The notes under the pieces were generated by a model. That model was not told the origin of the DNA and made no database searches. It was given only the letters and a program-made list of their open reading frames with translations. From contig QCIS01000007.1 of NCBI GenBank assembly GCA_003216535.1, positions 48,985 through 112,984 on the forward strand: a stretch of 64,000 bases of DNA, written 5' to 3'. Both the position numbers and the translations under genes were made by a program. This stretch comes from Prochlorococcus sp. AG-402-N08. Lineage in GTDB: Bacteria > Cyanobacteriota > Cyanobacteriia > PCC-6307 > Cyanobiaceae. This document shows, piece after piece, positions 1 through 64,000 of the stretch. Numbering within the stretch: position 1 is the first letter of the stretch; every line of letters starts with the position of its first letter.

Positions 1-834
1 ATCATTAGTTAAATATAAAGTCTCTGATTCCCAGACATTATCAAAAATATCAATCCTTTCAGATATAAATCTAGTTCTTTTTACTGGATTAACATTCGCT
101 TTTAAAGAATTATCAGAAAAATTCTTAAGAAAAGTTTCTTTCTCTCTTTTTCGTACAATATTTCCAAATTCCAAATTAGATGAAGTATTTAGCTTGACCT
201 TTTTTATTTTAAAATATTCATCAAAATTATCATTTATAGAAATATCTTTTTTATCGTTATTTAGAAATTCCGATAGGTAATCAAAATCAACAGATCCATA
301 TGCATCTAATATAAAACCTTTTTTATTTTTAAAGTCATATTGAATTTTACTAGCCAAAAGGAACTGATTTTGGGACCTAAACTTTATTTCTCCCTCTATT
401 ATTAGTAAAGATTTTTCCCTATCATAAGAAAAACTATCTGTATTTAAAACTGCTTTCTTATTAGTAATAATTACATTACCTTTAGCGGAAATAATTGAAT
501 CTGATATTTCTTCATAATCTGCTAGAATTTCCAACTCTTGTGCATTTGAATTTTTTATTTTAGAGTCATTTTCAAAACTTATTAGTAAATTATTGAAGAA
601 TTCTTCAAAATTTAAAGGGAGATTGAATTCGTTTCCATTATTTTTAAAATTTTTCCTTTCTGAATAGGCTAAGTTTGCAAATTTTTTATATTTAATTTCC
701 TTATTAATTTTTTTACTATTTCCATTTTTTGAATCTTCTGAAATCTTCTTTATAGATAAATTAGATCTAGATAAAATAGGATTTATTAAGCCAAAAAAAA
801 GAAAGACACTTAACCAATAAAATAATTTGTTCAA
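1..834 (-). CDS. LptD/DUF3769-like outer-membrane LPS-assembly protein (5' part; runs off left edge)
   Basis: This reading frame is absent from the ORF track because it has no stop inside the window. Translated from a TTG at 834, it stays open for 278 codons to base 1. The N-terminus (NKLFYWLSVFLFFGL) looks like a signal peptide. A stretch near residues 125-190 (SAKGNVIITNKKAVLNTDSF, then a GEIKF...GFILDAYGSVDF pattern) resembles the OstA/LptA beta-jellyroll repeat found at the N-terminus of LptD. In picocyanobacteria, proteins of this kind are annotated DUF3769 and are thought to insert LPS into the outer membrane. The TTG start is inferred: an in-frame TAA lies just upstream, and the nearest upstream ATG is in another frame. 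The family is a judgement by eye; the C-terminal barrel is outside the window. Confidence 0.6.
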   Translation of the reverse strand, partial: MNKLFYWLSVFLFFGLINPILSRSNLSIKKISEDSKNGNSKKINKEIKYKKFANLAYSERKNFKNNGNEFNLPLNFEEFFNNLLISFENDSKIKNSNAQELEILADYEEISDSIISAKGNVIITNKKAVLNTDSFSYDREKSLLIIEGEIKFRSQNQFLLASKIQYDFKNKKGFILDAYGSVDFDYLSEFLNNDKKDISINDNFDEYFKIKKVKLNTSSNLEFGNIVRKREKETFLKNFSDNSLKANVNPVKRTRFISERIDIFDNVWESETLYLTND

Positions 835-1089
835 GGATTAATTTGATTGTTATCCATATTTTAATTTAAAATATATTTCTTTCATATTCAGTCTTAGTAC
901 ATATTCATTAAAGAAAAATCATAAAAATTTAAATTTTTTAAAAATGCTTATCAAGTTTATCCCTAACAGAATTTACTTAATACAAAAAGTCAATTTTTTT
1001 TTTTTCAAAAAACAAATAGTCAGAGTTTCATAGTTATTTAATACAAATTCAATATTTCATATTGATTTAGTTTGAAAAGCAAAAAAGGA

Positions 1090-1149
1090 CTATGGCCATA
1101 GTTTTGAACCAGTACCTCCTGCAATAATAATTGGAACTATTTTATTTAT
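1090..1149 (-). pseudogene. manC/cpsB 5' remnant (mannose-1-phosphate guanylyltransferase)
   Basis: Reading the minus strand just after the gmd stop gives ATA AAT AAA ATA GTT CCA and onward, which translates as INKIVPIIIAGGTGSKLWP followed by TAG. This matches the N-terminal nucleotide-binding signature of GDP-mannose pyrophosphorylases (VPIILAGGTGSRLWP). The ATA where a start would be expected suggests a mutated ATG, and nothing recognisable follows the stop. GDP-mannose is the substrate of Gmd, so a gmd-manC order is biologically sensible. I see nothing else in the 835-1160 gap. The fragment is short, but the motif is specific. Confidence 0.7.
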
Positions 1150-1160
1150 TGTTTTTGAAG

Positions 1161-2282
1161 TCAGTATTCATTTGGACTATATACAGAAAAACCTTTATTT
1201 TTAAGTAAAAATTCTTTTTTAGCTTCAAAAGAATCTTCTTTTATCATCTCAGAAATTATTGCTTCTAAAGAAATCTTACTCATCCAATTAAGTTCTTTTC
1301 TAGCTTTAGAGGCATCCCCTTTTAATTCCTCTACTTCAGTTGGTCTAAAGTATCTTGGATCAATTCTCACAACAATTTCTCCTGTATCTGCTCTTTTACC
1401 TATCTCATCTAAACCACCTTTTTCCCAAATTATTCCTTTGCCTCCCTTAACTTTATTCCAACCGAGTTCTATCGCACTTAATTCAATGAATTCACGAACA
1501 CTTTTCATCTGACCAGTAGCTATTACATAATCTTGAGGTTCTTCTTGTTGAAGCATAAGCCATTGCATGTATACATAATCTTTGGCGTGACCCCAATCTC
1601 TTTTTGCATTAATATTTCCCATATAAATACATTTTTCAAGACCATAATTTATTCTTGAAAGCCCTCTTGTTATTTTTCTTGTAACGAAGGTTTCTCCTCT
1701 CCTAGGACTTTCATGGTTAAAAAGAATGCCATTACATGCAAAAATATCATAAGCCTCTCTATAGTTTATAACCATCCAGTATGCATACAATTTTGCGACT
1801 GCATACGGACTCCTTGGATAAAAAGGAGTTGACTCTTTTTGTGGCACTTCTTTTACTAATCCATATAATTCACTTGTGCTCGCTTGATAAATTTTAGTTT
1901 TCTTTCTCAGATTTGAATTTTTTACTGCCTCAAGAATTCTGAGTATTCCTAGTGCATCACAATTTGCAGTATATTCTGGAGTTTCAAAACTAACTGCAAC
2001 ATGACTCTGAGCACCTAAATTATATATTTCATCAGGCTGAATTTTTTGTATTAATTTGAATATATTAGTACTATCAACTAAATCTCCATAATGAAGAAAA
2101 AACTTTGCTTCACTCTCATGAGGGTCTTGATATAAATGATCAATCCTTGAGGTATTAAAAGAACTTGAACGCCTTTTCAAGCCATGTACTTCATAACCTT
2201 TTGAAAGAAGCAGTTCAGATAGATAACTTCCATCTTGTCCAGTTATTCCAGTAATTAGCGCAACTTTGTTTGTCCTCGTCAT
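1161..2282 (-). CDS. gmd: GDP-mannose 4,6-dehydratase
   Basis: Converts GDP-D-mannose to GDP-4-keto-6-deoxy-D-mannose in the cytoplasm, the first step toward GDP-L-fucose, GDP-perosamine or related 6-deoxy sugars. It is an extended short-chain dehydrogenase: the N-terminal Rossmann motif GITGQDG is near residue 12, the family-typical [10 protein letters not shown] follows near 35, and the active-site YAVAK tyrosine/lysine pair lies near 160. The C-terminal RYFRPTEVE segment is typical of Gmd. At 373 aa it has the family length. The partner fcl lies about 1.7 kb away on the opposite strand, and a decayed gmd fragment sits directly in front of fcl, so this copy probably replaced or was inverted relative to the ancestral gmd-fcl pair. 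The start [12 protein letters not shown] fits the family. Confidence 0.95.
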
Positions 2283-2485
2283 ATTAAATCAAATCTTTTT
2301 CACTCTACATTAAAAACTTTAAAAAATAAGTATTTATAAATATCCATAATTAAAAAATTTAAACATTTATAAAAGAAGAGAAGATAGTAAAATTATTCAC
2401 AGAATTTTATGTCTAAGCATTGATACTTTCTTAAAAAGAAATTTATTTTTATTGGATTAAAAAAAGAATACATAAAACTAATATT

Positions 2486-3544
2486 TTAATTCAAATAACC
2501 ATTTGGGTTATTTAATTGCCAATTCCAACCATCTCTGCAAATATCTTCAATACTAAACTTAGGTTCCCAATTTAACTTTAATTTTGCGAATGATATATCC
2601 GCTACAACAAAAGCTTTATCGCCTTGTCTCCTCTTATCAAAGCTGAATGGAATATCTATACTATTAACTTTTTCAAAAATTTTTATTAACTCTAAAACAC
2701 TTGTACCTTTTCCTGTACCAAGATTTATAGTTAAGTTTTGAGGTTTTTCTTTTAGTAAATGATTTAATGCTGATAAATGTCCCTCTGCAAGATCCATAAC
2801 ATGTATATAATCTCTAATTCCAGTTCCATCTTTTGTACCCCAATCTGATCCAAAAATTTTTATTTCATTTAATTTCCCAATAGCTACTTTTGTTATTTGA
2901 GGATAAAGATTATTTGGATTTCCAAAAGGATCCTCGCCTATTAGACCGGAATAATGGGCACCTGCAGGATTAAAATATCTTAGAGAAGCGATCCTCCAAT
3001 GAGAAGGGTAACTTTTATATAGGTCGCAAAGGATCCTTTCTATAGTCAACTTTGTATATCCATAGGGATTGACAGGCTCACAAATATCATCCTCTTTCAA
3101 TAATTTGTCAGACTTTGCTTTGTAAACTGATGCACTACTACTAAAAACAATAGTTTTGCAATTATATTTTTCCATTATTTTTAAAAGATTTATTGTGCCA
3201 ACGACATTGTTCTCCCAATATTTGAGAGGTTCATTAATTGATTCAGAAAGTGACTTTAAACCTGCAAAATGAATTACAGCATCAATTGATTTATTAACTT
3301 TTATGCTGGATTGAAAAACTTTATCAATATCACTTTTAATTTTCAAATCACCTTCAATTACATATAACTTTTTTCTAACACTCTGCTTTTTGTTTTCTAA
3401 AATTTCTAATACTTTTTTTAATGAATTTTCTGATGAATTAATGTAGGAATCGATTATGAAAACATTATATCCTTTTTCTAAAAGCAATAAACAAGTATGA
3501 CTTCCTATAAATCCTGTACCGCCAGTAATAAGAATATTTTTCAT
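2486..3544 (-). CDS. galE: UDP-glucose 4-epimerase
   Basis: Interconverts UDP-glucose and UDP-galactose (possibly the GlcNAc/GalNAc pair) as a cytoplasmic NAD-dependent extended SDR enzyme. The sequence starts MKNILITGGTGFIGSH with the GxxGxxG dinucleotide site, has SSSASVY for the catalytic serine region, NPYGYTK for the YxxxK pair and LRYFNPAGAH, a GalE hallmark. At 352 aa it has normal GalE length. It shares the minus strand with gmd (about 200 bp apart) and may be cotranscribed with it. Its role in this block is presumably to supply galactose residues for surface glycans. Confidence 0.93.
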   Translation of the reverse strand: MKNILITGGTGFIGSHTCLLLLEKGYNVFIIDSYINSSENSLKKVLEILENKKQSVRKKLYVIEGDLKIKSDIDKVFQSSIKVNKSIDAVIHFAGLKSLSESINEPLKYWENNVVGTINLLKIMEKYNCKTIVFSSSASVYKAKSDKLLKEDDICEPVNPYGYTKLTIERILCDLYKSYPSHWRIASLRYFNPAGAHYSGLIGEDPFGNPNNLYPQITKVAIGKLNEIKIFGSDWGTKDGTGIRDYIHVMDLAEGHLSALNHLLKEKPQNLTINLGTGKGTSVLELIKIFEKVNSIDIPFSFDKRRQGDKAFVVADISFAKLKLNWEPKFSIEDICRDGWNWQLNNPNGYLN

Positions 3545-3791
3545 AAAAATAATTTAAACAACTAAAGATGATTTATTTGTAATTGAAACTAGAATTTAAA
3601 ATTTTTATCCAAATAATATTATATATTGGTTTTTAGTTAAAGTAAAAGGAAGATTTTATTAATTAAAAAACTACTATATTTAATTAATTTTCAAAATATT
3701 TTTTAATTATAAAAAAATTCTCAGATATTTTTCAACACTTTCTTTTTCAAAATTTTTCCTCCAGTTGAATTAAAATTAATTTAATTCAAAC

Positions 3792-3978
3792 TATTTTAGG
3801 CCTATAGAAGTTGAAGAATTTCTTGGTAATTCCTCAAAAGCATTAAAAACTTGATTGGTAACCTACTACTTCTCTTTAAGAAATGATTGCCGAAATGATT
3901 AATCATGATTTAAATGAAGCTAAAAAAGAATCCTTATTAAGAAATAAAGGTTTCATAATTCATTCTTCAAAAGAATAA
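3792..3978 (+). pseudogene. gmd 3' remnant (decayed GDP-mannose 4,6-dehydratase C-terminus)
   Basis: The plus strand encodes YFRPIEVEEFLGNSSKALKT up to a TGA at 3852. In the next frame, PTTSL (TAA) EMIAEMINHDLNEAKKES continues to a TAA at 3976. Both parts align with the C-terminus of the intact Gmd at 1161-2282 ([39 protein letters not shown]). Lesions are a frameshift near 3849-3860 and two TAA codons that look like AAA-to-TAA changes. It ends 5 bp before fcl, the classic gmd-fcl order, so it is the relic of the original partner gene. The rest of the 3545-3983 gap shows nothing recognisable. Confidence 0.88.
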
Positions 3979-3983
3979 TTTGC

Positions 3984-4979
3984 ATGAAGAAATTAATTTC
4001 AAAAAGTGAAAGATTTTTTATTGCTGGAGCCAATGGCATGGTTGGGCAAGCAATTGTTAAAGCTTTAAGAAAATCAGGATATGGGAAAAAAGAACATGGA
4101 GGGATTTTTCTTACCCCCTCTAGAAAAGAATTAAATTTACTAAATGGAGAAGATGTTGAAAAATGGTTTGAAATTAATAAACCTACAGTTGTAGTTTTAG
4201 CTGCAGCAAAGGTTGGAGGAATTCAAGCTAATAACTCTTTGCCAGCTGACTTTATTCTTGAAAATTTAAAAATACAGACTAACGTAATTGAAAATTCCTG
4301 GAAAATGAATGTTAAAAGATTTCTCTTTATGGGAAGTAGTTGTATCTATCCAGCGAAGTCTATACAACCAATAAAAGAAGAATATTTACTTACAGGTAAG
4401 CTTGAAGATACAAATCAATGGTATGCAATAGCTAAAATTGCCGGAATGAAATTATGCGAAGCATTGAGAAAGCAATATGGATTTGATGCGATTTCTGTAA
4501 TGCCAACAAACTTATATGGGCCAGGGGATAATTTCAATTTAGAAAATAGCCACGTGCTGCCTGCCCTTTTAAGAAAGTTTTATGAAGCAAAACTACATTC
4601 TAGGAATGAAGTTATTTGCTGGGGTTCAGGGAGGCCAAGAAGAGAATTTATGTTTATTGATGATTTTGGTAAAGCTTGTGTTTTTATTCTTGAAAATTTC
4701 CATCCTGGAATGAATGGAGATGATATTCCATTTCTTAATGTTGGTACTGGTTCAGATTTAACCATCAAAGAATTAGCTGAAAAAATAGCTAATTTGTTTA
4801 ATTTCAAAGGAAATATTATTTGGGATACGAAAGAGCCTGATGGGACTTATCAGAAAAAATTAAACGTTGAGAAATTAAATCGGTTAGGTTGGGAGTATCA
4901 AGTATCAATTGATGAAGGCTTAAAAAAAACACTCGATTATTTCGTTTCTTCTTATAAATCAAAAGAGATAAGACTTTAG
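3984..4979 (+). CDS. fcl: GDP-L-fucose synthase (GDP-4-keto-6-deoxymannose 3,5-epimerase/4-reductase)
   Basis: Catalyses the epimerisation and NADPH-dependent reduction of the Gmd product to GDP-L-fucose (WcaG/Fcl family, extended SDR). Visible features are GANGMVGQ near residue 15, LAAAKVGGI, the family-typical MGSSCIYP near 112, YAIAK as the catalytic YxxxK near 147, and MPTNLYGPGDNF near 174. At 331 aa it is the usual length. It stands alone on the plus strand after the dead gmd fragment, so its transcript may start within or upstream of that relic. Function depends on the intact gmd in the neighbouring minus-strand block. Confidence 0.95.
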   Translation: MKKLISKSERFFIAGANGMVGQAIVKALRKSGYGKKEHGGIFLTPSRKELNLLNGEDVEKWFEINKPTVVVLAAAKVGGIQANNSLPADFILENLKIQTNVIENSWKMNVKRFLFMGSSCIYPAKSIQPIKEEYLLTGKLEDTNQWYAIAKIAGMKLCEALRKQYGFDAISVMPTNLYGPGDNFNLENSHVLPALLRKFYEAKLHSRNEVICWGSGRPRREFMFIDDFGKACVFILENFHPGMNGDDIPFLNVGTGSDLTIKELAEKIANLFNFKGNIIWDTKEPDGTYQKKLNVEKLNRLGWEYQVSIDEGLKKTLDYFVSSYKSKEIRL

Positions 4980-5093
4980 GTTATTTTTGAAATTAGTTTT
5001 AGATATTAATTATTTTTTTAATATAAAATACTTTTATAACGTAAATTATAATCATTTATCATATTAAAAAATTATTAATTAACTTTAATATAA

Positions 5094-6023
5094 TTATTCA
5101 TTATTGATATTTTCGAAAATAGTATATTTTGAATTTTTGTAATGCAAAAAGTCTTTTCTCCATTTAAATAAATATTTAGCCCAGGAACTTATATGATAAC
5201 GCGTTGTTTTATTAGAGAAAATAGAGTTTAGAATACCCGTTTTTTTGGATGACTCATAATTTCCAATATGTATTATTTTAAATTCAGGATAGTACAAAAC
5301 TTTTTTTGATTTTTCTCTTGCCATTCTACAAATATCAATATCTTCGAAATAAAGGAAAAACTTTGGATCAAAACCCTTAATAGACTCAAAAAAGTCTCGC
5401 TGAATTAACATAGAACATCCTGATACCCAATCTACAAATACTGGTCTATTTTTGTTTCTATTTAAATAAGCCATCTTTTCTAAATAATTTCTTATAAATT
5501 TAAAATTTAAAAACCTTAAAAATTTATTTAGTTTAAATAAATGATTGATTGGTTTGATGAGCAGAAAAAACGGATCGAAGCTAAAGTATGAATTTTCCCA
5601 CTGTTTTTTTTCATTAAGTATCATTGGGGCACATATAGCAACTTTATCATTAACTTTATTAAGAAAATTAATTAAACTATTTGTAAAGTTTATATCATTA
5701 ATAAAAATAGTATCGCAATTCAAAATAAGAATTTTCTTACTTTTCCCTAAACTAGCCCCCAGATTACAACCAGATCCATATCCAATATTTGTTAAATTCT
5801 TAGTGATACTTAATTTAAATTGAATTTGATTATATTTCTTAGGTAGATTCAAAATATCTTTATATTCTTTTTTTTCTCCTGTTTCTCCATAAGAATTATC
5901 AATAATAAATATATTGAAATAAAAAATTTCTTTTTTTAAACAAGCTAAAAAACTTTCTATACTAATTTGTAATTTTTCTAAGGAAAGGTAGTTAACATAC
6001 ACTATATCTAAAGATACTTTCAT
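5094..6023 (-). CDS. Glycosyltransferase family 2 (WbbL/rhamnosyltransferase-like)
   Basis: Predicted inverting GT-A glycosyltransferase adding a sugar to a lipid-linked surface glycan at the cytoplasmic membrane face. It has the early IIDNSYG element of GT2 folds, ILNCDTIF as the metal/nucleotide-binding acidic motif near residue 100, WVSGCSMLIQRDFF near 200 and the acceptor-side FLYFEDIDICRMA motif near 224. These are typical of the WbbL-like subgroup, often labelled rhamnosyltransferase or dTDP-sugar transferase. The true donor cannot be read from sequence. It lies last in a tight five-gene minus-strand run (10054 to 5094), 8 bp after the methyltransferase gene. Confidence 0.85.
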   Translation of the reverse strand: MKVSLDIVYVNYLSLEKLQISIESFLACLKKEIFYFNIFIIDNSYGETGEKKEYKDILNLPKKYNQIQFKLSITKNLTNIGYGSGCNLGASLGKSKKILILNCDTIFINDINFTNSLINFLNKVNDKVAICAPMILNEKKQWENSYFSFDPFFLLIKPINHLFKLNKFLRFLNFKFIRNYLEKMAYLNRNKNRPVFVDWVSGCSMLIQRDFFESIKGFDPKFFLYFEDIDICRMAREKSKKVLYYPEFKIIHIGNYESSKKTGILNSIFSNKTTRYHISSWAKYLFKWRKDFLHYKNSKYTIFENINNE

Positions 6024-6031
6024 ATAAAGTT

Positions 6032-6616
6032 TTAACCTGAATATTTGAAAATCATGTAAAGATTTTGAATTTTAATAAATTTTCCAAAAAACTTTAAAGG
6101 GAAAGGAAAATAAAAATAATCAATAATGCTAATCTTAGTATCAGATAAAAATAAATCCTTTAAATTATCTAATTCGTAAAATATTTTATGATCGGGATCA
6201 ATTTGAAAGCCTCTTTTACAAGGAACTCCAATTATAATTTTTCCACCTTTTTTTAAAATTCTTTTTGTTTCAGAAATAAATTTTCTAGGATCAACAATAT
6301 GCTCTAAAACTTGATCTGAAATAACTACGTCAAAACTATTATCATTTAAAGGGAAAATCCCATCATCCTCAATATGATATCCATTAAGGTGATTATCCCT
6401 CAAGAAATTAATATTAAATATATTGTTATCAAGCCCTACAGATTCTTTATCACCGTAAGAAAGAAATTCTCCAATACCGCATCCTAAATCAACAAATCTT
6501 GGACCAGTTTTGAATCTTAAAAATGGAAATAAAAAAATTTTTCTATATATCTTTCCTAAAAAAGAAATCTTTTTTAAGTATTCATGATATTCCTTATAAT
6601 TCGTTGAAGAGTCCAA
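6032..6616 (-). CDS. SAM-dependent class I methyltransferase
   Basis: A small (194 aa) methyltransferase of the Methyltransf_11 type. It has motif I VDLGCGIGEF near residue 43, an acidic GLDN after strand 2, a motif II/III region DVVISDQVLEHI near 90 and a post-III KGGKIIIGVPC segment. The acceptor is unknown. Position between glycosyltransferases makes O-methylation of a sugar residue, or capping of a chain end, the simplest inference. It is 8 bp upstream of the GT2 gene and about 43 bp downstream of a GT4 gene on the same strand. Confidence 0.82.
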   Translation of the reverse strand: MDSSTNYKEYHEYLKKISFLGKIYRKIFLFPFLRFKTGPRFVDLGCGIGEFLSYGDKESVGLDNNIFNINFLRDNHLNGYHIEDDGIFPLNDNSFDVVISDQVLEHIVDPRKFISETKRILKKGGKIIIGVPCKRGFQIDPDHKIFYELDNLKDLFLSDTKISIIDYFYFPFPLKFFGKFIKIQNLYMIFKYSG

Positions 6617-6659
6617 AATAAAAATACTTTTTTATAAATATATCCTAAATTCTTGATAT

Positions 6660-7739
6660 TCAAAAGATTTTATCTAATCTATTAAACATTTCTTGAGATA
6701 CTCTTGATTGACTATATTTAGAAGGTAAAAAATTCATTTTTCTTATTTTCTTTGAAGTTTGTTCTATTGCTTTTTCAATAGTTTTTGACAACTCTTCATC
6801 CTTCCTAAATAAGAAAACATTTTCCGAAACTAAACTTAATTCTGAGTTGCCATCGGTATCTCTTAGAACGCACGTCAAACCCATAAATAAACTTTCTAAT
6901 ACTGCTCTAGAGGTGCCTTCAGAACTAGAAGGCAAAACCAAAATATCATAATTTTTAAATCTTTTAAAAGGATTTTTTACAAATCCTATAAGCTTTATTT
7001 TTGAATCTAAATTCATTCTAGAAATTAAATTTGCAATTCTCTTCTCTAATTCACCCCCTCCAATAATATCTAATTTTAAATCATATTTATTTATTTTACT
7101 AATTGCATCAATGAGTAATTCGGGATTTTTTCTCTTAGTTAAACTTCCCAAAAATAAAAGATTAAATTTCTTTTTATTCTTAAATTTTCTATTTTCATAT
7201 TTATAAAGATCAAGATTTTTTTCATCAATAAAATTCGGCACTACTTCAGTTTTTAGACCAACTAATTTATTTACTTGACTTTGCATTGATAATGTCATAG
7301 AAAAAACTAATGAAAAATTTCTTAAAATAAATAGATGTAACAGTGCTAAACAATAACCAAGAAATCCATAAGTGAATTTATAATTAGTCATTAAATTACC
7401 CCTAATACTGGAAACTTTGGGGAATTTATGCAAAGAAATAAAATTTGTTAAATCGGCGCTAAAACACATTGAAAAAACTAAGATATTTTTATTTTTAGTA
7501 CTCATGTATTTGATAAATTCTCTAAATTTTTTAACATTCTTAAAAAAATTTTTTTTTGATTCAGATAAATATTCTTTGGCAATTTCTTTTTCAAGAAAAG
7601 CATTTGATCCTTTGCCTTTATTTATAAAGACGAGTTGAACAAAATAATACTTAGAAAGACCATTTGCAATAGCAAAAGCTCCTTTTATGGGACCTGTTGG
7701 ATTATCTGCAGGGAGTAATAAGATAATAGTTTTTTTCAA
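6660..7739 (-). CDS. Glycosyltransferase family 4 (GT-B)
   Basis: Retaining GT-B glycosyltransferase of the GT4 (group 1) family, predicted to use a nucleotide-sugar donor at the cytoplasmic membrane face. The C-terminal Rossmann half carries NLLFLGSLTKRKNPELLIDA near residue 193, an IGGGELE element near 226 and the donor-binding VLPSSSEGTSRAVLESL near 272, the EX7E-type signature. The N-terminal half is divergent. It overlaps the preceding GT4 gene by 4 bp (ATGA), so the two are probably translationally coupled. Confidence 0.85.
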   Translation of the reverse strand: MKKTIILLLPADNPTGPIKGAFAIANGLSKYYFVQLVFINKGKGSNAFLEKEIAKEYLSESKKNFFKNVKKFREFIKYMSTKNKNILVFSMCFSADLTNFISLHKFPKVSSIRGNLMTNYKFTYGFLGYCLALLHLFILRNFSLVFSMTLSMQSQVNKLVGLKTEVVPNFIDEKNLDLYKYENRKFKNKKKFNLLFLGSLTKRKNPELLIDAISKINKYDLKLDIIGGGELEKRIANLISRMNLDSKIKLIGFVKNPFKRFKNYDILVLPSSSEGTSRAVLESLFMGLTCVLRDTDGNSELSLVSENVFLFRKDEELSKTIEKAIEQTSKKIRKMNFLPSKYSQSRVSQEMFNRLDKIF

Positions 7740-8893
7740 TTTTTTTTACTGAGATAAATAAAGTTTTCTGCTCTTTTTTTCCAATTAAAGTACTGCATGT
7801 ATTCATTAAATGCATTTTTTGATATATATGTAGATAATTTTCTATTATCTTTTATTATTTTTAAAGCTTTGTCCCAACTATCAAAATTTTTGGGAGGGAC
7901 AAGTAAGGCATTTCTTCTATCCTCAAGTATCTCTCTTAATACTGGCAAATCAGAAGAAATTATAGGAACTCCTGAAGACATATATTCAAACAATTTCAAT
8001 GGTGACATCCAATCAGCAGTATTAGAACCCTTAATGCCTATAGAAACATTTCTTTGGTATGGCATCAATAATACATCTACACATCTTAAAATCTTAAGCG
8101 AATCAATATGATCTAGATATCCGAAAAAGATTAGATTGCTAGACTCATATAATTTTTTGCTTATGATAATATCTTCATCTGTTCCCCCAAAAACTAGAAA
8201 TAAAAAGTTTCTATTTCTTTTTGATAATTCATAAATAACTTCAATGCCTCTACCAGGATATAAATGTCCAAAATAACCACAAAAAAAATTAAATTTAAAA
8301 TATTTTTTTTCTAATAATTCTCCAATAATTTGCTTCTTCTTTTGCTCTGAAAATATTTCTAAACCCGATTTGGCTGCATCAGGGAAGATTTCAATATTCT
8401 TAAAATTAAAGTTATGATATTGATTTAATTTTTCTCTCAATTTTTTTGAAATTACAATAGATTTAATTCTCTTACTCTTAAGTAATAAAAATTGTATATT
8501 TTTTCTAATTCCCTGCTCTGGTGTATGGGTTTCATATATTAGGTTAATTCTGAGGATTATACCCGCTAAATATGCTGCATATAAATTTCTACAAATTATA
8601 ATTTTCTTATTATTTGATTTTTTTAAAAGAAAAAAAACAAATCTTAGAGCTATGAAAAATTCAATGCCAAATTTATAATTAATATTAAAATCTTTAAATG
8701 AAATATTTTTATTATCAAATCCAAAAGAATTTTTTAAATAATTTTCAATATCAGCTTCGTTTTTAAAATTTAATTTAGCAAACAAGTCAACCTTATAACC
8801 TAATTCTATAAAGCCATATATCTGGTTTAGTACATGGACTGTGTTGGCTTGCCTTGATGGAATAGTTGAGGCTGAAACATAAACAATTCTCAT
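7736..8893 (-). CDS. Glycosyltransferase family 4 (GT-B)
   Basis: A second GT4-type retaining glycosyltransferase of 385 aa. The N-terminus (RIVYVSASTIPSRQANTVHV) is the acceptor-domain pattern of many LPS/exopolysaccharide GT4 enzymes. The C-terminal domain has FGYLDH, VLLMPYQRNVSIG, and MSPLKLFEYMSSGVPIISSD, the conserved EYM/A-G-P donor site, near residue 297. It starts 9 bp after the toroid-like gene and overlaps the next GT4 by 4 bp. The linkage and sugar cannot be assigned. Confidence 0.85.
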   Translation of the reverse strand: MRIVYVSASTIPSRQANTVHVLNQIYGFIELGYKVDLFAKLNFKNEADIENYLKNSFGFDNKNISFKDFNINYKFGIEFFIALRFVFFLLKKSNNKKIIICRNLYAAYLAGIILRINLIYETHTPEQGIRKNIQFLLLKSKRIKSIVISKKLREKLNQYHNFNFKNIEIFPDAAKSGLEIFSEQKKKQIIGELLEKKYFKFNFFCGYFGHLYPGRGIEVIYELSKRNRNFLFLVFGGTDEDIIISKKLYESSNLIFFGYLDHIDSLKILRCVDVLLMPYQRNVSIGIKGSNTADWMSPLKLFEYMSSGVPIISSDLPVLREILEDRRNALLVPPKNFDSWDKALKIIKDNRKLSTYISKNAFNEYMQYFNWKKRAENFIYLSKKN

Positions 8894-8902
8894 ATTTAAA
8901 TA

Positions 8903-10054
8903 TTAAATTCTTTGATAACCAATACCTGGATAGTTTATAAACTTTTTCTTTATAAAACTATTACTTTCTTCTGCATAAATTACTAAATTAATTTTTTCCA
9001 ATAAAAGGTTCCTAAACCATGTATCCCATAAGTCAGATTCATTCCAACCTCTACTATAAATTGACCAATGAGTTTTTAATTTATTAAATTTATTCCTTTG
9101 AATTGAAATATTAGTTTTTAACTTAAATAAAAAAGAGATAAAATCACCTTTAAATATGTGATTTATAGACTTAAGGTGGTTTTTGAATGATCTTGGCCTT
9201 ATAAATTTTGACTCACACCACCCTCCATCAGTATTTTGTTCATTTAATATGGTTTTATAAGTAATACTCAATTGTTTTCTAAATTTTTGAATATTAACGA
9301 ATTTTGAAGTTAGAAAAAAAATTGCATCATAGTCATAGCATCCTCCGCCCCCTGGATATGGAGCAAAATGACCATCTTTATCGCTTAGTTTGGAAACGAA
9401 ATCAGCAGCTTTTTGCCAAAAAATACCATCTATATTCAGGAAATCCAAAATCTCATATTGATGATATCCATTTTGAAATTGTAAAAAAGGATTTGAGAAT
9501 TTACATCCAAAAAAACCATTAATGTTCATAGCTTTCAAATGTAAATCAACCCATTCGTCTATTTTATTTTCAACCTTACGATTTAAATAGATTTTATTAT
9601 GAAGAAGATTAATAGCAAAAAACATAGCAAAATTTCCAGAGCCTGGTTTACCATCAAATGCACCAATATTATTTAGGTAAGATTTAATTGAAACACCTTT
9701 AAAAATATTCTCAGTTAATTCAGGCATTGGGTCTTTTTCTATAGTATTTAAAATCTTCAAAGAAGAAAGAGTAAATGATAATAATTGCAAAAAACTTTTA
9801 TCGTAAATGAGAGTTCTTTTTTCGGAACTCATCTTTTTTTTTAATTTTCTAATATTGTTTCTTAATAATCCATCCATAAGATATTTATCTTTTTCAATTA
9901 GTTTTCTATTTCCTAGCAAATTCAAGTTAAATATATAGAAATTTAGTGCAAATAAAGAATTATCCGATAGGGGAGTTAACCTGAAAATTTTTTCATCTAT
10001 ATCAACACAAGATTCAACGAAACTTGCAACACTCTGATCTTTTTTTGCGTACAA
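8903..10054 (-). CDS. Terpenoid-cyclase/prenyltransferase-fold (alpha/alpha toroid) protein, function unknown
   Basis: A 383-aa protein whose best visible features are repeats reminiscent of squalene-cyclase/prenyltransferase QW elements: GHFAPYPGGGGCYDYDAIF near residue 230 and NEQNTDGGWCES near 275, plus a similar weak NINGFFGCKF element near 175. It lacks an obvious cyclase DXDD motif, so hopanoid chemistry is not supported. Similar all-alpha toroid folds also occur in glycan-modifying lyases and heparinase-like proteins. First gene of the minus-strand run, with a divergent promoter gap (142 bp) shared with neuC. I do not recognise a specific function. Confidence 0.5.
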   Translation of the reverse strand: MYAKKDQSVASFVESCVDIDEKIFRLTPLSDNSLFALNFYIFNLNLLGNRKLIEKDKYLMDGLLRNNIRKLKKKMSSEKRTLIYDKSFLQLLSFTLSSLKILNTIEKDPMPELTENIFKGVSIKSYLNNIGAFDGKPGSGNFAMFFAINLLHNKIYLNRKVENKIDEWVDLHLKAMNINGFFGCKFSNPFLQFQNGYHQYEILDFLNIDGIFWQKAADFVSKLSDKDGHFAPYPGGGGCYDYDAIFFLTSKFVNIQKFRKQLSITYKTILNEQNTDGGWCESKFIRPRSFKNHLKSINHIFKGDFISFLFKLKTNISIQRNKFNKLKTHWSIYSRGWNESDLWDTWFRNLLLEKINLVIYAEESNSFIKKKFINYPGIGYQRI

Positions 10055-10196
10055 CTTAAATAACTTATATTTATTTATTTATTATATACATAGTAATTGA
10101 ACAGAATTGTATAAAATAAATATCAAAATATAAAAATTTTTAAAAGGTAATAATTTTATTTTCTAGTTTAAATATATAATGAAAAAGATTTGAAAT

Positions 10197-11351
10197 ATGA
10201 TGAAAAAAGTTTGTGTAATTATTACCGCAAGACCAAGTTATTCAAGAATAAAATCTACCCTTTTAGCCCTAAAAAAAAATAAAAATATTCAACTTCAAAT
10301 AATTTTATCTGGCTCAGCTCTTCTAGATAGATATGGGAAAGTTTCAAAAGTAATAAGAGAAGATGGGTTCATTATTGATTCGCAAATACATAATGTAATT
10401 GAAGGTAGTGAGTTATCTCATTCAGTAAAAAGCGTTGGATTAGCTCTTATTGATTTATCTTCTGAATTATCTAAAATAAATCCTGATATTGTTATAACAA
10501 TTGCCGATAGATACGAAACTATCGCAAATGCGATTGCATCATCATATATGAATATCCCTTTATTACATATTCAAGGTGGTGAATATACTGGATCTATTGA
10601 TAATAAAGTAAGACATGCAATCACAAAACTAGCAGATATTCATTTTGTGGCAACTGATTTAGCAAAAAAAAGGGTTATCTCAATGGGGGAGGACCCAGAA
10701 AATGTTTTCAAAACAGGTTGTCCCTCCATTGACATAGCTTTAGAAGTTGAACAAACCCCTGTTTTAAACTTCGATCCCTTTGAAAGGTATAAAGGTACAG
10801 GGCCAAAATTTAACTGTAAAAACGGATATTTAGTAGTTATGCAGCATCCTGTTACGACAGAATACGATGAAGCTTTTAATCAAGCTAATGAAACAATTAA
10901 TGCCATAAGAAAAATTGATCTCCCTGTATTTTGGTTTTGGCCTAATGTAGATGCTGGTTCAGATGCAACCTCAAAGGCACTAAGGATATTTAGAGAATTT
11001 AATAAAAATGCAAAATTTCATTTTTTTAAAAATTTATTACCAAAAGATTTCTTACTTTTAGTTCAAAATTCTTCTTGTTTAGTTGGTAATTCCAGCGTTG
11101 GGATAAGGGAATGTTCTTTCTTGGGTATTCCTGTTGTTAATATTGGTTCTAGACAAAATGGTAGAGAAAGAGCAAAAAACGTTATTGATGTTTGTCATGA
11201 TTCTAATTCTATTTTTAATGCTATTAAGAAGCAAATCAATCATGGTAAATTTGAAAAGAGTTATCTTTATGGAAATGGTAAAGCTGGAGAAATAATGGCA
11301 GATTTAATTTCTAAAATTGAGTTTAAAAGCATAAATAATAACTTTTATTAG
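10197..11351 (+). CDS. neuC: UDP-N-acetylglucosamine 2-epimerase, hydrolysing (NeuC/LegG-like)
   Basis: Predicted to hydrolyse and epimerise a UDP-HexNAc to free ManNAc (or a di-N-acetyl 6-deoxy analogue), the first committed step of sialic or legionaminic acid synthesis. It opens with VCVIITARPSYSRIK, has ITIADRYETIANAIAS near residue 98 and LLHIQGGEYTGSIDN near 121, and ends with VGNSSVGIRECSFLGIPVVN, all typical of the hydrolysing NeuC branch. At 384 aa it is the family length. The next gene is a NeuB synthase on the same strand, 55 bp away. Sequence alone does not settle sialic (NeuC) versus legionaminic (LegG) substrate. Confidence 0.88.
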   Translation: MMKKVCVIITARPSYSRIKSTLLALKKNKNIQLQIILSGSALLDRYGKVSKVIREDGFIIDSQIHNVIEGSELSHSVKSVGLALIDLSSELSKINPDIVITIADRYETIANAIASSYMNIPLLHIQGGEYTGSIDNKVRHAITKLADIHFVATDLAKKRVISMGEDPENVFKTGCPSIDIALEVEQTPVLNFDPFERYKGTGPKFNCKNGYLVVMQHPVTTEYDEAFNQANETINAIRKIDLPVFWFWPNVDAGSDATSKALRIFREFNKNAKFHFFKNLLPKDFLLLVQNSSCLVGNSSVGIRECSFLGIPVVNIGSRQNGRERAKNVIDVCHDSNSIFNAIKKQINHGKFEKSYLYGNGKAGEIMADLISKIEFKSINNNFY

Positions 11352-11406
11352 AGACATACATTTCATTTTTTAGTAATATTATCAAATAATCATGATCTTA
11401 TAATTA

Positions 11407-12468
11407 ATGATTAATTCAAAAAACTTTTATATAGGTGATAGAGAAATAGGACCAAATCAGCCTTCATTTATTATCGCAGAAGTTGCCCAAGCTCATGATG
11501 GTTCACTTGGTATGGCTCATTCATTTATTGATATTGCAGCAGATTATGGTGCAGATGCTATAAAATTTCAAACACACATTGCAAATCATGAAAGTACATT
11601 GGATGATGAATTTAGAATAAAATTTTCATACGAAGATAAAACCAGATTCGAATATTGGAAAAGAATGGAGTTTACCTATGAAGAATGGATAGGTCTATAC
11701 AAACATGCAGAGGAAAAAAAAATAATTTTTCTTTCTTCAGCTTTTTCATTAGAAGCAATTGATCTTTTAGAAAAATTAAATGTCCCTGCATGGAAAGTAG
11801 CTTCAGGAGAAATTAATAATTTTCCTTTTCTAAAAAAATTGAGTAACACAAAAAAACCAATCCTAATTTCAACTGGTATGAGTAGTTTATCAGAGATTGA
11901 TGAAGCCTTTGAATTCCTTAAGAGTAATGAAGTCAATGACATAGCTATATTTCAATGTACCTCTGAATATCCAACTTCTTTAAATAAAGTAGGAATAAAT
12001 TTAATAGAAAAATTTAGAAATAAATATAATGTGCCTGTTGGGCTTTCAGATCATTCAGGTGACATAGCGCCATCTATTTACGCAATTTCAAAAGGTGCTT
12101 CACTTATTGAATTACATATAGCTTTACATCCATATCAATTTGGTCCAGATACTAATTCATCAATTACTCCAGATGAATTAAAAAATTTATCTATTCTTAG
12201 AGATAAGTTCCATATTATGAAATCCAACCCATCAGATAAAGATCAAGCTGCCAATAGATTAAATAAAATGACAGCATTATTTGGAAAGTCCCTATGCCTA
12301 ATTCGGAATATGAAAAAAGGAACCATATTAACTGAAGAAATGTTTACTTTAAAAAAACCAGGTAATGGTATTAAAGAAAAAGACTTACCAAATATATTAG
12401 GAAAGAAACTTTCTAGGGATGTCCAATCAAACAAATTAATAACTATTGAAGATATAGAAATTGATTAA
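11407..12468 (+). CDS. neuB: N-acetylneuraminate synthase family protein (NeuB-1)
   Basis: Condenses a 6-carbon N-acyl-mannosamine-type sugar with phosphoenolpyruvate to a nine-carbon nonulosonic acid. The TIM-barrel domain starts with PSFIIAEVAQAHDGS, then GADAIKFQTH, KVASGEINN, ISTGMS and VGLSDHSG near residue 215. The C-terminal SAF/antifreeze-like domain (KGTILTEEMFTLKKPGNGI) near 305 completes the normal NeuB architecture. At 353 aa it is full length. It follows neuC and ends 4 bp from the convergent GT-B gene. The sequence differs clearly from the second NeuB at 24518, so the two probably act on different sugars. Confidence 0.92.
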   Translation: MINSKNFYIGDREIGPNQPSFIIAEVAQAHDGSLGMAHSFIDIAADYGADAIKFQTHIANHESTLDDEFRIKFSYEDKTRFEYWKRMEFTYEEWIGLYKHAEEKKIIFLSSAFSLEAIDLLEKLNVPAWKVASGEINNFPFLKKLSNTKKPILISTGMSSLSEIDEAFEFLKSNEVNDIAIFQCTSEYPTSLNKVGINLIEKFRNKYNVPVGLSDHSGDIAPSIYAISKGASLIELHIALHPYQFGPDTNSSITPDELKNLSILRDKFHIMKSNPSDKDQAANRLNKMTALFGKSLCLIRNMKKGTILTEEMFTLKKPGNGIKEKDLPNILGKKLSRDVQSNKLITIEDIEID

Positions 12469-12472
12469 TAAT

Positions 12473-13864
12473 TTAAATATCTAAAGATTTTAGAAACATT
12501 TTTTCTGCATTTTTTAAGTTTCCTAATATATCTAAAGAATCTCTAACCCTATTTTTAGAGTAATTACTTTTATCATCAAGTGCTTTTTTTATGTATTTTT
12601 TAAGTGAATCAAAAGAATCAGCATTAGGTATAGAATTTATTAATTGTCTATTATGAAATTGCCTTTCATCTTGATACATATTAAAACGGGATGGATGGTT
12701 TAGATATTTGTAATCTTTGGTCTGGTAAAACATATTTATACAAGGTATATTTAATAAAGAAGCCTCTAAAGCAAGTGTAGAAAATATATTTATTACAAGG
12801 TCATAATTGAGTAAACGATCTCTCATAATATTAAATGAATTAGAATTTTCGTACTTTATAAATTTTTCTCCTGAAACCTTTTCTATATCTAAACTTATGT
12901 ATTTATATTTATTAACTAAAGATACTAATTTATTAATCTGAGGATAAAAAAAGGAACCATCATTCTTTCTTCTTAAAGCAAATGGATGAGGCCTTACTAC
13001 TAAATTAATATCAATTTTCAAAACTTGAAATGCTTTAATTATTTCTTCAACATAAGTGTAGTCAAAAGGAAATCTTTTATAAGATTTTCCACCATAAAGA
13101 ACTTTCAAGTTATTAGTTTTTTTATTTTTTTCCTTTTCAAAATCGATCCAAGAAGCATACTGTAAAGCGCCAACAGCAAATATATTTTGGGAAGAGATTT
13201 CCTGAAACTTTTTCAACTGTATATTCATAGAATCACTATATGAAAGAACTTTGTTAGGCTCACAAAGATGATACCCATTACCTGATACATTATCCCAACT
13301 TTGGATATAACAATAAGAGTAGATATTTAATCTTTTACTTGCCAAAAGCATAGTATCATTGGCATCAACTCCAGAAAATGATGTAGTTAAAATTTGAGAG
13401 ATTCCTAAAATCTTCAATAATTCTTCTTCTGATTTTGTATCAGTTAAAAAACACTCTAAATTGATTATGAATTTTCTTATAAATTTAAAATTGCAAGCTA
13501 GTTTGTATAGTATTTTTTGAAAAATGATCTTGTATGATATTAAAGCTTTTTTTGAATTCTCATATTCAAAAACTTTCCAAAAATCAAATAAAGTTTGATT
13601 AAAAAATTTTCTTGGGTATAAATACGCTCTAACATTTCTAAGAATTCTTTTTAGAAAATTAAAATCATTAATATTTTTAAAATCTACCGACTTTAAAATA
13701 ATTTCATTATTATCACAAAATTTTATTATTTTTTCTGAGATTAAATCTCTTTCGCAAATTACAAAGATTTGATATTTTCTTTGTATCTTTTTTATAGGTA
13801 ATACATCTTTTAGTAGCCTTAAAGCAGCGCCATGAGGTATTGTAATTGCAAGTTTATTTTTCAA
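12473..13864 (-). CDS. Putative GT-B surface-carbohydrate transferase (capsule type)
   Basis: A 463-aa protein not assignable to a named family with certainty. It has LKVLYGGKSYKRFPF, followed by INLVVRPHPF near residue 283 and LVINIFSTLALEASLLNIPC near 357. This RPHP-then-serine/E arrangement is the donor-site pattern of GT-B glycosyl- or glycerophospho-transferases in capsule clusters. The N-terminus (KLAITIPHGAALRLL) resembles UDP-sugar transferase starts. It sits alone on the minus strand between plus-strand neuB and the Gfo/Idh gene, with a 74-bp divergent promoter region upstream. Transfer of the nonulosonate made by its neighbours is a plausible but untested role. Confidence 0.6.
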   Translation of the reverse strand: MKNKLAITIPHGAALRLLKDVLPIKKIQRKYQIFVICERDLISEKIIKFCDNNEIILKSVDFKNINDFNFLKRILRNVRAYLYPRKFFNQTLFDFWKVFEYENSKKALISYKIIFQKILYKLACNFKFIRKFIINLECFLTDTKSEEELLKILGISQILTTSFSGVDANDTMLLASKRLNIYSYCYIQSWDNVSGNGYHLCEPNKVLSYSDSMNIQLKKFQEISSQNIFAVGALQYASWIDFEKEKNKKTNNLKVLYGGKSYKRFPFDYTYVEEIIKAFQVLKIDINLVVRPHPFALRRKNDGSFFYPQINKLVSLVNKYKYISLDIEKVSGEKFIKYENSNSFNIMRDRLLNYDLVINIFSTLALEASLLNIPCINMFYQTKDYKYLNHPSRFNMYQDERQFHNRQLINSIPNADSFDSLKKYIKKALDDKSNYSKNRVRDSLDILGNLKNAEKMFLKSLDI

Positions 13865-13938
13865 TTTAGTATAACTTTTTAAATACTATAAAATCTTTAT
13901 AGGTTTAATTAGTTTCCTTAAAATAAAGTCTTAAATAA

Positions 13939-14946
13939 ATGAAAAATTTAAAATTTCTCATAGTAGGTTTTGGTTCTATAGGTAAAAGGCATTACGACAA
14001 TTTAGTAAATCTCTCTTATGAAGTATATGTTTATAGCTATAGAAAAAATAAAGACCCAAACAATGTTAATGAGGGAATTAAATTTGTTAATGATTTAGAA
14101 AACGCAATAGAAAAAGTAAACGCTGTGATAATTTGCAATTCGACTGAAAAGCATCTTGAAGTAGCACTTTTAGCAGCGAGTAAAGGAAAACATATTTTTG
14201 TAGAAAAACCTTTGTCTCATAATTTAAATAATTTAAAAAATTTAGAAAAAAAACTTAAGTCTAACAAGATTATATTCGCTTCTGGTTTTATGCTAAGGAA
14301 GCATCCAAATCTTATCTTTATAAAAGAATTAATTAGAAAAAGAGAACTAGGAAAAATATACTATGCTAATGCATCCATAGGTCAAGATTTAAGAAAATGG
14401 CGAAAAAATTATGACTATACTAAAGGTTATGCAGCTAATTCAGAAACTGGTGGTGGAGTTACTCTAGACTTAATTCACGAAATAGATTTAATAAATTGGC
14501 TAATTGGAGAAGCTGAAATTATTTTTGCCTTACTAGGTTTTAATAAAGAATTAAACATAAATACAGAAAGCATTTCAAACATAAGCATAAAAACATACGG
14601 AGACATTATTTGTAATATTCAATTAGATTATCTTTGCCCTGTGCTAAAGAGAAAGCTTGAAATAGTTGGTGAAAAAGGAATAGTAAATTGGGACTTCAAG
14701 ACAAATATTGTATCCTTTACAAATAAGGAAGACCATACAAAAGTTTTGCATAATCTAGAAAAGGATTTTGAAAGAAACATAATGTACTTAGAAGAAATGA
14801 AAGATTTTATTGAAAAAATAAAATTTAATAGTTTTGATTTATCACAATTTAATGATGCTTGTAATGCATTAAAGATCGCTATCGGAGCAAAATTATCTTT
14901 TAAAAATGAAAGCTTGATTTATAATAAAGATATTAAGATAAATTGA
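13939..14946 (+). CDS. Gfo/Idh/MocA family sugar oxidoreductase
   Basis: NAD(P)-dependent dehydrogenase with an N-terminal Rossmann domain (FLIVGFGSIGKRHYDN near residue 5) and the family hallmark IFVEKPLSHN near 90 (EKP catalytic lysine), then a C-terminal alpha/beta sugar domain with GGGVTLDLIHEIDLINWL near 171 (H and D of the GGG...HxxD motif). Members oxidise or reduce hydroxyls of sugars, uronates or inositols. It is the first gene of a four-gene overlapping set (oxidoreductase, neuA, 2-hydroxyacid dehydrogenase, ThDP enzyme), so its substrate is probably an intermediate on the way to the CMP-activated sugar. The exact reaction is unknown. Confidence 0.85.
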   Translation: MKNLKFLIVGFGSIGKRHYDNLVNLSYEVYVYSYRKNKDPNNVNEGIKFVNDLENAIEKVNAVIICNSTEKHLEVALLAASKGKHIFVEKPLSHNLNNLKNLEKKLKSNKIIFASGFMLRKHPNLIFIKELIRKRELGKIYYANASIGQDLRKWRKNYDYTKGYAANSETGGGVTLDLIHEIDLINWLIGEAEIIFALLGFNKELNINTESISNISIKTYGDIICNIQLDYLCPVLKRKLEIVGEKGIVNWDFKTNIVSFTNKEDHTKVLHNLEKDFERNIMYLEEMKDFIEKIKFNSFDLSQFNDACNALKIAIGAKLSFKNESLIYNKDIKIN

Positions 14947-14948
14947 TT

Positions 14949-15641
14949 ATGGAAACTTTATGCACAATTTGTGCAAGAGGTGGCTCAAAAGGAGTGCCAA
15001 ATAAAAATATCAAACTATTACTAGGAAAACCATTAATTGCGTGGACCATAGAAGAAGCTAAAAAATGCAAAGAAATCAATTCTGTAATAGTTTCAACAGA
15101 TTGTGAAAATATAGCAAAAATAGCTAAAGATTATGGCGCAGAAGTACCTTTTATGAGACCGACTAATCTTGCCTCGGATAATGCTGGGAAATGGGAAGTT
15201 TGGCAAAATGCATTAATTGAATCTGAAAAAATATACAAAAAAAAATACGATATGTATATTGATCTTGATTGTACATCCCCACTAAAAGAAAGTGAAGATA
15301 TTTCAAATGCTATAAATCTTTTCAAAGAAAAAAAAGTGGATTGCGTTTTTTCAATATGCGAATCGAGAAAAAACCCATATTTTAATATGGTTGAATATGT
15401 AGATAATAAATTAACTATTTCAAAAAAATTAGACCATAATATAGTTTGCCGACAAAAAGCTCCAAAAGTTTTTGATCACGTTGCTTCAATATATATTATT
15501 GATACAAATTATTTGAGAAATAGTTCCGGATTACTATCAGGAAATGCCATAGGTTATGATATGGGGATAGAAAAAGGGATTGATATTGATAATGAGATTG
15601 ATTTTGAAATTGTAGAATATTTAATGTCAAAAAAATGCTAA
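14949..15641 (+). CDS. neuA: Acylneuraminate cytidylyltransferase (NeuA-1, CMP-nonulosonate synthetase)
   Basis: Activates a nonulosonic acid with CTP to the CMP-sugar used by glycosyltransferases. The N-terminal LCTICARGGSKGVPNKNIK is the CTP-binding P-loop-like motif of this family. It is followed by LLGKPLIAWTI, VSTDCENIA, YIDLDCTSPLK (metal/nucleotide region near residue 98) and a C-terminal GIDIDNEIDFEIVE. The ORF track begins at a TTG at 14943 inside the upstream stop. I prefer the ATG at 14949, 2 bp after that stop. It overlaps the next gene by 7 bp. With neuC and neuB it completes a CMP-sialic-acid-type route. Confidence 0.92.
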   Translation: METLCTICARGGSKGVPNKNIKLLLGKPLIAWTIEEAKKCKEINSVIVSTDCENIAKIAKDYGAEVPFMRPTNLASDNAGKWEVWQNALIESEKIYKKKYDMYIDLDCTSPLKESEDISNAINLFKEKKVDCVFSICESRKNPYFNMVEYVDNKLTISKKLDHNIVCRQKAPKVFDHVASIYIIDTNYLRNSSGLLSGNAIGYDMGIEKGIDIDNEIDFEIVEYLMSKKC

Positions 15642-16582
15642 GTAATCACAAAAAATTAATATATTTAGGTCCAAAAAATACTCAAGGTTTGATTAAGAAA
15701 AATCTTGAAAACTTTGAAATATTCTTTCCAAATAATGAAAAAGAATTAAAAAATATTATTAAATCAATAAATGTTATTTTTGATGCTTCAATGAAAATTG
15801 AATTTAATGAAGAAATATTAATTAATGCTATTAATTTGGAATTATTGATAACTGCCACAACAGGTTTTTCACACATAGATGTTGATTATTTATCAAGAAA
15901 AAATATTCCCCTAAAAACACTTGGAGACCAAAAAGAATTTTTAAACCAAATAACACCTGCGGCTGAATTATCTTGGTTACTTTTAATGATGTGTGCAAGA
16001 AAAGTATTAAGTGCGGTAAATGATGTAAAAATTGGGAATTGGGATAGGACTAAGCATCCTGGAGAAATGCTGAATGGGAAAAAACTTGGAATTATTGGAT
16101 TAGGGAGACTTGGTAAATGGATGGCAAGATATGGAAATGCTTTTGGGATGAAATGTTACGGTTATGATCCTTATAATGATAATCAAATTAAGGATTTAGA
16201 AAGGAAAACATTAGAAGAGATTTTAAAGACTTGTGATTTTATTACCTTACATGTTAATTATAATCCGGGAGACTTAAAAATAATTACTAGTAATCATTTC
16301 AAATTAATTAAAAAGGGGGCCATCTTTATTAATACTTCAAGGGGAGAATTAGTTGATGAGAATGCTTTAATAGAAGCCTTGAAGGATGGAACTTTGAAAG
16401 CAGTTGGTATAGATGTTCTTAGTGGCGAACCCGATGTTAAAAATAATGAATTATTTAAACTAAGAAATTCAAATCTTAACTTGGTAATAACACCCCATAT
16501 TGGTGGCTTTTGTGAGGAAGTTTTACATAAAGTACTAACCTTTTCCTCTAAGAGGATAATTGAATATTATAAAAATGATTGA
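15635..16582 (+). CDS. D-isomer-specific 2-hydroxyacid dehydrogenase
   Basis: NAD-dependent dehydrogenase of the SerA/D-lactate/glyoxylate reductase superfamily. It carries GKKLGIIGLGRLGKWMAR (GxGxxG near residue 155), NTSRGELVDENAL near 230 (catalytic Arg), IDVLSGEP (Glu) and ITPHIGGF (His) near 285, so the Arg-Glu-His triad is intact. It lacks the ACT/ASB regulatory tail of SerA. It overlaps neuA upstream and the ThDP enzyme downstream, implying a shared pathway rather than serine synthesis. A 2-keto/2-hydroxy acid or a sugar-acid intermediate is the likely substrate. Confidence 0.87.
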   Translation: MLSNHKKLIYLGPKNTQGLIKKNLENFEIFFPNNEKELKNIIKSINVIFDASMKIEFNEEILINAINLELLITATTGFSHIDVDYLSRKNIPLKTLGDQKEFLNQITPAAELSWLLLMMCARKVLSAVNDVKIGNWDRTKHPGEMLNGKKLGIIGLGRLGKWMARYGNAFGMKCYGYDPYNDNQIKDLERKTLEEILKTCDFITLHVNYNPGDLKIITSNHFKLIKKGAIFINTSRGELVDENALIEALKDGTLKAVGIDVLSGEPDVKNNELFKLRNSNLNLVITPHIGGFCEEVLHKVLTFSSKRIIEYYKND

Positions 16583-18110
16583 AGAAACAATAAAAAATTT
16601 AGCAGAAATTCTTTTAGAATTAAACATAAAATTCATATTTGGTATTACTGGGGGTGGCAGAAGTATTAATCTAATAAATTTCTTAACCCAGAAAAATATT
16701 AAGTTTATAAACACTCATCATGAAGCGAGTGCCGCAATAATAGCAGGAGCTGTAAATAGGTCATCTACAAATAAAGCTTTATCCATTAGTATTAAAGGAC
16801 CAGGACTTATAAATTCGATTCCGGGAATTTGTTTTAATAACTTTGAAAATATAAATTCTATAAGTATTTCTGAAGATTATGATTCTCCTGAACAAGATCA
16901 AAAAACTCATAAAAGAATAAATAATCATTCACTTTTAAAACAATTCACAAAGGGCATTTTTTCTATGGATTATTTAGTAGAAAATAGAAATGAATTTTTT
17001 GAATTAGTAAATTCAAATGATAGTTGTCCAATTCACATTAATCTTTCATTAAGTAATTTATTTATTAAAAATATAAAAAGCAAACATAAAGCCAAAAATA
17101 TTACCAAAGAAAAACTTCAACTTATAAAAAATTCGAAAAAACCCCTTATTATTTTTGGGAATGAAGGAATAAGATTTTTTAAAAAAAGTTTAAATAAACT
17201 TAAAGTTCCTTTCCTTATTTCAGTTTCTTCGTTAGAAAATTTTAATATTCAAAATGATTACTATTCAGGAGTATTTACTGGAGAAGGTAAATCTTTATCA
17301 GCAGAATTTAAGCTAATTAAAGAATGCGATCTTATTACTTACATTGGTTTAAAGAAAAATGAAATTACTGGAACTTTAAATATTATGAAAAATCATATTG
17401 CATTAACAAACAAAAATTTTTTAACCGATGAAGATATGCAAGAAACTTTTTACTGTTCTGAAAAAGAGATTACAAATATATATGATCATATAATTAAAAA
17501 ATGGAATATTGAAAAAGTATTAAATTATAGAGTTTCCATGCAAGAAAAGCTCCTTGAAAAAAAATGGTCGCCAAGTAAATGTTATGAAATAATAAATAAA
17601 AAAATTAGTAAATGTAATTGCATAATAGACACAGGCAATTTTGCTATTGAAGCGGAGCATATATTATCTTTCTCAAAACAAAAAAAATATTATGGAAGCA
17701 GTATAAGTAGATTTATGGGAACAGCGATACCTACATCTATAGGAGTATCATTTGGCAATGAAGAAATTCCAACTATTTGTATTGTTGGTGACGGAGGAAT
17801 AAGTCCTTATCTTTCTGATTTAAAAATAATTTATGAAAATAAACTTCCAATATGCATTATATTGATGACTGATGGAGGTTATGGAAGTATCGCCAAATCA
17901 GCTCCAAAAAATTCACCTATTGAAGCTTTATATATGAAATCACCATCTTGGATAAAAATAATACAAGAATTCAAAATAAAATCATTTGAATGTAAAAATA
18001 TTACAGAATTTTCCAAAAACATTAGTCAATGGAATTGCATTGAACCAATTTTTTTAGAATGCACTTTTAATGAAAAAGAATATATCAATCAAACAAATGA
18101 AATTAGGTAA
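16575..18110 (+). CDS. Thiamine-diphosphate enzyme, acetolactate-synthase-like
   Basis: A full three-domain ThDP enzyme (about 510 aa). The N-terminal Pyr domain has NTHHEASAAIIAGA near residue 45 (Pyr-domain glutamate) and SIKGPGLINSIPG. The C-terminal PP domain has IVGDGGISPYLSDL near 395 and then LMTDGGYGSIA. The usual GDG-X25-NN metal motif therefore ends in TD rather than NN. Family members decarboxylate a 2-keto acid and transfer the two-carbon unit. YerE of yersiniose synthesis attaches an acetyl branch to a nucleotide sugar this way. Start chosen at the ATG (16575), giving an 8-bp overlap; the track uses a TTG at 16560. Specific reaction unknown. Confidence 0.8.
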   Translation: MIEETIKNLAEILLELNIKFIFGITGGGRSINLINFLTQKNIKFINTHHEASAAIIAGAVNRSSTNKALSISIKGPGLINSIPGICFNNFENINSISISEDYDSPEQDQKTHKRINNHSLLKQFTKGIFSMDYLVENRNEFFELVNSNDSCPIHINLSLSNLFIKNIKSKHKAKNITKEKLQLIKNSKKPLIIFGNEGIRFFKKSLNKLKVPFLISVSSLENFNIQNDYYSGVFTGEGKSLSAEFKLIKECDLITYIGLKKNEITGTLNIMKNHIALTNKNFLTDEDMQETFYCSEKEITNIYDHIIKKWNIEKVLNYRVSMQEKLLEKKWSPSKCYEIINKKISKCNCIIDTGNFAIEAEHILSFSKQKKYYGSSISRFMGTAIPTSIGVSFGNEEIPTICIVGDGGISPYLSDLKIIYENKLPICIILMTDGGYGSIAKSAPKNSPIEALYMKSPSWIKIIQEFKIKSFECKNITEFSKNISQWNCIEPIFLECTFNEKEYINQTNEIR

Positions 18111-18115
18111 ACTAA

Positions 18116-19636
18116 CTAAATCTGATCTAGTTTATCCAAAATAGATTGTACAAATTTTTCTAAATCTTCATTGAAATCTGATTTTTTATATTTAAAAGCG
18201 GATTTTCTTGTTAAAAGACTTGAATATAAGTTTAATGGGTATGTATTTGATATTATTGAAGCTATATAATTTATAATTATTTGTTTATTAAACGTGTAGT
18301 TTTTGATTAAATTTCTTATGTCATCTGGCAAATTAATTAACGCATCAGCTTTTTTTACAAGTGTTTGAGGCAACATATTAATCATGCAATTACCAAAAGT
18401 CAAAACTGGCTTTCCTAAGAAAACAGCTTCTTGTCCAACGGAACTAGAAATAATAGTTACTAGATTTGAATTTCTAATCCAATTATTTGTTGATACTTCC
18501 GGACTTGAAATTAGTACATTTGGAATATTTAGTAACTTTTTATAGGCTGAAATTTTTCTCTTGCCAATCATCCATGGATGTTCTTTTACAACTAGTTTCA
18601 TTCCTATTGGCAAGCTTAATGCAATACATCTAATAATTTCTATTTGATTAATTATCGGTCTAGAATAAACTAACAAAGATACCTCAGGTTCAGTATGCAT
18701 AGGGAAAAATGCATAATCTTTATCAATTAAGTCAGATGGTCTTACATAAATTTTTGCGAAAATAATATTTGTATAAAAAGCCCTCAAAGGATTTAATAGA
18801 TACTTGTATAAAGCAATTAATAAAGGATTTGGGCAATGATTATCCCTAAAACTTTTACTAAAATAATAATTCTTGATATTGAGAAGAAAGCCAATAAAAA
18901 AGCCTAATAAATTATTTTTAACTTGCAATTTTTCAGCAGGTCTTTTGCTTGGCTTAACAATACCCTCGTATATCCCAGAATTTGATATGTTTTTATTTAA
19001 AAAAGATTCTGAAAATTGTACAGCATTCCTATTTATAGTCTTTGGATTTAAAAAAGTGCTTTTTATTTCTGAAGGAGGATCAATTAAATCACTTGATATT
19101 TGAACAAAATTATTGATCTTAGAAGGCCTAATATTTAGAAATTTTGAATTATAGTAATCTGCAAATAAGTATAGTAAATAGTCAAACAAAGTAACGCATA
19201 CAAAAGACATCGAAATTTGTGGTTTGTATCTTAGAAAAATATCATCTATTTCCAAGAGATATTTTTGTAAGATAGTAAGTAATTCTTCGTCATTAAATCT
19301 TCTATTGTAATCTTGGGTAAAAGTACATCTAAATCCCATAAAAATTCTTCTATCAGATATCAAGGCATCCATTAAACCAGGCTTAGCTATTTTCCTCTCA
19401 AATTTATGCAGAACCTTTAAATCTAGAGGATCTAGATTTTCGAATAATTCCCATTCCTTAATAAAAATATTATTTTCCTTGTCTATATTTTTATTTTCTT
19501 TTATCCATTTGTTGTAGAAAAAACTATCAGATACTAAAAAAATATTTTTGTTAATATCTAATTTCTTTTTTAATATTAGGGAAGTTTTATAAAATAAATT
19601 TAAACTTGTACTTTGAGTAGAATATATTATGTTCAT
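18116..19636 (-). CDS. Capsule polysaccharide biosynthesis-type GT-B protein
   Basis: A 506-aa protein with a Capsule_synth-like C-terminal half: SLLVYSRPIINQIEII near residue 326, MKLVVKEHPWMIGKR near 352 and TIISSSVGQEAVFLGKPVLTFG near 398. The KEHP and SSSVGxEAxxxxKP pattern is the nucleotide-sugar-binding site of KpsC/KpsS-related and other capsule transferases, several of which handle beta-Kdo linkers. The N-terminal half is not recognisable. It converges with the ThDP gene (5-bp gap) and diverges from the asparagine-synthase-like gene. A Kdo or nonulosonate transferase role is suggested by the window's gene content but not shown. Confidence 0.65.
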   Translation of the reverse strand: MNIIYSTQSTSLNLFYKTSLILKKKLDINKNIFLVSDSFFYNKWIKENKNIDKENNIFIKEWELFENLDPLDLKVLHKFERKIAKPGLMDALISDRRIFMGFRCTFTQDYNRRFNDEELLTILQKYLLEIDDIFLRYKPQISMSFVCVTLFDYLLYLFADYYNSKFLNIRPSKINNFVQISSDLIDPPSEIKSTFLNPKTINRNAVQFSESFLNKNISNSGIYEGIVKPSKRPAEKLQVKNNLLGFFIGFLLNIKNYYFSKSFRDNHCPNPLLIALYKYLLNPLRAFYTNIIFAKIYVRPSDLIDKDYAFFPMHTEPEVSLLVYSRPIINQIEIIRCIALSLPIGMKLVVKEHPWMIGKRKISAYKKLLNIPNVLISSPEVSTNNWIRNSNLVTIISSSVGQEAVFLGKPVLTFGNCMINMLPQTLVKKADALINLPDDIRNLIKNYTFNKQIIINYIASIISNTYPLNLYSSLLTRKSAFKYKKSDFNEDLEKFVQSILDKLDQI

Positions 19637-19755
19637 GATGTATCTATAATTTAATAATTATAAACTATTGAGAATTTATAGATATAACATATTTCTATGT
19701 AGCTAAAGTAGAATCACCTTAATAAAATTAATTTTTTAAAGTTTTCTATAAAAAT

Positions 19756-21471
19756 ATGTGCGGGATAGCATACATCTTTCATAAAAAAAATAATATCAAA
19801 ACTAAATTAGCTTTAAATTTGGCAAAAGAGTTTATTGAGAAAAGAGGACCAGACTATAACTCCTTTTTTGCCTCTAAGAATGAGTTCATCTTCCAATCAG
19901 TTTTATCAATTCAAAGTAAAAAAGAAAAGAATAACTACATATTCAATCAAATAGAAGACTGTTTTTTATACAATGGGGAAATTTATTCCGAAGATATTGG
20001 ATTAATTCAAAAATATGAAAAAAAACTAGACTCAATTCATAATCTCTTTAAAGAAAAAAATCTTTCTGATAGGTTAAGGTCAATTGATGGGATGTATGCT
20101 ATTTGCAAAATAACTAGAAAAAATAATCAATCAGTAAGAGTAGAAATTTATCGAGATCCTTCAGGAGAAAAACATATATATTACTACAATGATTCTGAAA
20201 AGCTTGTAATATCCTCTGTTCCAGGTTTTATTAAAGAATACTGTAATTTAAATAAATTAAATAAAGAAGTAATACTTGATTATTTAAGCAGACGTCACTT
20301 AATAACTTCGAATAATTTATGCATTAAAGGAATAAAACAACTTAAGTCAGGCCATAAAATAGAATTTAATTTGAATACTAATTTCGAAATTAAAGAAACA
20401 ATTTTTAAAAAAATTACGGAATTTTTTGATCCAAATTTATATTTACAATTAAATTCTTTTAGCCATCAAAAATACGAAAAATTACTTGATGAGGTCATCG
20501 ATAGTACAAGCAATAAAATGGTAAGTGGCGCAAATAAAAATAATAGTGTTGGCATAATAAGTGGAGGAATAGACTCTTCTCTTTCTGCTTACTATTTGAA
20601 CAAAAAAGGCATAAATCTAGAAAGCTCGTTTTGCTTAGATTTTAATAATAAAGAGATCCCTACTGAAATATCAAAAGAAATTTCTATCAAAAGCAATATT
20701 AATATCCACAATTATATAAAACCTAATATTGAGGATTATAAAGATTGTTTAGAGAGATGTATTCGCTTATTAGCTGGACCAATAAATACTCATTCATTCG
20801 CATCCAGTATGATTATTGCAAAAGAAGCAAGGAAAAATAATGCGCGTGTAATTTACGGCGGAGAAGGGGCTGATGAGCTCTTTCTAGGTTATGGATGTTA
20901 TGGTGATATGATTTCTAAATTTAATGGCAATATAGAATTATTAAGTGACTATTCTAAAAATTTGAATAGTAAATTTTCAAACGAGACTGAACTTGAACTT
21001 AATAAAGATTTAATTTTTTATTTTGAAAATTTTAAAAAATACATGTCATCAAAAGAAGCTTTCATAAAAGCATCAGCATTAATAGATTATTATTATCAAT
21101 TATCTTCAGTTGGTTTTCTAGCAAATGATTTAGCTTTTTCAGACTATGGAATTGAAGCTAGAAGTATTTTTGGTAGATCAGAGATAATTAGATTAGCATT
21201 ATCTACTCCTTTAAAATTTTTAATATCAACCCAGCATAATGATAGGATGCAAAAACTTTGCCTCCACAATCTTTTTATAAAGAATTTTAAATTGGATCCT
21301 CCTAAGAAGAGTGGCTTTGCAGGTTTCCCAAATGAAACTAAAGTATTTCTAGGTTCAGAAGAAAATTGGAAAATATGGGATTTTTTAAATTTGAAGGAAA
21401 ATATTAATGAAGTAAGCAGGGAAAGAGCATGGAAATTAATAAATCTAGAGTGGTTTTTTAGAAGTATTTGA
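19756..21471 (+). CDS. Asparagine synthase-like amidotransferase (AsnB family)
   Basis: Two-domain class II glutamine amidotransferase. The mature N-terminal cysteine (MCGIAYIF) and the YNGEIY motif near residue 73 provide the glutaminase. The synthetase domain has SVGIISGGIDSSLSAYYL (PP-loop SGGxDS near 270) for ATP and YGGEGADELFLGYG near 372. At 571 aa it is close to standard AsnB length. In polysaccharide clusters such enzymes (for example WbpS of Pseudomonas O-antigens) amidate uronic acids rather than aspartate. Two nucleotide-sugar dehydrogenases in this window could supply such uronates. Its 3' end overlaps the convergent hydrolase gene by 27 bp. Confidence 0.85.
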   Translation: MCGIAYIFHKKNNIKTKLALNLAKEFIEKRGPDYNSFFASKNEFIFQSVLSIQSKKEKNNYIFNQIEDCFLYNGEIYSEDIGLIQKYEKKLDSIHNLFKEKNLSDRLRSIDGMYAICKITRKNNQSVRVEIYRDPSGEKHIYYYNDSEKLVISSVPGFIKEYCNLNKLNKEVILDYLSRRHLITSNNLCIKGIKQLKSGHKIEFNLNTNFEIKETIFKKITEFFDPNLYLQLNSFSHQKYEKLLDEVIDSTSNKMVSGANKNNSVGIISGGIDSSLSAYYLNKKGINLESSFCLDFNNKEIPTEISKEISIKSNINIHNYIKPNIEDYKDCLERCIRLLAGPINTHSFASSMIIAKEARKNNARVIYGGEGADELFLGYGCYGDMISKFNGNIELLSDYSKNLNSKFSNETELELNKDLIFYFENFKKYMSSKEAFIKASALIDYYYQLSSVGFLANDLAFSDYGIEARSIFGRSEIIRLALSTPLKFLISTQHNDRMQKLCLHNLFIKNFKLDPPKKSGFAGFPNETKVFLGSEENWKIWDFLNLKENINEVSRERAWKLINLEWFFRSI

Positions 21472-22608
21472 ATAGTAATTAAGCAGATTCTGATGAATCT
21501 TATCTAATGATGAAGGGGATATAGTATGAGAATAATTCTTTTTATCATTTATAATCTTAAACTCATCATTTGTAATACTTTCAACTACAAAATTAACTTG
21601 ATTCTTATATTTTTTCCATCTAACTCCCCCATAACAACATGGATCGTTCTGATTAAAAATCTGAATATAACTTCTTGGATTATTAAGATCTGATGAGGCT
21701 AAAATATATAAATTTAAGTAGTTAAATTTAGTATAAAAATCCTTTTTATTTAACTCATAATGCCCCCAATCATGTTCAGTTAAAAGAGATATCGGTAAAT
21801 TACCAGCGACACTAAAAGAATTTTTAATTCTAGTATCAACAGCGGCACTTACTGTAGTTGTCCAACCCCCACCAGATATCCCAACCATATTGATATTTTT
21901 GTTATTATGAAATTTATCAATATAATTCACAACTTGCATTACAGGCTCAATAAATAATTTAATAGGGTTAATTTCAAATTCTTCTAAATAATAAAATTTT
22001 GAATGTTCATTAAAAGATATAAAACCATTACTTGTTTCAATAATAGGTTGATTATTCATTCCAATAGTTGGCATTGATAAGGCTATAACTTGATATCCTT
22101 TACTGAGAAAAAAATCTATATAATTCTTACCTACATCAAAACCTCCTGAATGACCTTGATGATAAATAATAAACTTTTTATTACTCTTTTTAGGAACAAA
22201 TTCATATGCAATTGAATTAAATCCTAAATCTAATTTAATTTCTAGTTTATTAATATGTTTTAAATTATTTAATGAAGAAAAATCTTCGTCAATAATTTTA
22301 TTTGTAATAGTTGGCAAATTAGATTTTACTATTTTATTTCTGAAAATATATTTAGTTAATTCTGATCTCATTAATTCTAATGAAAATTTATCATTGATTT
22401 TTATCAATTTGAGAGGATCAAAATTATATTCTGGATCTTTAAACCTAATATCTTTTCTATTTCTAATTATTTGTAAATAACTATAAATTGGTTCGGGCTT
22501 ATAAACAGATATTAATCTATATAAAAAACCTCCAGTAAGCCCCCCAATTGCAAATGTGATTAAATATTTGAATAAGAATAATCTTAGTAATGTTTTATTA
22601 AATCTCAT
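21445..22608 (-). CDS. Membrane-anchored alpha/beta-hydrolase
   Basis: A 387-aa protein with one N-terminal hydrophobic segment (LLRLFLFKYLITFAIGGLTG) that should anchor it in the inner membrane, and a hydrolase domain with FIIYHQGHSGGFDVGKNYI, then the nucleophile elbow NMVGISGGGWTTTVSAA (GxSxGG) near residue 240. An HT near the C-terminus (NYSHTISPSS) could be the catalytic His. The substrate could be an O-acyl or ester group on the exported glycan; this is inference. It is isolated on the minus strand between two plus-strand genes and overlaps the amidotransferase tail by 27 bp. Confidence 0.7.
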   Translation of the reverse strand: MRFNKTLLRLFLFKYLITFAIGGLTGGFLYRLISVYKPEPIYSYLQIIRNRKDIRFKDPEYNFDPLKLIKINDKFSLELMRSELTKYIFRNKIVKSNLPTITNKIIDEDFSSLNNLKHINKLEIKLDLGFNSIAYEFVPKKSNKKFIIYHQGHSGGFDVGKNYIDFFLSKGYQVIALSMPTIGMNNQPIIETSNGFISFNEHSKFYYLEEFEINPIKLFIEPVMQVVNYIDKFHNNKNINMVGISGGGWTTTVSAAVDTRIKNSFSVAGNLPISLLTEHDWGHYELNKKDFYTKFNYLNLYILASSDLNNPRSYIQIFNQNDPCCYGGVRWKKYKNQVNFVVESITNDEFKIINDKKNYSHTISPSSLDKIHQNLLNYYSNTSKKPL

Positions 22609-22767
22609 AATATTTTTATAGTGAATTTAAAATTAAAATGTTATTAGAAATTTAATATAATGATTTCATCAATATTAACAATATATATTTTTTTTTACTT
22701 AAAGAAACTTACTATATTATAAATCCTTAGATATCATTTAAAATATCATTTAAATATATAAAATATA

Positions 22768-23631
22768 ATGAAGGACACTGACTATAAAGTAAAGGGTTCT
22801 GACGTAAGTAATTCATTTAAAAACACATTAAGACATAATGATGGGTTAATCTTTCAACAATTAGAGTTTACAGTTACTGGTTTATGCAACAGATCATGCT
22901 CATTTTGTCCACGTACTGATCCAAAAATCTTTAAGTCAACTAAAACATTTTTAGATTTAGAGATGCTTGAAGAAAACTTCTCTTTACTAGCAAAATATGA
23001 TTATTCAGGAAGACTTTCTTATGCTGGATTTGGTGAACCCTTTACACATCCCAATTTTGATAAGATATTAGAGATTAGTAGGAAAATTTTACCAAAATCC
23101 GTTATTGATATCATTACCAATGCAGATTTATTGAAAACAAAACTTGGCAAGAGAGTTCTAGCCAATAAACATTTTAATAGACTTTTAATCTCAGCTTATG
23201 ATGGGATAGAGCAAGTTAAACAACTGGAAAAAGATTACTCAGATCTTATTCAAAAAGGCAAAATGGTTATTAGAAAAAGATTCTTATATGAGGGAGATGA
23301 ATTAGATCTTTTTAGTAGTAGAACAGGATTAGTTGATTATGGGAATAAATCAGAATCAAAAACTAATCCTTGTTTCTATCCTTTCTACAATATTTTTGTT
23401 GACTCTAATGGAGACGTAATAGCATGTTGCCATGATTGGGGTAAGAAAAAGATTTTTGGTAATGTATACAAAGATTCCATTCTTGATATTTGGTTTTCAA
23501 AAGAATATAGAATTTTTAGAAAATTAATGTTTCAAAAACCGAGAGAAATTGAGCCATGTAATAATTGCGATGTAGACGGAACTTTATATGGCTCGGAAGC
23601 ATTTTCTGATTGGAAAGAAAAAAAATGGTAA
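22768..23631 (+). CDS. Radical SAM protein with SPASM domain
   Basis: Carries the [4Fe-4S] radical-SAM motif CNRSCSFC (Cys40, Cys44, Cys47; CX3CX2C) and a C-terminal SPASM region with NPCFYPFYNIF, IACCHDWG and EPCNNCD for auxiliary clusters. Length 287 aa. SPASM proteins act on peptides or small molecules, and some modify aminoglycoside or sugar-derived substrates. The next gene is an MTAN-like nucleosidase (55 bp downstream), which could clear 5'-deoxyadenosine or SAH made by radical-SAM chemistry. The substrate is unknown; context with NeuB-2 and a formyltransferase suggests surface-sugar metabolism. Confidence 0.85.
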   Translation: MKDTDYKVKGSDVSNSFKNTLRHNDGLIFQQLEFTVTGLCNRSCSFCPRTDPKIFKSTKTFLDLEMLEENFSLLAKYDYSGRLSYAGFGEPFTHPNFDKILEISRKILPKSVIDIITNADLLKTKLGKRVLANKHFNRLLISAYDGIEQVKQLEKDYSDLIQKGKMVIRKRFLYEGDELDLFSSRTGLVDYGNKSESKTNPCFYPFYNIFVDSNGDVIACCHDWGKKKIFGNVYKDSILDIWFSKEYRIFRKLMFQKPREIEPCNNCDVDGTLYGSEAFSDWKEKKW

Positions 23632-23686
23632 AAATTATTTAAAATTAGTGGTTTAATATTATTAATACAATTCATCAATAATTCGA

Positions 23687-24457
23687 ATGTCAAAAAATAA
23701 TTTTCACATAGCTGTTTTATCTGCGATGCCAGAAGAAATATCATCTTTAAAAAATAAATTAAAAAATATTCAAAATTTTAAATTACAGAACCAAGAAATT
23801 ATATCTGGTATTTGGAAAGAGGAATTATCACATTCAAATGAAATTAGAATTACATCTTCATGGAGTGGATGGGGAAAAGTTAATTCTGCGCAAGCAGCTA
23901 CAAAATTAATTTATTTGAATCAAGATTTCCCAAAGATTGATTTATTAATTTTCACTGGTGTTGCAGGATCAGCTGATAATAATCTAAAACAATGGGATAT
24001 AGTTGTGGGTGATGCTTTAATTCAGCATGATATGGATGCGAGTCCAATTTTCCCTAAATATGTTATTCCTAATATAAATAAAAGCTTTTTCAAGCCAAGA
24101 AAAGAAGTTTTAAAATGGACTTTTGAATCATTTAAAGAATTAGAAAATAAAATTTGTTTTAAAAAAGTTTATAGTGGAACTATCGCGACAGGAGATCAAT
24201 TTATAAGTGATAAAGAAAATATTATTAGTTTAAAATCCGAAATAACTAATTTATTGGCGGTAGAAATGGAGGGTGCTTCAGTGGCGCAAGTATGCTTTAA
24301 CGATAATGTACCATGGTTAATTGTAAGAGTCATTTCTGATTCTGCAAATGACAACGCGGTGACTGATTTTAATGATTTTGTTTCAGAGTACGAATCTAAA
24401 TCATGGTTAATTATTCAATCACTTTTGAAAAATATAAATCATTTAAAACTAAAATAA
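23687..24457 (+). CDS. 5'-methylthioadenosine/S-adenosylhomocysteine nucleosidase-like protein
   Basis: PNP/UDP phosphorylase-fold protein of 256 aa. It opens HIAVLSAMPEEISSLKNKL, the MTAN N-terminus with the catalytic-region Glu, and later has TGVAGSADNN (GxAG phosphate/ribose loop near residue 87) and LAVEMEGASVAQVC near 190 (the M-E pair contacting ribose) followed by RVISDSAND (catalytic Asp). It is somewhat longer than the usual MTAN of about 230 aa. It could hydrolyse MTA, SAH or 5'-deoxyadenosine. Position between a radical SAM gene and NeuB-2 suggests either by-product clearing or an adapted sugar-nucleoside role. Confidence 0.8.
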   Translation: MSKNNFHIAVLSAMPEEISSLKNKLKNIQNFKLQNQEIISGIWKEELSHSNEIRITSSWSGWGKVNSAQAATKLIYLNQDFPKIDLLIFTGVAGSADNNLKQWDIVVGDALIQHDMDASPIFPKYVIPNINKSFFKPRKEVLKWTFESFKELENKICFKKVYSGTIATGDQFISDKENIISLKSEITNLLAVEMEGASVAQVCFNDNVPWLIVRVISDSANDNAVTDFNDFVSEYESKSWLIIQSLLKNINHLKLK

Positions 24458-24517
24458 AAAATTAATTTACAGTCGGCAAAAGGGGTGTAAAATCTTTATG
24501 AATAAACTATTTAAAGA

Positions 24518-25519
24518 ATGTATATCATTGCTGAAGTTGGGGTTAATCATGATGGTTATTTAGATAAGGCCATTAATTTAATAAATGCTGCAAAAGAATG
24601 CGGTTGTGATGCTGTTAAGTTTCAAAGTTTTTATGCAGATAGACTAGTTCATCCTTCGGCTAAAAAAGTAGATTACCAACTCCGTTCTGGAGATGAATCA
24701 GAAAGTCATCATGAAATGATAAGAAAATTAGAATTTAATGGAACAAATTTTAAAAAAGCTTTCGAATATGCTTCAAAAATTAATATTGACTTTATAACAA
24801 CCCCATACGACCCTTTTTCAGCTAAAGAAGCCTATGATTGCGGGGTTAGAAAATTTAAAACTGCATCTGCTGACTTGTCTGATCTATATCTCCATAATGA
24901 AATATCTTCTTTTAAGGATGTTGAAGTTATTATTGCCACTGGCATGTCTGATATAGAAACCATAAAAAATACAATATCAATTTACAAAAACACAAAGCCC
25001 ACCATACTACATTGTGTATCTGAGTATCCATGTTCTGATGGATCTCTCAATTTAAATTGCATAAATCTTCTGAAAAAAAATTTTAAAAATCACAAAATTG
25101 GTTTTTCAGATCACAGTATTGATAACGTACCTTCTTTAATTGCTGCTTCAATTGGCTATGAATATTTTGAAAGACACTTTACTTTAAATAAACAAGATGA
25201 AGGTCCAGACCATTATGCCTCCTCTGATGTAAATGAAATGAAAAATTATGTCGAACAAATCAGGAGATGTATAAAAATTAAAGGTTTACAAATAAAAAAT
25301 ATTCAAAAAGAAGAAATGGGAATGTCAAATAGATCTAAAAAAGCAATTTTATCTAAGGTTAATTTAAAAAAGGGTACGAAAATAAATTTAGACAACACTT
25401 ATGCGATTAGACCTGCAGAAAACGGCATAAGTATTGATAAATTGCAAGAAATAATTGGCAAAGAACTTGTTTGTGATTTACCAAAAAATAGTTTTATTCA
25501 ATATTCCGACTTAAAATGA
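24518..25519 (+). CDS. NeuB family nonulosonate synthase (NeuB-2)
   Basis: Second NeuB-type PEP-condensing synthase. The barrel begins MYIIAEVGVNHDGYLDKAI, with CDAVKFQSFYADRLV near residue 38, FKTASADLSD near 117, IATGMSDIE near 138 and GFSDHSIDN near 192. The C-terminal SAF domain (KKGTKINLDN, RPAENGIS) is present. At 333 aa it is shorter than NeuB-1 and diverges from it throughout, resembling the LegI/PseI-type or N-acylneuraminate-9-phosphate synthase group. It overlaps the formyltransferase gene by 4 bp (ATGA). The convergent operon carries a second CMP-synthetase that would activate its product. Confidence 0.88.
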   Translation: MYIIAEVGVNHDGYLDKAINLINAAKECGCDAVKFQSFYADRLVHPSAKKVDYQLRSGDESESHHEMIRKLEFNGTNFKKAFEYASKINIDFITTPYDPFSAKEAYDCGVRKFKTASADLSDLYLHNEISSFKDVEVIIATGMSDIETIKNTISIYKNTKPTILHCVSEYPCSDGSLNLNCINLLKKNFKNHKIGFSDHSIDNVPSLIAASIGYEYFERHFTLNKQDEGPDHYASSDVNEMKNYVEQIRRCIKIKGLQIKNIQKEEMGMSNRSKKAILSKVNLKKGTKINLDNTYAIRPAENGISIDKLQEIIGKELVCDLPKNSFIQYSDLK

Positions 25520-26178
25520 AAATCTTATATGCAGGTCATGGGATAATTGGTGCTGTTGGTCTAACTCATTTATTTTCTCATGGCAATACGAATATTAACG
25601 ACATAACTTTATTGATAGACAACTCAAAATCATCTCTTATGAAGATTTATGCTGAAAATTATAGTTTAAGGTTTTATCAAATTGAAAGTAATAATATTTT
25701 AGAAGAGAAATTTGATTTACTGATTTCAGCACACTGGAGAAAACGAATTGATAAAGATATTTTGAATTTATGTCGCTTAGGAGGAGTAAATTTACATCCA
25801 TCACTATTACCAAAATATGCAGGTTGTTCTTCGTTAGCCTGGGCAATTTTAAATAAAGAAAAGGAAGTTGGTTATTCGTGGCATTTAATGGAAGATGATT
25901 TTGATGTAGGAGATATTATTATCCAAAAAAAAATACCCCTATGCGATGAAGATACTGCTTTTTCTTTATGGAACAGGGTAAATATTTTAGGAATTAAAGA
26001 GATAAATAAGCTAATTTCTCTCGCAGATGGAGGTTTCAAAGAGAGAATAAAACAAGATTTATCAAAAAGGACATATTACTCGAGAGGGTTCCCAACTTTT
26101 GAATCGCTTTTAAAAGAAAATCCAAATTTGCCAATAAATCTTTATGAGAGAGCAAGTTATTTCCCCAAGTTTAATTAG
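25516..26178 (+). CDS. Sugar N-formyltransferase-like protein (formyl_trans_N fold)
   Basis: A 220-aa protein related to the catalytic domain of methionyl-tRNA and UDP-Ara4N formyltransferases. The active-site set Asn/His in VNLHPSLLPKYAG near residue 95 and the later Asp in DFDVGDII near 132 are all present. No C-terminal tRNA-binding domain follows, which argues against a second Fmt. Related enzymes (WbkC, VioF, FdtF) move formyl from N10-formyltetrahydrofolate to an amino sugar. The convergent operon holds a perosamine-synthetase-like aminotransferase, the obvious source of a 4-amino sugar. It is translationally coupled to NeuB-2. Confidence 0.85.
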   Translation: MKILYAGHGIIGAVGLTHLFSHGNTNINDITLLIDNSKSSLMKIYAENYSLRFYQIESNNILEEKFDLLISAHWRKRIDKDILNLCRLGGVNLHPSLLPKYAGCSSLAWAILNKEKEVGYSWHLMEDDFDVGDIIIQKKIPLCDEDTAFSLWNRVNILGIKEINKLISLADGGFKERIKQDLSKRTYYSRGFPTFESLLKENPNLPINLYERASYFPKFN

Positions 26179-26191
26179 GAAATATTATTTT

Positions 26192-27037
26192 TTAGACTAA
26201 ATTTCTTTGAATTAACTTATACATCTCTTCGATTCTCTCTGGGGACGCATGTTGAGTTTCTATTGCTATATAGTTTAGATTTTTAAATATTTTAAGATAA
26301 TCTAAAATCCAAAATTCCTTATCAAAAAATTCATTAGTATCCTCAAGTCCCTTGTTATCACTAAGATGCAATCCTTCTACAAAAGGTGATAATTTCAAAA
26401 CTGATTCTTTAAGATTAAAATTTAAATTATTAGAAGATACTTTTAAATGAGCAACATCTAGTAATAATCCACAAAAAGAATACATTCTGTCAAAAAAAGA
26501 TTCTATTTCATTAACATGAGACAAAAGTAACAAATCCGTTTTTTTTAATTGTTTATTTCTAAAACCAGCCACGTTATTCTCTATTAATAATCTTACATTT
26601 TTCTTGGCGGCCAATTCTGAAAAATATTTGGTTCTTTTTGTAAATAATTCGAAAATCTCTTTTCTTGAAGAATATGCATCACTGGTTATTTCATTACCTA
26701 ACATTGAAGGTGAGATATCTGAAGCATAACCAGCATGCAAACTATAATAAGGGGCACAAAGTTTTTGACTTAGTTCAATATTTTTAATTATCATTTGTTC
26801 TGTTAAATGGTAATTTTCTTTATCCATAGAGGCAAGATTTAATACAAAAGGTGATTTAGGTCTTGGTGAATAATTATGAACAAATAATTTATCTTTAAAT
26901 AAATTAATGTTTTTTTTATTAGGTAAAAAGCCATGATTTGAAGAAAGCTCAATATTTGCTCCTAACTTCTCAACTATTTCAGGAATATAATTTAAATCTT
27001 TTAAGCCTAAAGAGGTTGTAGTTATAGAAATATACAT
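26192..27037 (-). CDS. Sugar phosphate isomerase/epimerase-like TIM barrel (AP endonuclease family 2 fold)
   Basis: A 281-aa xylose-isomerase-like TIM barrel. Metal-site residues are visible: SLHAGYAS near residue 98 (His), LLIENNVAG near 151 (Glu), LLLDVAHLKVS near 191 (Asp/His), VEGLHLSDNKG near 222 (His/Asp) and YIAIETQH near 263 (Glu). The fold covers hydroxypyruvate isomerase, inosose dehydratase and sugar epimerases. It is the last gene of the long minus-strand run and shares one base with the stop of NeuA-2 (TAATG). Its role in sugar synthesis here is inferred from context. Confidence 0.78.
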   Translation of the reverse strand: MYISITTTSLGLKDLNYIPEIVEKLGANIELSSNHGFLPNKKNINLFKDKLFVHNYSPRPKSPFVLNLASMDKENYHLTEQMIIKNIELSQKLCAPYYSLHAGYASDISPSMLGNEITSDAYSSRKEIFELFTKRTKYFSELAAKKNVRLLIENNVAGFRNKQLKKTDLLLLSHVNEIESFFDRMYSFCGLLLDVAHLKVSSNNLNFNLKESVLKLSPFVEGLHLSDNKGLEDTNEFFDKEFWILDYLKIFKNLNYIAIETQHASPERIEEMYKLIQRNLV

Positions 27038-27720
27038 TAATTTTCAAGAAGAAATTTTGCGAATTGAAAATCTTCAAAAGTATCTATATCGATAGATCTT
27101 TTTTTTGTAATGTAGTATGTACAAGGTAAACAAATTAATCTTTTTTGTAATAGGACATTTTTTGTAATAGATATTTCAAATTCACATGTAGGGAAAAAAC
27201 ATTTAGGTAAGGATTGAGAATTAGGATAAAGAGACTCATTTTTATTATTTATTATTGGGATAAGAGAACCATCATCCTTTATGAATTTCATCCAAAAAGG
27301 ATGCTCGCTTACTTCTTGAACCGATCTTAGTGATAAAAAATTATGCTGTTGATTAAAGTATTCCAAAGCTGCAATACATTCTCTATGATCTCTTATTGGC
27401 GATGTTGGTCTAATCCACAAAATAATATCCTTTTCATCTATGAGTTTTTGATTAAATATTTCATATATAACATCAAAATCTTTTGCATTATCTCCGGAAC
27501 TTTTTGTAGATCTTTGATGGAAGCAAATTCCAGTTTTATTCTCTAAAGATTTATAGTAGTCTAAAGAATCTGAGGAAAATATAATAGATTTAGAAGGTAT
27601 TAACAATGCAAAGTTCAAAGCCCTTTGTATAAGAGAAATATGATTTATTTCTAAAAGGTTTTTATTTTTTAATCTTTTAGATTTTGATCTCGCAGGAATA
27701 ATTATAACTGGATCAGACAT
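27037..27720 (-). CDS. Acylneuraminate cytidylyltransferase family protein (NeuA-2)
   Basis: Second CMP-sugar synthetase, 227 aa, with PVIIIPARSKSKRLKNKNL (CTP-binding loop near residue 5), FALLIPSKSIIFSSDS, DIILWIRPTSPIRD near 99 (family RPTSPLR motif) and a C-terminal RSIDIDTFEDFQFAK. It differs from NeuA-1, whose loop is ARGGSKGVPNKN. It most likely activates the product of NeuB-2, although the PtmB/LegF type or a GlcN-1-P-type nucleotidyltransferase role cannot be excluded. It overlaps the aminotransferase gene by 8 bp and abuts the TIM-barrel gene. Confidence 0.85.
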   Translation of the reverse strand: MSDPVIIIPARSKSKRLKNKNLLEINHISLIQRALNFALLIPSKSIIFSSDSLDYYKSLENKTGICFHQRSTKSSGDNAKDFDVIYEIFNQKLIDEKDIILWIRPTSPIRDHRECIAALEYFNQQHNFLSLRSVQEVSEHPFWMKFIKDDGSLIPIINNKNESLYPNSQSLPKCFFPTCEFEISITKNVLLQKRLICLPCTYYITKKRSIDIDTFEDFQFAKFLLEN

Positions 27721-28813
27721 TTGCCAATATTATCGAAGTCATTTTATCAATTTCATTTTCATTAATATTTTGATGGCAAGGGATATCTAACATAATTTCA
27801 AAACTTCTAACTGTTTTATCAAGATTATTTAGTGATATACTTTCAAGATTTTTATGATAAGGCTGCAAATGGCATGGAGGGAATGATACTCTTGTTTCAA
27901 TATTATTTTTCTCTAAAATATTCATAATTGAATCTCTTGTATTTTTGCTTTCAAATAAGCAGGTGAGATTGTAGTAAGGATGTAAATCAACGTATTTTGG
28001 TACTTTTTGAAATTTTACTTTCTCCCCCATTAAATCCTTTATATTTTTAACTACTTTTTGTCTCTTGGAAAGGATATCATCCAATCTTGAGACTTGTGTA
28101 ATACCTATTGAGGCTTTCACATCTGTAAACCTATAATTAAATCCCATGGAAATATGCTCATATCTTATATCTCCTTGACCTTGATTTCTTATGATTTTCA
28201 ATTTAGACGCATAGTCTTCACTGTTAGTTGTTACTAGCCCGCCCTCACCAGTAGTAATAGTTTTATTTGCAAATAAACTAAATGAGTGCATTGCAGCTTG
28301 GGAACCAACTTTTGATCCTTTATATATTCCTCCTAATGATTCAGCACTATCTGCTATGTGTACAGCTCTATAGACATCGCATATTTGATTTATTAAATCA
28401 TAATCGCAAGGTAAACCTTTGAGATCTACACTCATAACAGCTTTTGGACTGTACTTTTTTAATATACTTTCTAATTCTTCAAGATCGAGTAATAGAGTAT
28501 CTTGATCTACATCACAATAAATAGGAATTGCTCCGCACAAATAAATTACATTTACACTACTAATGTAAGTAAGTGAAGGAACTACAACATAATCACCAGG
28601 ACCAATACCCAGACTTACCAAAGTTGAATGGAGCGTAACTGTTCCATTACTCATGGCTATGGAATAATTTACATTAATAAAATCTGATATCTTCTTTTCA
28701 AATTCTTGTGTTCTCTTACCTTGAGAGACCCAACCACTCAAAACCTGTTCATAAACTTCTTTAGCTTCTAGATGTCCCACATCAGGAGCACCCATTCTAA
28801 TCCAATTTTTCAT
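27713..28813 (-). CDS. DegT/DnrJ/EryC1 aminotransferase (perosamine-synthetase-like)
   Basis: PLP-dependent nucleotide-sugar aminotransferase. It has GWVSQGKRTQEFEKK near residue 30, SNGTVTLHSTL near 56, VVPSLTYISSVN, ADSAESLGGIYKG near 165 and SLFANKTITTGEGG near 187 (Schiff-base lysine). The whole pattern, including NQG and YNYRFTD-type elements, closely resembles RfbE/Per perosamine synthetase, which aminates GDP-4-keto-6-deoxymannose, the Gmd product. LegC-type activity is the alternative. Start set at the ATG at 28813, overlapping the upstream stop as ATGA; the track's longer start is a TTG. Confidence 0.88.
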   Translation of the reverse strand: MKNWIRMGAPDVGHLEAKEVYEQVLSGWVSQGKRTQEFEKKISDFINVNYSIAMSNGTVTLHSTLVSLGIGPGDYVVVPSLTYISSVNVIYLCGAIPIYCDVDQDTLLLDLEELESILKKYSPKAVMSVDLKGLPCDYDLINQICDVYRAVHIADSAESLGGIYKGSKVGSQAAMHSFSLFANKTITTGEGGLVTTNSEDYASKLKIIRNQGQGDIRYEHISMGFNYRFTDVKASIGITQVSRLDDILSKRQKVVKNIKDLMGEKVKFQKVPKYVDLHPYYNLTCLFESKNTRDSIMNILEKNNIETRVSFPPCHLQPYHKNLESISLNNLDKTVRSFEIMLDIPCHQNINENEIDKMTSIILANV

Positions 28814-29760
28814 AAGTAGTTTAAATACCAATCGTGAGTTTTTTGCAAACCTTCTTCAAGGCTATATATAGGAGAATAGCCTAATTTCTTCAGTTTTGAG
28901 ATGTCTGGACAACGTCTTTCCGTTGACCCAAGAGGTAAGTCTTCTTCTATTAAATCAAATTCCTTGTTTGTAATTCTAGAAAGAATATTTAATATTTCTA
29001 ATATTTTTACTTCTTTATCTGTACCAATATTATATATTTGATTTTCTCCTCCTTTTTCCCACATTATCCTGAATGCCCTGCCAAAATCTTTTAAATAACA
29101 AAAACTCCTAGATGATAATCCTCCTCCTTGAACTTTAATTGGGAATTTGTTATTAAGATTCTCCTTTGATTGATATATTTTCTTAATAAATTCAGGTATA
29201 ACATGCTCAAAACCCATATTTGGCCCATAGATATTGTGAGGCCTGAAAATCTGGTATGGAACTCTTTTCGGTAAATAATGGACGCACATTAGTTCGCCAA
29301 CAATTTTCCCTCCTCCATAAGAATATCGAGGATTCATTATATCTGGAATTACTAATTTCACTTTTTCTGATGTAGGAACTATTTCAGGAGTTTGATAAAC
29401 TTCGGATGATGAAGCGTATATAAATCTTTTGACATTATTATCATCTATTGCTCTCATAACATTAAGTTGTCCTTCTAATGCAACCTTGAAAACATCTCTT
29501 GGTCTCTCATAGAAATTTCTAGTTCCATTTATGAATGCAAGATTTATAACGACATCCATATTTTTGCAAATTAATGATACTTTATTAAAATCAGTTATAT
29601 CTAACTCTTCATGACTTACATTCGAAGAAATGTTTATTTTTTGTTCATTTCTAGAATAATTATCAGCACAAATGACATTTTCAGTTTTTGAGAGTGTGTT
29701 ACAAATTTCAGCCCCTATAAAACCTGACCCACCAATTACTAATACATTTTTTTTAATCAT
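28810..29760 (-). CDS. NAD-dependent sugar epimerase/dehydratase (extended SDR)
   Basis: A 316-aa extended SDR: VLVIGGSGFIGAEICNTL (GxxGxxG near residue 8), LDITDF near 53, YASSSEVYQTP near 115, NPRYSYGGGKIVGE near 143 (YxxxK) and FRPHNIYGPNMGFEH near 168. The pattern is nearest to nucleotide-sugar 4,6-dehydratases and UDP-glucuronate decarboxylases. A LegB-like dehydratase or decarboxylase role in making the aminotransferase substrate would fit. It overlaps both neighbours by 4 bp (CBS-dehydrogenase and aminotransferase), so it belongs to the same biosynthetic unit. Confidence 0.82.
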   Translation of the reverse strand: MIKKNVLVIGGSGFIGAEICNTLSKTENVICADNYSRNEQKINISSNVSHEELDITDFNKVSLICKNMDVVINLAFINGTRNFYERPRDVFKVALEGQLNVMRAIDDNNVKRFIYASSSEVYQTPEIVPTSEKVKLVIPDIMNPRYSYGGGKIVGELMCVHYLPKRVPYQIFRPHNIYGPNMGFEHVIPEFIKKIYQSKENLNNKFPIKVQGGGLSSRSFCYLKDFGRAFRIMWEKGGENQIYNIGTDKEVKILEILNILSRITNKEFDLIEEDLPLGSTERRCPDISKLKKLGYSPIYSLEEGLQKTHDWYLNYL

Positions 29761-31373
29761 AATTTTTTGTATATTAGATCATACTCTACTGCCACATTTA
29801 GCCTTTCTAAAACTCCCCATCCATCAATTATCAATGCTCTTGGTGAAAGTTTCTTAAGCGCAAGATTCCAATCCTGAGATTTAATAATACTATTATTTGT
29901 CATTATTATTAGGACTGCAGAACTTTGACAAAACTCATCAAATGAAATCAGATTATATTTATTTATTATTGATGGATCTTTTATCAAAGGATCAAAAATA
30001 CTAAATTTTAAAGACTTAGATAAATTTTCAATTAATTTTAGAGTTGAAGAATCTCTTATATCTGAAGTTTCTGGGAAACCTTTAAAAGCTAAACCAGCAA
30101 TTGAAATTTTATTTTTTCCAAGGGATGAACAATGATCACTTATTTTTTGTGACAGTGCTTTTATGACATAATCATCCTGAATTCTGCCATTCAAAATAAA
30201 ACCATTATTTACACTTATTTGACAATTATCTAAGCCTTTTTTGAAAATAAAAGCATCCTTAGACAGACAAGGTCCCCCAACTCCTGGAGATGGTTTGGCT
30301 AAGTTATTTCTAATATAATTATTATTCATAACTTCTATTAAATCTGAACCTACTATATTAAGTTCTTGCGCAGTGAAAGCAATAAAATTTGAATAGGCAA
30401 AAGTCATATCTCGAAATGTATTATCACCGAGTTTTGCAAGTTCGGCAAATGCAGGATTATTAGATATATAAATCTTATCAGTTAACACATTAAATAATTT
30501 AAAACATACAGAGGCTGCTTTAATGGATGATGTCCCTATTATTTGTGGATTAGTGGATAGTTCTTCTATAGCCTTACCTTCAATTGTTCTTTCTGGACAC
30601 ATAACAAAATTAACGTTTTTCGCAAATTTATTCTTCGTATATTTTTCTAATTCACAACATGTTCCTACAGGTACTGTTGACCTAAGAATAATATTCTCTA
30701 AGTGTTTACAATTTTTAGATTGAAAGATTTGATTGATAGCATCATAAAGATAATTTAAATCAACTTCTTTGTTATTTTTAAGAGGAGTTCCAACAGTAAC
30801 AATTATATTTTCAGTATCAAAAAATTCTATTGAACTATGGAAATTCAAGTTATGAAATGAAACTTCAAAAGCCTCCTGCAAGCCAGATTCAAAAAAGGGT
30901 AATACCTTATTTTTTAATTTTTCTATAAGATCAACATTTTTGTCAAAACAATTAACTTCAATTCCATTTTTGGCAAACGCAATTGCCAAGGTCAAGCCAA
31001 CATAACCAATCCCGACAATGGTAATTTTTTTAGGAACTTGAGCTAATCTTAAAACTTGTTCTTTTGGCCTATATAAAACACTTTTTAGAATATTTTCTTC
31101 ATTAATAACAGGAATATATTCTCTATTAAGGGCAACCTGAGAAGACCCCTCATAAATAGTCTGAGGATTTTTATTTATTAAACTTTTAGGATCCTTTCTT
31201 AAATCAGAATCGCAACTAATTCCAATTAATTTACCATTATTATCTACGTGACATATAGCTTCTAAACCAGAATTATTTATTGCATTAAAAATTTCTTCTT
31301 TATTTGTTGTTTGAAGTATACAAATCTTTTGTTTATCTTTAATGTCAAAATGCGGCAAAATATGATCTAGCAT
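29757..31373 (-). CDS. Nucleotide-sugar dehydrogenase with N-terminal CBS-like module
   Basis: From about residue 113 this is a UDP-glucose/GDP-mannose dehydrogenase: KKITIVGIGYVGLTLAIAFA (NAD site), VTVGTPLKNN near 190, LRSTVPVGT near 224, ELAKLGDNTFRDMTFAYSN near 304, and SPGVGGPCLSKD near 350 with the catalytic cysteine. Such enzymes make UDP-uronates by four-electron oxidation. The first 110 residues are extra: AICHVDNNGKLIGISCDSDLR and YIPVINEENILKSVL look like a CBS-domain pair of the kind fused to sugar nucleotidyltransferases. At 538 aa it is about 100 aa longer than normal. It overlaps the SDR gene by 4 bp. Confidence 0.87.
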   Translation of the reverse strand: MLDHILPHFDIKDKQKICILQTTNKEEIFNAINNSGLEAICHVDNNGKLIGISCDSDLRKDPKSLINKNPQTIYEGSSQVALNREYIPVINEENILKSVLYRPKEQVLRLAQVPKKITIVGIGYVGLTLAIAFAKNGIEVNCFDKNVDLIEKLKNKVLPFFESGLQEAFEVSFHNLNFHSSIEFFDTENIIVTVGTPLKNNKEVDLNYLYDAINQIFQSKNCKHLENIILRSTVPVGTCCELEKYTKNKFAKNVNFVMCPERTIEGKAIEELSTNPQIIGTSSIKAASVCFKLFNVLTDKIYISNNPAFAELAKLGDNTFRDMTFAYSNFIAFTAQELNIVGSDLIEVMNNNYIRNNLAKPSPGVGGPCLSKDAFIFKKGLDNCQISVNNGFILNGRIQDDYVIKALSQKISDHCSSLGKNKISIAGLAFKGFPETSDIRDSSTLKLIENLSKSLKFSIFDPLIKDPSIINKYNLISFDEFCQSSAVLIIMTNNSIIKSQDWNLALKKLSPRALIIDGWGVLERLNVAVEYDLIYKKL

Positions 31374-31499
31374 TTTTTAAAAGCATACATTAAAACTCAT
31401 TTTTTCACTTTAACATACCCATTAATACAGAAAGTTAGATTATTTTTATTAATTTTCAACTAATAAAAGTGCTTTGAAATTATAAAAAATTACAATAAA

Positions 31500-32882
31500 C
31501 TAAAGTCTTAATGCATTTAAATTTCTTGGTAAAAATCCCTTTATATCATAAATAATGCAAGATTCTTCCATAATATTTTTCCAATCTTCAAAGTTAAATT
31601 TTTTAAATTCATCATGAGCAACTGCAGCAATAATACCTGCATATTTTTGATTATCGCTAATCTTATTAACAACCTTAAATCTATATTTACGATAAAAATC
31701 TTGATGATCTATTTGAGGATCAACTACGGATAATTGCAAATTAAATTCTCTAAGTTTTTTAATAATATTAATTACTAAGGAATTTCTAAAATCAGGGCAA
31801 TTTTCTTTAAATGAAACTCCCAAAATTAATATATTTGAATCTGTAATATTTATTTTATTTTTTAATAAATTCAATATAAATCTGTCAACAATATAATCTG
31901 CCATGCCATCATTTATTTTTCTACCAGCAAGAACAACTTCAGGCGTATATCCCAATTTTCTTGATTTAAAAGTTAAATAATAAGGGTCCACACCAATACA
32001 GTGACCACCAACTAATCCAGGACTAAAATTGATAAAATTCCACTTTGTTTTAGCTGCTTGTAATACATCATTTGTATCAATACCTAATTTATTACATATC
32101 ACAGCCAATTCGTTAACTAAGGCTATGTTTATATCTCGCTGCGTATTTTCAATAACTTTTGCTGCTTCAGCAACCTTTATTGAACTTGCCATATAAGTTC
32201 CGGCCTCAATTATTATTGAATAAATTTTATCTACAATATTTGCTGCTTCTTTACATGATCCACTAGTTACTTTAACTATATCTTTAATTTTCCTCTTAGG
32301 ATCACCAGGATTTATTCTTTCCGGACTATATCCACAGTAAAAATCCTTATTAAATTCCAAATTGCTATATTTTTCTATTAATGGCACGCATACTTCTTCG
32401 GTAGCCCCTGGGAAAACAGTACTCTCAAAAATTACAATAGGCTTTCTAAAATTAGAATTAATTTTATTTCTACTAAGATAATTAATTGAATTACCAACTA
32501 ATATGCTTGCATCTTCTAAAAATCGTAAATCAGGATTTTTACTATCGTCTATGGGTGTAGGAACACTTACAATAAAGATATCCGATTTTTCCAGAGAATC
32601 ACTATCACAAGTAAAAATTAACTCTCTAATATTTCCGAATTCTTCTTCCTTAAGTTCATTAGTTTTATCAAAAGATCTATTTAATTCTTCGATTCTTTTC
32701 GCATCAATATCAAAACCTATTATTTTAGAAAAAAACTTCTGTCCAGTTAAGGGATTGATATCATTTTTTTTGTCAAATTGAAATGCTAGTGGCAAGCCAA
32801 CATAGCCAAGACCTAAAATTGATACTTGAAGATTACTAAAATAATTATCTATTTTTTTAGTCCCTATATTATCTAGTTCCAT
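31500..32882 (-). CDS. UDP-N-acetyl-hexosamine 6-dehydrogenase-like (WbpA/TviB/WecC family)
   Basis: Nucleotide-sugar dehydrogenase of 460 aa making a UDP-uronic acid. It has VSILGLGYVGLPLAFQF near residue 18 (NAD site), IVSVPTPID near 103, FESTVFPGATEEV near 150, SPERINPGDPKR near 184, KVIENTQRDINIALVNE near 241 and the active-site GLVGGHCIGVDPYYL near 290 (catalytic Cys). The SPERINPGD and GHCIGVDPYYL elements are those of the UDP-GlcNAc/GalNAc 6-dehydrogenases. Same-strand neighbour of the CBS-dehydrogenase (126-bp gap, the largest in this run and a possible internal promoter) and of a UDP-uronate epimerase upstream. Confidence 0.9.
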   Translation of the reverse strand: MELDNIGTKKIDNYFSNLQVSILGLGYVGLPLAFQFDKKNDINPLTGQKFFSKIIGFDIDAKRIEELNRSFDKTNELKEEEFGNIRELIFTCDSDSLEKSDIFIVSVPTPIDDSKNPDLRFLEDASILVGNSINYLSRNKINSNFRKPIVIFESTVFPGATEEVCVPLIEKYSNLEFNKDFYCGYSPERINPGDPKRKIKDIVKVTSGSCKEAANIVDKIYSIIIEAGTYMASSIKVAEAAKVIENTQRDINIALVNELAVICNKLGIDTNDVLQAAKTKWNFINFSPGLVGGHCIGVDPYYLTFKSRKLGYTPEVVLAGRKINDGMADYIVDRFILNLLKNKINITDSNILILGVSFKENCPDFRNSLVINIIKKLREFNLQLSVVDPQIDHQDFYRKYRFKVVNKISDNQKYAGIIAAVAHDEFKKFNFEDWKNIMEESCIIYDIKGFLPRNLNALRL

Positions 32883-32915
32883 TGATATTTTTTATTATTT
32901 ATTATTAATAAAATA

Positions 32916-33926
32916 TCATAAAAGACCATAATACTTTTTATACCATTTTACAAAAGAATCTATACCTTTTTCTAGAGATGTATTTGGTTTAAACCCTATC
33001 CAATCTTCTAATTCACTTGTATCAGCATATGTAATTGGTACATCTCCTGGTTGAATTGGAAGGTAATTTTTCTGTGCTTCCTTACCTACACATTTTTCAA
33101 TAAGTTTTATATATTCCATCAATGTCTTGGGATCAGAATTTCCTACATTAAATACCTTATGAGGAACTTTATTAATAGTTTTTTTATCCCTATTTTTTGT
33201 TTCCATTGATATGGGTGGTTTATTAATTACTCTTCTTAAGCTTTCAATAACATCATCTATATAAGTAAAGTCTCTTTTCATATCTCCATAATTAAAAACA
33301 TCAATTTTTTTTCCTTCAGAAATTGCTTTAGTAAATAAGAATAAAGCCATATCAGGTCTTCCCCAGGGTCCATAAACAGTAAAAAATCTTAATCCAGTAG
33401 AAGGTATTCCATATAAATGACTGTAAGTATGAGCCATTAATTCATTTGATTTTTTTGTAGCAGCATAAAGACTTACAGGCGAATCTACAATATCAGACTC
33501 TCTAAATGGAAAATTTGTATTACCTCCGTAAACAGAACTACTTGAGGCATAGACTAAATGTTTTATTTGTTTTAATTTACTTAATTCTAAAATATTAATA
33601 AACCCACTAATATTAGATTCGATATAACTATAAGGATTAATCAATGAGTATCTAACCCCTGCTTGTGCTGCCAGATTAACTACAAAATCAATATCAAAAT
33701 CTTTTAGTGTATCTAATATTGCATCTTTATCTTCTATATTCAATTTATGAAAACTAAAATTAGTTGGAAATTTATCTCTTAATATTTCTAATCTACTCTT
33801 TTTCAAATTGACATCATAATAAGAATTTAAATTATCAATACCTATAACTTTTTCTCCCTCCTCCAATAATTTAAAGGAAAGGTGAAAGCCTATAAATCCT
33901 GCAGCACCAGTAATTAAGTAAGACAT
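32916..33926 (-). CDS. UDP-glucuronate 4-epimerase-like SDR (CapI/GAE type)
   Basis: Extended SDR of 336 aa starting MSYLITGAAGFIGFHLSFKLL, followed by the family-typical DNLNSYYDVNLKKSRL near residue 36. LAAQAGVRYSLINPYSYIESN near 87, YASSSSVYGGN near 125 and SLYAATKKSNELMAH near 152 (YxxxK) all match UDP-glucuronate (or UDP-GalNAcA/GlcNAcA) 4-epimerases, which form UDP-galacturonate. It precedes the WbpA/TviB-like dehydrogenase, giving an oxidation-plus-epimerisation pair like TviB/TviC of Vi antigen. It follows kdsA by 23 bp. Confidence 0.9.
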   Translation of the reverse strand: MSYLITGAAGFIGFHLSFKLLEEGEKVIGIDNLNSYYDVNLKKSRLEILRDKFPTNFSFHKLNIEDKDAILDTLKDFDIDFVVNLAAQAGVRYSLINPYSYIESNISGFINILELSKLKQIKHLVYASSSSVYGGNTNFPFRESDIVDSPVSLYAATKKSNELMAHTYSHLYGIPSTGLRFFTVYGPWGRPDMALFLFTKAISEGKKIDVFNYGDMKRDFTYIDDVIESLRRVINKPPISMETKNRDKKTINKVPHKVFNVGNSDPKTLMEYIKLIEKCVGKEAQKNYLPIQPGDVPITYADTSELEDWIGFKPNTSLEKGIDSFVKWYKKYYGLL

Positions 33927-33949
33927 AATAATTTCCCAAAAATCATATT

Positions 33950-34789
33950 TTAAGCACCATTAATCTTACTAGAGGCAAGATTATTTCCTAAGGATTCTTT
34001 TATTGATATTAATTGTATCAACAAGTTCTTTAAAAGATTTAATGGCACCATATTCGGACCATCACTTAAAGCATTATCAGGATCAGGATGAACTTCCATA
34101 AATATACCATCCACTCCAACAGCTAATGCGGCTCTAGCTAATGGAGCCACAAATTCTCTCTGGCCCCCACTTGTTAAACCATTTCCACCAGGCTGCTGTA
34201 CTGAATGAGTAGCATCAAATATTACAGGGAAGCCAAACGATTTAAGAATTGGTATCCCTCTAAAATCTACAACCAGATTATTATAACCAAATGTAGTCCC
34301 TCTCTCAGTAAGCCAAACTTTATCAGAACCAAGCTTTACGCCACTGTTTTTAAATTTATTAACTACTTGTTCCATATCCCATGGAGCTAAGAACTGGCCC
34401 TTTTTTATATTGATTTTTTTATCAGTATCCTCAATAGCTTTTAAAGAAGCTAAAAGTAAATCAGTTTGCCTGCATAAGAAAGCAGGTATCTGAATAACAT
34501 CAACTACATCTGCAATTTGTTCAGCCTGATTAGATTCATGAACATCTGTAAGAATTTTCAATTCAAACTCTTTTTTTACTTTTTCTAATATCTTCAAACC
34601 CTTTTCAATGCCGGGTCCTCTGAAAGATTTATTTGAACTTCTATTTGCCTTATCAAAACTAGACTTGAAAATTAAATCAATATCCAAAGAAGAACAGATA
34701 TTCTTAAGTTCATTTGCAGTTTCAAATACAATCTTTTCACTTTCAATAACACACGGACCTGCAATTAACTTTAATTTTTGTTTTTTCAT
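33950..34789 (-). CDS. kdsA: 3-deoxy-D-manno-octulosonate 8-phosphate synthase
   Basis: Condenses D-arabinose 5-phosphate with PEP to Kdo-8-phosphate. The sequence has LKLIAGPCVIESE near residue 6, IFKSSFDKANRSS near 39, KILTDVHE near 79, DVIQIPAFLCRQTDLL near 92, NIKKGQFLAPWDM near 123, FDATHSVQQPGG near 190 and GIFMEVHPDPDNALSDGPN near 226. All are hallmark KdsA motifs. At 279 aa it is normal. It is fourth of four consecutive Kdo genes, so the whole pathway from Ru5P to CMP-Kdo is encoded here on one strand. Confidence 0.96.
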   Translation of the reverse strand: MKKQKLKLIAGPCVIESEKIVFETANELKNICSSLDIDLIFKSSFDKANRSSNKSFRGPGIEKGLKILEKVKKEFELKILTDVHESNQAEQIADVVDVIQIPAFLCRQTDLLLASLKAIEDTDKKINIKKGQFLAPWDMEQVVNKFKNSGVKLGSDKVWLTERGTTFGYNNLVVDFRGIPILKSFGFPVIFDATHSVQQPGGNGLTSGGQREFVAPLARAALAVGVDGIFMEVHPDPDNALSDGPNMVPLNLLKNLLIQLISIKESLGNNLASSKINGA

Positions 34790-34806
34790 TAACTTTAAAT
34801 TGTATT

Positions 34807-35355
34807 TTAGTTCGTTAATTCTATTGATGAATATTTTTTATTTTTTGTATATAAAATCCTATCACAAATCTCTCTTACAGCTCCATTTCCTCCATTTTGT
34901 ATAGTTTTGCAATAAGAGTTTTTACTTATTGTCTGAGATGCATTATTGGGAATAACAAACAAACTAACAAGTGGCTTAACTATTAAGTCATTTAAATCAT
35001 CCCCAACATAAATAGTTTCAGATTTATTGATTGATAATAGTACTTGTAACTCTCTTAAGGTTTCATACTTATTGAAAATTTCTGTATAACAATATTTCAC
35101 ACCAAGATGTTTTGCCCTACTGTGAATTGCTTCTCCTTTACCGCCACTTATAAATGCAACCTCTACTCCACTCCTCATAAGCATCTTGATCCCTAAACCA
35201 TCAAGTACACAAAACTTTCTAATGATTTCATCTTTTAAATATATTAGGGAACCATCTGTAAGAACACCATCAACATCAAGGACTAATAATTTACATTTTT
35301 TTAAAGCTCTTTTTCTTAATTTCCAAGTAAGTTCTCTAATCATTCTAAATATCAA
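34807..35355 (-). CDS. kdsC: 3-deoxy-D-manno-octulosonate 8-phosphate phosphatase
   Basis: HAD-superfamily phosphatase that removes phosphate from Kdo-8-P. HAD motif I is LLVLDVDGVLTDGSL near residue 23, motif II FISGGKGEAI near 69, and motif IV YVGDDLNDL near 117, with the tetramer-forming small size (182 aa) and no large cap. It lies between kdsD (4-bp overlap) and kdsA (17-bp gap). A KdsC fused to or beside KdsD is common in Gram-negatives; here they are separate genes. The first possible start is used. Confidence 0.94.
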   Translation of the reverse strand: MIFRMIRELTWKLRKRALKKCKLLVLDVDGVLTDGSLIYLKDEIIRKFCVLDGLGIKMLMRSGVEVAFISGGKGEAIHSRAKHLGVKYCYTEIFNKYETLRELQVLLSINKSETIYVGDDLNDLIVKPLVSLFVIPNNASQTISKNSYCKTIQNGGNGAVREICDRILYTKNKKYSSIELTN

Positions 35356-36338
35356 AACCCCGCTTGAATTAGATCATGAATCCTTAAAAAGCCGAGAAAA
35401 AAATTATGAGTTTCTTGTCTCTTTACTACTGGTAAGACAGTGATTTCATTTTTATAGTCTTCCATAATCTTTAAAGCATCAATAGCTAAGCAATTTTCAT
35501 CTACGACCACAGGATTTTTGGACATAAGATCAGAGGCCCTAATATTAGACCAATCTTTAAAATTCTTATTTTCTAGTCCTCTTCTCAAATCTCCATCAGT
35601 TATTATTCCTATCAAATTATCAGTATTTTTATCCTTTACCCAACCACAACCAATACCATCTTTAGTAATTGAATTAATTATTTCTTGAAGAGAAGAACTT
35701 TTAATTAAAGGGTTTAGATTTTCTTTGGCAATCATTAAATCTTGAGAAGTAATAGTTAAACGTTTACCAAGCGATCCAGCAGGATGATTAATGGCAAAAT
35801 TATAATTTGAAACTCCTTTCCTTTCAATCCAAGTTATGGCTAATGCATCTCCAATAGCCATTGCTACAGAAGTACTTGTTGTAGGGGCTAAATTTAAAGG
35901 ACAAGTTTCTCTTGAAACAAAAGACTCTAAATTAACCTCACTATTTTTAGAGATATAAGAATTTCTCCTACCAACCATTGAAATTATAGGGATTTCTCTT
36001 CTTTTTATATGAGGTATGAGAGAAATTAATTCTTCAGTTTCACCACTATTTGAAATTAAAATACATAAATCTTTAGAAGATAAAACTCCTAAATCTCCAT
36101 GTAATGCATCAAGAGGATTTAGATAAATCGAGGTGAGTCCGAAAGATGAAAAGGTTGCTGCTATCTTTCTAGCAACAATTCCACTCTTCCCAACTCCACT
36201 AATTACTAATTTTCCTCCTGAATTTGAACATTTTTCTAACAAACTTAAAGAATTCTCAACATCATTATTTGATAACCGAGACGATACATTTTTAATTGCT
36301 TCTGAAGCATCCAATAGAGACTTAGTTAATGCAGTCAT
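35352..36338 (-). CDS. kdsD: Arabinose-5-phosphate isomerase (KdsD/KpsF/GutQ)
   Basis: Interconverts ribulose-5-P and arabinose-5-P to feed KdsA. The N-terminal SIS domain has VISGVGKSGIVARKIAATFSS near residue 40, DALHGDLGVLS and LISNSGETEEL near 92. The middle NLAPTTSTSVAMAIGDALA near 150 is a family signature. Two C-terminal CBS domains (IGIITDGDLRRGLEN near 243, and KNPVVVDENC...VLPVV) follow. At 328 aa it is the full SIS-CBS-CBS form. It overlaps kdsC by 4 bp. Confidence 0.95.
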   Translation of the reverse strand: MTALTKSLLDASEAIKNVSSRLSNNDVENSLSLLEKCSNSGGKLVISGVGKSGIVARKIAATFSSFGLTSIYLNPLDALHGDLGVLSSKDLCILISNSGETEELISLIPHIKRREIPIISMVGRRNSYISKNSEVNLESFVSRETCPLNLAPTTSTSVAMAIGDALAITWIERKGVSNYNFAINHPAGSLGKRLTITSQDLMIAKENLNPLIKSSSLQEIINSITKDGIGCGWVKDKNTDNLIGIITDGDLRRGLENKNFKDWSNIRASDLMSKNPVVVDENCLAIDALKIMEDYKNEITVLPVVKRQETHNFFLGFLRIHDLIQAGF

Positions 36339-36346
36339 AATTGATA

Positions 36347-37174
36347 TCAGGAATATGAATTAAGTTTTTTTGAAAACTCTCGAGCCTCTTTGAGTTGCTC
36401 ATAAGTATCAATAGATAGAGAATCTCCTTCAACAATATATGTCTTAAAAATACATCCATTTTCTATTAATCTTAATTGTTCCAATTTTTCTGCTTTTTCT
36501 AATAAAGAATTTTTCATTAAGTTCCAATTTTTTAAAATAGTTGCTCTATATCCATAAATTCCCACATGTCCCCAGTAAATAAAGTTTTTACCCCAATCCT
36601 TTTGTTCATAGTCTCTTAAATAAGGAATAGCACTTCTTGAAAAATATAATACTCTATTATTATAATTCACCAATACCTTAACCACATTTGGGTTATGAAT
36701 TTTAGTACTGTTTAGTTTATAAATAGGGGTTATGACGTCGAAAACTTCTTTATCTTTTTGTGCTTCGTTAATCATATTATTAATTATTTCTGGATTTAGG
36801 AAAGGTTGATCAGCTTGAACATTTATAATTAATGTCTCATTCATTTTCTTTTGCTTTTCATCATCATTTAAAGATGTGAAATTACAGTCCCATATTATTG
36901 AAAGTAACTTATTCATGACTGAGGAGATTCTATCACTTCCTGATGAGCAATTTTCTGATGTCATAAAAACTCTAAACCCTTGATCGCACGCAATTTTACT
37001 TATCTCTTCACTATCAGTGCAAACAAAAATTGAATCATTAGGAATAGCAACCTTACACTTTTCTAGTACTAAACTCAATATTGGTATTCCATTAATTTTT
37101 TCTAGAACTTTTCTTGGTAATCTTGATGATGATATTCTTGCTGGAATAGCAATGGCTATTTTTTTAAAATTCAT
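36347..37174 (-). CDS. kdsB: 3-deoxy-manno-octulosonate cytidylyltransferase (CMP-Kdo synthetase)
   Basis: Activates Kdo with CTP. Motifs: AIAIPARISSSRLPRKVLEKI near residue 6 (CTP loop), IFVCTDSEEIS near 49, NCSSGSDRISSVM near 75, INVQADQPFLNPE near 116, YFSRSAIPYLRD near 177 and WGHVGIYGYRA near 203. These are the KdsB rather than NeuA variants. Compared with NeuA-1 and NeuA-2 it is clearly separate, so the window has three CMP-sugar synthetases. It sits 8 bp upstream of kdsD and 3 bp downstream of a glycosyltransferase gene. Confidence 0.95.
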   Translation of the reverse strand: MNFKKIAIAIPARISSSRLPRKVLEKINGIPILSLVLEKCKVAIPNDSIFVCTDSEEISKIACDQGFRVFMTSENCSSGSDRISSVMNKLLSIIWDCNFTSLNDDEKQKKMNETLIINVQADQPFLNPEIINNMINEAQKDKEVFDVITPIYKLNSTKIHNPNVVKVLVNYNNRVLYFSRSAIPYLRDYEQKDWGKNFIYWGHVGIYGYRATILKNWNLMKNSLLEKAEKLEQLRLIENGCIFKTYIVEGDSLSIDTYEQLKEAREFSKKLNSYS

Positions 37175-37177
37175 AAT

Positions 37178-37876
37178 TCAATCCCATAATTCAATTGTTT
37201 TTTTGCGCATATCAAACCATTCTCTAGCTAATTCACCTCCACTTTCCCTTTGTTCATTAAACCAAGGTCCCCCAAGTGTCCAATGCAACATCATTGCATT
37301 ATTAGATTCCCTCTCTGATTGTACATCTACTAAATAATTCCATTTCGAAGGAATCTCTCCAATCTCTCTGTCATTCTCAAGCCAATTAAATCTATGTAAA
37401 TCAAGTCCTGAAGCTTGGTTAACATAATTTATGCTTAATGCATCACATTTTTCGGAATTAAAAAGAATCATAGAACTCCAATTTTTCCTTGGATATGCAG
37501 TTTGTAATTCACCCTGAAATTTTTTTTTCTCAGAAGGTATATGTTTATGTTTTACACACATTAATGAATATTTATCATCCCGTAAATTCCATAAATCCCC
37601 TATGTCCCCACGACATAACATGTCACAATCCATAAAAATAGCCCATCCCTTAAATCCCATAAGATAAGGCACTAAAAATCTAGTAAAGGAAAACTCTGTA
37701 CTTTGCCTAGGATCTTTAGATCTGTAATATATTCCGGCTTTTCTTAATTGATTTGTTACTAAAGGAATTATTGATAATGGATTATTTGAATTTTGATATA
37801 AACTATCAATTAAAACATTTGTAGCCGCTCTTTCTCTGTAATCATAACCTATAAATATGGGTATTAAATTTTCCAC
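37178..37876 (-). CDS. GT8-like glycosyltransferase
   Basis: A 232-aa GT-A protein with LIPIFIGYDYRERAATNVLID near residue 4, FSFTRFLVPYLMGFKGWAIFMDCDMLCRGDIGDL spanning about 63-95 (the DxD metal motif is DCD) and MMLHWTLGGPWF near 203 with an HxxGGPW element. The arrangement matches small GT8-like transferases seen beside Kdo genes in cyanobacteria and proteobacteria. It leads the 12-gene minus-strand run and probably transfers a hexose to the Kdo-containing glycan; the donor is not predictable. It diverges from the ABC transporter gene over about 106 bp, a shared promoter region. Confidence 0.75.
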   Translation of the reverse strand: MENLIPIFIGYDYRERAATNVLIDSLYQNSNNPLSIIPLVTNQLRKAGIYYRSKDPRQSTEFSFTRFLVPYLMGFKGWAIFMDCDMLCRGDIGDLWNLRDDKYSLMCVKHKHIPSEKKKFQGELQTAYPRKNWSSMILFNSEKCDALSINYVNQASGLDLHRFNWLENDREIGEIPSKWNYLVDVQSERESNNAMMLHWTLGGPWFNEQRESGGELAREWFDMRKKTIELWD

Positions 37877-37982
37877 AAATATTAATCTTTTTAAGACATA
37901 TTACTATACTATGTAGTAAATTTTTATTTTATTTATTTTAAAAAATAAAATCTTTCAAAAGCGCTAAAATAATTACTTGATT

Positions 37983-39785
37983 ATGAAAAATATCTCCGTA
38001 AACAAAAAATATTATTTAAAAAGAAATCAAAAAAATAAATCAGTAAAACAAATAATTTTCAATATTTATTTACTTACTAACAAAGAAATGAAGCTTAAGA
38101 TGCTTCTAAACATATCAATATCATTTTTGAGTGGAATTATAGACGGAATATCAATTGGATCACTAATTCCATTTATATTGGTATTACTTTCTCCTGAAAG
38201 CATCTACTCCAGCATTTTTATTAAGAAATTTATCCCATTTCTACTTAGTTTTGATACTTATGAAATCATTTTAATTTTCTTTGTTTTTTTGATTTCAGTA
38301 AACATCCTAAGTGCCTTTTTAAAAATATTTCTTATTAAATACACTTTAAAATTAAGCACCGAAATAGGTTCTTATTTCGCAAAATTTGCTTTCAAAAATA
38401 TTATAAGTAAGGATCTATTGAACTTCAGGTCAAATGAACATTCGAATTATATAAATATACTAACCGCACAATTAAATAATACAGTAGGTTTTATCAATAA
38501 TATACAATTTATAATCTCAGGATTAATAATAAGTTTTTTAATAATAATATCTACCTTATTTATCAATTTAGAGGCAGCACTTATCAGCTTATTTAGCTTT
38601 ACCTTGGCATACATATTTATTGCATTATTTACAAAAAAAAGGCTTTCAATATTAAGCAAAAGGATTCTTTCTGGTTCCCAAAACTATTACAAAGTTGTCA
38701 AAGAAAGTTTAACCTTGTTTAGACAAATTAATTTAATGAATTTAAATTCATTATATGGTGATAAAATTTATTCCGAATCATTTAACTACAGAAAACAATC
38801 AGCGCAAAGTGTATTTATATCAAGATACCCAAAATTTTTACTTGATGCTTCAGCAATAATTATAATCTCTTCAATTTCTTTATATACTTTCAATAAAAGT
38901 CCAAATCCAGCGCAAACTCTATCTTTAATGTCAGGTATAGCATTAGCAGCTCAAAAACTTCTTCCAAATTTACAATTAGTTTATCATTCTTGGTCTAATT
39001 TAGTATCAAAAAAAATGATGACTTTTAATGTATTGGATAATATAATCGGATACTATACTTCTGATGAAGAATCAGATAAAAGAGAGAAATTAAACGGGTT
39101 TTCCAAATTAAAATTAAATTCTGTTTATTTTTCTTATAGCTCTAGCAAAAATTATGCTTTAGAAAATATTAATTTAGAAATTAATAAAGGAGAATTCATT
39201 GGAATAAAAGGTCGATCAGGAGAGGGGAAAACAACTTTAATGGATTTAATGATAGGTTTTCTTAGCCCTTCAAAAGGAGAAGTAATTTTTAAAAACGAAT
39301 TAGATAAATACTGTAATGTTTCTCTAAAGTTAAATGAATGGAGAAACATAATTGGTTATGTTCCTCAAGAGATTGAATTAGTAAATACTACTTTGGCTGG
39401 AAATATTGCTATTAATGAAGTACTAGATCCATTTAAAAAAGAAAAAATTGTTAAGTTACTGGAAATTGTAAATCTGCAAAATATCTATTCTGATGAATCA
39501 CAGATTTTTAATAAAAAAATTGGAGAGTATGGAATTAATTTGAGCGGTGGTCAAAGACAGCGTGTGGGGATTGCAAGATCCCTTTTCAATAATCCAGAAA
39601 TAATTTTTCTTGATGAAGCAACTAATGGATTGGATAAGAAAACAGAGTCTAAAGTTATTTCCAATATTAGAGCCAACTTTCCTTTCCTTTCCTTAATTAC
39701 AATTTCACATAGAGATAGTTTGTTAAAGCTATGCGATAAAATATATAATTTGGAAAATAAGAATTTAGTAGAACTAGAAAAATAG
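37983..39785 (+). CDS. ABC transporter, fused permease-ATPase (MsbA/PglK-like flippase candidate)
   Basis: Half-size exporter (about 600 aa): six transmembrane stretches in the first 330 residues, then an ATPase domain with GIKGRSGEGKTTLMDL (Walker A), a GYVPQEIELVNTT Q-loop region, LSGGQRQRVGIARSL (signature), IIFLDEATNG (Walker B) and TISHRD (H-loop). Such homodimers flip lipid A (MsbA) or lipid-linked oligosaccharides (PglK). I see no Wzx-type flippase in the window, and the next gene is a WecA-like initiating transferase immediately adjacent, so flipping of undecaprenyl-linked glycan is the favoured role. Start set to the ATG at 37983 rather than the TTG at 37977. Confidence 0.88.
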   Translation: MKNISVNKKYYLKRNQKNKSVKQIIFNIYLLTNKEMKLKMLLNISISFLSGIIDGISIGSLIPFILVLLSPESIYSSIFIKKFIPFLLSFDTYEIILIFFVFLISVNILSAFLKIFLIKYTLKLSTEIGSYFAKFAFKNIISKDLLNFRSNEHSNYINILTAQLNNTVGFINNIQFIISGLIISFLIIISTLFINLEAALISLFSFTLAYIFIALFTKKRLSILSKRILSGSQNYYKVVKESLTLFRQINLMNLNSLYGDKIYSESFNYRKQSAQSVFISRYPKFLLDASAIIIISSISLYTFNKSPNPAQTLSLMSGIALAAQKLLPNLQLVYHSWSNLVSKKMMTFNVLDNIIGYYTSDEESDKREKLNGFSKLKLNSVYFSYSSSKNYALENINLEINKGEFIGIKGRSGEGKTTLMDLMIGFLSPSKGEVIFKNELDKYCNVSLKLNEWRNIIGYVPQEIELVNTTLAGNIAINEVLDPFKKEKIVKLLEIVNLQNIYSDESQIFNKKIGEYGINLSGGQRQRVGIARSLFNNPEIIFLDEATNGLDKKTESKVISNIRANFPFLSLITISHRDSLLKLCDKIYNLENKNLVELEK

Positions 39786-40868
39786 GTGAATATTAATTTT
39801 CTATTTATAACTTTATCGTTTGTAATTTCAACGAGCATTTCATTTAAAATAATTCCATTATTAATTCATAATGGGAACAAATATAACTTAACTGATAATC
39901 CTTCACCAAGAAAAGCTCATAAAAAAAAGGTTGTTCGGATTGGTGGAACTTCCATATTATTAGGTTACATATTAAGTATCCTCACAACTTTATTTTTTAT
40001 TAAAAATTCATTAAACCAAGAAAGTATTAATTTTATCGTTCTTATTTCATTAGGTTCTATTGGTTTTTATTTAATTGGCTTAATAGATGATATTTTCGAT
40101 ATAAGTCCATTTCCTAGACTTAGTGTTCAAATACTTTTTTCTTTTTTAATATACGCCAGCGGAATTAGTTTTTTTAAAATAGATGATAGTTTTATTTTTG
40201 CAGATTACATAAATTTGTTAGGCACTATTTTCTGGATTGTTGGGATAACCAATGCTATGAATTGGTTCGATGGTTTAGATGGCTTAGCTTCTGGAGTAAG
40301 CATAATAACACTATCAAGTTTTGCACTTATTTTTTTGGTTAATCATAATTATTTATATGCATTAACATCTATATCTTTAATCGGTGCCATTATAGGCTTT
40401 CTTAAATTTAATTTTTATCCATCAAAAATAATTATGGGTGATTGCGGCTCAAACTTATTAGGATTCAATCTAGCCACAATAAGTATGTTGAATATTTCTA
40501 ATAATTATGATTCAAATATTAATTTGTTTACAGATAATAATAGAGTAATAATTTCCCTACTTTTACTATCGATTCCATTACTGGATATGACTTATGTAAT
40601 TTTCAAGAGATTAAAAAATAAAAGATCCCCATTTTACCCAGATAATTTTCATTTACACCACAGATTAATGAATATAGGTTTTTCTCATAGACAGACAGTT
40701 TTCTTAATTTATATAATTCATCATTGGCCTGTATTCTTAGCTCTATACTATTCAAAAATTATATCTATAGAAGTAATTTATTTTTCAACAATAATATTTA
40801 TATTCAATGTGATTTTAATAATGAGAAAATTTATTAACTATAGAAAAATAAATATTCAAAAAAAATGA
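39786..40868 (+). CDS. WecA/MraY-family undecaprenyl-phosphate sugar-1-phosphate transferase
   Basis: Polytopic membrane enzyme starting surface-glycan synthesis by moving a HexNAc-1-P to undecaprenyl phosphate. It has about ten hydrophobic segments, the DNPSPRKAHKKKVVRIGG loop near residue 37, LIGLIDDIFDISP near 97 (DD motif), NAMNWFDGLDGLASG near 156 (NxxNxxDGxDGL) and IIMGDCGSNLLGFNLA near 214, then a cytoplasmic FHLHHRLMNIGFSHRQ near 288 (HxHHR-type loop). These are the polyprenyl-phosphate GlcNAc-1-P transferase motifs. The start is a GTG directly after the ABC transporter stop, so the two are coupled. Confidence 0.92.
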   Translation: MNINFLFITLSFVISTSISFKIIPLLIHNGNKYNLTDNPSPRKAHKKKVVRIGGTSILLGYILSILTTLFFIKNSLNQESINFIVLISLGSIGFYLIGLIDDIFDISPFPRLSVQILFSFLIYASGISFFKIDDSFIFADYINLLGTIFWIVGITNAMNWFDGLDGLASGVSIITLSSFALIFLVNHNYLYALTSISLIGAIIGFLKFNFYPSKIIMGDCGSNLLGFNLATISMLNISNNYDSNINLFTDNNRVIISLLLLSIPLLDMTYVIFKRLKNKRSPFYPDNFHLHHRLMNIGFSHRQTVFLIYIIHHWPVFLALYYSKIISIEVIYFSTIIFIFNVILIMRKFINYRKINIQKK

Positions 40869-40926
40869 ATTACATTCAATACATTGTTTTTCAAGTATGA
40901 AGAATTATAGAATAGGAGATTAATGT

Positions 40927-42084
40927 ATGAAAAAAAGAATATTTTTTATTTCAAGGCACCCAGATATTGATCATATTTGTTCGTATATATATTTTACAAA
41001 TAATAAAAGCTATAGAAATATAATAATTCCTAGGGATTGGGATTCTCAAACTAATCATTATTTAATCAAAGAGATCCGAAAGAAAGGAATTGCGGAAATT
41101 ATTAATAGACTAGATATAAAAAACTATCACTTAAAAGTACTATTTTTATGTTTTATTAGCAAAAAAAAAGTATTGGCCATATTCAGGAGATTAATAAGTC
41201 TAAAAATATCATTAATAATAGAAAATTATGTATTTGATATTCTTAGAAATAATCTTAATACAAGACTTTTTGAAATCGCTAAAGACTGCGAGCTTTACTT
41301 AGACCACAGAAATTGCAATAGGGGAAGTGATTATATTCTTGATGTTTTTAAGGAATCATGCGAAAAAATAATATCTTTACCACATACCTTACTTTATGTA
41401 GAAAATCCCACTAAATATATGAAAGCTGCTTTGGCCTTTAAAAAATGTTTTGCTAATGAAATCTACTTTTATCATAATTTTCATAAGGATCAATTACTGA
41501 AATATATTCCCGAAAAAGTAGAAACAAAAAAAATAAAGCCCTTTCGATATTTCAAAGAATGGTTTCATTTTAGAAAAAAAGCTTACGAGAGAAATACTTT
41601 TAATATAAAAAACCTACTAATTCTAAATAGATTTACAAATAAGGAAACTGTTGTTTTCCTTGACACTCCATTCTTTGGAAACGAAAAATTAGCCTTTAAA
41701 AGAAAATCCTTATTAAATTTAATTCAATCTAAATATAGGCTAATTATTGTGCCACATCCAAGAAGTAATATAATTACAACTAGTTTTAAAGCTGAAATAT
41801 GGACAGGAGAGATAGCATGTCTGATATCAAAATATAAAAAATTTGTTGGAATTTTTACTACTTTATCTATAGATTTAGCTCAAGCCCATCGTCTTTATAT
41901 AACATGTCATCATTTAAGAGATGAATCATACAGGAATAACTATAAATTAAAAGATGAAGAAATAGGTGCAACAAAATTAGCCTATAGTAATGAATCAGTT
42001 TTAGATTTTCTTAATTCAAAAGCAGATATAAAAGCGCAAAATGAGTTTATAAAAATTCTAGGATTGGATTCTATTAAAATCTAA
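40927..42084 (+). CDS. Uncharacterised protein of surface-glycan cluster (possible GT-B-like transferase)
   Basis: I do not recognise this 385-aa protein with certainty. It has a short N-terminal strand-like MKKRIFFISRHPDIDHI, basic helical segments, YRLIIVPHPRSN near residue 277, FVGIFTTLSIDLAQAHRLYIT near 313 and EIGATKLAYSN near 348. The PHPRSN plus T-L-S-x-D-L-A arrangement echoes sialyl/polysialyl-transferase GT-B proteins, where a His-Pro and a later Ser bind CMP-sugar. Given two nonulosonate pathways and Kdo nearby, a CMP-sugar transferase is an attractive guess, not a finding. It is the third gene of the ABC-WecA set, 58 bp downstream. Confidence 0.45.
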   Translation: MKKRIFFISRHPDIDHICSYIYFTNNKSYRNIIIPRDWDSQTNHYLIKEIRKKGIAEIINRLDIKNYHLKVLFLCFISKKKVLAIFRRLISLKISLIIENYVFDILRNNLNTRLFEIAKDCELYLDHRNCNRGSDYILDVFKESCEKIISLPHTLLYVENPTKYMKAALAFKKCFANEIYFYHNFHKDQLLKYIPEKVETKKIKPFRYFKEWFHFRKKAYERNTFNIKNLLILNRFTNKETVVFLDTPFFGNEKLAFKRKSLLNLIQSKYRLIIVPHPRSNIITTSFKAEIWTGEIACLISKYKKFVGIFTTLSIDLAQAHRLYITCHHLRDESYRNNYKLKDEEIGATKLAYSNESVLDFLNSKADIKAQNEFIKILGLDSIKI

Positions 42085-42183
42085 TATCAAATTTTGTTGC
42101 TTGCGTTTATAAAAAAGTAATCAAATTTTTAAATTGAATTATTTACTAAAAGCCACTAATTTTCATTCACTAAATGTTTGTAT

Positions 42184-42696
42184 CTAATATTTTATTTCCG
42201 AATAAGTAGGAATATTAATATTTTGTGCTCCTTTAAGTGAAGTAAGTTCAATAATTACTGATAAGGCTAATATCTTTTTCTCTTTTTTACTCAAAATATC
42301 AATAACACATTTAGCTGTTCCTCCTGTTGCAAGAAGATCATCAACAATTACAAACTTATTAAATGGAGTTATTGCAGAATCTTGGATCGATAATACATCT
42401 TCTCCATACTCTAAACCATATGTTTTTTCAATGAGTTTTCCAGGGAGTTTATTTTTCTTTCTAGCTAAAATAAGAGGCTTTTTCACTGTCTTTGCAATAG
42501 CACTTCCAAAGATAAATCCTCTAGCATCAATTGCAATAATAGCATCAGCATCTTTGAAAAAAGAATAATTTGCGACTTTATCTATAAGTTCCGAAAATAG
42601 ATCAGCGTCTGCAAGTAACGGACTAATATCCTTAAAAATTATTCCCTTTTTAGGAAAATCTGGATAGTCCCTAATTATTTTCTTTAATTTTTCCAT
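42184..42696 (-). CDS. apt: Adenine phosphoribosyltransferase
   Basis: Salvages adenine plus PRPP to AMP. The 170-aa sequence has YPDFPKKGIIFKDISPLLAD near residue 10 (classic Apt start), DAIIAIDARGFIFGSAIA near 52, VIVDDLLATGGTAKCVIDIL near 117 (PRPP loop) and LEYGEDVLSIQ, all diagnostic. It is a housekeeping gene embedded among polysaccharide genes, oriented alone on the minus strand with about 100 bp on the 3' side and 321 bp on the 5' side. It may mark a fixed point between two variable blocks of the island. Confidence 0.95.
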   Translation of the reverse strand: MEKLKKIIRDYPDFPKKGIIFKDISPLLADADLFSELIDKVANYSFFKDADAIIAIDARGFIFGSAIAKTVKKPLILARKKNKLPGKLIEKTYGLEYGEDVLSIQDSAITPFNKFVIVDDLLATGGTAKCVIDILSKKEKKILALSVIIELTSLKGAQNINIPTYSEIKY

Positions 42697-43017
42697 GCGG
42701 ACAATTTACTAAATTGGTTTATTAGAATTAATAAAGATAAAAAGCAAAAAGAATTTTCACTAAGTTATAAATAAAAATTACTATTAGATAAAGAATAATA
42801 TAATTTAATTAACTTTTCCATATCTATTTTAATGTTTGCTAAAAGTTTTTCCAAAACCTTAAGATTGTTTTGAAGATGCCTAAATTAAGTATTGATAAAT
42901 TTTAAATAAAAAATTCTATCAAGTTGAACCTTTGCTGATTATTATAATTTTTGTGTCGTTAGTAATTAATTTTTTAATAAATTGGTTTAATCAAATATAA
43001 AATTCACTATCTTATTT
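42697..43017. other. Intergenic gap upstream of apt
   Basis: About 320 bp, very AT-rich, between the apt start and the acyltransferase stop. I found no ORF with recognisable protein content, no tRNA-like cloverleaf and no strong inverted repeat. It probably carries the apt promoter near its left end, but I cannot point to a convincing -10 box. Confidence 0.4.
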
Positions 43018-45006
43018 TTAATTATGCAATTCATAATTTATCTCATCATTAATGAGCTTGGCTCCCTTTTTAGATAAATGATTTTCATTGTAGTAATAAT
43101 CCCATGGAGATGGATTATTGTACAATTCATTATTTATTAAATTAAAAATATTTATAAATTTAAAATATCCATTTGCATTATCTTTAATATAATTATTTAT
43201 TCTTTTAACTTCTTTATTCTTTTTATTATTAAATAAAGAATCAATATCACATTTATTATTTAATGAAGTAAACCATTGAGAACATATATCTGGATTATGG
43301 TTTAGTAAAGGTATTCCTGAAATAACTACTAACTCAACTCCAATAGAATCAAGTTTTTGACTTAAGTACTTTAAAATTTTTAAATATTCTTCAAGTAATT
43401 CATCAGGAGTTTTATTATAGTTAATTTTAGAAAAGCTAAAAAAATCAGATAACGAATTTGCCAATATAAAGATATCTCCTTTTTTTGCATATTTCATTAA
43501 CCATTCAACATATCGTTCTAAATGAATATTACAAATTCTACTTAAACTTTTTTTATCTAAAAATACCTCATAAAAATCACATTTGGAAGTATAAATGGCA
43601 TTTATATGGTAGTTATTTAATTTAGAAATTTCTAAATAAGCTGGAACTATTTGCTCATTATATGAATCGCCGAAAGTAAATATTTTTTTATTACTTTTTG
43701 ACCCCTTTATTTTATAAATATTATTTTGATTAATCCAACAATGATTAAATTTTTCTGAATATTTTTTATTTGATGGCACATTAGTATATCTACATAAGAT
43801 ACCGTTCCACTTAATTGATTCAGAATAAATTAGTGATCGTTCTCTATTTTTGTTTCCTAAAAAAATCGTATCACTAAAGATTCTTGATGAAAACAAGAAT
43901 ATGCTTGAAATAAAAATTACTAAAATTCCTTTTAAAATTACTAAAATATTATTTCTAGGGATAAATTTCTTTCTAAATGGGGTCTCTATATAATTATAAG
44001 AGAGATATGATAACCCAAAAATTATAATAATCTGAAAAGGGATAGACCACCAATTAACTCCAATAGTTAATCTTGAGAAAGAGAGTATTGGCCAATGCCA
44101 AAGATATAATGAATAGGACATTAGTCCCAAATAGCATATTTTTCCATTAGTCAGCAGTCTGAACAATATTGAATTTTTATTTATACATATAATTAAAATT
44201 GAAGTTAAGAATGTTATTAATATGGTTGATAATACACTTAATTTTAATGGCAAAAACATCAATATTAATAATATGAGAAATATTATTATTGAAGGTATTT
44301 TTTCAAATTGTTTTCTAATTCTAAGATTTTTATTTATTAGAATAAAAGTGAAACTTCCTAATCCAATTTCCCAAAACCGAAAAGGCATCAAAAAATATGT
44401 GGCAGATGGGTTTATAGAATAAAAATATATGAATCCAATCAATGATGGTATTGCCAAAGTCAACATAATAAAAAAAAGATTTTTATATGATTTTTTCTCT
44501 TGTTTGCTAAATCCTGAAAACCATACAAGGATTGGGAAAAGAAAGTAGAATTGTTCTTCTACACCTAAAGACCAAGTATGAGTAAATGGATTAATTTCAG
44601 TTGATTGTGCAAAGTAATCAGTAGCAATACGAACTAAGTAAATATTAGAGAGGCCAAAAAGAGAAGCAAAACCTGTATTTAAAGAAGACCTAGCTTGAGG
44701 ATGAATTAAGCAAGTCAAAAGAGTTGAAAATAATATAACAATTAAAAGCGCTGGTATAATTCTTATAATTCTTCTGGAATAAAAATTGCTTATAAAATCT
44801 AAAAAATTCCCATCCCTGCGACGTGATAAAGATGATGTTATGACGTAACCTGAAATTACAAAAAAGATATCTACTCCTAAAAAACCGCTAGGGAGTAAAT
44901 CCTTATTGAAATGATTAACTATAACAGCTATTACAGCAAAGGCTCTTAAACCATCTATTTCATTTCTATAACTATTATTTGGGAAATAATTTTTAAGTAT
45001 ATTCAT
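43018..45006 (-). CDS. Acyltransferase-3 / SGNH fusion (OafA-like O-acetyltransferase)
   Basis: Inner-membrane polytopic O-acyltransferase with a C-terminal SGNH domain (662 aa). The N-terminal YRNEIDGLRAFAVIAVIVNHF and FLGVDIFFVISGYVITSSL near residues 15-60 are hallmark acyltransferase-3 motifs, followed by about ten membrane segments up to residue 380 and THTWSLGVEEQFYFLFPI near 143. The C-terminal part has KKIFTFGDSYNEQIVP near 443 (GDS nucleophile block) and a late YYNENHLSKKGAKLI (D/NxxH-type block). OafA-type proteins O-acetylate exported glycans. Isolated on the minus strand, flanked by gaps of 320 and 400 bp. Confidence 0.92.
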   Translation of the reverse strand: MNILKNYFPNNSYRNEIDGLRAFAVIAVIVNHFNKDLLPSGFLGVDIFFVISGYVITSSLSRRRDGNFLDFISNFYSRRIIRIIPALLIVILFSTLLTCLIHPQARSSLNTGFASLFGLSNIYLVRIATDYFAQSTEINPFTHTWSLGVEEQFYFLFPILVWFSGFSKQEKKSYKNLFFIMLTLAIPSLIGFIYFYSINPSATYFLMPFRFWEIGLGSFTFILINKNLRIRKQFEKIPSIIIFLILLILMFLPLKLSVLSTILITFLTSILIICINKNSILFRLLTNGKICYLGLMSYSLYLWHWPILSFSRLTIGVNWWSIPFQIIIIFGLSYLSYNYIETPFRKKFIPRNNILVILKGILVIFISSIFLFSSRIFSDTIFLGNKNRERSLIYSESIKWNGILCRYTNVPSNKKYSEKFNHCWINQNNIYKIKGSKSNKKIFTFGDSYNEQIVPAYLEISKLNNYHINAIYTSKCDFYEVFLDKKSLSRICNIHLERYVEWLMKYAKKGDIFILANSLSDFFSFSKINYNKTPDELLEEYLKILKYLSQKLDSIGVELVVISGIPLLNHNPDICSQWFTSLNNKCDIDSLFNNKKNKEVKRINNYIKDNANGYFKFINIFNLINNELYNNPSPWDYYYNENHLSKKGAKLINDEINYELHN

Positions 45007-45408
45007 CTCAAAATATTTATTTTTGTATAAAAATTAAAACTTCATTAAAACATACTACGAATTACAAAGATAAACAATTTTTTATTTTTCTAAATTTAAA
45101 TTTTGAAAATAGTCCTAATTAAGTAATTAATTTATTTTTATGATTTATAGTCTTTTAAAGACTTAAACAATTCAAATAATTGAAAATATTTTTTCTGTTA
45201 GTTTAAAAAAATAAATTGCAAAATTAAGGCTGGTATTTGTTGCGACTTATTCTTCAAACTCTCATTGAATCAATATTGGAACTAAATTAAAATATGACTA
45301 CTAAAATAAACTGAAAATTTTGCCCACTTTTTTTAGAAAATTATATTATAAATTTTTTTAGAAAAAAAATATCTTTTATTTATAATAAGTGATAAGAATA
45401 ATTAATCT
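45007..45408. other. Divergent intergenic gap
   Basis: About 400 bp between the acyltransferase start and the CmoA-like start, so it must hold both promoters. The only structure I see is the small palindrome AGTCTTTTAAAGACT near 45155, probably too short to matter. No coding remnant was recognised in either strand. Confidence 0.4.
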
Positions 45409-46119
45409 ATGAAAAAAGTAGATAAAAATATAAATACTGATAATGCATCATGGACTTTTGAAGATATATCTGATGAATTTGAGAACCACGTTTCTAAGTC
45501 GGTTCCTTTCTATCATGAAAGCCATCAACTTGCTGTTGAAATAAGTGATTTTTTTGTGAAGGAAAATTCTTTGATTTATGATATTGGGGTTTCTACTGGA
45601 TTATTGTCTAGATTAATTTTAAAAAGGCATCAAAGATTAAAAGACTTAAAACTAATTGGCATAGATAATGTAAATTCTATGATCACTAAAGCAAGAGCCA
45701 TGGGCACAAAAGATAAAAGGGCAACATATATTTGCGACGATATTATTAATTATCCCCTTGAGAAAAGTAATTTGATAATAGCATTTTACACAATTCAATT
45801 TATACCTCCTCAATTTAGACAAGATGTTATAAACAAAATTTTTGACTCGCTTAATTGGGGTGGTGCTTTTTTGATGTTTGAGAAAGTAAGAGCAAATGAT
45901 GCTCGTTTCCAGGATTATATGTCACAAATGTATATAGACTTCAAACTTAGTAAAGGCTTTGAATACGAAGAAATCATTAACAAATCTAGAAGTCTAAAGG
46001 GCATACTTGAACCTTTTTCTACTAATGGAAATTTAGAATTATTAAATCGTGCTGGTTTTAAAGATATTACTTCTGTATTTAAGTGGGCATGTTTTGAGGG
46101 TTTTCTCGCAATTAAGTGA
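45409..46119 (+). CDS. CmoA-like SAM-dependent methyltransferase-fold protein
   Basis: Length 236 aa, with a CmoA pattern from end to end: SWTFEDISDEFENHVSKSVPFY near residue 10 (E. coli CmoA WTFD...IxRSVPxY), YDIGVSTGLLSRLIL near 55, IGIDNVNSMI near 81, IIAFYTIQFIPPQFRQDVI near 120, LNWGGAFLMFEKVRANDARF near 143 and MYIDFKLSKGFEYEEI near 169. CmoA makes carboxy-SAM for tRNA uridine-5-oxyacetate. The motif I glycine run (IGVSTG) differs from the usual GCSxG. No CmoB is seen beside it, and the next gene is another methyltransferase in a glycan cluster, so a moonlighting or sugar-directed role is possible. Confidence 0.75.
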   Translation: MKKVDKNINTDNASWTFEDISDEFENHVSKSVPFYHESHQLAVEISDFFVKENSLIYDIGVSTGLLSRLILKRHQRLKDLKLIGIDNVNSMITKARAMGTKDKRATYICDDIINYPLEKSNLIIAFYTIQFIPPQFRQDVINKIFDSLNWGGAFLMFEKVRANDARFQDYMSQMYIDFKLSKGFEYEEIINKSRSLKGILEPFSTNGNLELLNRAGFKDITSVFKWACFEGFLAIK

Positions 46120-46238
46120 ATAATAAAGAAATTTTATATAAATGTAATTAATTGAAAAAAGATATTGTTTAAGAATATTATTAACAAAATTTCTTCTTGT
46201 AATTTTAATATATTGTTTAAATACAAATTTATTATTGC

Positions 46239-47171
46239 ATGAAGGCAAATATAAAAGTAAGATGTGAAATTTGTGATTCTTTAAGTTTTGAGAAAGTTAC
46301 AAAATTAAGGCATTCTACAATTGGCTTTACTTCTATCCCTATTTCAATATGCACACAATGTGGTTTTGTTACGGTATGGCCTCGTTTAAGAGATAAAGAT
46401 TATAAGGCTATTAATCAAATGTGGTATCCAAAAAAATTTAAAAAAGACCCAATTAATTTAAAAGACGAAGACTACAAATTTAAAAAATGGAGAAAAATGT
46501 GGGATATAATAGAACCATTTTTTAAGGATAAGAAATTATTAAAAGTTTTAGATATTGGTTCTGGGCAGGGCTGGGCTCTAGAATTCTTACAAAAAAAGTT
46601 CGAATATATTGAGGCAACAGCTATTGAGCAGTGGAAACCCTCCCAAGAATACTTAATGAACAAACTTGGGGTTGAAGTAATTGATAAAGATATAGATTCA
46701 AGCTGGATTAATGATTTAAATAAGAAATATGATTTTGTTATTTTAAGGGCAACTCTAGAACATTTAAAAAATCCAAATTTAGTAATAAAACAAATTCAAC
46801 TATCTCTTGATAAAGGTGGCTTGGCTTACATAATGGTGCCAAATGTAGAATATATTGGCAATCAACCAGTAAGAACTGATTTTTTTCGGCCAGTGCATTT
46901 GCATTATTTTTCCCCTGAAACTTTTAAAGCGTTGTGTTCTAAGTGGGGTCTCTTTCCGATTAAGTCAGAATTTGGGAGCGAAATGTGGGGTTTATTCAAA
47001 TCTAAAAAAAGAAAATATATAACAGTATCTAATTACTTAAAACAAAAAAAATTAAATGATGATGCTTTAAAAAAATATAAATTAGTTGATGATTTTAATA
47101 TCTTAAAAATAAATTTAAAAAGTATCTATATTAAAATAAGGAATCTATTTATTAATTCAGATTCTTTATAA
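46239..47171 (+). CDS. Methyltransferase with N-terminal zinc-ribbon-like region (Methyltransf_23 type)
   Basis: A 310-aa class I methyltransferase preceded by a Cys-rich head: RCEICDSLSF and then CTQCGFVTVWPR (CxxC pair twice, near residues 8-45), the usual start of the sugar C- or N-methyltransferase-like group with a zinc-binding domain. The fold follows with LDIGSGQGWALEFLQKKF near 105, EATAIEQWKPS near 131, VILRATLEHLKNPNLVIKQI near 174 and GGLAYIMVPNVEY near 197. It follows the CmoA-like gene by 119 bp on the same strand. The acceptor is unknown. Confidence 0.8.
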   Translation: MKANIKVRCEICDSLSFEKVTKLRHSTIGFTSIPISICTQCGFVTVWPRLRDKDYKAINQMWYPKKFKKDPINLKDEDYKFKKWRKMWDIIEPFFKDKKLLKVLDIGSGQGWALEFLQKKFEYIEATAIEQWKPSQEYLMNKLGVEVIDKDIDSSWINDLNKKYDFVILRATLEHLKNPNLVIKQIQLSLDKGGLAYIMVPNVEYIGNQPVRTDFFRPVHLHYFSPETFKALCSKWGLFPIKSEFGSEMWGLFKSKKRKYITVSNYLKQKKLNDDALKKYKLVDDFNILKINLKSIYIKIRNLFINSDSL

Positions 47172-47572
47172 ATGCATACTTTTCATCAATTATTAGTAAT
47201 TTTTTGCCAAATCAAGAAAAATTTTAAGCTCCTAACAATCTGACCATTGAGGTGGCCAAGTTTAGAATCACAGTTTTTTTTACGAATATATAACCGAATT
47301 TCTTATATTTTTTTGAATATTCGTTATCATTTTTTCTTCAGTTCTAGCTAAGTAGTAGGAGATATTTCTTTATTTTGGCACACCAATCTTTTTAAAATCA
47401 GGCCTTTTTCTCTATTCATTTTTGGTGATTTTTGGTGATTTACAATTAAGTAATATTAAATAATCAATATATTTTTAAGATCTTATAATAGTGATTTAAA
47501 ACATTACTTTCAAAACTAATAAACTAAGTTAAATAGACGTGTAGAATTAAAAAGAATCGTTAATTAAGCCTA
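47172..47572. other. Intergenic gap with possible decayed reading-frame tail
   Basis: About 400 bp. On the minus strand a stop-bounded frame of roughly 48 codons ends at 47224 and reads ISYYLARTEEKND, then FVKKTVILNLATSMVRLLGA just before TAA. The terminal segment is hydrophobic and compositionally protein-like but has no start codon of its own and no recognised family, so it may be a gene tail. A short tandem copy, TTTTTGGTGATTTTTGGTGATT, lies near 47420-47440. Nothing else was seen; it must contain the promoter for the polymerase gene. Confidence 0.3.
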
Positions 47573-48721
47573 TTGAATTTTATCTACATAAGCTTAGTTT
47601 CGGGAATGGTTCTAAGTTTTTTTCTTAAGGAAAAGCAAAAATCAAAAGTTTTTATTTTTTTATTAATAACTTTTATAATTTTGCTTTCATTAAGAACAAA
47701 TCCTGATGAATATTTAAGATATTTATATAACTACTCTAGCTCTATTGAGAAAGTATTTAATGGCTTCCCATTCTCTGAATCTTTTTATAGATTTCTAGGT
47801 TTTTTATCCTATAAAACTTTTAATCCTAGGTTTAGCATATATTTCATATCTTACGGATTATCCTTCTTATGTTTAAATTATTCATTAAAACTTTATCGTC
47901 TGGATTTTAAATATAGGATAATTCCAATTGCTTTTTATTTAGCCCATTATTTTTTATCTCTATCATATATAGCAATTAGACCTGGATTAGCAAATTCTGT
48001 GGCTTTTCTATCGGTTTCTATTTTAATAAATAAAAAAAATTATAAAATCGCATCAATATTTGCTCTTTTAGGATTTTTTATCCATCTTCAAATAATCCCT
48101 TTTTTATTAATAGGATTTGCTGCTTTTTATATAAAAGATATACCTATTTTTAAAAGTAAGTATTTTTTGATTTTCATATTGCCTACGCTCTTTTTTATAG
48201 GTTTCAATATGAATTCATTTGTTAAAAATTCAATCTCTAAATTTTTAAGTTCATCATTAACTTTAGACCCAAAGTATTTAGTGTATTTAAGTGATGAAAG
48301 GTATGGATATGCAATTGATATTTTTAAATCCAATATATTATTTTCTTTTATTCTACAAATTTTTCTTATTTTTATTTTTATTTATTTTTTAAAAGTTAAA
48401 GATACTAATTTTAGATTTTCTTTGATAATGTCCCTTTTCTTCCCAATTATCATAGGTATCTTCTCAAATATTGCCTTATATGCTTTTAGATTTGCTTCGA
48501 CATTTGTTTTATTTAACTTACCACTAATAGGTTTAATCTCAAAAGAAATGAATGATTCACTTCTTTCCAAAAAAAAATCAACCATTTCTTTTTTACTGAT
48601 AATGGTCATAATTGGTTCTTTACTTTTTTACAATCTTTTTTATATAGAAAAATTAAATACATTTAGTTTTACTCTTGATCTATCAAAAGATTTTTTAAAA
48701 TTTAGGGAGTATATAGATTAA
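47573..48721 (+). CDS. EpsG/Wzy-like polysaccharide polymerase
   Basis: A polytopic inner-membrane protein (382 aa) with roughly ten hydrophobic segments. LLSLRTNPDEYLRYLYNYS near residue 35 matches the early EpsG pattern (FR..xDYxxY), and LSYIAIRPGLANSVAFLSVSIL near 128 matches its IRQ..A..I segment. The following LLGFFIHLQIIPFLLIGF (GFFIH) is also typical. EpsG/Wzy proteins polymerise lipid-linked repeat units on the periplasmic side. The start is a TTG (47573) because an in-frame stop lies just upstream. The gene ends 8 bp from the convergent sdhA. Confidence 0.78.
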   Translation: MNFIYISLVSGMVLSFFLKEKQKSKVFIFLLITFIILLSLRTNPDEYLRYLYNYSSSIEKVFNGFPFSESFYRFLGFLSYKTFNPRFSIYFISYGLSFLCLNYSLKLYRLDFKYRIIPIAFYLAHYFLSLSYIAIRPGLANSVAFLSVSILINKKNYKIASIFALLGFFIHLQIIPFLLIGFAAFYIKDIPIFKSKYFLIFILPTLFFIGFNMNSFVKNSISKFLSSSLTLDPKYLVYLSDERYGYAIDIFKSNILFSFILQIFLIFIFIYFLKVKDTNFRFSLIMSLFFPIIIGIFSNIALYAFRFASTFVLFNLPLIGLISKEMNDSLLSKKKSTISFLLIMVIIGSLLFYNLFYIEKLNTFSFTLDLSKDFLKFREYID

Positions 48722-48729
48722 ATTTCAGA

Positions 48730-50484
48730 TTACTCAAGCAATTTATCCTTAATATCTTCTTCTCTTTTTGCACTTGAAATTATTTTTTTTAGGTTTTCTT
48801 TTAATTCTTTTAAAGGTAATTTTGAAATTTTTAAATTACTATTTTTATCCATACTTACTAAAAAATTAAATTGACATGAGGTGTCAAGTTTTGGAAAATC
48901 ACTTCTTTGGTGTGCTCCTCTACTCTCATTTCTTTGGAGTGCAGAAAGAATTGTCGCTTTTGCGCTATACAAAGATGATTGTAAATCAAAAATCAAGGCT
49001 AGATCTTCGCAATTATATTTATCGATTCTTATATCAATATCATTAAGTTTCTTTTTGATGCTTTCAATTTTTGACAATCCTTCTAAAAGTAAGGACTGGT
49101 TTTTAATTACACCACAATATTTCCACATAATTAACCGCAATTCGTGCTGGAGAGGTCTGACTAGTTCATTTCCTTTTTTAAGGAACTTATTAATGTTTTC
49201 ATGCGCATTGGCTATAGTTTTATTAGATCTTAATTGCTTATCTATTTTTTTTGAATATTCTGAAGATGCAATCCCAGCACGTTTCCCAAAAATAAGTATT
49301 TCTGCCAAAGAATTCCCACCTAAACGATTGGCCCCATGAAGTCCTCCCGCAACCTCCCCTGCTGCAAAAAGGCCCTTGACAGAGGTTGATAAATCATCTG
49401 GATTAACTAAGATTCCACCCATGGAATAGTGAGCAGTAGGAGCAACTTCCATTGGTGATTTAGAAATGTCAAGCATTTGAGATTCTATAAATTTTCTATA
49501 TATATTAGGCAGTTTTTCAATAATAAATTCTTTACTTTTATGGCTTATATCAAGATAAATCGCACCATTTTTTGTTCCGCGGCCTTCAATTATTTCTGTA
49601 TAATTTGCTATTGCCACTTTATCTCTAGTTGATAATTCCATTCTTTTAGGATCATAATTTTTCATAAATCTTTCCCCTTTATTATTAATTAACTTTCCAC
49701 CTTCCCCTCTTACTGCTTCGGTAACCAAAGTCCCTTCAATTTCTTCTGGTAAAACCATACCAGAAGGGTGAAATTGTACCATCTCCATATCTATCAATTT
49801 ACATCCTGCTTTAAGACCCAAATAATATCCATCACCTGTATTTTCATTTTTTCTAGATGAGCTTTTTTTCCATAATCTTGTGTGTCCACCTGTACATAAA
49901 ATAACTGCATCTGCCAAGTGCACTGTTCTCTCTGAAGAAGACATATTAAAGGACATTGCTCCAAAGCAAGTATTTTCTTTAATTAGTAGTTCTGTTACGT
50001 ATTGATTATCATAAATTGGAATATTTAATTCATCTGATTTTTTTAAAAGTGTTTTCAAAATCGACAATCCAGTAAAGTCACCTGAATAACAAGTTCTACG
50101 ATATTTATGGGCCCCAAAAAATCTTTGATCAAGATTACCATTTTTTAATTTCGCAAGATCTGCCCCCCATTCATCTATTTCTTTAACTAAAAAAGGGGAT
50201 TCTTTAGCCATTATTTCAACCTTTAAAGGATCGCCTATGCAATAACCTTCTAAGTAAGTATCAATAAAATGTTGTTCCCATGAGTCTTCTTTATCTAAAT
50301 TGCCCAAAGCGGCATTAATGCCCCCTGCAGCTAAAACTGTATGAGCATCAGTCTTCGGTCTTTTCCCAAGAATACATACATCAAGACCAGATTTTTTAAT
50401 TTCAATAGCAGATCTTAAACCAGCTCCTCCACAACCAATTACAAGAACATTTGTGATTTGAGTGAGATGATCTTTAAAAGGCAA
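48730..50484 (-). CDS. sdhA: Succinate dehydrogenase/fumarate reductase flavoprotein subunit
   Basis: FAD-containing oxidoreductase of 584 aa. The dinucleotide motif NVLVIGCGGAGLRSAIEI lies near residue 12, followed by TVLAAGGINAALGN near 49, HKYRRTCYSGDFTG near 124, MVQFHPSGMVLP near 236 with EAVRGEGG near 260, HYSMGGILVN near 353 (active-site His) and FAAGEVAGGLHGANRLGGNSL near 373. It oxidises succinate (or reduces fumarate) with an iron-sulphur partner, which is not in the window. L-aspartate oxidase (NadB) is the main alternative, but the length and long C-terminal domain favour SdhA/FrdA. A housekeeping gene embedded in the island. Confidence 0.88.
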   Translation of the reverse strand: MPFKDHLTQITNVLVIGCGGAGLRSAIEIKKSGLDVCILGKRPKTDAHTVLAAGGINAALGNLDKEDSWEQHFIDTYLEGYCIGDPLKVEIMAKESPFLVKEIDEWGADLAKLKNGNLDQRFFGAHKYRRTCYSGDFTGLSILKTLLKKSDELNIPIYDNQYVTELLIKENTCFGAMSFNMSSSERTVHLADAVILCTGGHTRLWKKSSSRKNENTGDGYYLGLKAGCKLIDMEMVQFHPSGMVLPEEIEGTLVTEAVRGEGGKLINNKGERFMKNYDPKRMELSTRDKVAIANYTEIIEGRGTKNGAIYLDISHKSKEFIIEKLPNIYRKFIESQMLDISKSPMEVAPTAHYSMGGILVNPDDLSTSVKGLFAAGEVAGGLHGANRLGGNSLAEILIFGKRAGIASSEYSKKIDKQLRSNKTIANAHENINKFLKKGNELVRPLQHELRLIMWKYCGVIKNQSLLLEGLSKIESIKKKLNDIDIRIDKYNCEDLALIFDLQSSLYSAKATILSALQRNESRGAHQRSDFPKLDTSCQFNFLVSMDKNSNLKISKLPLKELKENLKKIISSAKREEDIKDKLLE

Positions 50485-50789
50485 TTTATTTCAAAATTAA
50501 TCTTACTAATTATTCTAACTCCTCTTAATAAACAATAAATCAATACTTTCTCTTAAACTTTAAAAAATATTTTAACTAAGTTTTTATTGGCTTTATATGT
50601 AAGAGGAGCATTATCGTAAAAATAGATTTTTGAAAGTAATCAAAAAAGTTTTGTTTTAAAAAACAGGTAAGATATTCTTCTAAAGTAAAAACTATTAGAG
50701 AAATTCTAAATTTTTTTTATTGATTCTATTAGTTTATTTTGAAATTATTTTATTTGACCTTTACCTTTATTATTTTTTATTCACAATGT
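50485..50789. other. Intergenic gap upstream of sdhA
   Basis: About 305 bp between the sdhA start and the stop of the TylF-like gene. It is AT-rich with homopolymer runs. I saw no coding remnant, tRNA or convincing hairpin. It should contain the sdhA promoter. Confidence 0.4.
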
Positions 50790-51557
50790 CTAAGCCTTTA
50801 TCATATAAAATTTTCCAGAAATGTCTTTTTCAAGTATTTTATTAGGATCAATATTCTGAGATAATAAATATTCATCTATAGCCTTTTTACTCCCAGGGAA
50901 CTTCTTTAATGTTTCATCATTATACTCATCGAAAAGAATTATTCCTCCAGGATTAACAAGGGGTAGAAGTTTTTCTAAGCATTGCTTATAAGATTCATAT
51001 AAATCAACATCAATATGTAAAAATGATATGCCGCCTTTATTTTTAATATTAAGTAAAACTTCTTCATTCAAAGTATCTGCAAAAAAACCTTTATGAATAT
51101 GAATTCTTGATTTATTATCAGCAAAATATTCTTTTTTATTTTTAGAGTTATTTGAACAAGAAATTATTTCTTTAAGATTATTTTCATTGATATAGTTCCA
51201 TTCCCCTTTCTTTGCTTGATAATTGCCTGTCATATCTTCTTTTGATAATTCAGGGAATCCCTGAAAACTGTCAAACAAAAAAAGGTTTCTAAAGTCTTTT
51301 TTAAATTGAAGAATTGATTCTATTATTAAAGCTGATCTTCCGTATCCAACTCCACATTCTACAAAACAACCTGGGATTTTTTCTGCAATTAGATATGCGG
51401 GATAAATTCTTTCTAAAAAAAACTTCAAATTTTTAGAAGATAGTGTTAATTTTTTGCTGGTCCAAGTAAAAAAAATCTTGTTAAATAAAGAGGAATTTAA
51501 TTTAGAATTCTTTGATAATTTGTTAACTATTTTTTTGTAAATTAACTTAATCTTCAT
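50790..51557 (-). CDS. TylF/MycF-family methyltransferase
   Basis: A 255-aa methyltransferase of the TylF family, known for O-methylating macrolide sugars and common in O-antigen clusters. It has the EKIPGCFVECGVGYGRSALI segment near residue 57 (motif I), LFLFDSFQGFPELSKED near 92, HKGFFADTLN near 155, ISFLHIDVDLYESYKQCLEKL near 177 (metal-site Asp pair) and PGGIILFDEYND near 204. These match the Mg-dependent family. Probably adds a methyl ether to a sugar of the glycan. It follows the PhyH-like gene on the same strand after a 116-bp gap. Confidence 0.88.
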   Translation of the reverse strand: MKIKLIYKKIVNKLSKNSKLNSSLFNKIFFTWTSKKLTLSSKNLKFFLERIYPAYLIAEKIPGCFVECGVGYGRSALIIESILQFKKDFRNLFLFDSFQGFPELSKEDMTGNYQAKKGEWNYINENNLKEIISCSNNSKNKKEYFADNKSRIHIHKGFFADTLNEEVLLNIKNKGGISFLHIDVDLYESYKQCLEKLLPLVNPGGIILFDEYNDETLKKFPGSKKAIDEYLLSQNIDPNKILEKDISGKFYMIKA

Positions 51558-51673
51558 TTTAAAAAATTTAGCATTTAAAGTTATCTTTAAAAATATTGAA
51601 AGTATTTATTAGATAGATATTATTAGTTGTTATAAATTATATTAGAATTTTAAGGGTAATCTAATAATATTTA

Positions 51674-52522
51674 TTAATATTTAAAGTTCAGATTTGATTC
51701 CATCTTCCTCCAGTGGGAATGTGTTGAGTAAGTAGCTACAAATACAATTCTATCATCCTTTAATTTTATACTGCCCTTATGCGGTGTTTGCTCAGTATCA
51801 ACCAAAAAAGCAGTTCCTTTTGGACCTATTATGGACACAGGATCAAGATTAATTTTTAATTTTTCTAATTTCTTATCATGAATATGGCCCAGAGTTGATG
51901 CTTTTTTGATGAATAATTTAGAGCTCTTTGAATCTTTTTCACTTAATATAAAGGGACCATAATCATCAGTAATAACATCAGTTAAATATATAAATAATTT
52001 TATAATTTTACTATCTAATTTATCAATATGCCACAGTTGACTTCCTCTTAATGAGCCAATTATATTTCGAGATAAGACTATATCAGCCCTCCTGAAACAA
52101 GGATGCATTCCTAAATACTTAGAGACAATTTCTATTATTTTTTTATTTGTCATTAATTTATACATTATATGATCTGATTGGTAAATTACCCCTCTATTTA
52201 TTGCCCTAATATTTTTATAATCCAAAATATCATAAATATTTTTACACTTTTCTTGAATAATATTGTGAGTATAGGAGTAAAGAGCATTTATTTCATCTGC
52301 ACAAAAAAATTGATTCGGCAACAAGGAGTATCCTTTTATATCTAATTTTTTAAGAATTGATTTTTGATTTGAGCTTAATATTATGGATTTACTAAATTTT
52401 TTACCTTTCGATATCCTTTTAAAAAAAATTATATTTCTTATAAATTTTATAAATATAAATTTATAAGTATTTGAATATTTATTAATTACTTTGATTAAGT
52501 TAACAAAAATAAACTTCGACAT
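51674..52522 (-). CDS. Phytanoyl-CoA dioxygenase (PhyH)-like protein
   Basis: A 282-aa protein with the Fe(II)/2-oxoglutarate site of the PhyH family: QLWHIDKLDSKIIKLFIYL near residue 165 supplies HxD, and TEQTPHKGSIK near 245 supplies the distal His, with an Arg shortly after (DDRIVF). The N-terminal 45 residues are basic and hydrophobic and unlike the core. PhyH-like enzymes hydroxylate or halogenate lipids, amino acids and some sugars. The gene pairs with the TylF methyltransferase on the same strand. The substrate is unknown. Confidence 0.72.
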   Translation of the reverse strand: MSKFIFVNLIKVINKYSNTYKFIFIKFIRNIIFFKRISKGKKFSKSIILSSNQKSILKKLDIKGYSLLPNQFFCADEINALYSYTHNIIQEKCKNIYDILDYKNIRAINRGVIYQSDHIMYKLMTNKKIIEIVSKYLGMHPCFRRADIVLSRNIIGSLRGSQLWHIDKLDSKIIKLFIYLTDVITDDYGPFILSEKDSKSSKLFIKKASTLGHIHDKKLEKLKINLDPVSIIGPKGTAFLVDTEQTPHKGSIKLKDDRIVFVATYSTHSHWRKMESNLNFKY

Positions 52523-52703
52523 TAAATATTCTTTATAAAAATGATAACAAAAAACATATATATTTAACTTTGAGATAAAAGTTTTTAATAAATCTGTATT
52601 TATTTAAATCCTTTAATTAAAAACAAATCTTTTTTTCATAAATTATTTTTAATTCAGAAAAGTGGTATAAATGAATTAAGAAAGGAATTTTTTTTTTGAA
52701 AAT

Positions 52704-54095
52704 ATGTCTAGAATTATCTGCTTAGAGTTAAATGAAGTGCCTAATGAAATAATGATCGAATTCTTGCCTAAAATCAAAAGCGATGATAAAAATGCAGATT
52801 TTATTTATTCACCAACTATTTCAAATGATAAAGACCACTTACACCCATGGGTTACTTGGAGTTCAGTGCATAGAGGAGTAAGCCATCTTATCCACGGAAT
52901 TAGTGATATTAACCAAGAATGTTCAAGACAAAATGAGCTATATCCCACCATAATGGATGAACTTATAAATGAAGGTTTTCGAGTTGGAGTATTTGGATCA
53001 ATGCATTCAGGTTCTGTTCCAATTAGCCAACATAAAAAGTATTCTTTTTTTGTACCTGAAGCTTTCGCTAACCACTCAGAGTGTAAGCCTTCAACCCTTA
53101 ATGATTTTCAAAAACTTAATTTATCTATGTCAAGAAAATCAGCAAGGGTTATTGATAGAAGTGTTCCAAGATTAAAATACCTATTAGGGGCACTTAAATC
53201 ATATTTAAAACATGCTTATCACTTTCGCGGTTTATTCTGTGCATTGAAACAATTAGCGATTGAAATTGCTTTCCCCTGGACTAAGACTAGGAGAAGAATT
53301 TTACAGTCTGATCTCCTTTTTGATACATATATGTCCCTTTTGAATAAATCAAATCCAGATTATTCAAATTTCTTTACTAATCACGTCGCTTCATCCATGC
53401 ATAGATTTTGGGAGGCTAAATTCCCAAATCATTATCCAACAAAAATAAGTTCTGAAAAATGGATAAAAAGATATAAGTATGAGATAGATGAAGCTATGAA
53501 ATCAACTATTTACTATATTAAATCTCTGATGAAATATGCCGAAAATAATAACGATACTCAACTTTGGATCATTTCAAGTATGGGACAAGCTGCTGTAAAA
53601 AACTATAAAAAATCAAAATTTTTTTATGAAATTAATAATATGGATAAATTTTTATATTCTCTAATAGGTTTTGAAGTTAATTTCAAACAGTTGCCTCAAA
53701 TGATCCCAATATATGGATTAGAGTCAAGTGAAGAAACGATTAATTTAATAGAAGAAAAACTAAAAACTATTTCTTGTGATATTGATTTAAAAATAAGTTC
53801 TAGAACTTCTAAAACTATCGCATTTCTGTTTAGTAAAAAAGTCAGAAAAAATTTTAAAAGTGAACCATCATTTATTAATTCAGCGAACAAAAACAGAGTA
53901 AGGGTTGAAGGAATTAGAAAGATTCATATAGATGAAGATTCAGGAAGTTCCGCTTATCACGTACCGCAGGGTATTCTTTATCGCTATGGTTATTCCCTTC
54001 CTCAATTAAAAAAATATTATGATCATAATGGATTCCTACCAATTGAATCTATTAAAGAATTAATGATAAAAGTTATTCAAAATAAGAAGATCTAA
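52704..54095 (+). CDS. Alkaline-phosphatase-fold protein (type I phosphodiesterase-like)
   Basis: A 463-aa protein. The start SRIICLELNEVPNEIM resembles the metal-binding first strand of alkaline-phosphatase-superfamily enzymes (LELxEV), and HPWVTWSSVHRGVSHLIHGI near residue 51 has the position and TWSS-type nucleophile environment of that superfamily. WIISSMGQAAV near 286 could be the second metal block. The late DSGSSAYHVPQGILYRYG near 415 supplies a final His. Similar proteins occur in picocyanobacterial surface islands, and phosphodiester or sulphate ester hydrolysis/transfer is conceivable. It is isolated on the plus strand between the PhyH-like gene and the tRNA. Confidence 0.6.
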   Translation: MSRIICLELNEVPNEIMIEFLPKIKSDDKNADFIYSPTISNDKDHLHPWVTWSSVHRGVSHLIHGISDINQECSRQNELYPTIMDELINEGFRVGVFGSMHSGSVPISQHKKYSFFVPEAFANHSECKPSTLNDFQKLNLSMSRKSARVIDRSVPRLKYLLGALKSYLKHAYHFRGLFCALKQLAIEIAFPWTKTRRRILQSDLLFDTYMSLLNKSNPDYSNFFTNHVASSMHRFWEAKFPNHYPTKISSEKWIKRYKYEIDEAMKSTIYYIKSLMKYAENNNDTQLWIISSMGQAAVKNYKKSKFFYEINNMDKFLYSLIGFEVNFKQLPQMIPIYGLESSEETINLIEEKLKTISCDIDLKISSRTSKTIAFLFSKKVRKNFKSEPSFINSANKNRVRVEGIRKIHIDEDSGSSAYHVPQGILYRYGYSLPQLKKYYDHNGFLPIESIKELMIKVIQNKKI

Positions 54096-54119
54096 AACTA
54101 ATAATACATAGTTGTTACT

Positions 54120-54212
54120 TTATTTCGTTTTTTTATATTGAACAGACCAGGGAAAGTCATTTTTTGATTTAATTGATTTTCTTGTGATATCAATCCAAGT
54201 TAAAGTTTTCAT
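54120..54212 (-). other. Possible very small ORF or gene scrap beside tRNA-Ala
   Basis: A 30-codon minus-strand frame begins ATG AAA ACT TTA ACT TGG and ends at 54120: MKTLTWIDITRKSIKSKN then DFPWSVQYKKTK. The opposite strand of the same gap (about 54226-54345) has an unrelated frame with a TAG and then QGWTRREKSYVVTKRCLKT. Both have protein-like composition, so this 253-bp gap between the phosphatase-like gene and the tRNA may hold decayed small genes. No family recognised. Confidence 0.25.
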
Positions 54213-54348
54213 TTCTGCAACAATAAAAGTACTTCTAAGAGAATTTTAGAGAGCAGAATCGCATAAACAAGGTTGGACAAGGCGTGAAAAAAGTTATGTT
54301 GTTACTAAACGCTGTCTGAAAACTATTGTTATGACTAGAAAAATTAAG

Positions 54349-54421
54349 TGGAACCAAGGAGATTCGAACTCCTGACCCCCTGCATGCCATGCAGGTGCTC
54401 TACCAGCTGAGCTATGGCCCC
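54349..54421 (-). tRNA. tRNA-Ala(GGC)
   Basis: The minus strand folds as a complete cloverleaf of 73 nt: acceptor GGGGCCA/TGGTTCC, D arm GCTC-AGCTGGTA-GAGC, anticodon arm CCTGC-ATGGCAT-GCAGG with anticodon GGC, variable GGGTC, T arm AGGAG-TTCGAAT-CTCCT and discriminator A. The 3' CCA is not encoded. It reads GCC alanine codons. It lies 58 bp from a decayed FkbM methyltransferase gene, and tRNA genes are frequent boundary or integration points of picocyanobacterial islands. No duplicated 3' tRNA fragment was found nearby. Confidence 0.97.
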
Positions 54422-54479
54422 AGATAGTTATTATAGGAATCATATCAACTAATCCTAGCATTTTTGATTTGAATCTTTG

Positions 54480-55294
54480 TTAACTTTTTAAATTCTGGTT
54501 TATATTTTTGTTCTTATATAGAGCTGTTATTCGAGTGCCCGCTACTTTAAAGTTAACTAATTCAAATTGCCTCTTTAAAAGAAAATTTGTAACTGGAATC
54601 AATTCACTTTCTGCATTTTCTCCTCTCCCAAATCCTAAATCCGCAGTAATAAATTCTACATTATTAATTTTTTCTCCTAATCCCTCAACCCCTCAGGTCC
54701 AGCACCTTCGACTTCAATTTTTATACATTTAATTCTTGAATGAATGAATTCTTCTATTCTTTTTACTTATATGGTCTTCTGAATATTGTTTTCTTTTGGT
54801 TTAATAATTGTTGATCCTGCATTATCTGGCCTTAAATAAAATTTTATATTACAGTTTTTGTTGTATAAGCCATAGTTATAAACAACACTTGGATATACGT
54901 TTTGTTTTAAAAGTTCAAATTCTGTTTTTCCAGGTTCAAATCCAATGTAATTTATTTTAATAGAATTTAAATTAAACCAAATTTTTATATCGCCTACATT
55001 CGCACCACAATCTAAAAGTATATCGTCATCCTTAAAATTAATCTCTTTAAAAAAATATAAATCAGCTAATTTGTCCGCTCTCTTTCTAAACCCTTTTTCA
55101 TAACATCTATTGCATTGTTTTAAATGTCTTATCTTCATTTTAAAATTAGGAATTGTTTTATCAACGCAATTAAAATAAGAATTTTCCCACTTTATTCTCA
55201 ATGGTGAATTTATCAAAAAAAGAGACTTTAAATTAAATAAAAGTGCAAATATTTGTTTATATTGTTTTTCTAAAATTTTCCTAAATACGTTCAA
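54480..55294 (-). pseudogene. FkbM-family methyltransferase, broken
   Basis: The intact ORF (54767-55294) is only the N-terminal two thirds of an FkbM methyltransferase: DILLDCGANVGDIKIWFN near residue 94, NYIGFEPGKTEFELLK and NYGLYNKNCNIKFY near 140. After its TAA the same frame continues VKRIEEFIHSRIKCIKIEVEG, the family's D/K-I-D-V-E-G block. Near 54690 the frame shifts and resumes as VEGLGEKINNVEFITADLG through FELVNFKVAGTRITALYKN to a TAA at 54480. So one nonsense codon and one frameshift disable a gene of about 270 codons. It probably methylated a surface sugar. It is adjacent to the tRNA-Ala gene. Confidence 0.88.
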
Positions 55295-55643
55295 AATATA
55301 ACAATGGTTAAAAATTATTAATTTCTTAAATAATTCATTTATCTTGAAAATTTATACTAACTTACCGTAATTTTAACTTTTAAAAAATAAAGGTTTATAA
55401 AAATAAATTTTATAAGCTTAGATGTTTTTATTCCAAAGAAAGAAAGCTATTAATGCAAAGGTATTTTTAAATTTTTATTAGGTTTTCAAATCCTGTACGC
55501 TTCATTAAATCCAGATTTCCTTGTAAAAAAAATTAAAGAGTGTTTATTAATAAATTTTTATTTAATTTCCATGATTATTTTTTAAACTAATATTATTTTT
55601 AAAAAAATTATCTTTAAAAAAACTAGAATTAAATTTATTGAAT
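55295..55643. other. Intergenic gap
   Basis: About 350 bp between the FkbM pseudogene and the chain-length gene, both on the minus strand. AT-rich, with many T/A runs. A TAGGTTTTCAAATCCTG stretch near 55480 recalls a tRNA T-arm, but no stem pairs convincingly. The upstream part probably holds the promoter of the (now broken) FkbM gene. Confidence 0.35.
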
Positions 55644-57377
55644 TTAATCTAATATTATAAATCCTTTAAAATCTATCTTTAATAATTGAAATTTTTTATT
55701 TAAGGTTATCAATTCTTTATAAGATGAGAATCCAAGAGAAGTGAACAATATTGTAAAGTCTGATTTATTGCAAGCCTCTAATTGATTTTGAGAGGAAATT
55801 AAATTAATTTTTTTGTTGAGAATAGCATCATTATTTATAAACTTTATTAAATTTTCCAGATAAGATTTATTAATATCCTCAAGTGTGAGAAAAGTCATTT
55901 TATTAGCATTTTGATTTTTTAAAAATATCTTTAAAAATTCTTTTTCATTTGAATCTATAAACTGATCATTTTTGTTAATCCTGCCTAAAAAAGAAGCAGA
56001 TAAAACATTTTCAAGTTGCTGAAGAGAATAAACTTTATCAGATTTTTTTTCTTTATAAATGGATAACAATATTCCTAGGAAAGATCCAGCCAAAAGACCT
56101 ATAAGAGCAATATTTCTTCTTGATGGGCCTACAGGCTCTGTTAGTAATGTTGGCTGCGTAATTAATCGCCAAGGCTCAGAAGTTTGTGCCTGTTTAAGCC
56201 GAAGGGTTCTTAGGTTTTTTTCTAAAGATAATAAAGTTTTTTCATCTCTAGCAGCTTCCCTTATTAATTCTCGATATTTTAATAAAACTCCTTTAGGTCT
56301 ACTAGCCGCTTCCATTTTTGCCTCAGCTTCTAATTTCGCAACTTTAAGATATTTTATAGCTCTAGATCTGAGTAGATCGATGGTTAATTTTCTTTGCTCT
56401 AATAACTGAATTATTGAAGGATCATTCTCAGTAAATTTGGTTCTTAAAACTACTAATCGACTCTCAATATCTTTTAATGTTGTTGGTAAGCCCTCTCTTT
56501 CAAGAGCTGGTATTGAGGATCCAAAATATTGCAGATTTTCATAATCAGTTTGATCTAACTCATTAATTTTTTTTATTTGCAAATCAATTGTTCTTATTTG
56601 ATTAGCAGCTTGAACTCGAATATTTTCAATATTAATTATTGAAGGAATACCGACAAAGCCTGAAGAAACTGTAAGGGGTTTTTCATTAGGAGTAGATTCT
56701 GAATTGCTTTTATCAATACCTTTACCCAAGTAAATCATATCTTGATCAATTGCATAATTTTGAGCAGCTTTAATAGAAATTCCACTCTTTTCTCTAAATA
56801 AATTAATCTGATTTATTAAGTATTTTTTTATTCCTTCTTCTTGCCTTTGTTTAATTTCTACAGAATAATCTTGATAAATTGATGACATTTTTTGTAAAGC
56901 AGGCAAAATCATTTCTTTATTGCTATCTCTATATGCAATATTAAGAATTGAGGTCCCTTTCAATAAATCAATTTCCAATCTAGATTGCCATTTATAAAAA
57001 GGTATTTGATTCCTTATATCCGCCTTATTTTTTCCATTGACTAAATCGTAAAGAGGCATTAAAACTGATGGGCTTTTGAGAATTCCAACTTGCGTCTTTA
57101 GATTATTAGTTTTATTTGATTCTATAAAGTTACTCAAAGCAGGATTAATATTACTTATTTTGGACTCCATTTCAGAATCCAATACTATCTGAAACTCACC
57201 TTGCCAGATTTTTTTTAAAGAAAGAGCTTGTAAGCAAGCTATAAAAAAGGAAATAAGAGATATAGTGCCAATTAAAACTTTATTTCTTAAAATCAAAGAG
57301 ACCAAATTAACAAGATCTATTTCATCATTAAATTTTTTTTCAGAAGTAATATTTGTAAAATTTGAATTTTTTTTCAT
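55644..57377 (-). CDS. Wzz/Wzc-like polysaccharide co-polymerase (chain-length determinant) without kinase motifs
   Basis: A 577-aa inner-membrane protein. The N-terminal Wzz domain starts with a membrane segment (VLIGTISLISFFIACLQA near residue 35), the middle is a long coiled-coil GNVR-type region (residues about 185-390), and the second membrane segment NIALIGLLAGSFLGILLSIY lies near 420. PSRR just before it is the usual proline-rich entry. The C-terminal 150 residues have the size and fold-like pattern of a BY-kinase domain (FLTLEDINKS..., FKGFIILD end) but no Walker A. It controls chain length and works with the Wza-like protein upstream (5-bp gap). Confidence 0.88.
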   Translation of the reverse strand: MKKNSNFTNITSEKKFNDEIDLVNLVSLILRNKVLIGTISLISFFIACLQALSLKKIWQGEFQIVLDSEMESKISNINPALSNFIESNKTNNLKTQVGILKSPSVLMPLYDLVNGKNKADIRNQIPFYKWQSRLEIDLLKGTSILNIAYRDSNKEMILPALQKMSSIYQDYSVEIKQRQEEGIKKYLINQINLFREKSGISIKAAQNYAIDQDMIYLGKGIDKSNSESTPNEKPLTVSSGFVGIPSIINIENIRVQAANQIRTIDLQIKKINELDQTDYENLQYFGSSIPALEREGLPTTLKDIESRLVVLRTKFTENDPSIIQLLEQRKLTIDLLRSRAIKYLKVAKLEAEAKMEAASRPKGVLLKYRELIREAARDEKTLLSLEKNLRTLRLKQAQTSEPWRLITQPTLLTEPVGPSRRNIALIGLLAGSFLGILLSIYKEKKSDKVYSLQQLENVLSASFLGRINKNDQFIDSNEKEFLKIFLKNQNANKMTFLTLEDINKSYLENLIKFINNDAILNKKINLISSQNQLEACNKSDFTILFTSLGFSSYKELITLNKKFQLLKIDFKGFIILD

Positions 57378-57382
57378 TTTAA

Positions 57383-58558
57383 TTATTCATTTAGTACTTT
57401 GATCAGACTATAAGTTGAAAAAACACCTATAAAGGGACTTGTAAATTCTCTTATAACTTCACTGGTTGCAGTTAAAACATTATTTCCTACAATTATCAAG
57501 TCGCCACTTCTTAGAGTGGGATTTCCAAATTGACCTCTCTTTTTATTTGTTAGTCTAAATTTTCTTTTATCGATTGAGCCATCTGATTCGAATCTTATAA
57601 ATGTTACTGGGCCTCTAACTATTTTAGCTCCACCAGCCATGTCAACCGCATCTGATAAAACACTCGTTCGTGATACGGTTGTATTCCCTGGTCTATTAAC
57701 CCTCCCTGAAACAAAAACATTGATAAATCTTGGATTTAAACTTGATAAGATAGCCTTTGTTAATATTTTTTTATTTGGCTCTTGATTTCTTTGAACTTTT
57801 ATCAAATCTGAATCGTAAATCCTTATATTTTGACTATTTTCTCCAATAGTCAATAATTCTTCAAAATTTATTGTCGTCATTTTTTTCCCTGATCCACTAG
57901 AAATATTGTTTTTACGAATGATTTGAATATTATTCAAACTACTATATTGAGTTATGCCACCACTAGCTCTAATAGCATCAAAAACAGTAGGGAAATAGAA
58001 ATTTACATTATTATTTGAATCATAGGCTTGATTAGCAAACATAGATAAATTAGATTCTCCTTTAATACCATTATTTGTAGAAGATCCATCAAATTTATTG
58101 GGTTCTGAATTTTGAACTTGAAGTGAAAAAGATCCCTGCATTGTTTTAAGTCCTGGGTTTACTACTTCTCCATCCACAAAAACTCTTATTGGTCTATAGC
58201 TGGTAATAATAGTTTCAACCTTTGGAAATTTTACAAACTTTAGATAAGCCTCGTTTAAAACAGAATTAAGTTCATTTATAGTGAGTCCACTTACATATAT
58301 TCTTTCTAACTTTGGAAGATTTATTGTCCCCTCGCCATCCACTGTTACTGATTCAGAAAGTCCTATATCTCTTGAAATAATGATAGCTAACTGATCTCCT
58401 GGACCAATGATATAGTCATTAGATGGTAATTGATCAAGATAATCAACTGATATTTTTTTTTCAATATTTTTTTGTGAAGCTTGTAGATTTAAAAAAGGGA
58501 AATAATTAAATACAATAAAAAGTAAAATATATGGATAAATTAGAAACTTATTTTTCAA
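57383..58558 (-). CDS. Wza-like polysaccharide export protein (Poly_export/SLBB)
   Basis: Outer-membrane/periplasmic secretin-like protein of 391 aa. A signal peptide (FLIYPYILLFIVFNYFPF) precedes the Poly_export domain DYIIGPGDQLAIIISRDIGLSESVTVDGEGTINLP, split here as DYIIGPGDQLAI near residue 48 and VTVDGEGTINLPKLERIYV near 71. Two SLBB repeats follow: RVFVDGEVVNPGLKTM near 130 and NVFVSGRVNRPGNTTV near 281. No lipobox cysteine is visible, unlike E. coli Wza. It forms the exit channel for the polymer, with the chain-length protein directly downstream. Confidence 0.92.
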   Translation of the reverse strand: MKNKFLIYPYILLFIVFNYFPFLNLQASQKNIEKKISVDYLDQLPSNDYIIGPGDQLAIIISRDIGLSESVTVDGEGTINLPKLERIYVSGLTINELNSVLNEAYLKFVKFPKVETIITSYRPIRVFVDGEVVNPGLKTMQGSFSLQVQNSEPNKFDGSSTNNGIKGESNLSMFANQAYDSNNNVNFYFPTVFDAIRASGGITQYSSLNNIQIIRKNNISSGSGKKMTTINFEELLTIGENSQNIRIYDSDLIKVQRNQEPNKKILTKAILSSLNPRFINVFVSGRVNRPGNTTVSRTSVLSDAVDMAGGAKIVRGPVTFIRFESDGSIDKRKFRLTNKKRGQFGNPTLRSGDLIIVGNNVLTATSEVIREFTSPFIGVFSTYSLIKVLNE

Positions 58559-58638
58559 AGTTAAATGTAGCCTACTTTTTAAAAGTATAACTTAAAGCCT
58601 CGGAAAAAAAAAATTCGATAATTTATTATTAAATTTTT

Positions 58639-59256
58639 CTAAATTTTCCTCCAAACAGCTAATAATTTTCCTTGAAAAACTACTTCATCTAAATTCAACT
58701 CAATTGGTTCATAAGCTGGATTTGCTGCTTCAAGAAATATTTTTCCTCCTTTCTTAACAAAATACTTTAAGGTAGTTCCTAAACCCGGAACCATCGCACT
58801 AACAATAGTTCCATTTCTAAGTGAGTATGAATCTGTTATTGGCTCCATCAAAACCATATCTCCATCAGCAATACATGCATCTACCATAGAGTCTCCATTA
58901 ACTGTAAGAGCAAAAACATTTTTATTTTTTAAAACATCAGAAATATCTAAATTCTCTTTAACATCAGAATAAGTTTCAATTAAACCTCCTGCAGCAACAG
59001 AACCCATAATTGGTACACCTTCTATAAAGTCATCAACTATTTGCATTGTTCTTGCTTTACCTTCCTGCCAAGAGATATATCCCTTTTCTTGAAGATGCCT
59101 TAAACGACTTTGAATTGGCGCAGGAGATTTTAATCCCATAGCTTGCATCATTTGCCTAATAGATGGGCTATGTTGAAAATTTTTCATATAGTCTTTTATC
59201 CATCCATAAAGCTCATTTTGAGCCTGGGTAAGATCATCCCCAGAAGAAGTTTCCAT
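58639..59256 (-). CDS. lexA: LexA SOS-response repressor
   Basis: A 205-aa LexA. The N-terminal winged-helix DNA-binding domain covers about residues 8-66 (PSIRQMMQAMGLKSPAPIQS). The self-cleavage site is Ala89-Gly90 in PIMGSVAAGGLIE. The Ser-Lys dyad is Ser123 (VNGDSMVDA) and Lys164 (GTTLKYFVKK). All three are intact, unlike some cyanobacterial LexA proteins, so RecA-stimulated autocleavage is expected. The DNA-binding helix is cyanobacterial rather than E. coli-like. Two box-like sites abut its start codon, suggesting autoregulation. First conserved gene of the right flank, next to argF. Confidence 0.96.
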   Translation of the reverse strand: METSSGDDLTQAQNELYGWIKDYMKNFQHSPSIRQMMQAMGLKSPAPIQSRLRHLQEKGYISWQEGKARTMQIVDDFIEGVPIMGSVAAGGLIETYSDVKENLDISDVLKNKNVFALTVNGDSMVDACIADGDMVLMEPITDSYSLRNGTIVSAMVPGLGTTLKYFVKKGGKIFLEAANPAYEPIELNLDEVVFQGKLLAVWRKI

Positions 59257-59286
59257 AAAACAAATGTACTCTAATACATTTGTACC
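59257..59286 (-). promoter_or_regulatory. Two tandem LexA-box-like sites before lexA
   Basis: Reading toward lexA the sequence is GGTACAAATGTATT, two bases, then AGTACATTTGTTTT, directly followed by the ATG. Each 14-mer matches the published cyanobacterial LexA consensus RGTACNNNDGTWCB at every position except 13 (T in place of C). The centres are 16 bp apart. The arms ACAAATGTA and TACATTTGT (59260-59268 and 59275-59283) also make a perfect 9-bp inverted repeat around a 6-bp spacer. Autoregulation is the simplest reading; binding is not shown. Confidence 0.7.
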
Positions 59287-59312
59287 TCTTTAAAAGTTAA
59301 ATAGCAATCTTT

Positions 59313-60239
59313 TCATAAAAGAAGGCATGATAAAAGCGCTTGTTGAGCATGCATTCTATTTTCTGCTTGTTCAAAAACTCTACTCTGTTTACTCTCAATA
59401 ACTGAGTTTGTTATCTCTTTAGATCTATAAGCAGGAAGGCAATGAAGAATAATTGCATCTTTATCTGCCTTACTAACTAAATCACTATCAATAGTAAATC
59501 CATTAAAATGTTTATCTTTCTGCTCTTTTTTATTTTCCTCCCCCATAGATGACCAAACATCTGTATAAAGAACATTTGCTCCTAAAACAGCAGTATTAGG
59601 ATCATTAGTGATTTTCAACAAATTCTTATTTTTATATATTTCATATGCTTTGTCGATCACCAACGAATTAGGTTCATAACCTTTAGGACATGCAATCCTA
59701 ATTTCTACTCCTAATAATGCGCCACATAAAATAAGAGAATTTGCGACGTTATTACCGTCTCCAATAAATGTCAAAACTACATCTTTAAAATCAAGAAATT
59801 CCTCTTTAATTGTCATAAAATCAGCTAAAGCCTGACATGGGTGTTCTAAATCAGTAAGAGCATTAATAACTGGCTTAGAGGACCATTTTGCATACTCTTT
59901 CAAATCAGTTTGTTTAAATGTTCTTATAGCAAGAACATCGCAGTATCTACTTAGCACTCTTGCTGTATCTCTAATAGGCTCTCCCCTTCCAATTTGTGAA
60001 GTAGTAGGATTTAGGTCAACAGTGGTGCCGCCAAGTCTTGACATTGCCACTTGGAAGCTAACTCTGGTTCGAGTTGATGACTTATCAAAAATTAACCCTA
60101 AAACTTTTTCTTTGAGTTTTATATTTAGATCTTTATTTTTAAAATTTTTTGCCAACTCTAAAATATGAAGAAATTCTTCACATGAAGTATCTAAGCTTGT
60201 TAAAAAATTTTTACTTTCAAGCTTGATCGGGTTCAACAT
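59313..60239 (-). CDS. argF: Ornithine carbamoyltransferase
   Basis: Transfers carbamoyl from carbamoyl phosphate to ornithine in arginine synthesis. Motifs: DKSSTRTRVSFQVAMSRLGG near residue 52 (carbamoyl-phosphate STRTR), RYCDVLAIRTF near 99, LTDLEHPCQALADF near 126 (HPCQ), FIGDGNNVANSL near 158, DVWSSMGEE near 225 and ILHCLPAYRSKEI near 261 (HCLP). At 308 aa it is normal length. The start MLNPIKLESKNFL follows ftsH by 28 bp. It is a conserved flank gene in high-light Prochlorococcus. Confidence 0.97.
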   Translation of the reverse strand: MLNPIKLESKNFLTSLDTSCEEFLHILELAKNFKNKDLNIKLKEKVLGLIFDKSSTRTRVSFQVAMSRLGGTTVDLNPTTSQIGRGEPIRDTARVLSRYCDVLAIRTFKQTDLKEYAKWSSKPVINALTDLEHPCQALADFMTIKEEFLDFKDVVLTFIGDGNNVANSLILCGALLGVEIRIACPKGYEPNSLVIDKAYEIYKNKNLLKITNDPNTAVLGANVLYTDVWSSMGEENKKEQKDKHFNGFTIDSDLVSKADKDAIILHCLPAYRSKEITNSVIESKQSRVFEQAENRMHAQQALLSCLLL

Positions 60240-60267
60240 CTAACTTTATACGTAAACCTAAATTCTA

Positions 60268-62130
60268 CTATGCAGGCATTTTACTTTCTGCTAGGAGTGT
60301 TTTAAGGTCCTCACCCTCTATAACTTCTTCTTGGAGAATTTTTTGAGAAATCGATTCAAGAAGAGGTAAATTATTCCTCAAAATATTAAGTGCTGTTTCG
60401 TGTGCATCATCAACTAAATCTCTAACCTCTTTGTCTATTGCTTGAGCAGTAGCATCACTAACAGATCTTCTTGGATTGTTTCCATTCCCTAAAAACTGAC
60501 CTCCACCTTGTTTGTCATAAGCAAGGGGGCCAAGAATATCGCTCATTCCAAATGTACCAACCATTTGTTCTGCTATATCAGTTGCTCTTTGTAAGTCATT
60601 TGAGGCTCCCGTAGTAATCTTTCCAAAAACGACCTCTTCTGCTGATCTTCCTCCAAGAAGTGTAGCTATTTGTCCTTTTAATTCCTCTTTAGAATTCAAA
60701 AATCTTTCTTCTGTTGGCAATTGAAGGGTATAACCTAGTGCGCTCATACCTCTTGGTACAATTGAAATCTTGGCAACTTTTGAACCTCCTGGCATAAGAT
60801 GGCCAACTATGGCATGACCTACTTCGTGATAAGCAACAACTTTCTTTTCATCATCTTGCAAAACTCGACTCTTCTTTTCCAATCCAGCCACAACTCTTTC
60901 AATAGCTTCGCTTAAGTCTTGTTGTTCTACACTTTTCCTTTTAGCTCTAGCTGCAAGTAAAGCAGCTTCATTTACCATGTTAGCTAAATCGGCTCCAGCA
61001 AACCCGCTAGTAGCTTGGGCAATAGAGTCCAGGTCAATTGAATCAGCTAGTTTAACCTTCTTGGTATAAATCTCCAATATAGTTTTTCTACCAGACAAAT
61101 CTGGCCTATCAACTAATACTTGCCTATCAAATCTTCCTGGCCTTAATAAAGCGGCATCTAGGACTTCAGGCTGGTTAGTAGCAGCAAGTACTATAACGGG
61201 CTTATCTGCAGAGGCAAAGCCATCCATTTCGGTAAGAAGTTGATTTAATGTTTGTTCTCTTTCATCATTACCGCCAACAACCCCCATAGATCCAGAGCGA
61301 CTTTTACCAATAGCGTCCAATTCATCAATAAAAATAATACATGGAGCTTTTTTCTTTGCTTGTTCGAATAAATCTCTTACTCTTGCAGCACCTGCACCAA
61401 CAAAAAGCTCAACAAATTCAGAACCTGAAATTATAAAGAAAGGAACTTCTGCTTCTCCCGCAACAGCTTTCGAAAGAAGAGTTTTACCTGTCCCTGGTGG
61501 GCCCACAAGAAGTACCCCTTTTGGTATTCGCGCACCGATGTCTGTGTATCTCTCAGGTTTTTTTAGAAAATCAACTATTTCCGTTAATTCATCCTTAGCT
61601 TCATCAACGCCAGCTACATCAGCAAATGTTACTTTTGATTCATCATCGGGGACGTAAACTTTTGCTTTACTTTTAGTAAAACTAAGAGCCCCCTGAGCAC
61701 CTCCTCCACCCATACTTCTTCTAGCGAAGAATTGTAAAACAAGGATAAAAATTAAAGGAGGCACAACCCAACTCAATATGGTTGAGAAAAAATTAGGTTT
61801 TTTAGGAGGTGCGGCAGCGAATTCCACCCCTTTACTTTCTAACCTTTGTGGAAGGTCCATATCAAAGATTGGGGTTGTTGCCAAAACAGAAGGGGCGCCT
61901 TCTTCAGCTCCATTCAACTCATATCTAATCTGTTCTTGAGTGATATATGCACGCTTAACTTCACCATCATTAACCTGGTCTATAAATAAAGAATAAGGGA
62001 CTCTGGGTATTTGCATATTTTGATTAGGGAAAAGGCTGCTAAATAGAAGTAATGCTCCAACTCCTATCAAAATGATATTTACAATTCCAAATCTTCTATT
62101 AGGTTGATTATCGTCTTGTCTTATTGGCAT
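60268..62130 (-). CDS. ftsH: ATP-dependent zinc metalloprotease FtsH
   Basis: Membrane-bound AAA+ protease. Two N-terminal membrane segments ([19 protein letters not shown] near residue 15 and [16 protein letters not shown] near 120) flank a periplasmic/lumenal domain. The AAA domain has Walker [18 protein letters not shown] near 204, Walker [13 protein letters not shown] near 262 and the second region of homology near 320. The zinc site is [13 protein letters not shown] near 428 (HEVGH) with a distal Glu/Asp. It degrades damaged membrane proteins such as photosystem II D1 in cyanobacteria. Start at the ATG 62130; the track's 62142 is a TTG. Confidence 0.97.
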
Positions 62131-62197
62131 AGTTATGAACAATTTTGAACTTATTATAAACTAAACGAAGAGTTTCCGTATCTGTATTGTTTTTTTT

Positions 62198-62225
62198 GGG
62201 TAAGAACCGTACGGTACTTAGACCC
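62198..62225. promoter_or_regulatory. Nested palindrome between ribD and ftsH
   Basis: GGGTAAGA-ACCGTACGGT-ACTTAGACCC: an inner 10-bp perfect palindrome (62206-62215) framed by an imperfect outer repeat. A run of eight T precedes it on the plus strand (A after it on the coding strand), so it is not a standard terminator for ribD. An operator or a processing hairpin in the ftsH leader is possible. The two genes share the minus strand with a gap of about 110 bp, and this is the only structured part. Confidence 0.4.
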
Positions 62226-62243
62226 ATAAAATAAGTATAAAAA

Positions 62244-63338
62244 TTAAATTTTGAATGAACTCTTAATACATATATCATTTCCAATCAAACTAAACTGAGA
62301 ATCACTTAATTTAATAATTTCGTGCATTTCTCTAAATTCAAAATCACTTAAAGGATTCATACTATTTTCTCCGCCTAAAATTTTCGGAGCAATAAAAGTA
62401 ATAATTTCCTGAATACAATTAGATTGAATAGCGGCAGTGGCCAATACGGGGCCACATTCCCAAAGAACTTTATTACATCCTCTTTTTGCAAGTATTTTTG
62501 AAATTAACTCTGGATTATCTGATGATACCTTTTCAACTTCCACACATTTCGGAATCCTTGAGAGGAAGCTTTCATTTGCTGTAGAAGAATCATAAATAAC
62601 TAAAGTTTTTGCCTTACTACAATCCCAAAAATTAGATTTTAAAGGAAGATCTAAACTTTTTGTGAAAACGACTCGCAAAGGCTCAGGTTTTTTGGAACCT
62701 CTAGTTGTCAAAAGTGGGTTGTCTCTTCTTAAAGTGTTTCCCCCAATGATTATTGCATCAAATTCTGCTCTAAATGAATGAACTAATGACCTTGATTCAT
62801 CATTAGTAATCCATTTACTTTTTCCATTTTTTAAAGCTATTCTTCCATCTATACTCATTGCCCATTTAAGAACACCAAATGCTTTTTTAGTAATGTTCCT
62901 ATGAATGAAAGCCTTATTTAGATCTAAGGATTCTTTTTTACATAATCCTAAGTGAACTTGTATACCAGCCTCTTTTAGAAGTTTAATTCCTTTACCAGAG
63001 ACTCTTTTATCAGGGTCTTCAATAGATACATATACTTTTCTTAACCCAGAGGATATCACCTTATCTACACATGGAGGTGTTTTACCTTGATGGCAACAAG
63101 GTTCGAGATTCACATACATTGTTCCACCTTTAGCATCCTTTTTTAAATTATTAAAAGCCATTGCCTCTGCATGAGGCATTCCTGCCTTGTAATGAAACCC
63201 TTCTGAAATTAGGCTTCCATTCTTATCAAGTATTACTGCTCCCACCCTAGGATTAGGACTCGTTGTATTTTTACCTAAAGAAGCCAAAAAAATTGCTCTT
63301 TTCATCCATTTTGTATGGCTTACATTTTTTTCAGGCAT
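62244..63338 (-). CDS. ribD: Bifunctional riboflavin biosynthesis protein RibD
   Basis: Diaminohydroxyphosphoribosylaminopyrimidine deaminase plus 5-amino-6-(5-phosphoribosylamino)uracil reductase. The deaminase half has ATTSPNPRVGAVIL-like (KNTTSPNPRVGAVILDK near residue 24), MPHAEAMAF near 51 (HAE zinc ligand and Glu) and NLEPCCHQGKTPPC near 75. The reductase half has GVLKWAMSIDGRIA near 155, DAIIIGGNTLRRDNPLLTTRG near 193 and ILGGENSM near 332. Full length at about 364 aa. Start set to the ATG at 63338; a TTG lies 6 bp further out. It lies 15 bp after the DUF3122-like gene. Confidence 0.95.
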   Translation of the reverse strand: MPEKNVSHTKWMKRAIFLASLGKNTTSPNPRVGAVILDKNGSLISEGFHYKAGMPHAEAMAFNNLKKDAKGGTMYVNLEPCCHQGKTPPCVDKVISSGLRKVYVSIEDPDKRVSGKGIKLLKEAGIQVHLGLCKKESLDLNKAFIHRNITKKAFGVLKWAMSIDGRIALKNGKSKWITNDESRSLVHSFRAEFDAIIIGGNTLRRDNPLLTTRGSKKPEPLRVVFTKSLDLPLKSNFWDCSKAKTLVIYDSSTANESFLSRIPKCVEVEKVSSDNPELISKILAKRGCNKVLWECGPVLATAAIQSNCIQEIITFIAPKILGGENSMNPLSDFEFREMHEIIKLSDSQFSLIGNDICIKSSFKI

Positions 63339-63353
63339 CTCCAAAAATCAAAT

Positions 63354-63854
63354 TCAGTTTATTGATCTCCACTCTTTAACAACAAAGGGAGGGACAGGTA
63401 ACTCAGAAAAAACTCCTAGCAAAGATAATCTTAATGGTCTATTTTTATCTAAATTTTTAATCAATTCATCAAGATCGAATTCTGCTGCAGCTTGTCTTCC
63501 ATCATTTGCTAATTCCACATTAAGTAATGTTTTATCATCTAAAAGCCACTGTTTTCTCCCTGATTCAACCCTCAAGTCAGTGGGATGATCAATCCTGAGA
63601 TTTCCTGGATATCCTATTACTCTCAAGATCAATTTATCATCAAAAAGAGGGGATTTATAAGCTACTAATTGCCAAGTTTCAAAGTCCAAGTCCCTTAAGA
63701 ACTCACTGCTAGCATTCATTAATTCCCCATTTATGTCTGTTTCTGCAATTTCTGCAGATACTTTAAATGGATTAAAAATAAAGGATAGCAGTAAAAGTAA
63801 AGGTAATAATCCTTTTAAAAAAATATTTTTATTTGATTTTGTAATTTTCTTCAT
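63354..63854 (-). CDS. DUF3122-like cyanobacterial secreted protein
   Basis: A 166-aa protein with an N-terminal signal peptide (IFLKGLLPLLLLLSFIFNPFKVSA, cleavage likely after SAE/AEI) and a compact domain: LDFETWQLVAYKSPLF near residue 55, LRVIGYPGNLRIDHPTDLRV near 76, WLLDDKTLLN near 103 and PVPPFVVKEWRSIN at the C-terminus. This is the pattern of the cyanobacteria-restricted DUF3122 family of exported proteins of unknown function. It overlaps the following partial gene by 26 bp on the same strand and precedes ribD by 15 bp. Confidence 0.72.
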   Translation of the reverse strand: MKKITKSNKNIFLKGLLPLLLLLSFIFNPFKVSAEIAETDINGELMNASSEFLRDLDFETWQLVAYKSPLFDDKLILRVIGYPGNLRIDHPTDLRVESGRKQWLLDDKTLLNVELANDGRQAAAEFDLDELIKNLDKNRPLRLSLLGVFSELPVPPFVVKEWRSIN

Positions 63855-64000
63855 TTTCAGAATCCATCAGGGCATCAAGAGTTACAGCTGTTCTTACAAT
63901 AGCTTGATATCTTTTGATTATTTTACGATTTTTTTCTATAACTCGAGATAAATTCAAAGTGTCTTTTTCAGAATAACTAGATGTTAAATCGCTAGAATCT
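63829..64000 (-). CDS. Partial gene at right edge (3' end only)
   Basis: An open frame on the minus strand enters from beyond base 64000 and ends at a TAA at 63831-63829, inside the start of the DUF3122-like gene. The 57 visible codons read DSSDLTSSYSEKDTLNLSRV, then a helical, basic RKIIKRYQAIVRTAVTLDAL and a polar tail. It looks like the C-terminus of a small cytoplasmic helical protein. I do not recognise the family. The 26-bp overlap with the next gene suggests cotranscription toward ribD. Confidence 0.6.
   Translation of the reverse strand, partial: DSSDLTSSYSEKDTLNLSRVIEKNRKIIKRYQAIVRTAVTLDALMDSENEENYKIK

Follow-up and report, generated by a model that had tools for sequence, protein, structure and literature searches.

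The question raised by this locus is what a D-2-hydroxyacid dehydrogenase (HADH) and a ThDP-dependent enzyme are doing among genes for a sialic acid-like sugar. In the 64,000-nucleotide stretch of Prochlorococcus DNA that was analyzed, here called the window, a Gfo/Idh oxidoreductase, a NeuA-like protein, the HADH and the ThDP enzyme are encoded in a coupled run on the + strand at positions 13939-18110. The original prediction described the four genes as overlapping or nearly touching, and all four + strand open reading frames are present, with Pfam domains in agreement. With the ThDP protein starting at the ATG at 16575, not at the TTG at 16560, the overlaps are 4, 7 and 8 bp. The NeuA gene may have an alternative start, ATG 14949. 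The span given in the original prediction leaves out NeuC and NeuB, which are encoded 1.5 kb upstream of the run with one opposite-strand gene between. The features are:

10197..11351, + strand: NeuC-like hydrolysing UDP-GlcNAc 2-epimerase (TIGR03568 NeuC_NnaA, 371 bits)
11407..12468, + strand: NeuB-type nonulosonate synthase, PEP-dependent (Pfam NeuB and SAF)
12473..13864, - strand: unclassified protein, between NeuB and Gfo/Idh
13939..14946, + strand: Gfo/Idh/MocA NAD(P)-dependent sugar oxidoreductase (Pfam GFO_IDH_MocA N and C)
14943..15641, + strand: NeuA/PseF-like CMP-sugar synthetase (Pfam CTP_transf_3)
15635..16582, + strand: D-2-hydroxyacid dehydrogenase, SerA-like, NAD-type (Pfam 2-Hacid_dh N and C)
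16575..18110, + strand: ThDP-dependent enzyme (Pfam TPP_enzyme N, M and C; open reading frame listed from TTG 16560)

The protein at 12473..13864 has no Pfam match; our guess is a glycosyltransferase. Its gene has no counterpart at the same place in the other cassettes and probably lies outside the conserved set.

Restriction of the gene order to a single genome, which the original prediction saw as fatal to it, was not found. Homologous sets of three to six cassette genes occur in at least four other genomes, with the order reshuffled and the genes still together, separated by overlaps or gaps of mostly a few bases. In a second genome of the same genus (G1266) there is a single operon, Gfo/Idh-NeuA-HADH-ThDP-NeuB-NeuC, in which the distances between genes run from -4 to 67 bp. 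A gammaproteobacterial MAG (L008) has all six genes in the order NeuB-HADH-ThDP-Gfo/Idh-NeuA-NeuC, a Giovannonibacteria contig (L009) has five of the gene kinds, and a Parcubacteria contig (L010) has HADH-ThDP-Gfo/Idh, with NeuA homologues on another contig. HADH lies immediately upstream of ThDP in four of the five loci, overlapping by 4-35 bp or 7 bp apart. Since homologous sets recur together in four other genomes, the association is more than chance. The six-gene set is rare but real, in two genomes of one genus and in two other bacterial groups.

Profile searches gave no more carriers in 287 genomes of the phylum of G538 or in 369 genomes of the class and 4 of the order of G536, and a single-protein search for ThDP among family and phylum genome samples gave no other carrier. 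Phages and plasmids, searched in the same single-protein way, yielded only ordinary acetolactate synthases (ALS), pyruvate oxidases and keto-acid decarboxylases, and the idea of a phage or plasmid gene was rejected or given less weight. The plasmid HADH matches were generic SerA types, and a cyanobacterial HADH match (L004) was without nonulosonate neighbors; these too were set aside. The motif scans of the collections used patterns steered by the query, together with artificial variants keeping chosen motifs. Nothing but the DNA matches was kept from these scans, each after a tblastn check against the authentic protein; the artificial variants were left out of all trees and structures.

In the sialic acid pathway NeuC, NeuB and NeuA convert UDP-GlcNAc to a CMP-activated nine-carbon 2-keto sugar acid. 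The cassette has genes of the NeuC, NeuB and NeuA/PseF families and, by sequence likeness, would make and CMP-activate such an acid from the same starting material. NeuC lies above the equivalog cut-off (TIGR03568, 371 and 368 bits; cut-off 236), the window protein being 44-47% identical to NeuC in the G1266 and L008 cassettes; its product is likely ManNAc or a ManNAc-like aldose. Pfam places the window NeuB in its superfamily. Unlike Neu5Ac synthases, however, the cassette NeuBs score below the TIGR03569 cut-off (306 bits in the window and 281, against 400), and the window protein is 43-44% identical to those of G1266 and L008 and at most 34% to other NeuBs of these genomes; for the cassette NeuBs as a group the identities are 43-45%. 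The window NeuA, 63% identical to that of G1266, likewise scores below the PseF cut-off (TIGR03584, 141 bits against 206). A further departure from the known pathway is that Gfo/Idh, HADH and the ThDP enzyme are added to it. A Rhizobium plasmid (L049) carries this type of NeuB together with NeuC and NeuA but has none of these three additions, so the HADH-ThDP(-Gfo/Idh) group looks like a tailoring add-on to a nonulosonate core.

The ThDP enzyme shares with ALS (IlvB, AlsS) the three TPP_enzyme domains and the fold of the ThDP decarboxylase superfamily; the catalytic Glu55 and G410-D411-G412 are invariant, and the Met of MGxAIP is kept. The five cassette proteins form one clade (100/100) outside both ALS and the YerE-like clade represented by JanthE. 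For the ThDP enzyme the best NCBIfam scores are 96-152 bits against cut-offs of at least 500, and the best ALS model gives the window protein 82 bits, again against at least 500. Thus the tight grouping with IlvB that would have spoken against the original prediction is absent from the tree, and the enzyme is not an IlvB or AlsS. No small subunit is encoded nearby, there is no ilv context, and the genome has a normal ALS of its own at another place. Charged residues specific to the clade are K/R79, H117, K118 and R384. The Ser, Gln, Gly and Phe/Tyr of ALS become K/R79, K118, R384 and Thr or Gly 388 in the family (in the window Lys79, Lys118, Arg384 and, for Phe, Thr388). The Gln of the FQE/HQS site, present in seven of seven aligned ALS and in Gcl, PoxB and others, is Lys118 in all five members. 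The active site would therefore be more charged and suited to an anionic substrate. The original prediction had taken TD instead of NN after the GDG motif as a sign of divergence from ALS. Divergence is upheld by the tree and by K/R79, K118 and R384; the TD site itself is weak evidence alone, because four of the other aligned ThDP enzymes have Asp at the second position as well. The enzyme belongs to a family distinct from ALS and from YerE-like enzymes.

A structure model (pLDDT 81.5) had AHAS Pf5 and JanthE as its best Foldseek matches, at 17-21% identity. An earlier model from four sequences was poor (pLDDT 54) and was discarded.

YerE-like enzymes of LPS synthesis, which have the same fold, attach units derived from 2-oxo acids to nucleotide keto-sugars (PMC12247030). 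Like the cassette protein, YerE, ErwE and JanthE (8rph) are ALS-fold ThDP enzymes in surface-polysaccharide clusters, and JanthE is a top fold match of the window protein at about 17% identity. The original prediction had drawn on YerE as a model, but membership in the YerE group was not borne out: JanthE, the only characterized YerE-like lyase in the tree, falls with its relatives in a separate clade that is closer to ALS. A joint clade of the two groups was rejected (p-AU 0.018, with a long-branch caveat). In contrast to YerE systems, no CDP-deoxyhexose genes were seen at the cassette, which is also without an aminotransferase or a dehydratase that makes a deoxy-keto sugar. We know of no HADH, NeuB or NeuC among the partners of YerE. 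With the family outside the YerE-like clade, the analogy to C-branching rests on fold and context, and a YerE-like function is plausible.

In the HADH, GxGRxG, Arg236, Glu265 and His288 are invariant. Its closest relatives are SerA-type D-3-phosphoglycerate dehydrogenases (best solved relatives 1wwk and others), with which it shares the catalytic Arg/Glu/His and the NAD motif; it differs from them in score (168-216 bits against a cut-off of 454), in having no regulatory domain and in its location in nonulosonate cassettes. Four of the five HADHs (window, G1266, L008 and L010) form one clade (100/99). The Gfo/Idh protein has both Pfam domains, with the EKP and D..H motif residues invariant. The window protein is 44% identical to that of G1266 and 22-28% to those of L008-L010, a different subfamily. 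At the two loci of this genus, both Gfo/Idh and NeuA are 22-34% identical to their L008-L010 counterparts and belong to other subfamilies, so Gfo/Idh may not have one conserved step with ThDP.

The gene set is conserved, HADH, ThDP and NeuB are inherited together, the cofactor and catalytic motifs are intact, and the ThDP family is distinct from ALS. Our tentative reading, to which we give somewhat less than an even chance, is that the cassette is a nonulosonate pathway with a two- or three-enzyme tailoring module, leading to a C-branched or chain-extended acidic surface sugar. The module would consist of HADH and ThDP, with Gfo/Idh the likely third member. Both HADH and ThDP families handle 2-oxo acids. 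Gfo/Idh would oxidize a sugar hydroxyl to a carbonyl on the precursor, the free nonulosonate or the nucleotide-activated form; HADH would interconvert a D-2-hydroxy acid and a 2-oxo acid and in this way provide or remove the donor of the ThDP enzyme; and the ThDP enzyme would decarboxylate the 2-oxo acid and join the acyl-anion unit to the sugar carbonyl. A ketone acceptor would give a C-branched product and an aldehyde acceptor a chain-extended one, destined for cell-surface polysaccharide. All substrates and reaction directions, and the product itself, are inferred here. In its specific form, in which a new ThDP-lyase family couples an HADH-linked 2-oxo acid to the carbonyl of a sugar acid or nucleotide sugar to yield such a nonulosonic acid, the proposal is possible and more doubtful. 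Counting against the main reading are the differing Gfo/Idh and NeuA subfamilies, the position of the ThDP family outside the YerE-like clade, the lack of an aminotransferase or dehydratase for a deoxy-keto sugar, an L009 HADH from another subfamily, and the absence of an adjacent NeuA or NeuB in L010.

HADH and ThDP might instead make a small substituent (for example 2-hydroxyacyl, aldehyde or carboxyalkyl) that is put on a nonulosonate N or O, or carry out a carboxyethyl-type addition to an amine like that of carboxyethylarginine synthase, with no C-C bond formed on the sugar. The SerA-type affinity of HADH fits this, the ThDP family counts carboxyethylarginine synthase among its solved relatives, and an amidotransferase-like gene and HisF/HisH-like genes come after the operon in G1266, placing amide chemistry nearby; but genes for acyltransferases, N-acyl transfer or CoA ligases are not conserved across the cassettes, and we consider this route unlikely. 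It is also rather improbable that ThDP acts before NeuB, building or extending the aldose for PEP condensation to give an ulosonic acid of longer or altered chain. ThDP enzymes of the superfamily can accept aldehydes, and the cassette NeuBs, being below the Neu5Ac synthase cut-off and in a group of their own, may use an aldose other than ManNAc. NeuB, however, requires a free aldehyde, and an acyloin would have to be converted once more to provide one; in addition, the close NeuB relative on the Rhizobium plasmid is without the module.

With WbpB-type enzymes NADH is recycled by reduction of a 2-oxo acid. HADH could merely serve Gfo/Idh in this way, ThDP separately removing or making the 2-oxo acid and no new sugar skeleton arising. 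An NAD-type HADH and Gfo/Idh do occur together in every cassette locus found, and Gfo/Idh weakly matches the UDP-GlcNAc 3-dehydrogenase model, yet the fixed ThDP neighbor of HADH is left unexplained and central metabolism already has 2-oxo acids, making this quite unlikely. An ordinary ALS paralogue or a chance neighbor in a variable surface-polysaccharide island, as the ALS-like gene SAR11_0527 among the LPS genes of the SAR11 HVR2 island (PMC2217521) and the kinship to ALS in sequence and fold might suggest, is very improbable, being contradicted by the separate clade, the low scores, Lys118, the lack of a small subunit nearby, the genome's own ALS and recurrence in at least five genomes including that of the window.

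The original prediction knew of no nonulosonate pathway with HADH and ThDP, and none was found in the part of the literature covered; the same partial coverage gave no report of a C-branched or chain-extended nonulosonic acid as an acidic surface sugar. Known nonulosonic acids, to our knowledge, vary in stereochemistry, amination, acylation and deoxygenation, not in carbon skeleton. The analysis suggests that the cassette makes an acidic sugar not yet characterized. If the proposed C-C bond-forming module is real, its presence in nonulosonate cassettes of marine picocyanobacteria, a gammaproteobacterium and Patescibacteria would widen the chemistry of sialic acid-like sugars. The cassette is a compact, testable enzyme set that would offer biocatalysis a new ThDP-lyase family, and it provides a lead on a sugar at the surface of a marine phototroph that is under pressure from phages.

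The four genes that the original prediction had described as coupled are found at 13939-18110, all on the + strand. That span is correct for the four, and the functional unit is larger, with NeuC and NeuB upstream:

10197-11351, NeuC, upstream of the four-gene run
11407-12468, NeuB, upstream of the four-gene run
13939-14946, + strand, Gfo/Idh oxidoreductase, open reading frame with the expected Pfam domains
14943-15641, + strand, NeuA-like, open reading frame with the expected Pfam domains
15635-16582, + strand, D-2-hydroxyacid dehydrogenase (HADH), open reading frame with the expected Pfam domains
16560-18110 as listed, + strand, ThDP enzyme, open reading frame with the expected Pfam domains

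The ATG at 16575 is the more likely start of the ThDP enzyme, and with this start the overlaps within the run are 4, 7 and 8 bp. One opposite-strand gene, with no Pfam match, separates NeuC and NeuB from the run. The window is AT-rich (27.7% GC) and comes from a 1.6 Mb genome of 28 contigs, 97% complete.

The gene set is both conserved and rare. When 85,462 species genomes were scanned with motif steering, the ThDP enzyme had at least three full-length relatives, at 28-32% identity (E 5e-77 to 2e-84); a profile search of the genus added G1266. The gene set recurs, its order partly reshuffled: Gfo/Idh-NeuA-HADH-ThDP-NeuB-NeuC in G1266 (gaps 6, -4, 7, 67 and -4 bp), NeuB-HADH-ThDP-Gfo/Idh-NeuA-NeuC in an uncultured gammaproteobacterial MAG (L008), NeuA-ThDP-Gfo/Idh-NeuA-HADH-transporter-NeuB in a Giovannonibacteria MAG (L009) and HADH-ThDP-Gfo/Idh in a Parcubacteria MAG (L010). 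The carriers beyond the window genome are drafts, three being MAGs, in which mis-binning is possible; every gene set is nonetheless on a single contig. Within the genus there are two carriers among 266 genomes, the window genome and G1266, and single-sequence searches of 200 other family genomes and 385 phylum genomes (overlapping draws) gave no further carriers. Since the large scan relied on two exact motifs, and G1266 reads FMGGAIPS, not FMGTAIPT, further members probably exist.

The HADHs of the window, G1266, L008 and L010 are 40-53% identical and form a single clade (100/99), outside which lie the L009 HADH and a fused protein elsewhere in the Parcubacteria genome G538. The latter (L021:11205-13055), an HADH of a different subfamily fused to what we read as a methyltransferase-like domain, is linked to NeuA, lying between two NeuA genes. 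The cassette NeuBs of the window, G1266 and L008 share 43-45% identity, and at most 34% with other NeuBs, including the second NeuB of the window. Gfo/Idh and NeuA each fall into two subfamilies, same-genus loci vs. the others, with 22-34% identity between them; the same-genus pair is 44% (Gfo/Idh) and 63% (NeuA) identical, and the Gfo/Idh proteins of the remaining loci are 53-56% identical among themselves. From these identity patterns HADH, ThDP enzyme and NeuB appear to form the conserved centre of the cassette, and Gfo/Idh and NeuA look usually present yet exchangeable. A Rhizobium plasmid carries the same type of NeuB (43% to L008) with NeuC and NeuA, without HADH, ThDP enzyme or Gfo/Idh; HADH-ThDP(-Gfo/Idh) thus looks like a module added to a nonulosonic acid core.

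The common currency of D-2-hydroxyacid dehydrogenases and this ThDP superfamily is a 2-oxo acid, and the two genes are adjacent in four of the five loci, which argues that their products work one after the other. In YerE-like enzymes a 2-oxo acid is the donor and a nucleotide keto-sugar the acceptor; ErwE takes functionalised longer donors (PMC12247030). In the simplest model, which we hold tentatively, Gfo/Idh would form a sugar ketone, HADH would handle the 2-oxo acid and the ThDP enzyme would carry out a carboligation onto the sugar. It is unlikely that a small acyl or carboxyalkyl substituent is added instead, improbable that the ThDP enzyme acts upstream of the NeuB step, and decidedly improbable that the pair serves redox recycling only. 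The original prediction knew of no nonulosonate pathway with these two enzymes, and a literature search, mostly outside subscription journals, agreed: no description was found of a cassette of nonulosonate or sialic acid genes with a ThDP enzyme, acetolactate synthase (ALS) or hydroxyacid dehydrogenase. An ALS-like gene is known in the SAR11 LPS island, where it is listed with nucleotide-sugar epimerases and others, neuA and neuB being unnamed in that paper (PMC2217521).

That the ThDP enzyme is a plain ALS is very improbable: trees built on 20 or 30 sequences kept it apart from ALS, and the five family members formed their own clade (100/100), to which none of ALS, pyruvate oxidase, Gcl and the YerE-like group belonged. 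The genome's own ALS, encoded elsewhere, looks cyanobacterial. All three TPP_enzyme domains are present. A structure model from 20 sequences (pLDDT 81.5, pTM 0.87) matched AHAS Pf5, JanthE and AlsS in Foldseek at 15-21% identity. The YerE-like group was defined by homologues on viral contigs (L065 and L070) with JanthE (8rph; PMC12188165) as best match (E 1e-121 and 5e-112), and the JanthE sequence was added to the alignment. A joint clade with the YerE-like rows was rejected (p-AU 0.018), a result that carries the customary caution about long branches. Of the proposed YerE link, the YerE-like setting stands and family membership is unsupported. YerE/JanthE-like ThDP enzymes also occur on viral-classed contigs of 6-122 kb (L065, L068, L070 and L071, one of 122 kb), L070 and L065 scoring 378-410 bits to JanthE; these are possibly phage-borne genes for C-branched sugars or misclassified host islands.

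The family keeps Glu55, GDG and the Met preceding the GxAIP turn. Where ALS has Ser, Phe, Gln and Gly, the family has K79 (Arg in G1266), H117, K118 and R384, residues 110-117 being modelled with low confidence, and Thr or Gly takes the place of the bulky Phe/Tyr at position 388. A more open, positively charged pocket would fit the need of an acidic or phosphorylated sugar substrate.

HADH retains the NAD motif and the catalytic Arg/Glu/His; its closest solved structures are D-3-phosphoglycerate dehydrogenases, yet it scores far under the cut-offs of the models for that enzyme. The Gfo/Idh proteins are closest to sugar and inositol dehydrogenases. NeuC is above its equivalog cut-off; NeuB and NeuA are below those for Neu5Ac and Pse. 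Directly after the six-gene operon of G1266 there are an amidotransferase-like protein and HisF- and HisH-like genes (L045:18047-19255 and L046:3-1168). Such trios go with acetamidino sugars.

A second, separate nonulosonate-like cluster occupies 22768-28831 of the window; its content (radical SAM/SPASM, MTA/SAH nucleosidase, the second NeuB, formyltransferase, TIM-barrel, cytidylyltransferase, DegT aminotransferase and epimerase) suggests a formylated amino sugar acid. Consecutive genes at 33950-37174 match the Kdo pathway: DAHP_synth_1 (KdsA-like), HAD phosphatase (KdsC-like), SIS+CBS (KdsD-like) and CTP_transf_3 (KdsB-like). With these, the genome may therefore make three kinds of ulosonic acid.
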